From Patiria pectinifera (lineage: Eukaryota > Echinodermata > Asteroidea > Valvatida > Asterinidae): a stretch of 64,000 nt of DNA. The notes beneath the pieces were generated by a model. It saw only the letters and a program-made list of their open reading frames with translations, did no database searches and was not told where the DNA came from. Shown here one piece after another: positions 1 through 64,000 of this stretch. The DNA lies in NCBI GenBank assembly GCA_029964075.1, contig CM057141.1:11594001-11658000 (forward strand), given 5' to 3'. The translations under genes and the position numbers were made by a program. Every line of letters starts with the position of its first letter. Position 1 is the first letter of the stretch.

Positions 1-534
1 AAGCTAGCAGCTTCTTCAGACTGGCAACCCATACCTAACTGGACTGTTAGTGAAACCTGTAAAATCATGGCACCTGGTGTGCTGACAATGTTAAGATAAG
101 TGGTATTTTGTATCAATTTCCAGCGCTGGTCGGCCGACCAGATTTGGAAAAAACTGGCCTATTTCTAATATTGCTCACAATTTATCAATGTTAGTCCGCA
201 TTTTCTTTGCAATCGAAAAAAACACCTATGAACAAGTACAAGCCAGCTAGACTGATTCCCTGACCTTACAAATCCCTAAAGTCAATACATTGTTCTGTTT
301 TATCTTAAGTGGGTCAGGGAACCAGGCTACAAGAACATGATTGTTTTTGCTGGTTTTTCCCAGTATCTACACACCCAATTGTCAAACAAGTCAGTGAAAC
401 ATATTTGCTATAAAATACTACCCCCCAAATCCATCAATTTCTGAAAATTACAGCAAAAGCAAAATTTCATGTTGTATATTACCTTCAACTAAAACAATGC
501 TAAATGATCTTAAGAGACTTAATAGAAGTCTTAC

Positions 535-3500
535 CTCAGGTATCCCTCAATAGGTGATTCAAATATCCTGGAACTGCTTTGTAATGAATGTAGCTGGCTT
601 AGAGGATGCTGTGGGTGTGCATGACAGAACACGTGTAGAATCTTCTTCAGAACTGCTACTTCATATTCGTATTGCTATGTTAAAATGTATACAAATACAT
701 TTTAGTTTAGACATTTTAATATGCATAAAATTGAAACATGGAAATGATATCTCATACAGTTCAAAAACTTCATTCAACATGTACAACGAATACATGTATT
801 CATATTATTTTATTTAACATTGTCAATCTGGGACCAAATTTTCAAGTTGTTTCTCATTTCTATCAGCTAAAATTAGTAATCCATAAGAAATCTTAGAATG
901 TACATGAATTCACAAACACTTATCTATTGGTGCGCCAACAAAAGAGGGTGCGTTTTTACCACTTTTAAGAGCACGGTGGACGGGACACACAGCATGTGCG
1001 TACTGTACGTCAGGCGTCGTCGGCAGGTGAAAACGCAAGTTTAACTTGCCATGGCCTCCCAGACTAATCCTCACCCGCAATAACTTTAGATCATTCGAAA
1101 TACGCAGTGGATGGACCGGGAGCCAGTCTAAGTCTCCCCCAACTCTCCTTTTCTTGCCGTTGAAGGAGCACTCATGCACGGAGCCCGTACATAAAGCTAT
1201 TAACTTAATATTGTCTCTCTTTTGTTTGTACTAACTTTTTAGGAATACCTCCCATATGTTTTGTACACGAATCCAAATTGGGGACCCTTTAGGAATTGGA
1301 GACCCTTTTGTCTTCTATTGTTCAACGTTCCCTATTGAATGCAGAAACAACCTCACACACACACGGACGGATAAAGCAGCAGGAGTTTGCCCCTTCGGCT
1401 TTGCCGGCGGGGCATACAAATACTCTATTAAAATGACCACATGTGCACATGTGAATATTTGTACTGACTGCTGTTCAATTACTACTATTCTTACCTGAGG
1501 GAGTAAGTCAGGTAAATAAGCTTGCGTTGTCATGATGATTTCCAAGGTAACCACTGTAAGTTGATCTACTGATGTACGTTCAAGCAAAGAGAGAATGATG
1601 CCACACCATTTAGGAAGGCCTTCTGCGACTGCCGTTATGATTGGCAATGTTATTCCTCGGCATACATCTGGATCCTGCAAAGCCAACAGATGGAAAACAG
1701 TTCCACTCATTTGAGCAATAGCTTCATTTCCTTGACATCCTTAAACTTGTTTTCCATTGATTTCTGAACTTGACATGCTAATGATACATGAAAAGTGAGT
1801 CCAGTCCATTGCTCTGTGTTCATGAAGAATGTCTCTTTGTATTTATTGTTCTCAATGAAGAGACAACTCCTAGATGTCCAATCTCAAATAATCTAAGAAC
1901 CTCTACTTTCTAATCCTAGTCATTACTAGGAACCGATACCACCAAACCAACCCAGGCATCCCTACCAAAGGTATGATATTCGACCCTTGAATAAAAAAAT
2001 AAGTAAATCTAGCCAGAATAACAATCACCGACTCAGTCCAAAGCGTGGTTCCATTCCGAGTCCCAGTCATCCCTACCATCAATGCCACCAAACCCATCAT
2101 AGTCACCCTACCATCAATGCCACCAAACCCATCCCAGTCACCCCAAGCCTTACCACCAATGAACCTACCCCAATAATTTCAAGCATCAGTCTCACTGAAC
2201 ACATCGCAGTCCTCCCAAGCATCCCTGCAACCCAACCTATCCCTGTATTGGAAAAGTCATGTAAAAAGTTACAGTTCTTACCTTCCATGATACAGGGGGA
2301 TCATCTTTCAAGTGAACTAAGCGTACAACATGCTGAACAGAGACAGCCATAGTCAATGCTAAACCATAGCTCATTAGGGATGCTGTTGGTTGCAGGTAGT
2401 CATTCCATAGTGATGTCAAAACAGCCATATCATACCAGCGTACACATTCAGTGATCAAAGGTAGAGCCTTGTAACAAGCAAAACAATAAAACTGAATTAA
2501 TACACACGTAGAATGGAAAATTTCAGAAGTAACTAATGCTAAAGTTTAATAAAGTTTTTCACACAGGAAAAAACTGTTTGTTAATGGTCTTAAATCCATA
2601 AACATGTACATAAACATGTACAAAATGCTTTAAACATAGATGTTTTCAAAGGAGCTTCATGGTTATCCTCTCTTCCAAGAAAAAAGGTTCAACTTGGTAC
2701 ATACATGTAATTTGTTTAGGAATTTTCTTAACTCAATGAGTGCATTCTTTAAATCATTTGCGGAAATTCATCTTTACAAATTCCAGGCCATTATGTCTAT
2801 AACATAAACATTGGGGTCTTTAAGATTACATAATATACAAATATTGACTGCTTCAAGTGTTGTAGTAAAAGCTAGCCTCCCGAGGTGATCCATGAAGCAT
2901 TCTATTTTTCATGAGGCGAAGCCGAGGGTAAACAGAATGCTCCATAGATCACCAAGGGAGGCTAGTTTTACTACACCACGAGATAAAGCAGTCAATATTT
3001 GTTTTATAACACCTATCCCACAGATTCTGCTTCATTTTAAGGGATAACTGATCATATCTATACAGTTCATAAATACCTAAGACAGTTTACCAATTTCCAT
3101 TGGTCGAAAGCCGTCACCTGACAGGTCTTAAACGGATGATAAAGACATGGCTGGCTGGTCTTAAACACTTTTCCAGTGTCACACGAAATTTGGACTTCTA
3201 TGAAATCCAGTGCTAGCACCGTTTTATTGGTTGAACGTTCACAATCCTCGCGTAGGCATGCGAAATACTGCCAGTGAGTCAGTGTTTCATAGTCCGAAAT
3301 TCACAACACACTCCCCACAGCTGCATCTACACAACATCGCCCACGCACCAATCTCCATAAAAGGAGTTGTTTACGTTTTAGTCCTGAGCTAGACACTTCA
3401 TTATACAGCTAAAGGGGTGTTTTGGGAAAATATGAAGTATTGTAGTATGAAGTATATTTTTTGGCTTGTTTTGACTTTTGAACCGAAAGGTTTTAATTTT

Positions 3501-4251
3501 TTGACCGAAAAGATATTTATGAATGGGTATACATATGTGCTTGGTCTGTATTAAACACTATGTTTAAGACTGGTTGGAGTCTGGATGCTGATAATTACCC
3601 CTGCGTTCGCCCCGGGTAATTATCAGCATTAGACTCCAACCAGTCTTAAACATAGTGTTTAACACCTCCCAAAGACACATTTATTCCCTTATTAAAATAT
3701 ACTTTTATTTGTATACAAAATAAGTTGAAAATTTACTTGCACCTTTCCAAACAACCCCTTTATGAAAACTTTGAACCTAGCTGCGTACCCCCACCCTTTT
3801 AATGCACACACCTGAATGCATAGTACTTTGGTTGCTACAGGTATACGGTAGCACATTGGTTGCTACGAGTGTAGTACTTTTGGCCGTGCACAGCAATATA
3901 GCAAAAATAGTGAATGCCATATGATTCGCTCTAGGCCAATCAATCAAAATACAGAATCTGTGGGAGAGGTGTTATAACATGAAATATGCATCTCGTCTAG
4001 TTCATTAAGAATAACTACATGTACTATGTAGCCTACACTAATTCACTCTGTGCTTGGAATTGGGTCCTTCTTTAATCAAACCTGTTCATGATACACAATT
4101 TACCTGTTGGGCCATTCTTCGGACCTCCCATCTTCCATCTGCATGACAACTTATTGTTTGTAGCAGCATTTGTCGAAGTAATGAAGACAATGGTTGTAGC
4201 TCAACATTTTGTAGCCAATCTAGTTCAGATGTATCTTGATTTCCTAATACC
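535..4251 (-). CDS. 3' part of a multi-exon alpha-helical (HEAT/ARM-like) protein gene, unidentified
   Basis: Four exons join in frame on the minus strand: 4104-4251, 2282-2467, 1495-1674 and 535-644. Each is bounded by AG and GT, and the phases fit (first exon begins with the third base of a codon; the next two borders are phase 0; the last exon ends after two bases of a codon). The product is rich in Leu, Ile and Val and includes ADGRWEVRRMAQQ, LITECVRWYDMAVL, CRGITLPIITAVAEGLPKW, LTVVTLEIIMTTQAYLPD and KILHVFCHAHPQHPL. Paired amphipathic helices of this kind suggest a HEAT or armadillo solenoid, but that is inference from composition. I could not match it to a named family. The gene continues to the left past the window start, and 5' exons must lie to the right of 4251, perhaps at 17.7-18.7 kb. 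The third exon sits in an AT-rich stretch without a competing reading frame. The existence of the exons is more certain than the function. Confidence 0.6.
1030..1170. repeat. Dispersed repeat, copy 1 (inverted relative to 26.74-26.89 kb)
   Basis: The segment containing ATACGCAGTGGATGGACCGG and CCCAACTCTCCTTTTCTTG returns on the opposite strand near 26,745-26,840. Shared blocks are long and the differences are scattered, so both look like old copies of one family. The family is not recognised. Confidence 0.6.
2040..2170. repeat. Short tandem repeat, ACCATCAATGCCACCAAACC units
   Basis: Units of about 28-40 bp sharing TACCATCAATGCCACCAAAC recur at about 2077 and 2109, with weaker ACCA-rich neighbours on both sides. 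The block lies in the intron between two exons of the HEAT-like gene. Open frames across it are a by-product of the repeat. Confidence 0.6.
2838..3001. repeat. Imperfect palindrome beside a MITE
   Basis: The left arm (AATATTGACTGCTT, then GTAGTAAAA and GCTAGCCTCCC) is matched in reverse by GGGAGGCTAG, TTTTACTAC and AAGCAGTCAATATT. The whole stretch could fold into one long hairpin. It ends directly against the left terminus of the next element and may be part of a compound insertion. Confidence 0.65.
3005..3976. mobile_element. MITE with about 25-bp terminal inverted repeats and an inner hairpin
   Basis: The left end TATAACACCTATCCCACAGA returns in reverse complement at 3955-3976 with one or two mismatches. 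Inside, 3551-3663 forms a second hairpin with arms of almost 50 bp around a GC-rich loop near 3605. No coding region is visible, so this is a non-autonomous DNA element. A related, diverged sequence (shared AACTAAGACAG and ATTGGTC blocks) lies at 55.82-56.25 kb. Confidence 0.75.
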
Positions 4252-4544
4252 CTGTTGTCATTAAACAATAATGTAATAACACAATAACTATGCTTTTATA
4301 TCAGACCCAGACTTCTATGGCACTTTGTTTTTAAGCTAAATGCACATTCAATATTACCACTGCAGATAAAAACAATTCAAATACAAGAAATAAGAAATCA
4401 ATTGTAAGTCCAACCAATTTACATTTACTTGTCAGAAAAATACAGGGTGAATTAAAAAAGGTAATGCAAAAATTGACTAGTATTTGAAAGTTATGAGCTT
4501 GAAAGGTGTCAAAGTGGTGCCATATTTAAGGGTAGTTGATTAGC

Positions 4545-4720
4545 TATCCATCAATATTTGATTTGATTTGATTTGATTTATTTCTATTCATCATGCTTAC
4601 AACATTTCAAATTAACAGACTTTACAACTACATGATGAATGGTGGAGGCTGGCAGAAGCCAAAGCTCGTAATTAGCCAGGCCATCAATTGGTCCTTGATG
4701 TCTTATTTACATCTCTGCTG
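4545..4720 (-). mobile_element. 3' end of a non-LTR element or SINE with a (TCAAA)n tail
   Basis: Read on the minus strand, a short unique 3' region ends in GAATAGAAATAAATCAAATC and then repeated TCAAA units up to about 4550. An AATAAA next to a simple-repeat tail is typical of LINE or SINE 3' ends. No coding part remains, so the class is inferred from the tail. Confidence 0.55.
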
Positions 4721-5045
4721 TAACAGATGACCGAATACCATTCATTTCAAAACAAAGGCCCCCTCCAAAAAACAAACAACAACAACAACAACAACTTTTC
4801 AAACTTTGCCTGATTCAGGGTGAATTGAGCTGATCAAAAACTGTGGTCGCAATAAATAATGTGTCGAATGGGGAGGTAGACTTACGATGAGCATAAACAG
4901 TATCATGTTTAATGATAAAATAAACCATTTTAATTTTTTTCCTTTTACAAATAAGTACATGTACCTAATGCCAAAATGTACTCAAGACATAGCTTGGGCA
5001 CCAGCCCAACTTTGCATGGTTTTGGCTAATTCCAATCGCAAGATA

Positions 5046-5489
5046 CAGGGCGAGTCAAAAAAGCGGAACCCAAACCCCAAAATTTATATTTCATATTTTT
5101 AAACAATACGTAGCCCCAAAATTATAATGACTGGAAAGCCAATGTTATAAGCTACTTTTAGATGAAAACATTACTGAAATTGCTCACTCTGTTCAAAATA
5201 TATATCACCATTTAAACACAATGACCCAAAACCTGTCTCATCCAAAAATGCAATTTCAAAATTACAAATATTCAACAAAGTCCTTTTGAAGGCCCGTCTT
5301 TAAAAAAACAAAATGGATTATATAAATCATATTGTTTGCCTAACCAGGGTTGATAATAAAGATATTGTGTACTACAGTTGTTGACAGTTGTTGAAACTAG
5401 TATTCTGTGTCATTTTCTTTGATGCTCCAAACAGTCAAAACACACAATAAATTGCTTTTTTTTTTCCTTGCTTTTTTTGACTCGCCCTG
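5046..5489. mobile_element. Tc1/mariner-like MITE flanked by TA
   Basis: The left end CAGGGCGAGTCAAAAAAGC and the right end GCTTTTTTTGACTCGCCCTG are inverted copies, and both are bordered by TA, the target duplication of Tc1/mariner transposons. The 444-bp interior is AT-rich and codes for nothing visible. A related single end (CAGGGTGAATTAAAAAAGG) lies at about 4445. Confidence 0.85.
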
Positions 5490-7324
5490 TATTTTTGCAA
5501 GCATTTTGAAATGAAATATATAATTTCACACTGTAAGATATTAATTATTTATGATTAACTCACTACTTGGTTTTGCCCTCGACCAACATATTTTTATGAC
5601 CAGTGTATACTCAGTGTTGTCCCTAGTGATTGAGAGAAAAAATCACTTGGATGGGACTGTACTGTTCAGTGCTGTTGGGGTTCAATGAAATCATAGGCAT
5701 TTCTTTTCATCTTCTCTAGACTGCTCACATTTTTCACAAATTGGAAAAATCCTGATCGGATAATCTGTGGATAATAAAATGTTTGCAATATTTGGTATAT
5801 TCAGCACGGCTCTATGAGAAGAAAGTACAAGGTAAAGCTGCAATTCGTATTGAAAACCCTTGAATTGGAACCGAAGGAATTCCCAGTGCTCCAGCCTGAT
5901 AGGAACGTGTAGGTACACGTCCTTCAGGTCCAGACTGGCGCCCCACGCTGGTGTGTGGATCGACTCGAGGATACAGAAGAGCTTCGGATAGATAAACCTG
6001 TTCAGGGGCTTTAAGTTTGGGATGTGGCGCCATACATCGGCTCCTTCTTGGGCACCAAGAAGAAGGTCAACATGAACCCCGATTGCATCTCCCCCGCGGA
6101 GAGTGTGCCTACTGCTCATTTTCTGAGGAGGGAGCTGATCCCCCCTCGAGGGAACAATGCTTCGTTGGGTTGGACAGAACTGGTGTCGGCCGAAAGAGCG
6201 TGTCCAACGAGGAGGGTGTAACCCCGACTGACTGAATCGAGCACCCACCTGTCAGACGTAATAAGGCCCAGGAAGCACAAGTTAACGGAGGGCAGGTGTC
6301 TGGGAACCGCGGCCGAGTTGGGGCCGTTGTTGTCCAGTAAACATGTTGTTGGTGTGGCCCTGAAAATTACAATGCTTAGATTTCAGTGGTTTCGGCGGGG
6401 AATAAAAACGGACGGTTTGATTTTATTCTGCACTACTTTGGCCTTTGGGGTTGGTGCTTCTTGAGGTTGATCTTCTCAGTAGCCTTCAACAGCTTTACCT
6501 GGACTTGCATGCAATCCTCAAATTTCCCCACAAAAAGATCCTTGCCCATCCATTTAGATGCTGTGGCCCCTTCATCCGCCGCCAGCTTGTCTTTGGCTGC
6601 GTCGGAGAGGGCCAGTATAATCATATTCCTGTCCGGGGAATGGTTGCCATTAGTCACGAGATATAACCTTGTGAATGCGATCAACACACAACTGATCTAA
6701 GGGGAGGATCAGGAACACCTTGTCGTTGTTAGTGGTGGAACCCATCCTGAGTTTGAATGATTTATGTTCAGGCTGGGGGGTTCATCAGCAGCAGATGCAG
6801 AATCATGTCCCCTTGCACCAAACGGAGTTCTGTTTCGCAATGAACCATCGGAATGTGAGGGCCGAATTCACATTGGTAAACGAGAGCTGTCTGGCACTCT
6901 TGAAGGGGCAGGCAGCGCAGGGCCACTGGACCGTGCCAGGGCAATGCCCTCGGAGACAACAGACATAGACGATTGTAAGCTCAATGCAGGTGGGGACTCC
7001 GGAGCATGGCTAACTGTGTGCGGTATGTCCCTTTGTCCCTGAGCTACCCGACCGAGCCCAATGACTGTGAGGGCATTGGAGCGTGGCTCACCACTTCAGA
7101 CAGGCCACCATTGGTGCCCGGCTGGCGGTTAGGAGATATGACTGTCAATGAAGACAAAATCGATTGTATGGCTTGCATACAGTCCGCTTATGGAGATCGA
7201 GTCCTCACCCTGGCAGCGTTTGCCCCAGTGGGATCAGTCTGATAAGTCCTCCAAGGCTTGAAGAAGAACTGTGTGATCAAATTAGGTTTTGCCCTTCAAA
7301 ACTGTGTGATCATCGACCCGCCTT

Positions 7325-7372
7325 AATGGCTGTTTCGGCAACCAGCGAAACAGCCCTTTTTTTTGTTAATGT
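7325..7372 (+). repeat. Perfect hairpin followed by a T tract
   Basis: GGCTGTTTCG and CGAAACAGCC form a 10-bp perfect stem around an 8-base loop (GCAACCAG). A run of T follows. It resembles an intrinsic terminator, but in animal DNA it is more likely the conserved end of a repeat family, since tandem units start about 60 bases later. Confidence 0.7.
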
Positions 7373-7429
7373 TTTTTTTTTTTTTTTTTTCCCCTTCTTT
7401 TTCAGCCATTCCCCATAGCATTTGTACAC

Positions 7430-8050
7430 GTTTTTACAGTGGAAGGCACTTTGGGCAATAAAATCAATCCGATTGACTTTATACTTGGCACACACTTAGA
7501 CCAATATCTGAAGATGTGCGCCGAACATTGATGTCATCATGACGTCATCACGTGCCAAGTTACGTCGCATTATATGTGATTTTTCTACGTGACCATTTTC
7601 TAGCAGATTTCTGCTAGATCTGACAGATATATATTTTGAAGGCCTATATCTCCATAACTAAAGGTCCGATTGGGTTGAAACTTGGTATACATCCTAAACC
7701 GGGATGTGTTAAAGATAAAAATTTAAGTGACTTCACGATGACGTAATCATGTGACGTCACATTGAAAGAGCATATTTTGAAGGCCTATATCTCCATAACT
7801 ACAGGTCCGATTGGGTTGAAACTTGGTACGTACTTAGACCTGGATGGGTTATAGATGAAAATTGAAGTGACGTCATGATGGCGTCATCACGTGACATGTG
7901 ACGTCATATTAAAAGTGCATATTTTGAAGGCCAATATGTACAGAACTGTATTGGTTCTAATCACTAACGCACATGTTGTCCTATCAGCCTTACATGACGT
8001 CATCACGACGTCATCACGTCATCATGACGTCATCACGTGACATTGGACGT
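7430..8050. repeat. Tandem units of about 141 bp rich in TGACGTCA-like sites
   Basis: The phrase GAAGGCCTATATCTCCATAA, followed by GGTCCGATTGGGTTGAAACTTGG in two pieces, occurs at about 7640 and 7781, with a diverged third copy near 7925 and a partial one near 7460. Between them lie TGACGTCA-type sequences (about 7540, 7740, 7870, 7900, 7995-8050). The last stretch is almost only alternating GACGTCATCA and CACGTGA. Confidence 0.75.
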
Positions 8051-8999
8051 CATAATTCAAAGCTCTATGTGAATGTAATCACATATTTATATGCCACCAT
8101 TTACATAACTACACATCCTTCCAGGATGGACCTTATACTTGAAACTATGTCACATACATGTCACAAAAAAAGTTACCGAAGCAGCCCTGTGTTTGTCCAC
8201 AAACATAAATCTAGTTCTTCTTACTCTTCTTTCTTGAAGAACGGCCCAGAGTACATCCATTGAAATTTCGGATGACGCTTGGGGCGCCGGGACCCCCGCA
8301 AAACGGATAAAATTTGATGACAAGGGCAGTCCCTCAGAGCGGGATGTGATATCTGGGCAGTCCAGGGTTCCTTCAGGTGGCCCTCTCTGCATCACTCATA
8401 CAAAAATTCCCCCCCCCCCCCTCCTGTGGACACGGGGGATTCAAGCCCACTGATCCGTGGAGGCTATTCCCCTCAGGCTGCCCCGTATTCAGGGATGGGA
8501 CGGAGGGTGTCATGAAGCCCGTTTCAGAGCCACGTTTACCAGGTTTGGTTCCGGCACAGGAGTTTAAGTTTTGTTTAGTAACCTTGCTGGACCGCACCTT
8601 CCGTTTGGTTGTTCTGCTTGTGCTGGCCAGAGATGGAGACAGTTTCATGTTCCCTTCTCAGTCAACAGAAATGCCAGCGCCTTTAGCCGACTGTGGCTGT
8701 GGGTCACAGACAGGAGACTGCAAACACGGTAACAGCTCAGTGCTACCGGCAGCAACTCCGGAGATCTCGGTCTGTAAAAGTAGCATCAGGATGCAACTTG
8801 TTTCCTTGTTTCCCCCTGTCACAGTACCATCTCTGGATGATCATGGGAGTACCTTTAGGCCCGATGCATGGCGGTATCGCGATATACAGCCATGTTTACC
8901 ACAGGATGGTTTTATTTGAGCATCTGTTACCACAGGACATTGGTTGTCAGTGAACATTTCATCCAGTCACCATCTTAACAAATTTGTTTTCACTGAGGC

Positions 9000-9974
9000 A
9001 ACCCACAATAAGCATTTGACATATTCGTTCTATGTAATAATTGTTGAGCATTTAAAGGATTTTCATTTTGGCTTTCATGTGAACTTACTGTCATAATAAC
9101 TCAATTAATTTTTAATATTCATGTAGATTTTTTTTTTTTTAGACAAACACGAATAATTATGACAATAAAATTAACTCAAGCGCAATTTTCAAGATCGGTT
9201 TCTCACTTTTTTGAATGCTCAATTTACCTTATCGCCTAAAAGCTGTGGCAAGACCAGGACTTATCGAAATTTAAATACAGCCAAGCATTTTTCTCTCAAT
9301 AAATACCTTTTTGAACTGAATTGTGCATTGTTGACAGGTGTGGAATTGGATTATTTTTTTAATATAATGGAAAGCAGTAAAAGCGTGATGATAAACGGAC
9401 AGGCACATGAGTTATGACAAAGTTGCCTTTAAAAGTGTTGACACATAAAACGGAAATGCTGCTTATTGAAGCTAATGTATGCTAGACCTGCTATCATTCA
9501 GTATTATTACTTCAAAATGCCCGCCAATTGTAGAACACTTGACAATTTATGCACACTTGATTTCTTGGTTAAAAGCAAATTTTTCATATCCTGACATTTT
9601 TAGTGTTTGTCCAAAAACAGTCACCTTTCGGCAGTTTTGTTTTGCAGAATTTTTTTTCTGGATAACAAGGTAAATCACAGTTCCAGTCGCAACTCCATTC
9701 ACGAGCAAGAGGAAGTATACAATAACAAACATGCCTTTGTCACAGACTTGAATTGGGACATTATGATTTATGAACTTTCACTGGAATTGACCACTTCACT
9801 ACCAAATAATGCTTTTTTGATACCAATAACGGGTCTTTTCCGACCGGATTTTTCATCTTCCATGTATCTAGATTGTTCATCTGCTTCAAGATTGTTCACA
9901 TAGTTTAATAAATCGCTTCATACGGACGGACCCCGATACGTCCGACGTGTCCGATGCCATATTGTTGCATGCAC
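9000..9974. other. No gene seen
   Basis: AT-rich sequence with short chance reading frames, none with codon bias, splice-site context or a recognisable protein. No repeat was identified with confidence. Confidence 0.5.
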
Positions 9975-10474
9975 NNNNNNNNNNNNNNNNNNNNNNNNNN
10001 NNNNNNNNNNNNNNNNNNNNNNNNNNNNNNNNNNNNNNNNNNNNNNNNNNNNNNNNNNNNNNNNNNNNNNNNNNNNNNNNNNNNNNNNNNNNNNNNNNNN
10101 NNNNNNNNNNNNNNNNNNNNNNNNNNNNNNNNNNNNNNNNNNNNNNNNNNNNNNNNNNNNNNNNNNNNNNNNNNNNNNNNNNNNNNNNNNNNNNNNNNNN
10201 NNNNNNNNNNNNNNNNNNNNNNNNNNNNNNNNNNNNNNNNNNNNNNNNNNNNNNNNNNNNNNNNNNNNNNNNNNNNNNNNNNNNNNNNNNNNNNNNNNNN
10301 NNNNNNNNNNNNNNNNNNNNNNNNNNNNNNNNNNNNNNNNNNNNNNNNNNNNNNNNNNNNNNNNNNNNNNNNNNNNNNNNNNNNNNNNNNNNNNNNNNNN
10401 NNNNNNNNNNNNNNNNNNNNNNNNNNNNNNNNNNNNNNNNNNNNNNNNNNNNNNNNNNNNNNNNNNNNNNNNNN
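9975..10474. other. Assembly gap of 500 N
   Basis: Exactly 500 undetermined bases, probably a fixed-size placeholder in a scaffold. Reading frames drawn across it have no meaning. Distances from one side to the other are not reliable. Confidence 0.99.
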
Positions 10475-11041
10475 ATACTCCATAGAGACCGTGGGATATA
10501 ATGGCACAAACCCTGAGCTCGATCAGCGATTGACACGCACAGTGCCCCTATGGAGCGGCGGAGCCTCGTTCAATTTGAGCAAGGACGCGTTTTTGGCGGT
10601 GGTAAACACGAAATTGTCCACTTAATTTAGCGATTTCGGTTGATGGTAGTCACACATGATACTTTACTGGGTTTTTTTGGGGGGGGGGGGTTTGCCGTGC
10701 TCAATCATTGGCATTGCAATTTCGCTTAACGGCGGCGAGCGATCGATTCGCGACGTACCTGATACCAACCTGAAAATTGAAGCATCGATCTAGAAAATAC
10801 AGAGTGTGAAGTTATACAGCCATATGGTTGCGAAGGCAAACCATATGGCTTTAGGAAAGGTAAATAATGTCGATGGGCGAAGTATTTACAGAAAAAAATC
10901 GTAGATCTACGCTTTCGTCGTAACATCCTCAGTATAGTGCACTGACGATGTCGTTTCAAAACTTCCTTACGCGCGCGCACCCATAGCAACTGTGTTGCGT
11001 ACGCGCGCGTCAGTCTCACGCGAAGGTGGTTGAGCTCATGT

Positions 11042-11222
11042 GCAATGCTGTATCCGGTTCGTAAGTGACTTCGTCATACACGCGCACGCACCACTGATTA
11101 CGAGCGCCCATTGGATAAACACTCAAGTTGCGTTAACTTCCGGTTCCAGTGGTGCCATGCTACAACATGTACAGTAAGTTGAGATGACGTCACACTTACG
11201 AACCGGATTGTTACAAGCTGCA
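11042..11222. mobile_element. Small inverted-repeat element (MITE-like)
   Basis: TCCGGTTCGTAAGTG followed by a GACTTCGTCAT block on the left matches ATGACGTCA then CACTTACGAACCGGA on the right in reverse. The ends are about 180 bp apart. The interior (CGCGCACGCACCACTGAT, then CGCCCATTGG) resembles sequence near 40,980-41,030. No clear target duplication was seen. Confidence 0.55.
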
Positions 11223-11939
11223 TGCCGTATGAATGTAAATTTGGCCAATCATTGCCTTCCACGGGGCTGGATCAATGCTGGTTCAGGGGCCATTTATTCG
11301 CTTGTTCTTTGAAGCCTGTCATTATCACCGTTAATGCCCGGCCACGTGATCGAGTCTCGACCAATCAGAAACCATCAACTCTCCAAGGTATTTATTATTT
11401 GGCAATAAAGACTGCACACCAACAACTGTATCGATCAAATTGCATTGGCCGACCGCGCGACAAAAACAATACAGCTTTCCAAGGGCCACTTCATACTTCA
11501 TGCGAATGTCGGTGCGAGGTGAATTCATAATAACCGAGTGGTAACAATACAACTTCAATTAATTATGTACTTTTGTTTCTGCATGGGTTCCCTGTTTGCG
11601 GAACAAGGGGGCGGTGTTTAGACCGCCTACCCCCCCCCCCCCCCGATCAACCAATGGGTTTGATTGTATGATCTTCAATTTTCAAGGATCTGATCTCCAG
11701 AAAAAAAAGAGATAAAATTCAATCAAATTTCTGTGGAAATTTGGGATTGTGTGTGTTTACAGGGCTATGAGTTTTTTTTTTTTGTTTTTTTTTTACTTTA
11801 TAGGAGATCCCCCCCGTATATCGAAATGGCGTCCGCTACAAAACTTTAGCCTTTAAAGGCTTTAGCCCCCCCCCAATTTTGTCTAGCCCCCCAAAATAAA
11901 TTCTGTAAAAAAAAATTGCATTTATAGCAAAAAGAAGGA

Positions 11940-12250
11940 TTGTGATGTACATGCGAACGGTCTCCCCCTAAAGAAATAGTCGTGACAAGGGTGCATTTGT
12001 ATTTTTAATCATTTGTTTTAATCATTAGTCATTGTTTGTAGTTTTAATCATTCACATTTAATCATATGGCATGAGCCCCCCCCCCCCCCTTATTGATTTT
12101 CGGAGGCCTAAGTGTCTGCAGAAAATAACCGGTCTACATTCAGCACGCCTCCCTGAAAAAAATTCTGGATCCACCCTGCTAGCCCCCCCCCCCCCCCCCA
12201 AAAAAAATATTGGTTCTATAGAACCGCGCCTGTGCTGCATTAACAAACAA
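11940..12250. repeat. Dispersed repeat, copy 1 (direct relative to 44.93-45.19 kb)
   Basis: Shared blocks in the same order include CCTAAAGAAATAGTCGTGAC, TTTTCGGAGGCCTAAGTGTC and an ending close to GAACCGCGCCTGT, separated by poly-C runs. Similar C-runs next to GATCCGCGCCTG occur at about 14,600 and 32,890, so this looks like one frequent family. Confidence 0.75.
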
Positions 12251-12422
12251 TCAATCTTGTAACCCTAGTTTGATCTGAATGAGAAAAACCTCCTAGGTAG
12301 GTCTACAGCTCTGTGGTTACTTTACATTTTGAGAAAACAGAGACAAGCTATGTACAATTTTTCGGGGTCTTGTGACTGGATTCCGTTGCTAACGCACGTA
12401 ACAGCAAACAATGTGTACTCGG

Positions 12423-14508
12423 GTCCGTGTACATACCGTCCAATCAGTTACCGTTTGAAAATTGTCAAAAGAAAAATGAAAAACGAACCCTTTACCGTTT
12501 ACCCTATTACAATCTTGGTAAAGAAACAGAAAAAGGAAATCGTTTACCAGTTTCCGTTTATGCGTCTAAAAAACGAAAACAGACAAACAAAAGTGTTGTA
12601 CCTTTTACCATTTTTAAAATCGTAAACAGAAAAATGAAAAAGCAAACCCTTTTCCAATTTTTGGTTTTGAATTTTTGAACAGAAATATGAAAAAGCAAAC
12701 CCTTTTCCAATTTTTAGTTTTGGATTTTTGAACAGAAAAATGAAAAAGCAAACCCTTTTCCAATTTTTGGTTTTGAATTTTTGAACCGAAAAATGAACAG
12801 CAAACCCTTTTCCAATTTTTGGTTTTGAATTTTTGAAAAGAAAAATGAAAAAGCAAACCCTTAACCATTTTTTTGTTTTTGGATTTTTAAAAAGAAAAAA
12901 GAAAAAGCCAACCCTTTACCAATTTCCGTTTTTGAATTTTTGAAAAGAAAAAAGAAAAAGCCAACCCTTTTACCAGTTTTTGTTTTGAAATTTTTGAACC
13001 AAAAAAGGAAAAGCAAACCCTTTACCCTTATTTGCTTTTGAATTTGTTGAAAGAAAAAAAGGAAAAAGGGAACCCTTACCAGTCACCGTTTTTGATTTTT
13101 TCAAAAGAAAAAGGGAAAAGCAAACCCTTTAGGGTCCGTGTACATACCGTCCAATCAGTTACCGTTTGAAAATTGTCAAAAAAAAAATGAAAAACGAACC
13201 CTTTACCGTTTACCCTATTACCATCTTGGTAAAGAAACAGAAAAAGGAAATCGTTTACCAGTTTCCGTTTATGCGTCTAAAAAACGAAAACAGAAAAACA
13301 AAAGTGTTGTACCTTTTACCATTTTTGAAATTGTAAACAGAAAAATGAAAAAGCAAACCCTTTTCCAATTTTTGGTTTTGGATTTTTGAACAGAAAAATG
13401 AAAAAGCAAACCCTTTTCCAAATTTTGGTTTTGGAGTTTTGAACAAAAAAATGAAAAAGCAAACCCTTTTCCAATTTTTGGTTTTGAATTTTTGAAGAGA
13501 AAAATGAAAAAGCAAACCCTTTTTCAATTTTTGGTTTTGAATTTTTGAACAGAAAAATGAAAAAGCAAACCCTTTTCCAATTTTTGGTTATGGATTTTTG
13601 AACAGAAAAATGAAAAAGCAAACCCTTAACCAATTTCCGTTTTTGGATTTTTGAAAAGAAAAAGAAAAAGCCAACCCTTTACCAATTTCCGTTTTTGAAT
13701 TTTTGAAAAGAAAAAAGAAAAAGCCAACCCTTTTACCAGTTTTTGTTTTGAAATTTTTGAACCAGAAAGAGGAAAAGCAAACCCTTACCCTTGTTTGCTT
13801 TTGAATTTGTGGAAAGAAAAAAGAAAAAAAGGAACCCTTACCAGTCACCGTTTTTGATTTTTTCAAAAGAAAAAGGAAAAAGCAAACCCTTTACCCGTTT
13901 TTGCATTTGAATTTTTGTAAAGAAAAAACAAAAAGAAAACCCTTTGCCGGTTACCGTTTTCTAATTTTAAAAAGAAAAAAAGGAAAAGCAAACCCTATAT
14001 TGTACACCGCTTTTGATTCTGTGTTCAGAAAAAGAGACAACGCATCGAGTTACAGTATTCCGCTTTTGATGCGTATAAAACAAAATCATCAATCGTTTTC
14101 CTTTGTATACAGTTAACATTATGTAAATAAACGCAGCACACTCATATCTGTTTCATTTTGTTTCACTGAAACACAAACAACTAAAAACTAAGACAACATT
14201 TTCTTTGCCAAAACAAAAACGAAAAAAGGGTAACCGAAAAAGGAAAAACGAAACCTGTTACCAGTCTAAGCCCAACGAAACCCGAGTGCGGCCGAGTTCG
14301 TCAGAAAGTGTCTCGCGGCTGTTTCCTGTGAAAAAAACCTGTCCACGGGGCATGGCGGGAACTCATGCGCGACCACGGGCATGCACATGTTTACTGTACT
14401 TGCTGTAATTGCTCTCTTTAGGCCCCCCTACTTTGTCTTATTATAGTCACTTTTGTGCTGTTTTTGTGTGTATGTGAAAAATTGTTTGGAATTGGCAATT
14501 TTGTGCAG
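12423..14508. repeat. Left arm of the large inverted repeat, built of minisatellite units
   Basis: The arm starts at GTCCGTGTACATACCGTCCA and consists of a unique head followed by about 55-75 bp units alternating AAAAGCAAACCC with TTTGGTTTTTGAA-type stretches. Head and units are themselves duplicated: the head returns at 13,134. The arm ends with unique sequence (GACAAGTTCGTC-like part near 14,290, then ATAGTCACTTTTGTGCTG) that is matched in reverse in the right arm. Open frames here only reflect the period of the repeat. Confidence 0.9.
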
Positions 14509-14859
14509 ATTTATATATTTTTTTATTTTTCATGAATTGCTATTGTAACAAAGATCAAGACAGAGCTGTGGGTGGGGATGACCTCTAATTCCCCCTCTCG
14601 ATCCGCGCCTGGGAAGGGAGGGGGCCTTAAAGGTTCTCCTTTATACACATGTATATTATTATTATTCTCAGACTACGCACAAAACCACGCATTGAAACAA
14701 TGACTTGACTTTTTGGCATAGTTTTTAAGCCGCTATTTTATTTTGTCCATGGTCAATATTTAACTTGATTAAATGGCAGTGAATACCTTGATAAACTATA
14801 CTGGAACAATTAAAATTATCTTTCGATTTACTTAAAGTTATTTGCGTAAATATTTCGGC

Positions 14860-17250
14860 ACGCTTGCCATAAAACGGGGCACGCTTGCCCCTCCTTGCCA
14901 TGCTTGGCATCACTGGGCCCAAAACCTTGGCACGCTTGCCAACCATTCACTAGCCCCACCAGAACAAGTGGGTGCTAGCCAAAGTGTTTGTTAGTTTTGT
15001 CACGTGACTTGAATATATGCAAAAATTACTTAATAAATTGGAAAAGCACCCCGATTTGGTCCACCGCTGGTAGCTACGGTTGGCATGCCCCATCAGTACA
15101 AATGGGTGCTTGGCGTACTTTTTTACAAAGAGTAAACACAACCTGTTAAATGTTTAACGTCCAAATTCCAAGTCTTACTTCAGAACTAAATACCCAACTT
15201 GTTTATTTAGTTTGAATTGAGGCACTGCCCGTCGCTCCCAGGACCTTACTGCCAAACGCGCAACGCGCGCCCCACTGGGACGACTGAGGCAGCACACATA
15301 GAGCCCAACCCCGACGAGTGAATTAAACACAAACAGTGGAGTGTGTAGCAACAGAATGAAATCACCTGAAATTGTAGCTGTAATGAGTTGCCATTATTAC
15401 CACAACAAGATAAAAACAGACCACCCATTGCTTGGAAATGACTTTGTAGCATGCAAAGTATTAGCATGCAGATAAAACTTCCAGGAAAAAGAACCCTGGC
15501 CAGTTATTGTAAATAGTGCAATCTCCAACTGCTTGTTTTGTAGAATGAGCGCAACTTGCGAATATCCTTGGCACACTTGCCACAAACACTTTGTCATGCT
15601 TGCTCAAACAAACCCTTACTTGTAAACATAGTTGTAAAATAAAAGCTGCAGCAATACGTTTTTAAAAATAATGGGTACCATTGTTGCAATGATTAAGTGC
15701 AAACCCTGACCATTGGTTTTAAAGAATCAGTTTCCATTGGAAATGTCCTTGGCACAACTGCCCCAGAAACTTGGGCATGCCTGCCCAAACAATCAATAGA
15801 ACACACGGATACGTAATGCCTAACCATTATGGCAAGAATCATTGGTTTCAAGAATCAGTTTAAATGTGAAACATTCTAAGCACGCTTACCCCAAAACTTA
15901 GGAATTCTTGCCCAAGCAACCCACTGCGTGGTAACTTGTACGGTACCGTTGTAAAATGCAAAGTAAGCATACAGATAATACATTGAGAAATAATGTACAC
16001 CATCACTGCATAACTGCAAGAAGTTCAAACTGCGACCACTGTACTCAAAGAATGATTTAAAATTCTAAATGTCCTTGGCACGCTTGCCCCAACAACTTGG
16101 GCATGCTTGCCCAAACCATTCATTGCTTAGAAATTATAAAAAGGCAGAGTAAACATCCAGATAATAAATTGAGGAATAATGGACGCCATCACTGCATAAC
16201 CCTTGCGTGTACATGTGGTTGTAAAAATAAAAGATGCAGATATGCATATTCAAGAATAATGGATAACATTATTGCAATAATTAAGAGCAAACTCTTGACC
16301 ATCGGTTTAAAGAATCAGTTGAAATGGGAAATATCCTATACACACCTGCCCCAGAAACTTGGGCATGCTTGCCCAAACAATCAATATAATGCAACTATAC
16401 GTAGGAAAAACTGATTACTATTATGGCAAGAATTGCAAAATCCGACCACTGGACTCCAAGATTGAGTTCAAATTGTAATTCTTTGAATTGGTACACTTGC
16501 CCCAAAACTTGGGCATGCTTTCCCCAACAACCCACTATTTGGAAACAAGTGAAGTTACAAAATGCAATCAGCAAACGTCTTGGAAACGTGTACTTATAAA
16601 ATGCAAAATAAACATACAGATATGGCGACAAGTTCAAACTACGACCACTGGACTCAAAGATTGAATTCAAATTGTAAATATCCTTGGCATGCTTGCCCCA
16701 ACAACTTGGGTATATTTGCCCAAAAAGAGGAATAATGTAAACCACCACTGCATAATACAGCAAGTTCAAACTACCACCACTAGACTCAAAGATTGTATTC
16801 AAATTGTAAATATCCTTGGCATGCTTGCCCCAAAATCCTGGACATGCTTGCCCAAACAATCCATTGCCTGGAAACAATGTAGAATGCAAAATATACACGC
16901 AGACAATATAATTGAGGAAAGATCAATGCCATTTTGTTTTGTTTTGTTTTTAGATATATTGCAACATGTGTTACTCTGACCATTTGTTTCAAAAAATGAG
17001 TTCAATTGTAAACATCCATGACACGTTTTGTCACCACTACTTGAGCATGTTTGCCCGCACCAAACCCATGAAACACGGTTGTAAGAATGTTAATTAAGCA
17101 CGCGGAGATAAATTGAGGAAGATGAACATCACTATTACAACAAATTCATACGCTAGTCTTACCATTCAAAGAATGAGCTAATAATTGCAGAAATCCTTAG
17201 CATGCTTGCCAGAAAAATCATGGGTACGCTTACACAAACAATCCATCACT
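14860..17250. repeat. Degenerate tandem family with CTTGGGCATGCTTGCCC motif
   Basis: At least eleven units, spaced about 130-260 bp, carry TTGGCACGCTTGCCCCA followed by TTGGGCATGCTTGCCCAA and then a variable part with CATTGCTTGGAAAC, AACTACGACCACTGGACTC and AAATTGTAAATATCC. Good examples are at 15,747, 16,073, 16,333, 16,482, 16,680, 16,813 and 17,190. TTGGGCATGCTTGCCCAA is an inverted repeat with 7-bp arms. Units are diverged, so the array is old. Confidence 0.8.
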
Positions 17251-17691
17251 TGGAAACACGGAGGTAAGATGCAAGGTGAACTTGCAGATAATGCACGCGA
17301 TAAAACATTTAGGGTAGCAATCATTAGTCAACTTGCTCAGAACATGGCTAAACAGATGCATTTAAATATGGCATGAAAGGCTAGCATGGTGTTATCAAGA
17401 TTGAAGTAAAACTATATCTCCAAATCAAGATTGCACTCCTGATCTAGCTTGCAATTAAGTGCAGAACCATTTAGGTCCATATGTTCATCATACAAATCCC
17501 ATAAATCGATATATAAATTCAGAAGCTTGCAATCCTAATGACCCAACAATAAAACTGGCAAATGTTGGCCCACAAAGTGTTTGAAGTCCAAAATAAGCAA
17601 ATGGGGGCAAATACATAAATAAAATGTTGTATGTATACATGTCAAAAGTATCAGCTTCCAATTGTGATTACCTTTAATTTATCAGGCTCAC

Positions 17692-18686
17692 CTTGAAATC
17701 ATGACATTTAGCTATCATTGCTCCTAGGAAAGGCGATAACCCAATAAAAAACCCATCTTTGTGGGAAAAATTGGGAAAAATTCCTTTCCGGCCCCTGAAT
17801 CGGCGACCAAGTTTCTTTTTGGACTCTAGGAGCACAACTGTAAGTATTAATATGAAGAGTTTGAGATACACGTAGATGGGCAGCATCCCCTTTCTTACTT
17901 CCATGGCATCAAATCTTATAAATTCAAAGTATTAATACACCTTGAAAAAAGCTATGCACCACCGCAATGCACTACTTTGAATCAATATGCTGAGTACTCT
18001 CCTGGTTACCTTTGGAAACCTGTACCATACAAAAGCAGCCATGTCTAATATACGCCCACCTACACCAAAATTCTCAGGGGTAGATTCAAACTTGAAAATG
18101 TGTCACGGTGCATATACCTTGGAAATTATACATACATGTGCCAGAATGTGTCCAGCCAAAAGTATCTATTCCTTGTCGATATTTACTAAACTATGCTGAC
18201 CAAAATTCAAACCATACATGAAGTTAAAGATCTGATTTGGGTCAATCAGCCGCTGTATTTGCTACACTGTAACACGCGTGGTTAAAAACGTTAGAAACAT
18301 TTCTGAATCACATCAGTGACACAATACACTTGTATCTTAAAGACCACCAGGAATATTAGTTTCCATGCTTATTCTGAATGTATCAGGAAACACCTATTGC
18401 ATCCTGTGCCGATTAAATTAAAAAACAGATGTCTGTAGAAATTAACAGACCATGTTCGTAAAGTAGAAGTATGCGACTCCTTCTGTGTTAAGGCAGTTTC
18501 CTGATGAGTGCATTTAATTCGGCAACAGTTGATATTCTGCACGTTACCAAGTTGCTGAGCGATCATCAGTAACCCATCGACCTTGCTATAGACTTCCGAA
18601 CTTGGAAGACAACCCGCAGATCGAGTATTCAACGGTAAAAGTTCCTGTCCCCAACCAATTTGCAGCGTCTGCTGTGCCGTGGCATC
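17692..18686 (-). CDS. Two possible upstream exons of the HEAT-like gene
   Basis: Two candidate exons lie between the arms of the large inverted repeat. The first, 18548-18686, follows a GACAG acceptor and encodes a segment containing LQIGWGQELLPLNTRSAG and SKVDGLLMIAQQLG before a GTAACG donor; it ends one base into a codon. The second, 17692-17723 (32 nt), follows a TTTCCTAG acceptor, supplies the two missing bases of that codon, encodes GAMIAKCHDFK and ends at a GTGAGC donor. The phase match is encouraging, but short exons can fit by chance. At least one further exon would be needed to reach the exon at 4104-4251, which starts in another phase. The reading frame of the first candidate also runs on past its donor to a stop at 18369, so it could be a terminal exon instead. 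Assignment to the HEAT-like gene rests only on strand and order. Confidence 0.3.
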
Positions 18687-19254
18687 CTGTCAAAAACAAT
18701 ACTCAAAGCAGCAGCTATCCATTTCATATTTTTTTTTTTTAAACATGCGTTTAATAATTTATAAATTATTATATTGGGATTTTACAATTGCACCCATGAA
18801 GGGAGAAGAATGGTCAGGTTATAGGCCCTAGGCCTATTTTTTTTTTTTTTTTTTTTTGTAGAAACCGATGAAGAAAGAATCAGCTATAGGCCTAGGCCTA
18901 CTCAGAATTAATAAAATTCCAGCACTCGCCCAGAAAATTACTTGCTTGGTTCCCATAGTTTACTATAGAAAAATGGAACAAACTCACTGCAGGCAAAAAT
19001 TAGGAGGCTCCATCAAAATGTATCTGAGTATCTCCCCCATATATCTGCCAAAATTTGTCAACACTGATAAATGACATTGAATTCAAACATCATCTTTTCG
19101 GACATTTATTGCAGTTGTCATTCAACTTCACAACAACTATAGTCGGTCCATCTGTACCATTCAATTATCTAGGCCCTACTCAAAGATCAATCCAGCACGA
19201 TCGATTCATTCTCGCCTACGGTATGGTTGGCAGTGAGGCCGGGCCTCCTCTTTG

Positions 19255-20251
19255 AATCACGGGTGCGGATAAGCCGATTATCTGCAGAACCGGGCACCGT
19301 ATGGAGTTGAAAATCGGCGGGTGTATTGCTCGGGACAACCGAATGTGCAGTGCCAAGTTTGAAGTGGTTTGGACCAGCGGTTGTCGAAAAAGCTGCAAAA
19401 AAGCAGTATTTTCTGAGGCAAACGCGCCAGAATATAGCCTAGAACTCCGCACACTGATGTTCTTTTCAATTGTTTACGTCATGTTAAAGCAAGAGCGCGC
19501 GTGCTCAATATGACGCAAACAATGCAAAAAAGGACGGGCACGCGCAAGTGCATTGTAGGGCGATACCATTGTCCAGTATGGGTGAATAGCACTGCATACC
19601 AGTGATGACTGCACGGGCACATGCATTTTGCAGTCGATTGAACCACTATTGTAGGCGGATTGAGCAACCTTACTCACGTAGGTGAGTAGCTGCACGGCCT
19701 GGCGACATGTACAAAGTGCGCTCAACCTATGAGTGTGAGTTTAACCTGTGAAAACAACACAATTGAATCGTGTGCGTTGTTTGTATGATATGAGCATTTT
19801 GAAATTGCCCCTAACGAACAGGTGCATTTTTTTGACGGGCCCTGCAAAAATGACGGGCACATTGTAGGGCGATAGCACTGCACACCATGTCTTCGTACGT
19901 ACATGTACATATACGTGAGTGGCATGCACGGGCACATGCATTTTGTACTCAACTGAGCAACCATCACTGCACTGTATGTAGGCGGTCGACTGAGCAACTC
20001 TAATACAATGCTGTATCGCCCTACAAAAGTTAACTACGCCCTACAGTTGTAGGGCGATACCATATTGTCCAGTAGGGGTAAATATCAGTACCAGGGGGGT
20101 GACGACATTTTGTGAGTTTAACTTGCGAGTGTGCGTTCACACCATTGAATAATGTGCGTTGTTTGCACGAGCTGCAGTTCTCAACTGCCCCTTCCGAACA
20201 CGCACATTTTCGACTGGCCCTGCACTAGTCTATACTACAATTCAAGGAATC

Positions 20252-20289
<38 letters not shown>

Positions 20290-20905
20290 CGCCGATTATC
20301 TCCAGAACCGGGCACCGTATGGAGTTGAAAATCGGCGGGTGTATTGCTCGGGACAACCGAATGTGCAGTGCCAAGTTTGAAGTGGTTTGGACCAGCGGTT
20401 CTCGAAAAAGCTGCAAAAAAGCTGTATTTTCTGAAGCCTAGCGTGCCAGAATATAGCCTAGAACTCCGCGCACTGATGTTCTTTTCAATTGTTTACGTCA
20501 TGTTTGAGCAAAATCGCGCGTGCTTGATATGACGCAACAATGGAAAAGAGGTCGGGCACATTGTAGGGCGATAGCACCGCGCACCATGTATTCGTACGTG
20601 AGTGGCATGCACGGGCACGGGCACATGCATTTTGTAGTTAACTGAGCAACCATCACTGCACTGTAAGTAGGCGGTCGACTGAGCAACTCTAATACAATAT
20701 GGTACCGCCCTACGCCCTACAGTTGTAGGGTGATACCATATTGTCCAGTAGGGGTAAATATCAGTGCCGGGGGTTGACGACATTTTGTGCGTTTAACTTG
20801 CGAGTGTGCGTTCACACCATTGAATAATGTGCGTTATTTGCACGAGCTGCAGTTCTCAACTGCCCCTTCCGAATACGCACATTTTCGACTGGCCCTGCAC
20901 TAGTT
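19255..20905. repeat. Direct duplication of a block of up to about 1 kb
   Basis: The block at 19,255-20,235 returns at 20,280-20,905 in the same order and orientation: CCGTATGGAGTTGAAAATCG, CGGGACAACCGAATGTGCAG, CAATTGTTTACGTCATGTT, CACATTGTAGGGCGATAGCA, AGGCGGTCGACTGAGCAACT, TTCGACTGGCCCTGCACTAG. The second copy lacks about 300 bp of the first. A (CTGT)n run lies between them. Confidence 0.85.
20249..20290. repeat. (CTGT)n microsatellite
   Basis: About ten uninterrupted CTGT units, directly before the second copy of the duplicated block. It may have helped the duplication by misalignment, but that is inference. Confidence 0.95.
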
Positions 20906-22340
20906 TGTATCAACTTAGCAAAAAGCATCAATCCTTATGCCAATAACATCGTTTATGGCTTCATGCCATCAAGGGACAGCAAACTGCAACTAGGCCAATC
21001 GATATGTTTACTTTTCCTACACCATAGCAACCATCAGCTGATAAAAGAAAGTGTAGGACTCAACTGTGCGTTTGTGGAGAATAATGTATTTTATCTTTCA
21101 GTGATAAAATGAATTATTTTAATCAATTCCAGAATAGGTGAACCCCAAATTTATAGGCATCATGGACAATAAAATCCCCCAGCGGCATAGGAAGGTTTTT
21201 TCAGTGGGGAGGGGGATGGGGAGGCTAGGGTGGAGGGCAGGGAGAACAAGCATTTCATGAAGGGACACATAAGACACCTCCTTTTTTGTTGGGGGGGGGG
21301 GGACACCTGGTGGTGCTGGAAGTTTATGAGGGGCATCTATGTGCCCAACCAGGCCCCCGGGCTATATCACTGTTGTCCCCTTTCACTTGAAATGGTATAT
21401 TCAACATGTGAAATTTTTTTTTTTTTATTATAAGGCCTAGGTAAAACCAAACAAATTATTTTGTAATTAGAAAATATGCAAGGGCGCTTTTCTTTTGGAG
21501 ACCGTATAGTCTGAATAGGAAATTGTCATTACAATTTGGATTTTTGTTTTGTCCACATTGATACTGCTCAATTTATGTTCAAATATCACAATTTTTAAAA
21601 TCATAATTGCCACATGCCTTGATTGAAATAATGACAAATGAAAAAGATTTTGACAAATGTGATTGACAGCATATTAATCATATCAGTTCTACCCTTTTTG
21701 GGGTATGCAAAAATAATCACACTTAAACTAAAGCGAATACATTAATTTTCACTCACAGTCTAAAAAAACATGCATACATTTTTATTTGGTTTGCAGATTC
21801 CAACAGACTCTACATAAAAACTATTAAATCATTTGTTGTAGTTTTTTCTACAAAACCAAATCAAAATCAAGTGTAGGAAATATATTCGAAAATAATATTT
21901 AGGCTCCATAGCATAGATTATTGTTCATAATTTTAGTACTAGGGCCTAGGCCTGGGCTCGGTGTAGTACTGCTTTTTTATATAAATAATATATATATTAT
22001 AGACTGTCCTTCTGGTTTAAATTAATAAAATAAAAGAAAGATATAATAATTAAAACAAGCTTTGCTTAAAGTTGGCAAAACAATACAAATGTTAAGAAAA
22101 AGGTACAGAACTTGGTTCTTCTACGGGTGGGGGGTTACGTCACACGCCCTCATCCCGGCATCATTGCCATCCCCCTCCTATTCAGCAGACTGCTCACTTA
22201 AGGCCAAGCCATATAACGTTGCAGCTGCGCTGTTTGAAATTTTACCGTAAAAACTACAAGTAGGCCTAAAAACAAATACGTACCTGAAAAATACGGCTAA
22301 TCTCATGTCTTCCTCTCTGAAAGAAAGGCATTTAGTCCCT

Positions 22341-23714
22341 CTGCACAAACAAAGCTGTCAATTCCAAACAATTCTTCACATACACACAAAAACAGCACAA
22401 AAGTGACTATAATAAGACAAAGTAGGGGGGCCTAAAGAGAGCAATTACAGCAAGTACTAAACATGTGCATCCCCGTGGTCGCGCATGAGTTCCCGCCATG
22501 CCCTGTGGACAGGTTTTTTTCACATGAAACAGCCGCGAGACACTTTCTGACGAACTCGGCCGCACTCGGGTTTCGTTGGGCTTAGACTGGTAACAGGTTT
22601 GTTTTTCCTTTTTCGGTTACCCTTTTTTCGTTTTTGTTTTGGCAAAAAAAATGTTGTCTTAGTTTTTAGTTGTTTGTGTTTCAGATAAACAAAATGAAAC
22701 AGATATGAGTGTGCTGCGTTTATTTACATAATGTTAACTGTGTACAAAGGAAAACGATTGATGATTTTGTTTTATACGCATCAAAAGCGGAATGCTGTAA
22801 CTCGATGCGTTGTCTCTTTTTCTGAACACAGACTCAAAAACGGTGTACAGTACAGGGTTTGCTTTTCCTTTTTTTCTTTTTAAAATTAAAAAACGGTAAC
22901 TGGTAAAGGGTTTGCTTCTTCTTTTTTCTTTTTAAAATAAAAAAATGGTAACTGGCAAATGGTTTTCTTTTTGTTTTATCTTTTCAAAATTTCAAAAGCA
23001 AAAACGGGTAAAGGGTTTGCTTTTCCTTTTTTGGTTCAAAAATTTCAAAACAAATACGGGTAAAGGGTTTGCTTTTTTCTTTCTCTTTTGAAAAAATCAA
23101 AAACGGTGACTGGTAAAGGGCTCCCTTTTCCTTTTTTCTTTCCACAAATTCAAAAGCAAAAAAGGGTGAAGGGTTTGCTTTTCCTCTTTTTGGTTTAAAA
23201 ATTTTAAAACAGAAACTGGTAAAGGGGTTGCTTTTTCTCTTTTCTTTTCAGAAATTCAAAAACGGAAATTAGTAAAGGGTTGGCTTTTCTTTTTTCTTTT
23301 CAAAATTTTAAAAACAAAAACTGGTTAAGGGTTTACTTTTTCATTTTCCTGTTCAAACATTCAAAACCAAAAACTGGAAAAGGGTTTGCTTTTTCATTTT
23401 CCTGTTCAAAAATTCAAAACCAAAAATTGGAAAAGGGTTTGCTTTTTCATTTTTCTTTTAAAAAATCCAAAACCAAAAATTGGAAAAGGGTTTGCTTTTT
23501 CATTTTTCTGTTTACAATTTCAAAAATGGTAAAAGGTACAACACTTTTGTTTTTCTGTTTTCGTTTTTTAGACGCATAAACGGAAACTGGTAAACGATTT
23601 CCTTTTTCTGTTTCTTTACCAAGATTGTAATAGGGTAAACGGTAGAGGGTTCGTTTTTCATTTTTCTTTTGACAATTTTCAAACGGTAACTGATTGGACG
23701 GTATGTACACGGAC
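22341..23714. repeat. Right arm of the large inverted repeat
   Basis: This is the reverse complement of 12,423-14,508, from CAGCACAAAAGTGACTATAA near 22,390 to CGGTATGTACACGGAC at 23,714. It contains the same minisatellite units but only one copy of the head, where the left arm has two. Outer borders are sharp: sequence homology stops at GTCCGTG on both sides. No matching target duplication was seen just outside. Confidence 0.9.
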
Positions 23715-24607
23715 CTACTTGGGCACACTTTCTGACTGAACCACGTATTCTTTTGCTTCCGAATCATACCATTTCATTCGGAATAATTTCACAGGGTATT
23801 TGGTACCAGTCCTATCTTCACTTTGAGCGTAAATTGGTACGGTATAGGCACGTTTCCTGGTATACGTTCCTATATACGTGCCTTTAATTTCATCATCTTC
23901 AGTCGAATTCATTTATTTTCGAAAGCTGGTTTCTATGGTGGCATTATGCAAGGGCGAATTTATGGTGGTTTGGCCACCAACTTCCGTCTCATAATTATCA
24001 TTTTCACCTGGTCAAAAAAAGCCTGGTCAAAAACATCAAAATAAGCTACTTCAGGCCTTTGTTATGTTTATTGTCTCTGTGTTTACTTCTCTGTTATTAT
24101 CCCCTTGTAAAAATACAGGATCCACACAATTATTGCGTTATTTCAAACTAAAAACAAAATCCACTTTTTAAACCCGGCACGATCGGGCTCCCGTTTGATT
24201 TTAAGCGATCAAGCTATGATTTTTCTTTTCTCGAAAGTACAAAATGATTTCAAGCACACAAAATAATGAACTTAATTAACTTTTTTTTCAAATGTGAACT
24301 TATTATTTCGAATAGCACGGAGCCGGTATAGTTTTGTTAATCAGACTGTTTCCACGCTGTGATTTTTTTTGAGAGCACAAAATGATTTCGAGTGAACGAA
24401 AATGATTTCGAACGCACGAAATAATGTATTTCCAACGTACGAAATAATGTATTTGTAGAGTGCAACAGATGATTTCGAGCTAAGCTTTACGAATAATGAA
24501 CTGAATTAATTTCTTTTTAGTTATGGGAAATTCTTTTTCGAATGTCATGTAGGCGCCCGATCCGTATGGAGCCGGTGTAGTTTTGCTCAACCTCTGCGTT
24601 GCTCGGT

Positions 24608-27600
24608 CTAGTAAAGGTTTGGGCAGCAGTACACGTTCGAATAATCATATGGCCTAGGTGTGTTTGCCACAACGCCCTCGTAGCACTCGGGAGCAATGTA
24701 GACATCACACCCATCACCGTACAGCTGGGCGTCGCGGTCAGGTACCGCGTTGAAGAACCAACCCCAATATGGCTGACGGTAACCTCTGAGGTAGGCTGCC
24801 TTCAGCTCAGGTAGCATGCAGGGGTGCGAGGCCAGCTCAGCACAGGCGTGTGCTTGTCCGGCAAAGTCACCTTTAGCGTATGTTAACGGAGTGATGATGG
24901 GGTCTCGAGGGCTGAGCTGTGACCCGGGGCAGCAGATGCCAGGGGAAGGGGCAGTCATCGGTAGGCCGTGTTGGCTGACCCCGTTCCCGTTCACCACCAC
25001 CGCCTGGCTGTCCGGCACAGCGTACCAGATATCGGTGTCTACCGGTAGTATTCCGGCGTACCCGGCCGCGTAGGCCTGGTCCACTTCCCACAACTCGCAG
25101 AGATGTTGGTCGGCCGTTTTGCAGTCGCTAGAGGCCGATGCTTGTGTGTCATAGGTACGGTCAGTCAGACCAGGTAGCCCTTAATTAAGAAAAAAATTCG
25201 AATAATTTTAATTTGTGTGTGATGCTTTAGCAAATAAACAAACACGATAAATAGTACGTAGTGTTATCGTTTTGCGTATGCGCTGATTTCATGGTTTATT
25301 GAGGCATAGGATCATTTGCATTTATCCCCCAAACTTACCGAATTATAATCAAAAGACTTAGACCTACTTGAGTTAAAGATCAAACTCGTATACTACTTAA
25401 CATCCCGTGAAATTATTTAGGCTGGTTTGCTGTCATTTAGAAGAAATCAAGAAATGAAAGTGATTTCCAATGATATCAGTCAATAGACTGATTCTTGTAA
25501 ATAAAAACATGCTGTGCCTGCAGTACCACTGAAATGATGTATTGCGCCGGCTGATTGCGCCCATTGGCTAAATGTGCCACTTTGCACTACTTCCGGTTAT
25601 GATTTTTTTTGGTCGTTTGTGTGCAAGGATAGGCCGGATACATTTTAAATTTAAGTGCAAAGTTGCTCCGTTACCGGCGATTGACTAGTGTGAGGATCAG
25701 ACCTTCACGTGTGCAGAGCCACACTAGCAACGTCTGATAGTGCATGTTATATGCGACCCCGCGCGCCAGCCAATCGGAACCGCCTTTAGAAACTCGGCCA
25801 AAGCTGATGCTTGGTCAATAGCTGCCATGTTTTTGTCATACAACATCGGGTGACCGTCACGATAGAAGGCGTCGCCGGGCCCGCCCGAATGGTCAGATTC
25901 TGGGGGTCAAGACGCATTGTTGTTTTGCATAAATCTGCGCGCAGTGTAGTTCTGCGCGCAGAAGGTTGCAGACCAGTAAATCGGTCTGAAATTGCCTACG
26001 CCGGCCAAATCACGATTTGCATGCCCTCAAAATCTTCAGTATTTGAGCATGCTGTGGGCCATGAACTTGAGGGTTTGTAAAAAACTATGGGTGGAAGCCG
26101 TGCACAGGACTGTGAGCTTGTAGTTAGTTCAATTTGGATGAAATTGGGGCCCTTAAAGCGCTCTATTTTGCAATGGAGTGTAGGCATCGTTTTTCAACAT
26201 GGCGATGGGCTTCAGGACTATTTTCAGGGGTGATCATCTTCGGATGGAAATTTCTCCTAAAAGTCATCTGTTAACCCCCCCGAAAATTGAAAAGAAAATG
26301 AGAGATGATGAAATAAGCTTTAATTTGATGTATGACTTGAACACCTTGGAGAGTTGTGAGTATTTTTCCCGAATTTCTGAAGTGTGAGCATGTACCATTG
26401 GGGCCTATGGAAGTATATTTACCATTTTACTGGTCTGCAACCTTTAAGAAGCTTGCTGTGCACGCCATATATGGTGCACGCGTCTGTTCCGTTATATTCA
26501 TAATGAAGTGAAGCGACGCGTGTGCGTCGGTTCAGTTGTCATTCAGCTCACGTGTGTTGAGGTATTATTCCTCGGTAAGGAAGACTGTCCAAGACATGGT
26601 TGATGTTCACTGAGCTTTATTCCAAGACAAAATTTACAGGGGAAGGAACTTTCTTGCCTAAGACAAATTCTTCAGAGACAAATTTCTCCAAGGCAAAATC
26701 TCAAAGTCGAAATCTCCATGGCAAAAATAATCCCAGCACCTTACAAGTACCCCATCAACGACCAGAAAAGGAGAGTTGGGGTGCCGGTTGGGGTGACTGG
26801 TTCCCGGTCCATCCACTGCGTACTTCGAATGTATGGTCCGTATGGTATATGTTTAAGCTCCCATGCCTGACTCTGGATCCTCATAAAAAAATAAGGGTTT
26901 TGGTAGAAAGATTTTTCAAGGCTCACGGGTGTTAAAACTCTTGTCAAAACGAGAAAAAAATAGGCGGAGCGTCGGTCGACGCTCATTAATATTCATGATC
27001 CCTACAGTAATTAGCATGCAAATGAAAGCAGAAAATTGTCTCTGTAGGCCTATCTATGCTTTGTTCATTAAGACTGTGGCATAGAGAACGGTCTTCCCAA
27101 ACCCTTCTGTTTTTTTTACAATCGGCACATGGAGCTTCGGTCGGAATACCAACTGCCAAATGGGATTATAATTACCACAAAAATCTTCCAGGCACGATAC
27201 ATTTTCCCTCAACGTGCAGTTTTGTAAGTGGAAGTGTTGGATGACGAAAAGCGTCTCCTGGTGTCAAATGACTGTTCATTTGAAAATTTGAAACACTATC
27301 AAATTTAATTCAAGATCAATTTTTACTCAATGAGTTTGGCATTGAAAAGTCTATCTTTTCTGCTTTGTTTTTCCCAAGCAACAGATTAATTAGACACAAC
27401 TCCGGGCAAATTATTCTAAACAGGGACAGCGTGGCGGAGTTATTTATTTTTTACTGAGCTACATATATTATGCACGAAAAAAACCAATAACTGAGTTCTT
27501 AATCGCCCTTGAGATGTGTATGCGTATATAGTGACTTGACGTGTGATCTGAACGACTGTTCTGAGCTCTTGTACAAAAGCACTGAACGGATTTAGGTTGG

Positions 27601-29664
27601 ACGCGTGACATGCGGGCCTTAAGGCTTAATACCCGTTGGCGTGTTAATCGCCAACGTCTGGCGCTCCACATGAAATCTCGTTAAAACCCGTCAGATCTCG
27701 CGACGGTCCTCGAGCTCGTTGCGATAGAAAGATCTTTAGAAAAGTCACAATTTTGAGTTGGATGCAGCACGTAATTTCAAGCTGCAAGAAGGCGAACATA
27801 AGTGATTTTCATAGGAACATTACATTTCATCGTTTTGGAAGAATTTATTTCGACACTTGGACATCGCAGATGTTTTACGCGTGTCATTTTGTTTGGTTTT
27901 CGCATATGCATCTGAAATGGAAATATTCATAAAATGTTAAGAAAAAAACCCTTTGGGAAAGATATATAGGCCTACTTGCTACAAAATTGTAAAAAAAAAA
28001 ATTAATACTCTAGGATAACAGGCGGTATTGTACAGCTTTTATCGTCATATAGATGAAGTATTTACCCAGGGGGGAAAATCGTCAAAAATTGACACCTTTT
28101 TCGATGGGTTTTTAGTTTTTTTATATAACATTTCTCTTTATTGATCCAAAATGCCGCTTTCTCCCAGTTGATGGAATTGTTTTTTAATTTGACAGAATTC
28201 GACACCGATCGAGAGCACGCAGAGCCCTGCAAATTTGATAGCCACCGCGCGCAGTGAAGCGTAATTGCCACGAGTCTAACAGTGATACTTATAATGGAGG
28301 GAAGATCCATAATAATTAGTCCGTAGTGGTTCTTCTGAAAAGGAAGCAGATTGTATTTGAATCTTTATTGAAACGATCAAGGGTCTGCCTTGGCTTGTAT
28401 TTGTTTAATTATCCGTTAATACAGCGGCACTGAATATTCCTTTACTGTGCTTTCTGATTTCCAAAAGAGTGATACTAGCATGCGTGGGCGTCGCGGGGGG
28501 GGGGGGGCAAGGAAAAGAGAAAGAAAAAAAATACGAAGTGCGAAGTCATATTGCCGTTATTTATTGCACATTTAACAACATCGGGGCGTCCGCAGGTGTG
28601 TCAGTGGGGATGGGATGGGCAAATGTCACCCCGTCCACTCTCGAAAAAAATGATAAATTGAGAATATGCTAGAGAACAAGAAGATTTTCAGAGCTTTGCC
28701 CGTTATAGAAAAAACTGGCGACGCCCATACTGTACGGACTAATCCTCGAATTTTAGATTGACATACTCTGAAAAAAATCATTCCAGTGCAAAAATAAAGT
28801 GAGAATTTGGCAAATTTGATTGAATGCATTTTATGACTCACGTCTGGTCCCTAGCTTCCGAGTCGGCGGATATTTTCACTCGAATTGAGTGACGTTTTAC
28901 CCTTTGGTAATAGCTGGGAGTGCACATTGAATCTTCTAAAGAGCAATTTCATAAAAAAAAGTCTTACCTCTTTCCCATGGTACAAGTAACTGAATCATCT
29001 CAAGCAGTTCAGGCTGAAAAATAAAATTACAAAAAGGAACATATAATAATTGAACTCATTAATAGTAGTCATTGAGACAATCGGTCCATCTAATGCTGGG
29101 CAGTGACCAAACCACAATTGGTTCGAAGTGGGCCATTAATGTTTAATAATGTTTCTTGTTATCTGTTTTACCTAATGACATTTCTTTATCTAAGATAACG
29201 TAAATGTAAGGCGGGAGGATCAGACTGACATGGAAGACAATAATTATTCATGTATTTGTCCTCTTTCATTTCATTTTATCAGATAAGTTTGATTATTTTA
29301 CCTTTTCTGGCCCGTAGTAGTACGCGCCGGGGCTGGGAGCCATAAGCGCCAGCGGGAAACGCCTGGCCGAGGCCCCATTCAGCTCACACCGGCTCGCCCC
29401 GTCCAAGTACCGGTAGTTGATGGAGAAGCAGCGATCGTCTGACAGGCACTCGTTGGCGCACCGCAGTCTCGAAGCCCCCGTTAGGTTGCGGTAGCCGTGG
29501 CCCAGAACGAAGCGCTCAATCGCACCGAACAAATACCGCTGCCCGCACCGGGGAGAGACCGCTGTGGTAATGCCGCTGCATCCTCCGTGCTGGCACGCTG
29601 TCAGACCCCTGGCCTTACAGGCGGCAAAACCCAACACCATCAGAAGAAACACGGACATCATCAT
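24608..29664 (-). CDS. Secreted PAN/Apple-like cysteine-rich protein, paralogue 1
   Basis: Three exons: 29302-29664 (start codon to a GTAAAA donor, phase 0), 28968-29013 (46 nt) and 24608-25179 (ends with TAG). The product is 326 residues. Residues 1-22 form a signal peptide (MMMSVFLLMVLGFAAC). Residues 24-121 contain a PAN/Apple-like pattern, RCANECLSDDRCFSINYRY then CELN. The middle exon adds a charged helical linker, PELLEMIQLLVPWER. The last exon encodes about 189 residues with ICCPGSQLSP, HPCMLPELK, PECYEGVVANTP and a CCPNLY terminus; I do not recognise this module. Export and disulphide bonding are inferred from the signal peptide and cysteines; ligand and role are unknown. The paralogue at 40.07-44.43 kb has identical exon sizes for the middle exon, identical phases and the same strand. 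The start is the first of three Met codons. Confidence 0.8.
26190..26450. repeat. Dispersed repeat, copy 1 (direct relative to 45.35-45.62 kb)
   Basis: Blocks shared with 45,350-45,620 in the same order: AATTTCTC then AAAAGTCA, AAAATGA then GATGA, GAGAGT then GAGTATTTT, GAATTT then TGAAGTGTG, and GTCTATGG-like ends. Identity is moderate. It lies in intron 2 of PAN paralogue 1. Confidence 0.55.
26740..26890. repeat. Dispersed repeat, copy 2 (inverted relative to 1.03-1.17 kb)
   Basis: The reverse complement carries GTACGCAGTGGATGGACCGG and CCCCAACTCTCCTTTTCTGG, as at 1030-1170. Located in intron 2 of PAN paralogue 1. Confidence 0.6.
28483..28728. mobile_element. Probable relative of the hAT-like MITE at 58.9 kb
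   Basis: Left end GTGGGCGTCGC followed by a G run, right end GGCGACGCCCA: the same terminal motif as the element at 58,898-59,177. A target duplication could not be recognised, so the borders are uncertain. Confidence 0.45.
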
Positions 29665-29819
29665 CCAATGCTTCTTGAAATGTAATGAAAATCTAATAGT
29701 TGTGTTGTGTGAAGGCTTTCTGATGGTTACCGTAAACGTTTTGTAAATTCTGCTTTAACCTCACTGATGAAAAGTCAGTACTGCGTAAAAGTCGCTCCAT
29801 GCTTGGGGATGATTAAACT

Positions 29820-30545
29820 GCATTGCAGGGGAGGCAATTAAAGAGAGAGGAAGATGACAACGTAGCCTTTCACCAACGCCATCGTGGCTTAACTTGCCCG
29901 CATTCAAAGCGGCGAACGCGAAGCGACTGGAGATGGAGACCACACATGCGAGTGGCGAAGCCACGAGGGCCTTTTGCAACTTGTCGAGAAATTCTTATGT
30001 TTTTCTTTATAATCTCGATTTTTGCTACCCCAACAGGGTAGCAAAATTCCAACCAATCATCAGCCTTTTCGTGCGTGCGTGGCTACCGCCCGGACGCGGA
30101 CGCGTCGATGCGTCACGTCGGATGCTTGCACAAAATTTAAAAACAAAAAATGCGAGTCTAGTTTTCCACGAGATCGTGACTGCGTAATTGTCTTTACATT
30201 ATCTTATTTTAACTTTACTTATAAATGTATTTCAACAAATTATTTGAGGGTATGAACTTATTTTTCATCTGAACTTACAGTTATTTGCTCTTACGGTTTC
30301 CTTACTCACCCTTCTTTTAAAAATGGAAGCGACTAGGCAAAATCCGCGTTGTGATTGGTTAACCTTCAGCACGCTTCTTATTTGCATAAAAACTATGAAT
30401 AATTCAACAAAATCAAGTTGCAAAAGGCCTCGTGGCTTTGCCACTCGTGCGTGCTGTCTTAATCTTTGCTCCTGTCGCTTCGGGTCTTCGCAACTCCGCC
30501 GCTCTAAGCCACGAAGGCCTGGGCGAAAGGCTAATGACAACGCGA
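29820..30545. mobile_element. Inverted-repeat element of about 725 bp
   Basis: The left arm (TAGCCTTTCACC, CATCGTGGCTTAA, then GCGAGTGGCGAAGCCACGAG and CCTTTTGCAACTTG) is matched in reverse on the right (CAAGTTGCAAAAGGCCTCGT, then GGCTTTGCCACTCG, AAGCCACGAAGGC, GGCGAAAGGCTA). Arms are about 150-180 bp and imperfect. No coding region. It lies just upstream of PAN paralogue 1. Confidence 0.7.
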
Positions 30546-30841
30546 CGCGCGGCATGCTCATACTTATATGGGGAGCAGTTCTTGAAAATGATTCACTCAA
30601 ACAGACTGCACAAGTAGAGAGGGCGCTGTATGTGTGTAACCACGGGCGCGGCGTTCGCAGGGCGGGCGGCGAATACGAGCGAAGGGCGCGGCGTTGCTAG
30701 ATCATTTTTGAATGGGGGGGGGGGAGTGCCATCAAACCTATACATTTTATACAAAAGACAAAAAAAGCAGTGCACAGAAAACACAAGTCACAACGGTGGG
30801 CAAGTCACGGTAGCCAAAGCAATTTTGCGGCAACCCCCTTA

Positions 30842-30916
30842 CGCTGATTGGCTGCCTTAGGATCCAAACGCTGATTGGCTGCCTTAGGATCCAAACGCTG
30901 ATTGGCTGCCTTAGAA
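30842..30916. repeat. Three tandem 27-bp units, each with a CCAAT-box core
   Basis: GCTGATTGGCTGCCTTAGGA followed by TCCAAAC occurs twice exactly, then a third time with the end changed. Each carries ATTGG, the reverse of CCAAT. A CAGATAAAAG stretch follows at about 30,928. A promoter on either strand is possible, but no transcript start or gene can be shown. Confidence 0.8.
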
Positions 30917-31289
30917 TCCTGCAGCCTCAGATAAAAGCAAGATGCTTCGTACAACGTCCGCAATTGTGCGAGATTCGCCAACGGAAAGCGAGCAGACAGG
31001 GAACTTGATTTGCATACGCACCAAACCAATATCTTTGCGTTGAGTTGAGTATAATGAATTTTATCATTAATTATTTTAATAATAAAAATGTTATACTTGA
31101 ACTCCAATTAAGCTTGAAAGACAGACACTATCAAGTTGTTTGGTTTTCCATCCAGACTGAGGACTGGGGTCGGGACAATGGGGTGAGTTCGTTTTCAATT
31201 GCACCGAGGATCTGGGCACTTGTCCTCTGGAGCATTTCGTGTACAAACCTTATGCGCCTATCAATTGTTCCCCCACCCCTCCCCCGGGC

Positions 31290-31520
31290 TGCCCCACCCA
31301 AGACGTGGGGATTGTCACTTTTGAAGTGACAAAATCCCCACCCCTCGGGCAAAATTTAAGTGACAATCCCCGACCATGCCCCAACATACATTTACGTGGG
31401 GCGCGCTATAGTGATTGCCTTTCCATGCAGTACGCCAATGTTAACAATGAAATTTGAGCGACCAAAACCCCCACCCTGGGGCATGAAAAAATCCCCACCC
31501 TGGGGCATGAAAAACGTGAT
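31290..31520. repeat. Short repeats of CCCCACCCTGGGGCATGAAA type
   Basis: AATCCCCACCCTGGGGCATG occurs twice in tandem near 31,470-31,510. Upstream, GGGGATTGTCACTTTTGAAG and AAGTGACAAAATCCCC form a small hairpin. G/C-rich runs surround the block. Confidence 0.55.
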
Positions 31521-31599
31521 CAAATCCTATCATCGGACCTGGGGCAGCGCAAGCGGGGATGGGGGGGGGGCGCTCTTCAGGATATTAATATCAATAATG

Positions 31600-32960
31600 T
31601 TTACTTCAGCTTAAGTTATATTAAAACGGCGCCGAAAGCTTTTCCATTGCTATTGAATACATTTTGGATGTTGGGTTGTTCGACAAATACCTCGAAATCA
31701 ATAGCCCCCCGGTAAAAAAGAGGGGCATATAAAACTCCTCCCCCAATCCTCCGGGATTTACGCCCCTGTATTTTTGACGAATGTTGGACTGTAATCATCT
31801 TTATAGCAGGCAAAGCCAAAATGGAGACCACGCTGAGTTTTGGAAAATCCCGGTAACGGTCGTCAAATTCAGAATAGTACATGACGCAGCAAAGCTCGCA
31901 TACTTAATGCGCAAAATCGTCTCAGAATTTCAAGTTTTCTATAAAGTGCAAGCAATGAATATTAATTACCAGCTCATTTTTAAAATTTTTAATAAGCAAG
32001 GCAGGTAAATAAATCTTATACTTGGAAATACCCGATCCAAGATTGTCGACAAAATTAATTCGGCAGACTTGCGGCACTTTTCATGGTGAAATCTCTTTTT
32101 TCCCCCTACCTGCATTGATTGACAACCATAGCCTTGCACTCTGTCTGTGACAATTGACACAACAAAAAGCACAATTGAAAAGTTGCGCAATTCTCTAATT
32201 AGACCCTTTCATAAAATTGGCCACTGCTCAGTCAACCGTGAATGTAATGACCAGGGTGTCATTTTAAAGAGGAGACTCGACCCTAACAAAAGATATCTCC
32301 CTTTGATTCACATGTGCCCTACTTCTGTTCCAATTAGCAATAATATCTCGGTTTCGTTTTTTTTAATCCATTCCGTATAGTTATTCTAAACCACCTTGGC
32401 AGTTTTCTTTTGCTTGGAACTTTTCTAAATCCTCCCAAATCATCCAATGTGCAAGGAAGCAAACAGCACAGCCTCATCCGTTCCTAATTACCTTTTAGAA
32501 GCATCAAGTCTCATATAAAGTTATCCAAAACAAAATACTCCACAACCCCATACTAAATCGCCAAGTACCTGGATAGGTTATAGGATTAAGTAAATTACCA
32601 AGTTCATCATGGCAGAGCAGGGTTTACCCGAGAATAATTTGTCAGCTGTATGCTAAATATTAACCTTTTTTGTTCAGATATAATCAACAATATAAACTCA
32701 ATAGGGGGCGCTGTTCAAATTCGACGATTATTAACACTAGATTACAGAATGTTGTACATTATACCAGTATAATTTTTGGGGGTGTCACGGGGGGGGGGGG
32801 GGGTTCGACTTATTTTTTAGGAATTTGTAGGATAATTTTTTTTTTTTTTAGACAGAGCTGGTTTTTTTTGACCCCCCAAACCCCCCTTTGGATCCGCGCC
32901 TGTACCGTGAAAATAAGTGCTGAGGTCTGAGTGCCGGGACCATATCCAAAGATGCACTTA
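31600..32960. other. No gene seen; fragment of the GATCCGCGCCTG family near 32.8 kb
   Basis: AT-rich DNA with chance frames. At about 32,780-32,905 a G run, a T run and a C run lead to GGATCCGCGCCTGT, a motif also ending repeats at 12.2, 14.6 and 45.2 kb. Confidence 0.5.
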
Positions 32961-32969
32961 GAAAAGAAC

Positions 32970-33553
32970 TTAAAGGGAACATGTAATAGGAGTTTTATGA
33001 CTTAAATACATTTAAAACAGCTTTCTTGCCATGTAACCATGATTTTTCACCTCCTTTGTAGCAGTAAAAGGGAGAAATTTCAACATTTTAGTTTTTATGC
33101 TAATGAAAATGTTCCATATTCATGAACCAAAGCCTGATGTCATTCAAGGCAGAACAGTAGTGTGTCCATAGCTTTGTGTACAACAAAATATATCAAACTT
33201 TTCTTCATTTTCTTGGAGTAACTTCCGCTTTTTACTTGTTTATCATGTTAAACAGCTTGTTTGGACAAAGGTAGTGGCCAATATTTCTTCCAAAAAATGT
33301 GTGGGTAATTTTAGAGGACTAATTTTTGTACTGTTCATAATGCATTTTTGACAAGGAGTTCCTTATGTGACAAAAGCAAAATAGCGCCCCTTACATGTAT
33401 ATTGATGAAAGGATTTTGCTAATCATTGAAAAACTACCACTTTCTCGTCACTTCCAATGAAAACATGTATTAAGATCTTGTGTGTATTGTTGCATCACAT
33501 AGTTACGTGCATGAAAACAAGATGACCTGAATTTCCACTGCATGTTTCCTTTA
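32970..33553. mobile_element. MITE with TTAAAGG ends
   Basis: Left end TTAAAGGGAACATG and right end CATGTTTCCTTTAA are inverted copies. The 584-bp interior is AT-rich and non-coding. The target duplication is unclear. Confidence 0.65.
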
Positions 33554-33987
33554 AATTAGTTCGTGTTTTCATCGTTGGCGATTCGTTCTTAGGCTATCTG
33601 TTTGAATAGCAAAATGAAAATCACGCACAGATCTTTTTGGTACTGATCTTTGACATTTATTAAAAACTACCGAATTTGTGATATTCATATTATTCTTAAA
33701 GACATGGGTAAACAGTGCATCTGACACAAACAAAAAACATAAAATCAACACATTTTGAAACAACTTGTAACAGTTACCAATAATGTTGGCTGCTGTGATG
33801 TGGGATATGACGTTTTGAATACCCGAGGGGCGCATAGCCTCGGGTGCTATGCGCCCACCGGGGGTGTCGCTGCCCCTGGAGTACGATTTTCCGCGGCGCA
33901 GTGTTTTGTATTTGGAATAAAAATGGATGCTACGTTCGTCGCACAAATACGCAACGTTATGTTTTTTTCTTTTGATAAAAATATGTG

Positions 33988-34110
33988 ACTCGAGTCGAGT
34001 CACAAAGCTCGAGTCCGAGTCATCATGGTCGAGTCCGAGTCCGAGTCATTTTCCAATGTGACTCGAGTCGAGTCCGAGTCACGAAAAATGTGACTCGCGT
34101 CCTGGACTCT
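33988..34110. repeat. GAGTC/GAGTCC-rich simple repeat
   Basis: Repeated CGAGTCCGAGTC and GTGACTCGAGTCGAGTC units. CGAGTCCGAG sequences also flank the hAT-like insertion at 58.9 kb. Confidence 0.8.
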
Positions 34111-34148
34111 AACACTGCCAACGATACACACCATTCGTACCGTACGAA

Positions 34149-34207
34149 AAGTCATAGCACACACTCCCTGTGGGTACGTGATATCCCACAGGGAGTGTGC
34201 CATGACA
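34149..34207. repeat. Perfect 16-bp hairpin
   Basis: GCACACTCCCTGTGGG and its exact reverse complement CCCACAGGGAGTGTGC enclose TACGTGATAT, with further partial pairing outside (GTCATAG against CATGAC). Short element or regulatory stem; no gene is nearby. Confidence 0.7.
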
Positions 34208-34844
34208 TTTATAAACTTAACACGTGATCGTTATAGGCCAATTAAAATACAGCATTCAAGACAGAGGTATAACAATTAAGCAAGAATACCATTAGCATAT
34301 CACACAAACGTAATGATTATTAAGTAAGTAGCCTACATACAGCTTTTCAATGCGACATGTCAAAATTGAAAAAAGTATATGAGAATATAGTAGCCTACAA
34401 CTCAACAATGAAACTATTTATTTCCATTTTTTTCCGCCAAGATAATTTGTTCCACATGACACATGCTGATGTTAAAAAACCCACTCACATACTGCAACTG
34501 CACAGATGTAACAAACTAATGCACATGTTTTTGTGTGTATTGCAAAGTTACATCACAGGGAATAATTAGGAAATAATCATGGATTCGTCCCTTTGTTGTC
34601 ATAAATGGATATGCATTATTTTATAGTCTTCAGAACTTTTATATTCATATGCATTTGACTGTACAATTACAATTGATTATGGTGACCTCATAAATTGCAT
34701 TTTAAAATTAGACGTGAACATATTTGTTGGGGTAGACATTGGTGTCAATATAATAAGTGTTTTACTTGCAAATGTGATTAGGCATTGTACACAGAAAAGA
34801 AACTTGTATTCTATAGATATCATGCTTATATGTTGTGTACAATG

Positions 34845-35035
34845 TCAAACCCTTACTCCCTGGGCATTTTTGCTAGGATGCAACCTCAATCCTGCAAAAT
34901 CCTCCAATTGCCTCCATGTTATAATAGCACACAGCCTCAATCCTGCAAAATCCTCCGTTATTTCTTGAATCCTGCAAAATCCTCCTTTTTGCAAAGAGGA
35001 TTTTGGAGGATTTGGGAAGGTTAGGGTTACGTTCT
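34845..35035. repeat. Dispersed repeat with CCTCAATCCTGCAAAATCCTCC units, copy 1
   Basis: CTCAATCCTGCAAAATCCTC occurs twice (34,889 and 34,944), AATCCTGCAAAATCCTCC once more at 34,968, then AGGATTTTGGAGGATTTGGG closes the block. The same phrases are present in reverse at 60,105-60,530, including the outer ACTCCCTGGGCATTTTTGCT. Confidence 0.8.
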
Positions 35036-35039
35036 AACA

Positions 35040-38000
35040 CTTGCAAGTTAATAATGTACTTATTCTCACTGGAGACAATCTAGGAGAAATTAAATTTGGA
35101 ATTATCTGACGATTAAATTTAGAGTGGATTAAAAAAAATCTACAGTCGACTGCATCCATGACAAAATGTTCTAGTTGGCCTTGTGCCAATTAATGTGCAT
35201 TTTGCACGCACATTCTTGTTTCAGTCGACGAGGTTTTTGCAAATTATAAACACGCAGTGCATTTGCAAAACCATCCTTGTGGCACACGTTCTACATGCAT
35301 GCATTTTATTAACATTAAAGAGGCTTAGCTTAAAAGAAAAGACATGAAATCCTACCCCGAGATTAAAACCGTAAAATATTTTGAAATGAGTTAAACCATT
35401 TTATTTATATTTAATACACACAAACGATTTTACAACATAATTTGAAGTACCTATTTATAAAAAAAAAATTGATAATGGTTGACACGAACTATGTCGACTT
35501 TTGTTTGGAGGACATAGAGTAAATTTACTAACTGGTGTTTCTTTACTCACGACTTTTAAATTTGTAGGTTTTATTTTAACGTATGGAACCCTCTGAAAAA
35601 AACCCCGTAAAAATATCCACCTCAGTTGTGTATCTAGGCCTACGGGGTAGATCCAGCTAGTGGGTTTAAGCCCCCCCCTTCCCCCTTAGGCTACAAAAAA
35701 TAGGAAAGTAATGCGGTAAAAAAGTACCACTGCTAACCCTCCTTCTCCCTCTACCCCCGTCCCGTCCCTTTTACCTCCCCTCCCCTCCCCCTCCCCAAGC
35801 CTCGTCGTGCCGCAAAATTAAAAGTCGATTTATTTACAGCCATTGTTCCACACATAAAATTAATGTGGGTCGAGGTTTTTCGTGCAGTGTCTCATCATTT
35901 TCATAAGTGAATAGATTTTGTATTGTTAGAAATATAGTCCATGTAAATAAAAAAATTTAATTGATTTTTCTCGGGGTTGAAAACAGAATGGGAGAGGACT
36001 TTCATGAGTGGTTTTATGGCCGGCTATAATTCAGAACATAAAGAGCATCAATTTTATATGATATAATTATAATACAATATTTCGCAGTATTGGACATTGC
36101 CAACCCGTCCGTAAAGCGGGTTAATTAATGGCATAAAGCAGTAACTCGCCCCGCCATGGGCATAATTCAAGGCGGTTTTTTTTTTAAATTTCGGGCCGTG
36201 TTTTCACGGTCGTAAACAAAAATTGGTTAGAAAAATGAAGGATGGAAATTGTCAACTCGTCTATTAAAGCCGGTTAATTAGTATAACGAGTAACTCGCCC
36301 CGCCATGGACACAATTCACTTGTTCTTTAATTTCGGGCCGCGGTTTGGTGGTCGTAAGCAAGCAAAAATAGGACCATTAATAGGATTGACATTGCGCCGG
36401 CGAGATGTCAATCCATTATTGGGTTTTGACCTTCACAGGCGTGCATGAAAAAAAATTGAAAAAAGCTGAACCCCACGACCTGTTGCTAACGGCTACTAAG
36501 CTTGCCGCCGAGCCATTTGGCTGGCTGGTTCGTATTTGATATAGCATGTGGGTACCGCAACCAAACTATGGAATTTGCGTTAGTGTAACCGGTGTAACCG
36601 AGTATTAATCATGTTTGGTTAAAGATGTTTCCCCGTTTATTCATTGGGTTTCATTCTTTGCATTGCTTTACCTATTGATCTGCTTTATTTGGTATTGACT
36701 GTCTAACTCATCCATTGAATTTGCCCCCTATATATATTTTTATTATTTCCTTCAGTCTTTCAAGATTAATTCGTGTGAATGTTTTCCCCTTCATTTTCCG
36801 ATATGCATTGTAATCATTAATGGTTTAATGTAACATTTTTATACAGTTCATGATTTTTATTTCCATTTATTTCCATTTATTCATTAGGTTCACTCTTTGC
36901 GTTGCCTTGCATTATTCACACTGACTGTCTAAGAATTCCATTGAATTTTTAATTTTATTATTTTCTGAAATTTTTCGAGATCCCAGATGTGAATTCATTC
37001 CATAGCATGCATTGTAAATATCAATATACATGTAGTTAGTTTAAGAATTTTATTTCAATTTATTAGTTGGGTTCCTTTATGTACTGCTCTTATGAAATGT
37101 TTTTGATTATGTGGAATTTCTAGTTAATCTATTTTGCATAATTCATTTTGTTTGAATAATTTCCCTTCTTATAACTTTGGGCCTGCTAGGCCTACTTGTA
37201 TGTTTACCGATTTGATACTTTGCAGAATCATACCGCCTCGGACGAAAATAGGCCTACATGCTTCGGCCTAAAGCCGGGCATTCGTAAGTGATAGATTCCG
37301 TTAGTTGAGATATTGAGGGGCAAAACCCCATATTGGGAACCTGGTTTGGTAAATCAAAATGCTGAGCGTTTTGGCGACTTCAGTTTAATTGATAGTGGTC
37401 AACCATTGATAAACAACCGAACCGTTACATTTTGGTTGTGCGAGTCGCACTGAACGAGTGCGACCGCCAAACGCGGCCGCGCCGGTGTGATATGAATATC
37501 GGACTCCTATGAAAACCGGACTTTTGTTTCGTTTTATTGGTTAAACCCTCTCATCTGGCCGGTCCCCTTCGTAATTATCTATACATGGGCATGCGCAATA
37601 ATACCAAGGAGTCCGTATTTCACAAAATCCCTAAATTCATGTTACACCGGCCTTGAATCCGGCGACTATAGAATAAGCAATATTTTCGTTGTTGAATAAT
37701 TAAACAAGAAGAGGAGTGTAGATGACTAGTTTTCACTTGATTCCCTTAAACAGGCACGGATATCCGGGGAGTCAACCCCCCCCTCCCCCAGCTCTGTCCA
37801 AAAAAATGTTTGTTTTTGTTAAAAATGCGAACCCCTCCCTGCTCCAACGCAAAAAAGTACTGGTAATAACGTCCGCATGTGCACAAAATACGGACATAGC
37901 CAGCTTGGTTAGGGTATTTGTACACTATTCTGTAATATAGTTTAATAATCTTCAAATTTTAACGAGCACACCAACCCCCACCCCCATCCCCCACAAGTGT

Positions 38001-38310
38001 CCCGACAAAAAAAAAACCCGTCTACATTTCCGCAATGATTTGCTGATAACCCCCCCCCCCCCCGCGAAAATGTATAACATTTTCATCAATTGATAATGAA
38101 AAAGAACGCGTAACGCGCTTTAACGCCCCCAACGCTTTCAGAAATTGCAGCGCCAGGCCGGCCAGTTGGCGCCCTTAAAATGTGTGAACACATATTGTGT
38201 GGGTCCGCCCTTGGTGGCCTCCCATGAGACGCTGGTGACCGTGCAACCTCCCCCCCCCACCGAACCGCGCCTGATTTTCAAAAGTCACGCACGCGCGAAA
38301 TGGTAGGAGC
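35040..38310. other. Intergenic, repeats only
   Basis: Besides the 145-bp direct repeat there are C-rich runs at 35.67-35.80, 37.77 and 38.05 kb and a short hairpin (GAGTCGCAC / GAGTGCGAC) at 37.44 kb. No exon with splice context or protein similarity was seen on either strand. Confidence 0.5.
36098..36370. repeat. Two direct copies of a unit of about 145 bp
   Basis: GGTTAATTA, then AGTAACTCGCCCCGCCATGG, then TTTCGGGCC and GGTCGTAA occur in the same order at 36,118 and 36,269. Just to the right, GGATTGACAT and ATGTCAATCC form a small hairpin around 36,393. Confidence 0.7.
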
Positions 38311-38313
38311 CCT

Positions 38314-39598
38314 CCGGTATATGGAACGCCAAAGCCGCCTTCTATAGTTCGATTTCATTCCATAATCAATTTCATTATTCCATTCGGCGATTTCATCATT
38401 CCATTCGGCAATTTGATCATTCCATTCGGCGATTTCATCATTCCATTCGGCGATTCCATCATTCCATTCGGCGATTCTATCATTCCATTCGGCGATTCCA
38501 TCATTCCATTCGGCGATTCCATCATTCCATTCGGCAATTTCATCATTCCATTCGGCGATTCCATAATTCCATTCGGCGTTCATCCTTTCATTCGTCTATT
38601 TCGCATTTGATTTAGCCATTCCACATTTCATTCAGCAATTTCGCCCGTTTTGCACTTCATGCTATTCTGCATTTCGCTTTTCATGCAGCCATTTCGCATT
38701 TCATGCAGCTATTCCGTATTTCATTCGGTCTGGCAGCGTCCATCCGTACGGAAGCGTTAAAGGGACATAAGACAAAGTAAAAAAAGGTCTTAATTATGAC
38801 TTATTATTAAGTCATTGTTATGACATATCTTATAATAATGACTATTAAGTCATAATTATATTATCATAATTACGACTTAGTAATTGTTAAATCAAATATG
38901 ACTTTATATATATAAATTATGACTTATTTTTAAGTCTATTTTATGACTTATATGTTATAATAATGACTTAATACTAAGTCGTAATTATAAGATATGTCAT
39001 GACTTAATAATAAGACATTATTATAAGATATAAGTCATAAATATGACTTAATAATAAGTCATAATTATGAGATATAATATAATTATTATTAATTATTATT
39101 ATAATTATGATTTAACAATTACTAAGTCGTAATTATGAGATATATATCATAATTATGACTAAACACTAAGTCATTATTATAAGATATAAGTCATAACAAT
39201 GACTTAATAATAAGTCCTAATTATGACTTCTTTTTTTTTTACGTGGTGTTATGTCCCTTTAACGCTTCCGTACGGATGGACGCTGCCGGACCGAATGAAA
39301 TGCGGAATAGCTGCATAAAATGCGAAATAGCTGCATGGAATGCGAAATGCAGAATAGCATGAAGTGCAAAAGGGGCGAAATTGCTGAATGAAATGTAGAA
39401 TGGCTAAATCAAATGCGAAATAGACGAATGAAAGGATGAACGCCGAATGGAATGATGGGATCGCCGAATGGAATTATGGAATCGCCGAATGGAATGATCA
39501 AATTGCCGAATGGAATGATGAAATCGCCGAATGGAATAATGAAATTGATTATGGAATGAAATCGAACTATAGAAGGCGGCTTTGGCGTTCCATACCGG
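38314..39598. mobile_element. Foldback element, near-complete palindrome of 1.28 kb
   Basis: The left end CCGGTATATGGAACGCCAAA returns in reverse at 39,575-39,598. Each arm (about 450 and 350 bp) contains, from outside in, AGCCGCCTTCTATAGTTCGA, a 21-bp array with core CATTCCATTCGGCGATTC, unique sequence, and CGTCCATCCGTACGGAAGCG before TTAAAGGGACATAA. The left arm has ten 21-bp units, the right five. The central 440 bp is AT-rich and built of ATGACTTA and TAAGTCAT blocks that are self-complementary again. No coding capacity. Confidence 0.9.
38375..38580. repeat. Ten 21-bp tandem units in the left foldback arm
   Basis: Units read ATCATTCCATTCGGCGATTC with changes at two or three positions. 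Since 21 is divisible by 3, open frames appear on both strands with seven-residue repeats (AEWNDGI on the minus strand). I take these as artefacts. Confidence 0.9.
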
Positions 39599-39779
39599 TA
39601 CGAGTAACCGTATAAAAACCCCGTGCGGATATTTGTTTCCGGAGTGCTTTTACGTGACCGTAGAACGTGGCGTTGTTATTGACGCCATGTTTACGGTTCT
39701 ATACTCGCATAAATGGTGAAGAATCCTTTCAAAAAATCATGAATCTAGACCCAGATCCTGATCACCCTCCAAATCTAAT

Positions 39780-39940
39780 CGATTTGTACTTGCACTAAAG
39801 GACCACCCCTAAACAAAATTTCATGAAAATCCGTCCATAACGTTTTGAGTTACCTTGTTAACAGACAAACCAACAACCGACAATCCAACAAATTTTACAC
39901 AAAAACAAACCAACCGATTAACGTCGGTGAAAACATAAGC
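39780..39940. repeat. Fragment of a widespread invertebrate repeat
   Basis: TTTCATGAAAATCCGTCCAT, then GTTACCTTGTTAACAGACAA and AACCAACAACCGACAATCC. Sequences of this style often end dispersed repeats in marine invertebrates. Family not named. Confidence 0.4.
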
Positions 39941-40068
39941 TCCTTGACGGAGCAAAGTATTTCTCAAACATGTGAGTTATCAGAGCCTTCTTACATGCAA
40001 TGACGATCGAGTGATGTACATGTACATGTATATTCTTTGTACATAGCAAAATAGGTTATTTGCTCGAT

Positions 40069-43000
40069 CTAGTAAAGGTTTGGGCAACAGCACACCTTCA
40101 CATGATCATATATCCTAGGTGTGTTTGCCACAACCCCTTCATAGCACTCAGATGTACGGTATTTACCGCACCCATCGCTGAACAACTGGGCATCTCGGTG
40201 ACGTACCGCGATTAAGCACCAACCCTCCCGACCGGAGGGGATTGGTTGACGGTAACCTCTGAGGAAGGCTACCTTCAGCTCGGGTAGCATGCAGGGGTGA
40301 GAGTCCAACTCAGCACAGGCGCGTGCTTGTCCAACAAAGTCACCTTTGGCGTATTTTACCGGGGTGATGATGGGGTCTCGAGGGCTGAGCTGTGACCCGG
40401 GGCAGCAGATGCCAGGGGAAGGGGCAGTCATCGGCAGACCGTGTTGGCTGACCTCGTTCCCGTTCACCACCGCCTGGCTGTCCGGCACAGCGTACCAGAT
40501 ATCGGTGTCTACCGGTAGTATTCCGGCGTACCCGGCCGCGTAGGCCTGGTCCACTTCCCACAACTCGCAGAGATGTTGGTCGGCAATTTTGCAGTCGTTA
40601 GAGGCCGATGCTTGTGTGTCATAGGTACGGTCAGTCAGACCAGGTAGCCCTTAATTAAGAAAAAAATTCGAATAATTTTAATTTGTGGGTGATGCTTCAG
40701 CAAATAAACAAACACGGCGAATAGTACGCAGTGTTATCGTCTTGCGCATGCGCTGATTTCATGCGTTTATTGAGGCATAGGATCATTTGCATTTATCCCC
40801 CAAACTTACCGCATTATTATCAAAAGACTTAGACCTACTTGAGTTAAAGATCAAACTCGTATACTTAACATCCCGTGAAATTATTTAGCCTGGTTTGCTG
40901 TCATTTAGAAGAAATCAAGAAATGGAAGTGATTTCCAACGATATCAGTCAGCACTGATTCTTGGAAATAAAAACACGCGCGCACGCACCACTGATGTATT
41001 GCGCCAGCTGATTGCGCCCATTGGCTAAATGTGCCACTTTGTACTACTTCCGGTTATGATTTTTTTGTCGTTTGTGTGCAAGGATAGGCCGGATACATTT
41101 TAAATTTAAGTGCGAAGTTGCTCCGTTACCGGCAATTGACTAGTGTGAGGATCAGACCTTCACGACGTGCAGACCAGCAGCGTATGATATATCCGTGCAT
41201 GTAAATTATATGCGACCTCGTACACCAGCCAATCGGAGCCGCCTTTAGAAACTGATGCTTGGTCAATAGCTGCCATGTCATACAACATCGGGTAACCGTC
41301 GTAATAGAAGGCGCTGGCCCGCTCAATGGTCAGATTGCAGGGCGGGTTGTTTGTGCATAAATCAAAGCCCACTTTTCAGAGGGTTGCAGACGCCCAAAAG
41401 CGGAATAAAGTAGTTTTTTTTTGTTAAAACAAAACGTACAAAATGAAAATATATTAGGAGAAAACCTTTTTTTAAGAGCACGGGACACATCTTTAACTTG
41501 CCAATCGGGACACATCTTTAACTTGTCTAATCGACAAAGTGACCAAATTAGGAAAAAACAAATTAAAAAATATGTGGCTCGCTCCATTTCATAAAAATAA
41601 CATAGGGATAACTGACTTAGTGACGGTGAGAATTTCACGTAATTTGCATAGTATTGCCAAGTTGTGTCTATTTTAATGAAAAGATCACAAAATTCAGATC
41701 TCCACCCATGATCCGATACCGTTCTACGAACTGATGAGGCCACTCCATGATTGAGCGAAAACTTGCAAAGGAAAACAGTCACAAATCGTCATCAACATTT
41801 CTAAAAAATAAAGAGTTGACTTTTCCTCATTATGCAAACACAAACAAATTCAGTCTTGACTCAAATGATACAAATCTCATTTTGTATTTGAATGCATGTG
41901 TGTAAAAGCTGTAATTCTCACTCGGCTCAAAAGCTTCCAATGGCATTCCATAAAAACAGGTTGTTTTCGTAACACATTGCGTAACCTCTGGTAGCATGGA
42001 TCACTTCATTATTTTTTCAGATGAGTGGAAGAACATGTTCTTTTAAAGACACTTCACTGGTGTATCAAATCACCTATCGTCGGGCGGACGCACGTCGTCG
42101 CTGGGCTGGTATCTACTGGGCCTCGGCTCAGCAGCCATTGACTCGACTGGATGCTGCGACCGGTGAGCTGCCGTTCGTTCTGATGCTGGCTTCACCACTC
42201 TGAGCTTTCGGCGGGCCCGATGCTCGTCTCGTGAATGAGACTTTTTATCAATATTCGAACTTTTCCGTTTCGTGTGGGCAGGCCGACAAGCGTTCACATC
42301 AATCGCAAGATGCTACCAACTGGATCGCTGCTGCTTCATGGTCGGGCTAGATTATTAATTATGATTATTTAAAGTTAGATTTTGATGTTGTAAATTAATA
42401 ATCTCTTAGAGCTTGATTGACTTGATTGCAAGTTGATGTATTGAATTGTGGATCAATATAAATTGAGTAGATTTGCAAAATTTAAATGTTGTCTTCTGAC
42501 TTTGATTCATTTTACTTGATTGTCAATTTACAACAGTACACCAATGAAGCATGTTTTGAACGAAAATGTTCTTCCACTCGTGTGAAAAAAAAGAACTACT
42601 GAAATTGATCCATGATATCAGAAGTTATGCATGTTTACTAAAAGAACCCATTTTTACGGCTGTCCATGGAATGCTAAATGCTTTGAAGCTGCAGCTTGGT
42701 GATAACCAGAGATTACACACAGGCATTCAGATACAAATGCGATCAAGACTGAAACATTGTTTTGAGTGTCAGATTTTGAGTTTTGTATATGAGGAACAAA
42801 TCAATTTTTTTTCTGAAATGATGATAGTGATTTTTGTCTGTTTTCCTTTACAAATTTTCGTGCATTTTATGGAGGTAGGAAAACCCAATGGTATTTTAAA
42901 GGTATTCATCGGTAAATGATCAGTGGACGACGGCCTTTTGTTGCTGTCCATTTTAAAAAATTAAAATAGAGATAACGTGTGATTACAGACTGTACAGTAT

Positions 43001-44428
43001 ATGCAAATTGTGTGAAATTTCCACAGTTAATGATATGTACTTTATTTCTATAGTTATTTTATTTTATTTTTTAACTCGGACACTTTCTGTTTGACTCACC
43101 CAGTATTTATCTCGGGGGATTTTTTTTTTAAATCACCAATTTTGTTTGGTTATTTCATGGGGCACACAGCGTTGGTGGAGTAAAAAGATAAGTACAATGG
43201 TTGGAATTAAAGGAAGAAGATTGTGAATCCTATATTGAAACGTGCATGGGTCTACAACGAATCTTCGAAATGACGTGGAAATCTTACCTCTTTCTCCTGG
43301 TCCAAGTAATTCCAGCAGCTCAAGAACTTTAGGCTGAAGAATTAAGAAAAAGGAACATAAATAAGTAAGAGATGCATTTCCCGTGCCATTTTCGAGTTTC
43401 GCCTCGATTTCTTTTCAATTGCTATTTTCCTAACAATATAAAAGTTATTCACTTTGAATGAGACATTGAACAAAAAACACCGACGTTTAGTTATTGATAT
43501 TTTTTTCTCAAAAATGTGGGTATGTATAATAGCTGATGCTTGCGAGGGACCGGAGATGCGAAACGTTTTAATATATTTCCTAAACATTTAAGACAACAAG
43601 GTGTCTTCACCCCTCATTAGATTAAAACAAGAATCGTTTGAGGGAGGGGGAGGGTCCCCCTCCTCCCGATCCGCCAATGCCAGAAAATAATTCGGCTCTC
43701 GCAGGTCGGGTTATTCGTGCATAAAATGAAATTCCTTTCTCAGAGAGTTGCCGACGCCCAAAATCGGAATACATTTTAAAACAAAACATACGCCTACAAA
43801 TTGAAAATGCGTAAGGAAAAAAATGAAGGCATGGGGTATCTATAACTCATTGGTGCAAGTTTGGCAACGTGACAATTATCGGTCAATCCCAAGTCAAACT
43901 TGGCTCTAAGCGAAGCATTTGTCGTTGTACTTTTCTATCTCGTTTATACCTTAGAATAGTTACTTCAAATTTAACAAACCTACCCCTGAAGTCTGGCGAC
44001 TCATATCGAAGACCAGGGTTCATACACCCCCCCCATTTCATTGTATTTGAAAAGTTTCATTATTTTACCTTTTCTGGCCCGTAGTAGTACGCCCCGTGGC
44101 TGGGAGCCATAAGCGCCAGCGGGAAACGCCTGGCCGAGGCCCCGTTCAGCTCACACCGGCTCGCCCCGTCCCAGTACCGGTAGTTGAGAGAGGAGCAGCG
44201 ATCGTCTGACAGGCACTCGTTAGCGCACCGCAGTCTCGAAGTCCCCGTTAGGTTGCGGTAGACGTGGCCCAGAACGATCCGGTCGATCGCGCCGTATAAA
44301 TACCGCTGCCCGTACCGGGGAGAAGCCGATGTAACGCCGCGGCATCCTCCATGCTGCCACGCGGTGACACCGATCGGCGTGCAGACGGTAAATCCCAACA
44401 CCATAAGAAGAGACACGAACATCGTCAT
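40069..44428 (-). CDS. Secreted PAN/Apple-like cysteine-rich protein, paralogue 2
   Basis: Exons 44069-44428, 43288-43333 (46 nt) and 40069-40649 give a 328-residue product with the same phases as paralogue 1. A signal peptide (MTMFVSLLMVLGFTVC) precedes RCANECLSDDRCSSLNYRY and CELNGASARRFPLALM. The linker is PKVLELLELLGPGER. The last exon shares with paralogue 1 the segment LWEVDQAYAAGYAGILPVDT through ICCPGSQLSPRDPIITP almost unchanged, but the end differs: here GYRQPIPSGREGWCLIAVRH and YRTSECYEG, with three residues inserted. The intron before the last exon is also nearly identical to that of paralogue 1 for at least 300 bp. Tandem duplication is clear; role unknown. Both copies are open throughout, so I see no sign of decay. 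Confidence 0.8.
40650..41360. repeat. Intron part of the segmental duplication shared with 25.18-25.93 kb
   Basis: From the splice acceptor outward, ATTCGAATAATTTTAATTTG, CATTTGCATTTATCCCCCAA, GTGATTTCCAA and GGATAGGCCGGATACATTTT are shared in order with 25,180-25,930, with small indels. Similarity fades near 41,360 and 25,930. Confidence 0.85.
41361..43280. other. Intron 2 of PAN paralogue 2, no further gene seen
   Basis: AT-rich sequence. Frames at 41,330-41,782 (minus) and 42,566-42,919 (plus) have no family resemblance or splice context and are treated as chance. Confidence 0.5.
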
Positions 44429-44924
44429 TTATATCCAAGTGAATCCTTTTTGAGGTGCATGTATACACTAAGAGCTGTGTTGTGTGTATCTGTTGGTAAA
44501 CTGAGTTTAATGTTTGTCAATTTTCGGTTTCATAGCAGATGAAAAATCAGCCTAGACAAGTCACTGCAGGTATGGGATGATGGAACAGCGAATGAGGGAG
44601 AGCTGAAAACTGAAATGGGGAGGAGTGGGGGAGATTGGGGAGAGTTCGGTTCATCAAAATACTCACGCTTAATTAATAGTCTGGTTCCCAGACCAAAAGA
44701 TTCTTACTATATGAATCTTAGGTCAGGTAGCCGTCAGTGTCACGTAACCAAAACGGAAGGAATGCCTCCCGTTTCCGAAAATGTCCGAAGTTTGCCGAAT
44801 GCATTTTGTCGACACTATCGGATTGCGCCTGGTTATTTCCGGTTATAAAAAAAGGTTGTATTTTGCTTATTAAATTCTTTAAAATGAGTTCATAAAAAAA
44901 TGAATGAAGAAGGAATGCGACGTA

Positions 44925-45190
44925 CATTGTACATGCGAACGGTCACCCCCTAAAGAAATAGTCGTGACAAAGGTGCATTTATAGTGTGCCTGATTGTAGG
45001 ATTTTATTGGCGCTCCTCATTGAAAATATGGCACGAGCCCCTCCCCCCCCCCCCCCACCAATCGATTTTCGGAGGCCTAAGTGTCTGGAGAAAATCACCG
45101 GTCTTTATTCCTCCCTGAAAACAATTCTTGATCCGCCCTGCTAGCCCCCCCAAAATATTGGCTCTAGAGCCGGAAAACCGCGCCTGTAAT
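44925..45190. repeat. Dispersed repeat, copy 2 (direct relative to 11.94-12.25 kb)
   Basis: CCTAAAGAAATAGTCGTGAC, GATTTTCGGAGGCCTAAGTG, CCGCCCTGCTAGCCCCC and AACCGCGCCTGTAA follow in the order seen at 11,960-12,235. It lies between PAN paralogue 2 and the forkhead gene. Confidence 0.75.
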
Positions 45191-45349
45191 ATGCCTAAAC
45201 CCATCCACCGAGCTCATGAATAAAGTTATACCCTCAAAATATTCCATATTAGAGAGTTCTGAGAGCCATTAAATTGGGGAATTAAAGAGATATGGCAGTG
45301 AACCTCTGTCCCGGACTTAGGGCTTGCAATTCTGAGCATTTTGGACGCG

Positions 45350-45625
45350 ATTGGGCTCCAAAGTGGAGCTATTTTGCCACGTTGTTTCCGCTTTGGGAAA
45401 AACAGGGGTCGCCTGCTTTGGGTGAGAATTTCTCGAAAAGTCAATGGTCAACCCACCAAAAATGAAAATAAAATAAAAGATGACATGTCGATCATCATTT
45501 TTTCTGTGCAGCTTAAATCATGTGAGAGTCCTGAGTATTTTCAAAAGAATTTTGAAGTGTGGGCATTTAACACTGGTGTCTATGGGAATTTTAATACAGA
45601 GTTGCATCCTAGGGCGTCGGGAATT
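45350..45625. repeat. Dispersed repeat, copy 2 (direct relative to 26.19-26.45 kb)
   Basis: GAGAATTTCTCGAAAAGTCA, GAGAGTCCTGAGTATTTT and TTTTGAAGTGTGGGCAT align with 26,240-26,400. Moderate identity. Confidence 0.55.
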
Positions 45626-45629
45626 GCTT

Positions 45630-47205
45630 AATTAACAAACGCCCTGTGCAAACTTAAGAGGGCGCTCTATGCCTAAGTGTGTAGCGTAGTGGTACTGTTT
45701 GCGAGTCAACACGTCCCTAGGTGTCATGCCGACAGACAAAGCAAACACGTAAGCGTATGTTGTTTTGCCCATATTTGTAAAATGTAATGTAAAATATTAA
45801 CCCTTTTAATTAAACCTCTCATATTTCAGGAGACACGCAGTGTCTTGGACAACAGTTTGCTGAAAGTTGGCCACAACATCCAGCAGTTTTGTAAACTCCT
45901 TTTATTGTAAGGTGAGGGCGGTCGACTGTAAATGAAGACTTAATTTCTGAAACGCGATATACGCCATTTTGTTCCCTTAAGTTTTAGAATCCTGCTCTCT
46001 CCTGGCTGCCCAAAAGCAAGTTTGACGGCTGTTATATGCTTAAACACGACTTAAGAATCCAAATACATGTAAGCAAAAAATGAAGGTTAGAAACAGCTGT
46101 TACACTGTTTTAATTCTTTAAAGTTTAATACATTTTCACCTTTTTCAAGTGGATAGGCCTGTGTCGCGTTCGTTTGAAAAAAAATGTAAACTCTTCAAAT
46201 GCAGCGCGTGGTCTTTAGAGTTAACATGCTTCAGGCCGCACCCGAATCGGTTGTTTTACGGCTACAGATTTGGCTTTTATTGAAATATATATTCGATTGA
46301 TATACTTAGTCATAGTCACAGACAAAAACCCGTTTTAAAAAAAAGGATCGAGTGGGACAAGATATCGCGTTTGATGAAAACATTTTTCTTGCTCTGTGTT
46401 GGGATAATTTGCGTTGTCGGATTATACCTCATCCCGCCCCAGCTACTGTACGCTTACTACATTGTGCCTGTCGAAGTAATAACTGGCTAATTTGATTTTA
46501 AAATTCAACTTGGTCAAGGTAATAAACGCAAGAAAAAATATTTGCAAAGCAATGTCTTAAGTTTTGATTCATTTACTATAGAATACACAAACACCATGCA
46601 AATCGTCACATTAACATAACATAACATATCACAATCGTCACATTAACATAACATAACACAATCGTAACATAACATAAATTATACACACGCGAAAAGAATA
46701 GCAAAATTCAGGGATTCAAATTTATTTGAAGTATGACGACCGTAAAGCAAACATGGTTTTCCAAATCACTGAGAAGTGCCTAAATATGACTTATTGCTGT
46801 TCAGGCTGAAACAAATAATAAAAACGTAAACATAGGAATAAAGAACAATAAATGATGTAACACCGTACTTTTGTATAACACTTCTCAGCAAAAAAAAAAA
46901 ATCTAGAAAATTACTTACAATGAGAAACAACATAGCTGTGGCATGGGAGAATATCAATTTTTCCGAAAATGACAACCAATAAAGTTGAACCCGTGTGGTA
47001 TGAGAACTAATAATCCAACAAACAGGATTAATATCATGTCCAACCATAACTACAAACACAGGAAATCCCTTTACCATAGTTTAGAAATTCATAATTTTCA
47101 GTTGATTAATGCCACTAAACTGTTCCTGTGAGGTTTGTCACTATACATTTTGAGAAAAACAGTCTCTTCGAGTTTCTCTGATGTGTGCGAATTGGAAGTG
47201 AGAGG
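45630..47205. other. Intergenic; tandem CATTAACATAACATAAC at 46.60-46.68 kb
   Basis: The only structure seen is a short tandem repeat (ATCGTCACATTAACATAACA twice, then a shortened copy). No exon candidate. Part of this region may be 3' UTR of the forkhead gene, whose stop is at 47,210. Confidence 0.5.
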
Positions 47206-47209
47206 CAAC

Positions 47210-49342
47210 CTAGGCACTCATGAGGTCACATGGTCGGGTCACGTCCAGGACTCGAACCGAATGTTCGATCGCATACAGTGCCATCTCGTCCAAGTCTAAA
47301 CCCAAGCTGCTCCGAATGGCCGACACAACCACGGAGTCGCCCTTGGAGGAGTTCGGCACCGTTCGGGAGTCATCGGCCCATCTCGGCCCGTAGTGGTGGC
47401 CGGGTTCGTTTCTGGACACCGAGTAGCACGAGTAGTCCACGCGGCGATCACGGAAACTGCCGAACGCCTGGGCGGCATGGTAGGGATGATACCGGTGACT
47501 AGAGGCTGCAACGTACTCCGACTTGATCCTGATCTTGGCTGGCTGCGGGTATGGAGCGGTACGGGGTAGAGCGCCCTCCGTCGACAGGGAGTGATACGGT
47601 GGATAGATGCCACTCCCCATCCAAGTAGACAGAGCTTTGGGCTTGACGTCTCGCTGATTTTCCTGATGGAAATGTTCTGTTGATGTATAAAGACTCTGTC
47701 GGCTTTCCAAGCTTGGCCAAGCGTCATCGCCGTACAAAGACAGGTCAATTTCCCCGTCTGGGTTGTACAGACCACTCATGGGGAGATTCCACTCGTTAGT
47801 CGGAAGACTAGCGGTGGAGACGGTTGGCTGGGGCTTGGAAGATAGCTGATGACCTTGCGAGCTCTCAGGCTGGTTGACGGGGACTCCGGCGCGACCTACA
47901 CGAACATCTCGATTGATGCTGTGTAGAGGGGTGGGCTGGGCTGTCAAAGGAGTGGTTGGGTTGCTGCTGGTGTGTGCTGCTGTGGTGGCCACGTTTTGGG
48001 TAGTAGGCGGCGAAGATGACTTGTGGAGGTTCCGTGTTGCTGTCTCAGTGTCCAGCGGAGTTGACGCGCTGACTTCGGAGGAAGAACGCCCGGTGCCGGT
48101 GCTTGCACCCGCGGACTGATGAAAGGAGTGGCGTGACTTGAGCATCAAGCAGTGGGGACAGTCAGGGTTCAGAGCCCAGTAGTTGTCCTTGCCGTTGGGC
48201 TGGGCCTTGTTCTTGAGCACCTTGAGGAAGCAGGAACAGGTGGATAAGTTGTGCCGGACGCTGTTCTTCCAGCCGGAGTAGGCGCCCCGGAAACAGTCGT
48301 GGGACGCCGACATGTGGCTCTGGATCTCTTTCAGGGTCAGCTTACCAGTTTCTGATTCCTGAAATGAGAAGGGGAAAAAATGGAAATTATAAGGTTTAAC
48401 GTTTAGATCATGGAGACGATACACAGATGATTATGTTGACTTCTTTCTCCTTTCCTTTAAATTCAAACATCTTTATTAATGAGTGCCGGTCATGGAAATG
48501 TCTACTTCCTAAAGAGTGGCCACCGATCATTTTGGAGTGAAATTTGATGCTTGTCATTTTTTTTCTCTAGATTATGACAACCAATTAATTGTGCAGGCCG
48601 GTTGAGCTGCTCTTGAATTAGATTTTCTGCAGTCGGGGTGGGGAAAGAGGCGTCGGAACCCGGGGTAGTGCCTTCCTTTGTGAAGCAAATGTAATATGTT
48701 TTACAAATGAAATGCTACATACACTGGTAAACTTAATACGCCATTGTTTACATGTGCAATGGCAGGTTACCAGTCTGTAGCATGTAGCATTGCTACAGGA
48801 TTTGTGGTGGGAGTCCCCATGTCTCAAAAGTTGCTCCATATGTATATATGGGAGCATGTAGCTCCATAGAAAAGCGCATACATTTGTATATGTAAACAAA
48901 GTGTGAAGTCATCAGTACCGACTGAGGCTTATTATAAGGATCAAGACAACTCGGCCGTTTCCCTGGCATCCATTCGAGCGGGGGTGGGGGGGGGGGGGTG
49001 GTTGTGACATTTGTATCTCCGGGCTTTAGAGATCGCGATTTTGAAGACCCCCCCTTAAAAAAATGTCCTACTTTTAAAGTCCATTATAGAACGTCTTATT
49101 GCGTCAAATTCATTTCAAATTGACATTTCTCTTGATTCTTCAAGTCACTGAACGCCATGCCTTAAAAATAAAAATACAATGTAATGATATAACAAAATTA
49201 CCTTGATTGCCATTGTGATGAGTTCAGCGAAGGTGTGTGGGAGTTTGACTCTCCGGCGGTAGTTGGGCCGGCGAGACTTGGTCTTGACCGGTGCGGTGGA
49301 CCGCATGGTGTCACAGTCATTAGGCGGTGAAGACCGTGCCAT
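47210..49342 (-). CDS. Divergent forkhead-box transcription factor, possibly FoxH-like
   Basis: Two exons, 49202-49342 and 47210-48358, join at phase 0 inside the forkhead domain. The domain runs from about residue 28 to 105: RRRVKLPHTFAELITMAIK, then GKLTLKEIQSHMS, FRGAYSGWKNSVRHNLS and CFLKVLKN, then KDNYWALNPD. The invariant recognition-helix core W.NS.RHNLS is intact, so DNA binding in the nucleus is expected. The Y.GWK.S.RHNLS....CF.KVLK pattern recalls FoxH1, but K.NYWALNP is closer to other FOX classes; subfamily is open. The C-terminal 300 residues are Ser/Thr/Pro-rich with no domain seen. I start at the first ATG in frame (49,342), giving 429 residues; the frame is open about 80 bases further upstream without another ATG, so an upstream coding exon is possible. 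High GC of the coding exon contrasts with the AT-rich surroundings. Confidence 0.85.
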
Positions 49343-49699
49343 CTCCCCGTCAGGATTCCACTGAGATCCCGCTGGTAATTCTTGTTGCTCGTGGGACAGG
49401 AAACTCAGAGATATGATCACAGGGAGAAGTATTCAAGAACTTTTTGTCAAAACTACGGTGAGGAACAAATACTGTCACGTCATTCATCAAGGGAGTGCAG
49501 CCAAGGAATGACAGATTGTGGCAAGACGCGCAGCAAGATTAGCCTCATCAACCCCTTCAGTGGCCAGGAACAAAAATACGGCGAACTTCACAGCGGTAGC
49601 CAGACAATGGCGGGACGGCCGATCACAGGGCGCCGCGTCCACTGAAGTCATTCATACCGTCCGCTGCCTGTTGTCATCCCGCGGCGAGTTCTAAGAAAG

Positions 49700-50960
49700 C
49701 CCGGTGCGCCACATTTGATCTTCGGAATCGGGCCGTCTTTTATGAGCCCGGCGGTGGTGTGTGAAGCACAGGAAGTTTGTCAACGGTGGGTTTTAAGATC
49801 TTGGAAATTCGAGAGTTTAATTAGGGAGCCGCTGATGAGCAATAAACGGATGAAGACATGGCCAGGACTGTTTTTATTTTTTAAATGTTCCATGTTCCAA
49901 AATGTCTACTGTATTACCCAAGCCAGCAAGTAAGTCAATAGCCCGACCAACAAACTAACCAACCAACCACCAAAAGAGCAATTACTAAGAAGACACGAAT
50001 GATCAAGCACAAAAATAGTCGATTTTGGTTTGTCTAGCAAGATGGTATAATTTTCAGTTATTTCTTACAACGTCACACAGCTGAGCATTTTCATACATTT
50101 CTTTCTTTCTGGAAACACATTATCTTGCTGGACCATGGAGGAAGGAATCCTCCATGCTCAGAATAACAGACTTCCATCAAAATGTGAATAAATCAGCACA
50201 TTTTTTCAAAATCTGTCAGGGTTTCAAAACCTCTGTATTTTGACAAAATATCTGTCCTTATTGCACTTATTTGTGATTAACAAATAAAACAGGAATACAT
50301 CTTCGGTTCTTATGATGTGGAAACTACTTTCGAGTTTCCACCAATTGATCTTAATCCTAAACGGTACAGGTACCTCAGAGGTTTTTAAAATTTTAATTAA
50401 GAATCAATGAATTCAATGAACCAATTCAAGCCATATGAGGAACACTGCCCTCTAGCTTCGCCTTAATGCATAATCTCTACAAATTGCCATCTCCAGCTTG
50501 CAGCAATGCAGACTTTTCAACAAACCATGACAAATATGAATGTTTAACAAACAATTGCAAATTGAATGCATGCAGGCCCAACAAATATCCAGATTATAAC
50601 CGAGGCATGCTATGATTTGTTTGCGACAAGTTTGCATTTATGCAGATAAAAAATGGCATCAAAATAATCTACGCTACTAGAAATGGTTAAAATAACTATC
50701 AAAACTCATCATGGAGACTAGGGTTTGCCCCAGAATATCTTGCCAGCCGTATTTATTATTTTTTTCTTATCTTAAATTTTTTTTTTTCTTATTTTATTCA
50801 GATGAAATCAATGACAGAAACTGACACGACTATATGAGGCTTTAAAAAAAAGCTTTGAGTTTGTCTGGGATACCACAAAAACCTAAATACTTACGCATAT
50901 TTTAATTTGGTTTCCATAATGTAAGCACCGTTGATATCGGAATTTTAAATTGTATCAATT
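49700..50960. other. Intergenic, nothing supported
   Basis: AT-rich sequence upstream of the forkhead gene. Some of it may hold its promoter or a 5' exon, but no motif decides this. Confidence 0.45.
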
Positions 50961-50966
50961 GAAATT

Positions 50967-51325
50967 AAAACATAATAATAATAATAATAATAATACTTTG
51001 GGAGGCTAATCATCCTTACTCGCAGCTGGTATGCTGAATTGTGAAGGACGCGGCTACAACGTGGTCAGGCCGCTGGCACGTAAAGGCGCCTATGGCTGCC
51101 GGCCACATCGACCCATATGACCACGGAGCACAGCCTGAGATCGAAAGTGTTTGATTTTTCCGGAGGGAGGAAAACCTGAGGGCCCCGAGAAAAATCCTCG
51201 TGGCACAGGAGAGAACCAACGCACAACTCTACTCACATGTGATCCGTGGCCAGGATTCGAACCGTGGTCACCTTGGTGAGAGGCAAGCACTTTACGCACA
51301 AGCCACCCATGCCACCCATGCCACC
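50967..51325 (-). mobile_element. tRNA-derived SINE with an (ATT)n tail
   Basis: On the minus strand a tRNA-like head shows an A box (GTGGCTTGTGCGTAAAG) and a perfect B box (GGTTCGAATCC, near 51,255), followed by a body with GGTTTTCCTCCCTCCGG and a tail of ATT triplets at 50,967-50,997. Polymerase III promoter boxes and simple tail define it as a SINE. Confidence 0.85.
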
Positions 51326-51718
51326 CAATGTACTTACGTTTGCGAGATTTAAATTAATTTGGATACCAAATAAGATCCAAGCTCTCCAAAATTTGAGACG
51401 CTTGGATATGGGTGCTATAGATTTAGGGTCTAAAGTGTGATGTTTCCTGTCCCCATAGTAAATTGCTATTCAAATATCACTAAGAATGTCTTCAATGATT
51501 TTCTATTTACACGTACATGTACTGGGTAGGTAGTTTGCCATTCATAATCTTTCCTGGAGGACGAACACATTGAGGAGATGCTTCAAAAAATTATACGGCC
51601 ATAGATATCTGATGTGATGGGACAGGAAATTTTAATTCATAGAATGACCCATTTAAAAACACAGTAAGTTTGACTGTTTTTGTTCTGAAAAGGACACTTT
51701 TTAAAATTTGAGTTGCCA

Positions 51719-54587
<2,869 letters not shown>

Positions 54588-54759
54588 GCTGAGGATTTTC
54601 TTTACCGTCGTTACGTCACTAGATAAACTTGGATGTGTTTCTCATGCAGCCAACGTCAGCAGTCATTAATATAAAAATTTCTAATAGAATTTGAGAAAAT
54701 AAAACACTTGTTTACTACCGTACGGAGGCACCGGTACGTGATCAATCGGCTCTTAATCC

Positions 54760-56960
54760 GATATGCGCCCTCTATCGTCACTTAACAGCTTACATGCTTT
54801 ATTATTGTGATGGTGGGCGGGGCAATTTTGGTTTCCTTTTTTTTTAAAATAAGGATGAAGGAAAAACACAATGAAAAAGAGTGGATGGACGGGAGAGCTA
54901 CAGGCAAGTATGGCTGAGCATGGAGGTAGGAATAGGCTGAGGTACAAAAGAATTGTTTCATTTTGGGCGGGGTGGGGCGGCAGGAGGGGGTCGACTTTAA
55001 GTGGTGAACTCCTAGGCTTTTTGGAGGGGGGGGGGAGATCAGCTGAGATATGTTGATGGTTTTGAAGTATTTTTTTCTTTGGGGGTTGGTGGGGGGTCGG
55101 GGGTTGATTGGGAGGGGGTCGACTGAGTGTTGAACTCCAGGGCTTCGTGGGGGTGGGGGCTCCCGGGGGTGGACATCAGCTGAGATACCTACATCAAAAT
55201 AAATGTAGATTGTGTAATAATTTTTTTCCAGAAAGACTTTTTCACGGGGGGGGGGGGATTGTTATTTCACATTGCAGCTATAGGTCACAAGTGGTGCATA
55301 AAATCGCATGCACATCAATCAAAATAAAATAACTCGGAAAATAATTTCAACAAACTCGAGACAATTAATCATAAATGAATAACCCAAGCCATAAATTTGC
55401 ATTCAATCACAGCAAAAGAGACCTTTGACAACTGTGGCATTTCTTTTTCCTCTAAAGCTGATTTATTGATAATACCTGCAGGTACAAATCTAATTATAAC
55501 TTGATAATAAGTGTGGCATCAATTTTTTTTTTAAATTGAGGGCATTTCAGTGCTGATCAATGGAATATTAAAAGTTACAATTAAAATCTACTCAAGTATC
55601 TGCTTTTGGTTAAAACCAAGACTACAAACTCAGAATTTTTTTAAATGCTATTAACTATATAAAATATATTATAGAAAAAGAAAGAGTACATTTTTGAGCA
55701 TTCACTTTAACCTAACATTCACTGTAACTGCAGAATATATGATAATCCATTGTGTGATTTACAATATGTCGTCAATGGTTTTTTTGGCAGTAAACAATTT
55801 TTGTAAGTAGTCATCATTCATTCATAAATAACTAAGACAGCTTACTATTGGTCAATAGCCCGTCACATGGGTAGTTTTAAACCACTGATAAAACACCGGC
55901 TGGTTTTATAAACTCAATTGGGGAGCATTCTGAGCCACCACCGCGCAGTATGCACATTTCCATATAAGGAGATTTGTAGCACTACACGCGCGAGGCATAT
56001 GCCATAGACATGGCCAGATGGGTGTTTCACAAAACCTGACGTAAAAATGTTGAACAAAACTGTAGACATTTTGTGAGTTTTTATCTTGTTTGGACTTTTT
56101 GACTCAAAGGTATTTATGAATAGGAATAAAATTGGCCGGTATTAATCAAGTACATTTGAAACCGGATCAGGGGCCTAGTTAAAACCGGCTCAGCCTCTAG
56201 CCAGTTTTAAACACACTTGTATAAACCCAGCTAAGTACATATTGATTCCCGTAATTAAGCTATCCTAAGTTATTATTATTCTATACGAGTACTTAATATA
56301 TAAAAAAGGCACAAAATTTGAAGACACGATTATTCATTGTAACATTTAACCAAAACAGAATTTGGCAACATTTTCATCATGTCACCATCATATACTATGA
56401 AATCATCTATCTCACACTGATCCTTTTCCTAAACCAAGTTAAAACCAAAAAAAAAACAAAAAGGGGAAAAAAAGGAAACTGTTACTTTTCCTTCACGACA
56501 GAAAGCATTTTGGACCAAGTAAACTTAGGAAATGTCATAAACATATGGGCAATTGACAATGGAAACTGAATTAATTGGGAAATACTGAAGTTAATCATAT
56601 CATACATAATTGTGCATAATCCCTGTGTTTGAAGAATGTTGAAGAAGCACTCTAAATGTAATTAGTTATTTAATATTAAAATAGAAAATTATTACATATT
56701 TTAAAGTAAGCTATAACAGTGCACCATAAATTGTGCAACAGGCACATTAAGAATAGTGCAATTTCAATTAAAAAATTGTGATATAATACATTTGTTATTA
56801 TCCTTTATTTGGTACAGATTTACAAATGAAAAAATAAGCCAAAAAAAAAAGCAAGTGCTAAAATTGAGGTCAGAGGCTATTAAGCATTCAAATTGGCAAA
56901 AAGCTGCGAAATACTGGGGCAGCTAGTCTTGACCTGAGACTGTATTTAGATTCAGTTCGC
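54760..56960. other. Intergenic between TMEM208 and AGXT2
   Basis: G-rich runs at 54.96-55.25 kb (GTCGACT followed by GGTG units, repeated loosely), then AT-rich DNA. A diverged relative of the 3.0-kb MITE lies at 55.82-56.25 kb (ACTAAGACAG, ATTGGTCAATAGCCCGTCAC, and AGCCAGTTTTAAACACA near the end). The promoter of TMEM208 should lie near 54.6-54.8 kb. Confidence 0.5.
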
Positions 56961-57141
56961 CTAAAGGACGGTTCATACTCCATGCGAATGCGATGTGAAT
57001 TTGAAGTCACGAATCCTTCGCTGCAAAGTTCGTGGGGTTGAAATATATTCAACTTTTGCGAATTTGCAGCGCGAAAACTTGCCCCGACATCAAAAATTGG
57101 CGTTCACGATCACTTTCGCACAAAGTATGAACCTGCCTTAA
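56961..57141. mobile_element. MITE of about 180 bp with AAAGG..GGTTCATACT ends
   Basis: Left TAAAGGACGGTTCATACT and right AGTATGAACCTGCCTTAA are inverted and continue with ..TGCGAA on both sides. No clear target duplication. One related end (CACTTCATACTTCATGCGAA) lies at about 11,490. The element lies about 240 bases past the AGXT2 stop codon. Confidence 0.7.
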
Positions 57142-57376
57142 CTCAGCCGGTAAATGGCAAGAGCAAGCCCTACGGCACTAGAGATGAACCAAATCAACTC
57201 TTTTTTGGAATTTCATCACTCGGACCAGAGAAATCCCCAAATGCACGCCATATTCTGCATTACACGATTTTGGTCGGGTCCCAGTGCTGAAATCCCCCAG
57301 ACTGGATACTGTTGCCATCGTCCTGAACGATGTTCAAGCAAGGACGATCTTTGCCCATCTTGTCAAGAATTCCTCT

Positions 57377-60300
57377 TTAAGAATTCCTCTCCTCGTGGTT
57401 CTGAAGGGCCTTCCTGAGGATGGACACACCAAAGTCCATGTCTTCCTTGGTCACGATCATGGCGGGCTTGATGCGGAACACCTGCGGGTCAGTGAACATT
57501 AGCAAATGATATCTGTTTCCATCAGGCATCAGGGTTCCCACAGAACTTTTTTTAAAATGAAACTCCATGAATTTTCCAAACAAAATTAGGGCTCTCCATG
57601 ACAAAAACGCCTATTAGCATCTTTAATTAGAAGCCTATTTACAATACACTGGCTAGTCATCACACTAAAGCAAGGGACACAACTCCCTTTCACAGTGTTC
57701 TCCAACTTTGAAAATTAAAGGTCGGTGCGCCGTCAAAAAGTGGAGGGGGGGGGCGCTATAATAATGTTAGGGGCGCTGTCATACATTTCTTCATGCTAGG
57801 GGGGCTATTTGCAGATGAACATGTACATTATGTACGGATAACAGCTTTTAGGCCATTTCTAACACAGTAACACTAACAATTAAGTACAATACTGGCTCAG
57901 CATCATCTTTTTTAACACATCAGTGACCAGGGACTCTGAGGCAGTTTGGCCTTGAGAATTTTGACCTGATTGATTGCCAAAATGGGCAGGCTTGTCAGTT
58001 TGACAAATGTTCCATGTTATTGCTTTTGGCAGAGTTTCTGGCCAAAATGTACCCTGGAGGGTAAGGGTAGTCCCACTTGTTTTTCTTTTTCTTATTTTCC
58101 CCCTTTTTTAAGCATGGCGGGTAACTTTTTAAGCTTGGCGGCAGCTTTTGAAGCTTGGAGGGTGCCTCGGGAAGCTTGGCCGGGCACCAGGTTATATTTA
58201 CAGGTTGGAGAACACTGCTTTCAGCCTTCCAGCTTGACACAAGACCACTGAGCACCACAAAAGCATCAAAATGGTGCAATGGAACACATGCATCCAGTAC
58301 AGAGTGGCATGCATAAAGAGGAAGTAGCTAGGCCTATGGTAAACTGGAAGACTGCCACATCCAAACTACACATCATTACATGGAGGTTGTGCAGGATTCC
58401 ATGACTTTTCCATGCCTTTTTTTTCCGGAAATATCAACTTTCCATGACTCCTTGTAACATGACTTTCTATGAAAGCGTTAAATTCTAGGATTGTCCACAG
58501 TTTTTCATGACTGGGGGAACTGTTTGGCATTCCAGAATCAGGCTGACTCAAATATTATGTGTAACTGTCGACCCCAATAGATTTTCGTTTCAGAATGAGC
58601 AAAATTTATTGTCAACTTGTCCATCCCCCAGCGTGGCAGCTATTTCGAGGAATACTCACGTTTCCGTGGACTCCTCCTTTGCCCATCAGGACACCCATTT
58701 CCTTCATGTCTTCCCATATCCCTCCCATCTTGTCGGCTGGAAGAGGCGTCCTGGATTCCTGATGAAGGAAGGGGCAAAAAAAGAACAAAACGCTTTCAAA
58801 CAGAATGGATTTCAAATAAGAAATCTGAAGTGTGATCCTGTTTTAGCTGACGACTCCCTGTAAGGTTTGATTTCGAGTCCATGAATTCGAGTCCGAGCAT
58901 GGGCGTCGCCAGGATTTTTTCTAGAGGGGGGCAAAAAAAAATTTTGCCAAAAAATGCTTGTATTTCTCAACACATTCTCGATTTATCAGTTTTAGAGGGG
59001 GGCAGGGACATTTTGCCCCCCCCCCCCAACTCATTAAATTTACACCACTTTGTCTTCGCGCTTCTTTTTCTTTTCTTTTTTTCTTTTTTTTTCTTCGTTT
59101 TTTTTTTTTTTTTTTTTTTTGGCTTTTCCAGGGGGGGGGCAAGTGCCCCCCCTTGCCCCCCCCTCGCGACGCCCATGAGTCCGAGTATTTTGATTTTCAA
59201 GTACCAGTGCAAGTCCAACTATTTTCAACTGGGCGGTTCTCTAACCGCGCATCTCGTCTACTTTTCGCGATTATCCCTAAAGAGTGACCTCTGACCGTGA
59301 TATCTGACCTTTGACATCATTATCATATGAAGGTTCCCATGTTGCATCTACGACTCAAGTTTGGTTCCAATTGGACAACTTTTCAAATGAGACCAATTTT
59401 ACATTTTCAGCCTATTTTACAGCTTGACCTCAGATGATCTTTGACCTTGGTAAGTGACCTTTGACATCATTATCATATGAAGGTTGCCATGTTGCATCTG
59501 TGACATGTTTGGTTCCAATTGGACTTTAACTTTTCAAATGAGACCAATTTTTGGAAACTTTAACCAAAATACCACATACATGCAGATATACATACGGACA
59601 GACATAGTGATTGCATGGTCTCTTTCCTGACCTTCGTTCAGACGAGACAAAAAGTAATTGAGTTGTACTCAAGTACGAGTACCAAGTACGACTTCTGAGT
59701 ACGAGTGCCACAACAATGGTTCTTACCTTGTCTGTGACCATCTCAACCCCGATCATCAGCCCCTTGCCTCGGACGTCGCCGACGATCTCAAACTCGTCTC
59801 TCAGCTTGGCCAACTCCAGCAACGTGTAGGTGCCGACATCAAGGCAAGTGGCTTGTGTGTTCTCCTCCTCAATCACCTCAATTTAAATTTAAAAGAATTA
59901 CTTAATTATAAAATAAATCAAATGTAAAATTGTCATTAATAGGCAGAAACCTATTGTGCCGGGTTGGTTTAGATGTAACTTTGCCTGAGTTCAGTGCTGA
60001 AGTCATCATGAACTTTCTTAGTCCCAAGGAGATTTTCTAAACAAACTTCAGCTTCATCTCTGGATCCAGATCATTTAGAAGCCTCTAACGCTAACTTCAT
60101 TTAGAAGCCTTTAACCCTAACCTCCCCAAATCCTCCCAAATCCTCTTTGCAAAATGGATTTTGCAGGCTTGAGGCTATATGGCTAACAAGTGTGGCTGAT
60201 TTTGGAGGATGCACTGTGTCAAGGTTTCGGGCCGGACCCTGTGTTGTTTATGCACAGCTGTGCATAAATGTAGGCCTACATATTACTTGAAATCCTCCGC

Positions 60301-63300
60301 ACTGCTCCGGATGTCACTGGCTCTGCCTCAACATATTGACAAGTGATTGCTAGAGGATTTTGCAGGATTGAGGCAGTGGTCACCCCTCCAAGGACCACAT
60401 CCAAGAACTAACCGAGGATTTTACAGGATTGAGGCTGTATGCAACGTTTACATGGAGGCAGTTGGAGGATTTCGCAGGATTGAGGTTGCATCCTAGCAAA
60501 AATGCCTAGGGAGTTAGGGTTAATGACCAAATATAATAGACATTCTCTAACCTTCCTCCCCCCCCCCCCGGAACATTCTGCCAATTAGGCGTTAATAATT
60601 TTCCACATTTTTATTATTTTGTATGAGGAAATAAAAGCATCAGCACCTCACACCACAACTAATAGTAATACCCTCCCCTTTTCATTTGTTTGTATGAACA
60701 AAACAAACAATATATTGAGGCCACTTTTTTTCAGAAAGAACAAATACCAATTCTGTCATCCTCGACGCAAACCCCAGATGTGCATTTGATAGGGAAGTCC
60801 CAATTTTCCAGACCTGCAACCACCAAACCACCATATGACTGTCCTGCGAGGAATGGTCTGCTTAAACTATTCCAACATCAGCTGGGGTGGGTCATCATAG
60901 TGTGATAAACTTCTTATCTTACAAGAACGAGCTGTTCGAATAATTTCCAATGCTGGTTATCGAAATCATACCACACCATTATTTGCCAATCTTAAATTAT
61001 TGCAATTTAATGATCTTTATTGCCTCAATCTCGGTAAATTCATGTACAAATATATGAATAATTTGTTCCCTTTGTGTTTTAGCTCATGTTTTACTTTAAC
61101 TTCAAATGTTCATTGTTATAAAACCAGGAGTATCGCAAAGAAAAATCTTCATGTTGGCTTCAATAGAATGACAGTGTTCAAAAATGGAATAGTTCAACGT
61201 GGCACGAGTATCTGGAATAGTCCAAGTATCCCTCTTAAAACGTCTTTAACTCTGTCTACATTTATCAAAAAATTAAAAACACAACTTCTTACATTTTATT
61301 CGTAGTCTGTTGATACTTTGTAAACATACAACAATAGCTTAATGATACTCCTGTTTGTCTGTCATTGTCCTTAGTTCGTACTTAATTGTCCGTCAGTCTG
61401 TAAGTGTCCAACGGGTCAGGGAACAAAAGCGATCGCTTCACCCTATCCCCGTGGTGTTATGTGGATTATGCATATACTTTCATTATGTTAATAATGGTGT
61501 TGTGTAAAATTACTTTGTATTATATTTTGTATGCCTAAATGTTAACATAACGATTTAATATTTCTAGTGACATAACAACTTTAATAAATGTTCAGCAATA
61601 GTAATAGTAAATAGTAATTACACTGCCCTCTGGTTTACCTCCAAAACAGCCTTTCCAACGGCTCCTGCTAGAGGGCTCCCTCCAAATGTACTGATGTGCA
61701 GCGCTCTGGTTAGTGACTTGGCGATTTCTAAAAATATTAACAGAACATATGTGAGGCGTTCAGGCAAAATCAGACGGAACTGGGTTCAGGCAATAGTGGA
61801 GAAAAATGCCACAAAAAAATAAGGGTGATTTGATTTTGAGTATTAGATTGATATTTGTAATCTTTCATATGTCTACTAGACACATTTAAAAGAAATAGTG
61901 TAAATATCGTATAATGAAAGTGTTTTATAAGAAACAAAAAAGACTTGGCATCTTTCACTTTCACGAATACAAAACTTTAAACTAATAACAGCCTTCTTCT
62001 CAGTATTTTAGCTTTTTTTATATGTCAATAAATGCAAACAGCCATATAACTTGTCAATGGCATATCCGATTGAAGTGCAACAAACAGTATTGTAAGGAGA
62101 CTTTGATTCTCTTTCCTAATAGCCGCAAACCCACATTTTGATCTCTGCCTAGTTCTGTCTCATTTTTGCCAGAACGCCTCACATAAAGATGGTCAATGCT
62201 TTTAGGTAAAAAAAGTTTTGATACTTATCAAAACATCCCTTAAAACTATCATGTAACAACAACTAAGCATGCAAAACATTTTGAAGACGTGATTTTCCTC
62301 ATAAATTATGTACTCCTCATAAATCTGGGACACAGAGAGCTCTAACGAGGGAGTGCCTTACCCGGAGTGGTCACTACAGCAGCAAGAGGGAACCCGTTAC
62401 CAATGCCCTTAGCCAGAGTAACTGTGTCAAGAAGAAATGACATACAGAGTAAGTAAAAAAAAATGTCCCTTTGGATTAGTTCTTGTCTCCCACAAAAACA
62501 GGAAAAGTCACCAGGGCTATTTTTCAGCCAACAATCAGTCTGGGAATTGACCACGTTCAGTAAAATGTTCACTGATATTCAGCCATGCATGAATAGGATA
62601 CAGGCCTTTCTTTGTGACTACCCGAAAACACTGCCAACACAATGTTCAGCCTCTTGCTATCAACACAATAGCAACAATGGGCTTCTGGACAATGAAGTAA
62701 ACAACAGAACAGGATATGAATGAAATGGAATTACATTTATTGAACTTGGATCTGAATCACAGATAAGGTTCACATTTTCACTGTCCTGCTGCTCGCCCTC
62801 CCCCCTGTCTGCCATTCAGAGCAATGCACAGTTGCGGCGAAGAACACGGATGGTCCGCAGAGCTGTTGCAGACATGAGGACACGGACACAACTATGACTA
62901 TCTACAGAGTGCAACTGCTGCCAGCATAGGAATGATGGTTCTCTGGTATTTTACGCTTCGACGCGAGCCCTTTTCATATGCTTGCGCTGAAAGAAAAGCT
63001 TTTACTGGCTAATGTTGTCCTACACGTTAGAGCCTAACACTCCCACTGGTTCCCACTCACAGAACCGAAATCTTACTTGGATTTAAGATCGTAGCTGTAA
63101 TTCAGAAGAAATCAAGAAAGGCAAATGTTTCTAACGATCAGTCAATTGACTGATTTTAGGAAATATAGAGTGCTTTTGACATAATCGTTTTTCGTGATAA
63201 AAAGGTTGTGCATTTTTTCTCGAAAAACGATGAGATCCACTGAGCTGACACTTCAACAGGCTAGCATTGGAACATTCTCCTTCAGATTTTGAGTGGTGTT

Positions 63301-63541
63301 TTTATTGGAAACAAACAAAGTTCATCAAACACAAAATGATCCTTATATGCCTTTTATGAATCACAAAACTCTTACCAATGTCAGGCATGACGTCATGCCC
63401 TTCAAAGCCCCAGTAGTGTTCCCCGGTCCGACCGAAGCCTGTCTGCACCTCATCTGCTATACAGATTCCCCCCTTTTCCCGGACCAGTTCAAAGGCTTCC
63501 TTCAAGTAACCCTTTGTGAACTGGACTGTACCACCAACTCC
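57377..63541 (-). CDS. AGXT2: Alanine-glyoxylate aminotransferase 2, C-terminal exons (partial)
   Basis: Six exons: 63376-63541, 62362-62421, 61639-61727, 59727-59876, 58660-58758 and 57377-57481, giving the last 222 residues; the human enzyme has 514. All borders are GT..AG and phases agree. Class-III aminotransferase motifs are intact: [15 protein letters not shown] contains the Asp that binds the pyridine nitrogen of PLP, and [15 protein letters not shown] contains the Lys forming the Schiff base. Further family blocks are [40 protein letters not shown] and the end [13 protein letters not shown]. Known role of AGXT2: mitochondrial transfer of amino groups between alanine, glyoxylate, beta-aminoisobutyrate and methylated arginines. 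The acceptor before 59876 (AATTTAAATTGAG) has a poor pyrimidine tract, but the frame and similarity support it. The 5' exons, with the mitochondrial presequence, lie beyond 64,000. Confidence 0.95.
58898..59177. mobile_element. hAT-like MITE with an 8-bp target duplication
   Basis: The ends CATGGGCGTCGC and GCGACGCCCATG are perfect inverted repeats, and AGTCCGAG stands directly on both sides (58,890-58,897 and 59,178-59,185). An 8-bp duplication fits the hAT superfamily. The interior is G runs, a T-rich block and C runs. It lies in an AGXT2 intron. The target is itself GAGTCC-rich, which slightly weakens the duplication evidence. Confidence 0.85.
59290..59560. repeat. Direct repeat of a unit of about 180 bp
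   Basis: TGACCTTTGACATCATTATC, AAGGTTCCCATGTTGCATCT and TTTGGTTCCAATTGGAC occur at 59,305-59,380 and again at 59,457-59,525, followed by TTTTCAAATGAGACCAATTT each time. Intronic. Confidence 0.8.
60105..60530. repeat. Dispersed AGGATT..CAGGATTGAGG repeat, copy 2
   Basis: Contains several GGATTTTGCAGGATTGAGGC units and the outer TAGCAAAAATGCCTAGGGAG, the reverse of 34,845-35,035. This copy is longer. It lies in an AGXT2 intron. Confidence 0.8.
60919..61560 (+). mobile_element. 3' end of a CR1/Jockey-group LINE, antisense to AGXT2
   Basis: From 60,919 to 61,305 the plus strand encodes the C-terminal tail of a LINE reverse transcriptase: [51 protein letters not shown] and [14 protein letters not shown], ending [10 protein letters not shown] and a stop. 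The order (RAVRII..., LK.L...D.Y..., Y.TR..., G...WN...) is typical of the CR1/Jockey groups. A 3' UTR with CCAACGGGTCAGGGAACAAA follows. The polymerase core is missing, so it is a 5'-truncated copy; the reading frame that remains is open, suggesting a fairly recent insertion. Confidence 0.8.
61740..62340. other. AGXT2 intron, nothing else seen
   Basis: AT-rich intron sequence. GCGTTCAGGCAAAATCAGAC and AGAACGCCTCACAT near its two ends form a weak inverted pair (GAGGCGTTC against GAACGCCTC), perhaps an old element of about 430 bp. Confidence 0.45.
62430..63370. other. AGXT2 intron, no further gene
   Basis: Unique-looking sequence. The frame at 62,463-62,723 on the plus strand shows no family resemblance. 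Confidence 0.5.
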
Positions 63542-63689
63542 CTGGGGGTGAGGGAATTCAGATTATAAGGTTGACAAAGTCTTGCCATGTACCTTACATG
63601 TTGGACTTGAGCAAGTTATCTTGAGCAAGTTATTGTGAATTTAAAAAAAAAAATCTTAGTGGTATCTGGTAGGTCAAATAAGTAAGAAC

Positions 63690-64000
63690 ACCAAAGGAAA
63701 TTACCTGGACAATCTCGGATATCCTGAATATACTTACAAAAATCACATTTATACTTTCAGCAGTTTACACGAATAGTTTCAGCAATCATCTGGATACATG
63801 CAGAAAGTTACTAGCATAGTTTCAGCAAATAACTTGCATACTGGCATCAAATTGAATACAGGATACTTTTCAGTAAATCACGTGGAAAATCTTCAGCGAA
63901 TTACCAGCGTGATCAGGAAGTTTCCCAGATGATTTCAGCAAATTAGCAGGATACTTTCAGCAAATTAGCTGGGTATTTAAGAGAATATTACCTGGATACT
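63690..64000. repeat. Degenerate minisatellite, TACTTTCAGCAAATTAGC units
   Basis: About ten units of 23-32 bp sharing TTTCAGCA(A)AT and GGATAC run from about 63,700 to the window end, becoming more regular toward 64,000 (GGATACTTTCAGCAAATTAG). The array lies in the AGXT2 intron and probably continues outside the window. Confidence 0.75.

Follow-up and report, generated by a model that had tools for sequence, protein, structure and literature searches.

A 19-gene sea-star family with a homogenised frame and changing loops, a candidate set of secreted recognition proteins

The window analysed here, a 64-kb stretch of contig C13 (positions 11594001-11658000) from the sea star Patiria pectinifera, contained two genes, A and B, in the same orientation and with 14.8 kb between their start codons. 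Gene A spanned positions 29664-24608 and gene B spanned positions 44428-40069, both on the minus strand; the features of the two loci are listed in Table 1. The reading frames of both genes were open, the introns had GT-AG borders, the phases were equal, and the exons joined in frame to encode proteins of 326 aa (A) and 328 aa (B). The gene models therefore confirmed the initial annotation of this DNA, which had described a common exon layout, common phases, and a 46-nt middle exon in each gene. As judged by eye, the starts of the A and B proteins resembled signal peptides, which suggests that proteins of this family are secreted. A tblastn search with the A and B proteins yielded no further match in the 64-kb window beyond the two genes, an Rfam scan of the window yielded nothing at the gathering score, and the sole run of N nucleotides in the window (9975-10474) was located outside the A-B interval.

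Table 1. Features of genes A and B, in positions of the window
Feature	Position	Strand	Description
Gene A exon 1	29302..29664	-	363 nt; start resembling a signal peptide (by eye), followed by a PAN/apple-like module
Gene A exon 2	28968..29013	-	46 nt
Gene A exon 3	24608..25179	-	572 nt; pair of Cys-rich, Link-like modules in tandem
Module 1 of exon 3 (gene A)	24887..25177	-	conserved frame
Module 2 of exon 3 (gene A)	24611..24886	-	variable in its second half
Variable loop 1, after GYR, in module 2	24770..24775	-	variable; selection support weak
Variable loop 2, between Cys and ECY	24695..24703	-	selected in C18 genes
Variable loop 3, after TPRP	24644..24649	-	selected in C18 genes
Gene B exon 1	44069..44428	-	360 nt
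Gene B exon 2	43288..43333	-	46 nt
Gene B exon 3	40069..40649	-	581 nt
Homogenised tract, A side	24880..25899	-	initial 300 nt of exon 3 and ~720 bp of intron 2; divergence from B of 3%-10%, rising upstream
Homogenised tract, B side	40350..41336	-	low end approximate
Second homogenised tract, A side	29302..29510	-	3' portion of exon 1, diverged by 4.6%
Dispersed repeat within the shared intron tract	25308..25505		limits approximate; 38 further copies were listed in the genome, at 76-80% identity

The initial annotation had proposed a base-by-base comparison of the two loci. We carried out this comparison by counting mismatches per aligned base and applied a single change-point permutation test. 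The resulting profile was a saw-tooth and not uniform, and the intron was closer between the genes than the coding ends. In exon 1, there were 31 mismatches in the first 151 bases (20.5%) and 10 in the remaining 216 (4.6%). Exon 3 began with 9 mismatches in 297 bases (3.0%), continued with 10 in 100 (10%), and ended with 39 in its last 172 bases (22.7%). The part of intron 2 that adjoined exon 3 contained 16 mismatches in 315 bases (5.1%), and the parts further upstream contained 27 in 264 and then 10 in 98 (about 10%). The change-point gain was reached by 0 of 5000 permutations in each of the two blocks. In addition, the intron differed from both diverged coding ends, namely the end of exon 3 (16/315 versus 39/172; Fisher p=2e-8) and the start of exon 1 (Fisher p=7e-7). 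The blastn alignment in intron 2 ended at position 25899 in A and 41336 in B, and similarity on the other side ended 9 bases beyond the stop codon. Thus, the near identity that had been noted for the first part of exon 3 and the adjoining intron was real, as was the divergence of the C-terminal end and part of exon 1; the intron identity, which had been put at 300 bp or more, extended over about 720 bp and faded upstream.

Part of the shared intron tract was a dispersed repeat. When the 720-bp tract was compared to the genome, the 41 matches listed were A itself, B at full length and 87% identity, 38 repeat copies at 76-80% identity, and a single short match; 40 of 2782 candidates were scored, and the copy count was at least 38. 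Because A and B had both the repeat insertion and the unique sequence around it in common, common descent of the tract (through duplication or copying) was indicated, rather than two independent insertions.

A search for further copies, which had also been proposed, covered 613.5 Mb in 1,020 contigs and indicated that A and B were two members of a family of 19 genes. Two of the genes were on contig C13, two were on C14, and 15 were on C18. Exon 1 yielded 19 strong matches (E <=1.1e-13) among the 100 listed, with 150 of 255 candidates scored, and exon 3 yielded 19 strong matches (E <=3.4e-32) among the 28 listed. The exon 1 and exon 3 matches paired one to one, based on position and strand for C18 and on coordinates for C13 and C14, and the position of the exon-1 donor was kept in all 19 family members. 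As for the middle exon, about 1.5 kb downstream of the 17 other exon-1 loci was scanned for 46-nt exons between AG and GT, and the best candidate of this one length matched 18 of the 46 bases. Some of the C18 copies encoded identical or nearly identical exon-3 proteins (L051/L052 and L053/L054), and exon 3 of L044 contained an in-frame stop.

The initial annotation had described the products as PAN-module proteins. Exon 1 of A and B scored 18.5 and 19.1 bits against PAN_1 (PF00024), respectively, and the E value for gene A was 0.0018; both scores were just short of the Pfam cut-off of 21.4. Exon 1 of L011, a C14 member, scored 22.2 bits. Hence, among the three members scanned, the PAN assignment passed the Pfam cut-off in L011, and A and B were PAN-like. 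Exon 3 consisted of two copies of one module, as indicated by a profile comparison (E 3e-9, probability 96%, 72 columns). Six of the nine module sequences scanned yielded sub-threshold matches to the Link domain (Xlink, PF00193), with E values of 0.0003 to 0.018; the best value was obtained with a longer stretch of L059. When matches at E up to 10 were considered, 7 of 13 module sequences matched Xlink, and the best value was 0.0012. The highest score was 21.4 bits (L059) relative to a cut-off of 27, gene A of the window had an E value of 8, and the matches covered mainly the first half of the domain, although the L043 match extended to position 71 of 92.

For profile searches, we used 17 (A3), 13 (A4), or 9 (A5) chosen sequences and left out L058 and L063, which contain stops. 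Aggrecan was the only PDB match to the module profile (E 0.0065). With the exon-3 profile, two unrelated chains ranked above aggrecan, and protein A had no match in a PDB search. Two Xlink loci were listed in the genome, both on C9; they aligned poorly with the family modules, and hhalign comparisons of two profiles with these loci yielded probabilities of 1.8% and 0.7%, which provided no support. There was no NCBIfam match in four family proteins, and the AlphaFold pLDDT values were 29 for two exon-3 sequences and 38 for two exon-1 sequences. Taken together, the matches to Xlink and aggrecan weakly suggest a likeness to Link (Xlink)/C-type-lectin-like modules. The modules differed from Link modules in that none passed the Pfam cut-off, matching was mainly in the first half, and the cysteines appeared different by eye. 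We treat Link-like as a lead and not as membership in the Link family.

Synonymous divergence between A and B was also patchy. In exon 3, module 1 differed at 2.5 of 54.5 synonymous sites and the last part differed at 13.5 of 38.8 (Fisher p of 1e-4 or 6e-4, depending on rounding). In exon 1, the values were 13/37 for codons 1-51 and 4/53 for the rest (p=0.002), and the control comparison of A with a C14 relative was flat (18/33 versus 23/48; p=0.65). The C14 pair, which is independent of A and B, displayed the same exon-3 contrast (4/54 versus 15/42; p=7e-4), and only about 240 bp of its intron adjoining exon 3 could be aligned. The exon-3 control with C13 and C14 genes was not flat (0.23-0.33 versus 0.62 synonymous divergence; p values of 0.01 and 3e-4 in two pairs). 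Between C13 and C18 genes, divergence was 0.50-0.51 in module 1 and 0.70 in the last part, and in all of the group comparisons, synonymous changes were less frequent in module 1 than in the last part. Thus, some of the contrast may be due to a generally slower module 1 or to an older exchange between C13 and C14. Within pairs, the dS gap was six- to tenfold, which is more than a slow module 1 or an older exchange can explain by itself, and the shared intron is evidence that is independent of both. The finding that the intron had diverged less than the coding ends beside it, together with the shared repeat insertion, pointed to patchy gene conversion. Gene conversion had been suggested in the initial annotation, and the patchy synonymous divergence in exons 1 and 3 and the low intron divergence supported it. 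Stretches with little synonymous and intron divergence lay beside highly diverged ones, as in a family of conversion mosaics, with an exon-3 control that was not flat.

The wider family provided a second type of evidence. For 17 of the 19 genes, the trees of module 1 and the C-terminal part mutually rejected each other, with lnL differences of 94 and 227 and AU p values of 1e-4 and 9e-25. Similar results were obtained with 13 C18 genes (lnL differences of 84 and 209; AU p values of 5e-6 and 2e-5). Trees of third codon positions, which were used to guard against amino-acid convergence, were also in conflict, both for the 16 genes without L044 (lnL differences of 47 and 128; AU p values of 2e-4 and 7e-4) and for 12 C18 genes (38 and 117; 3e-5 and 8e-55). 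In all of these tests, each part was compared to the best tree of the other part only. Hence, different gene parts gave conflicting trees, which is characteristic of a conversion mosaic family, in 17 of the 19 genes and, at third positions, in 16 of the 19. A GENECONV-like test marked 8 of 136 pairs, and 9 of 78 within C18, but these counts were inflated because column shuffling is sensitive to rate differences along the exon. L052 and L054, which were near-identical to L051 and L053, were left out of the C18 group dN/dS, tree, GENECONV-like, selection, simulation, entropy, synonymous, and column tests, and L044 was left out of the third-position trees, simulations, entropy and column tests, and the follow-up selection fits below.

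The C-terminal part was analyzed with a codon model of our own making (F3x4 and naive Bayes posteriors), for which the branch lengths of HKY trees built from that part were rescaled. In 13 C18 genes, this part had a dN/dS of 0.79, and the likelihood ratio (LR) of M2a versus M1a was 50.3, with 13% of sites at 5.8. In contrast, the LRs of the C18 controls were 0.0 for module 1, 0.3 for the middle part, and 0.4 for exon 1, for which L018 and L022 were left out. The C-terminal LR was 40.9 without the stop-bearing L044, 21.2 without three copies, and 45.7 when the C13 and C14 genes were added; L056 and L057 were left out of one C18 C-terminal fit. The last 40 codons of the C18 genes yielded an LR of 43.1 on their own tree, and the first 27 C-terminal codons alone yielded a nonsignificant LR of 3.2. 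In simulations that lacked positive selection, an LR of 40.9 was reached in 0 of 40 runs on one tree and 0 of 80 runs on four trees, and the largest value was 13.6. The stable selected sites, which are in loops 2 and 3, were positions 34, 37, and 54 of the C-terminal part and mostly also position 55. In 12 C18 genes, mean residue entropy was 0.27 in the second half of module 1 and 0.84 in the C-terminal part; the low diversity of the former served as an internal control for the variability of the latter. In addition, the differences within the C13 pair and the C14 pair tended to be in the columns that varied in C18 (254 and 0 of 10000 permutations, respectively, within the C-terminal part).

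The diversification that had been suggested in the initial annotation was thus observed in the C18 arm, in which sites with a dN/dS over 1 were robust to recombination, but selection was not apparent in the A-B pair. A dN/dS above 1 in the C-terminal part of A and B was not found; the values were 0.44 (NG) and 0.61 (ML), and the latter was not different from 1. Since these values were below 1 and only 2 of 19 fourfold sites differed in this part, age and selection are inseparable in that pair.

We think it probable that the 19 genes have a homogenised frame and changing loops and that they encode a set of secreted recognition proteins with a putative binding face. In the plan of the family, a signal-peptide-like start is followed by a PAN-like module and, as observed for A and B, by a short linker exon; a single further exon encodes the two Link-like modules in tandem. 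Copying from paralogue to paralogue, through gene conversion or unequal exchange, would repeatedly homogenise the frame. For A and B, the copying would cover the 3' part of exon 1, as well as module 1 and the adjoining intron, and among the C18 genes it would have mixed the first part of exon 3 with the last. The second half of module 2 is less homogenised, and a few of its sites are under positive selection in the C18 arm. The loops in this half are most likely the binding face for a variable ligand, such as microbes or other individuals, and the family would then supply secreted recognition proteins whose diversity is encoded in the germline. A homogenised frame with diversifying loops is what one would expect of a germline recognition family, and a role in immunity is conceivable.

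A more ambitious proposal is that these genes are an undescribed sea-star recognition system with a PAN and double-Link-like scaffold. Conversion would keep the frame and the intron alike but would spare the last-module loops, which would be mixed between loci and subject to positive selection. This proposal is tentative and, in our view, rather doubtful. Among the literature matches listed, from a search outside of which most subscription journals fell, no title dealt with such a sea-star family. If the proposal is true, pathogen recognition or allorecognition in bat stars could rest on a germline cassette system. This compact family, with its homogenised frame and selected sites, provides named genes and positions for testing how echinoderms achieve recognition diversity without lymphocytes.

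The function might also lie outside antimicrobial defence, in gamete or self/non-self recognition, or in an adhesive, mucus, or digestive set, and we regard this as a serious, if minority, possibility. Conversion combined with loop selection is also known in reproductive and allorecognition proteins, as would be expected under such a role. Furthermore, allorecognition in P. pectinifera is described as appearing after metamorphosis in a passage of a review (PMC13428168), which makes the family a candidate set for this process.

With regard to the origin of the patchwork, a single recent duplication followed by intron turnover and fast C-terminal change, with no conversion, seems improbable. Such a history would account for the common exon layout and 97% core of A and B and for the faster C-terminal part, which was found in all three clusters and also between C13 and C14. 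It is difficult to reconcile with an intron at 5% next to an exon-1 start at 20% and an exon-3 end at 23%, with exon-1 synonymous sites that were patchy in A-B and flat in C13-C14, with similarity that ended 9 bases past the stop codon, or with the tree conflict across the wider family. An assembly artefact, in which two haplotypes of one locus were placed next to each other or polishing with short reads overwrote one paralogue with the sequence of another, has very little probability. In its favour, a portion of the genome report (PMC10511450) gives a heterozygosity of 5.16%, which the A-B core divergence approaches, and four polishings with short reads, and some C18 copies had the same or nearly the same exon-3 protein. 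Against it, blastn matched A to B only in the exon-3 tract, in exon 1, over 91 bp around exon 2, and once, at 69%, at places that do not correspond, which is unlike haplotypes; there was no gap between the genes; and polishing would probably be unable to make 720 bp of homology or swap strongly different segments.

Among diversified families, the closest system known to us is SpTransformer (Sp185/333) of sea urchins, for which gene conversion has been invoked. In excerpts of the SpTransformer papers, the genes are small, similar, and tightly clustered, with repeats and a mosaic main exon (PMC5491942, PMC9623053, PMC5103432), and one intron has a patch that resembles the intron of another gene (PMC8634487). 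To the extent covered by these excerpts, the likeness to our family lies in clustered, similar echinoderm genes, a mosaic main exon, and an intron patch. Unlike SpTransformer genes, which have two exons with element repeats in the second, the A and B genes have three exons, a PAN-like module, two Cys modules, and variation in short loops. FREPs of snails carry fibrinogen domains. FREPs and the VCBPs of amphioxus, which have Ig-like domains, are named as diversified immune families in the review passage noted above (PMC13428168). The family described here combines PAN-like and Link-like modules.

Outside the 19 genes, the genome contained at least 81 other PAN-like matches, many of which were in long open frames and often on C21. 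Among the exon-3 matches listed, weaker relatives with such modules were present on C20, C19, C7, and C18.

The exon-1 search of the genome placed many more PAN-like matches on contig C21, among the matches listed, and these lay in open frames of approximately 340 to 430 codons. Both of the C21 places that were scanned (loci L028 and L036; n = 2) contained a PAN_1 domain scoring above Pfam's curated cut-off. The C21 set is an expansion separate from the 19-gene A/B family.

Within that family, two similar genes on C18, L018 and L020, were oppositely oriented and showed 92.7% identity over 2.7 kb. Their first exons differed in a short block, which read TVVSRVL in one and TLPSLAM in the other. 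Because these block variants were also present in other genes, on other backgrounds, the difference looks like a small exchange within the PAN module. Near-identical pairs were found on C18, C20, and C17, with inverted orientation in two of the three; these pairs are either true duplicates or haplotypes that the assembly placed twice.

Judged from its predicted domain, the open frame next to gene B in the window probably belongs to a Fox transcription-factor gene, of which it would be the main exon. Two satellite arrays with one common repeat unit were located to the left of gene A.

Coordinates of PAN-like matches, near-identical pairs, and window features
Feature	Location	Strand	Basis or remark
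PAN-like matches	C21, 8.36-8.83, 9.9-10.1, 15.3, 19.6 Mb and elsewhere		Exon-1 genome search
Near-identical pair	C18, 4.68/4.94 Mb		Alignment
Near-identical pair	C20, 9.88/9.99 Mb		Translations and equal scores
Near-identical pair	C17, 5.84/5.93 Mb		Translations and equal scores
Open frame, 406 codons	Window, 47210-48430	-	Forkhead domain PF00250, E 3.6e-18
53-bp satellite, array 1	Window, 12445-14018		Opposite in orientation to array 2
53-bp satellite, array 2	Window, 22827-23534		Opposite in orientation to array 1
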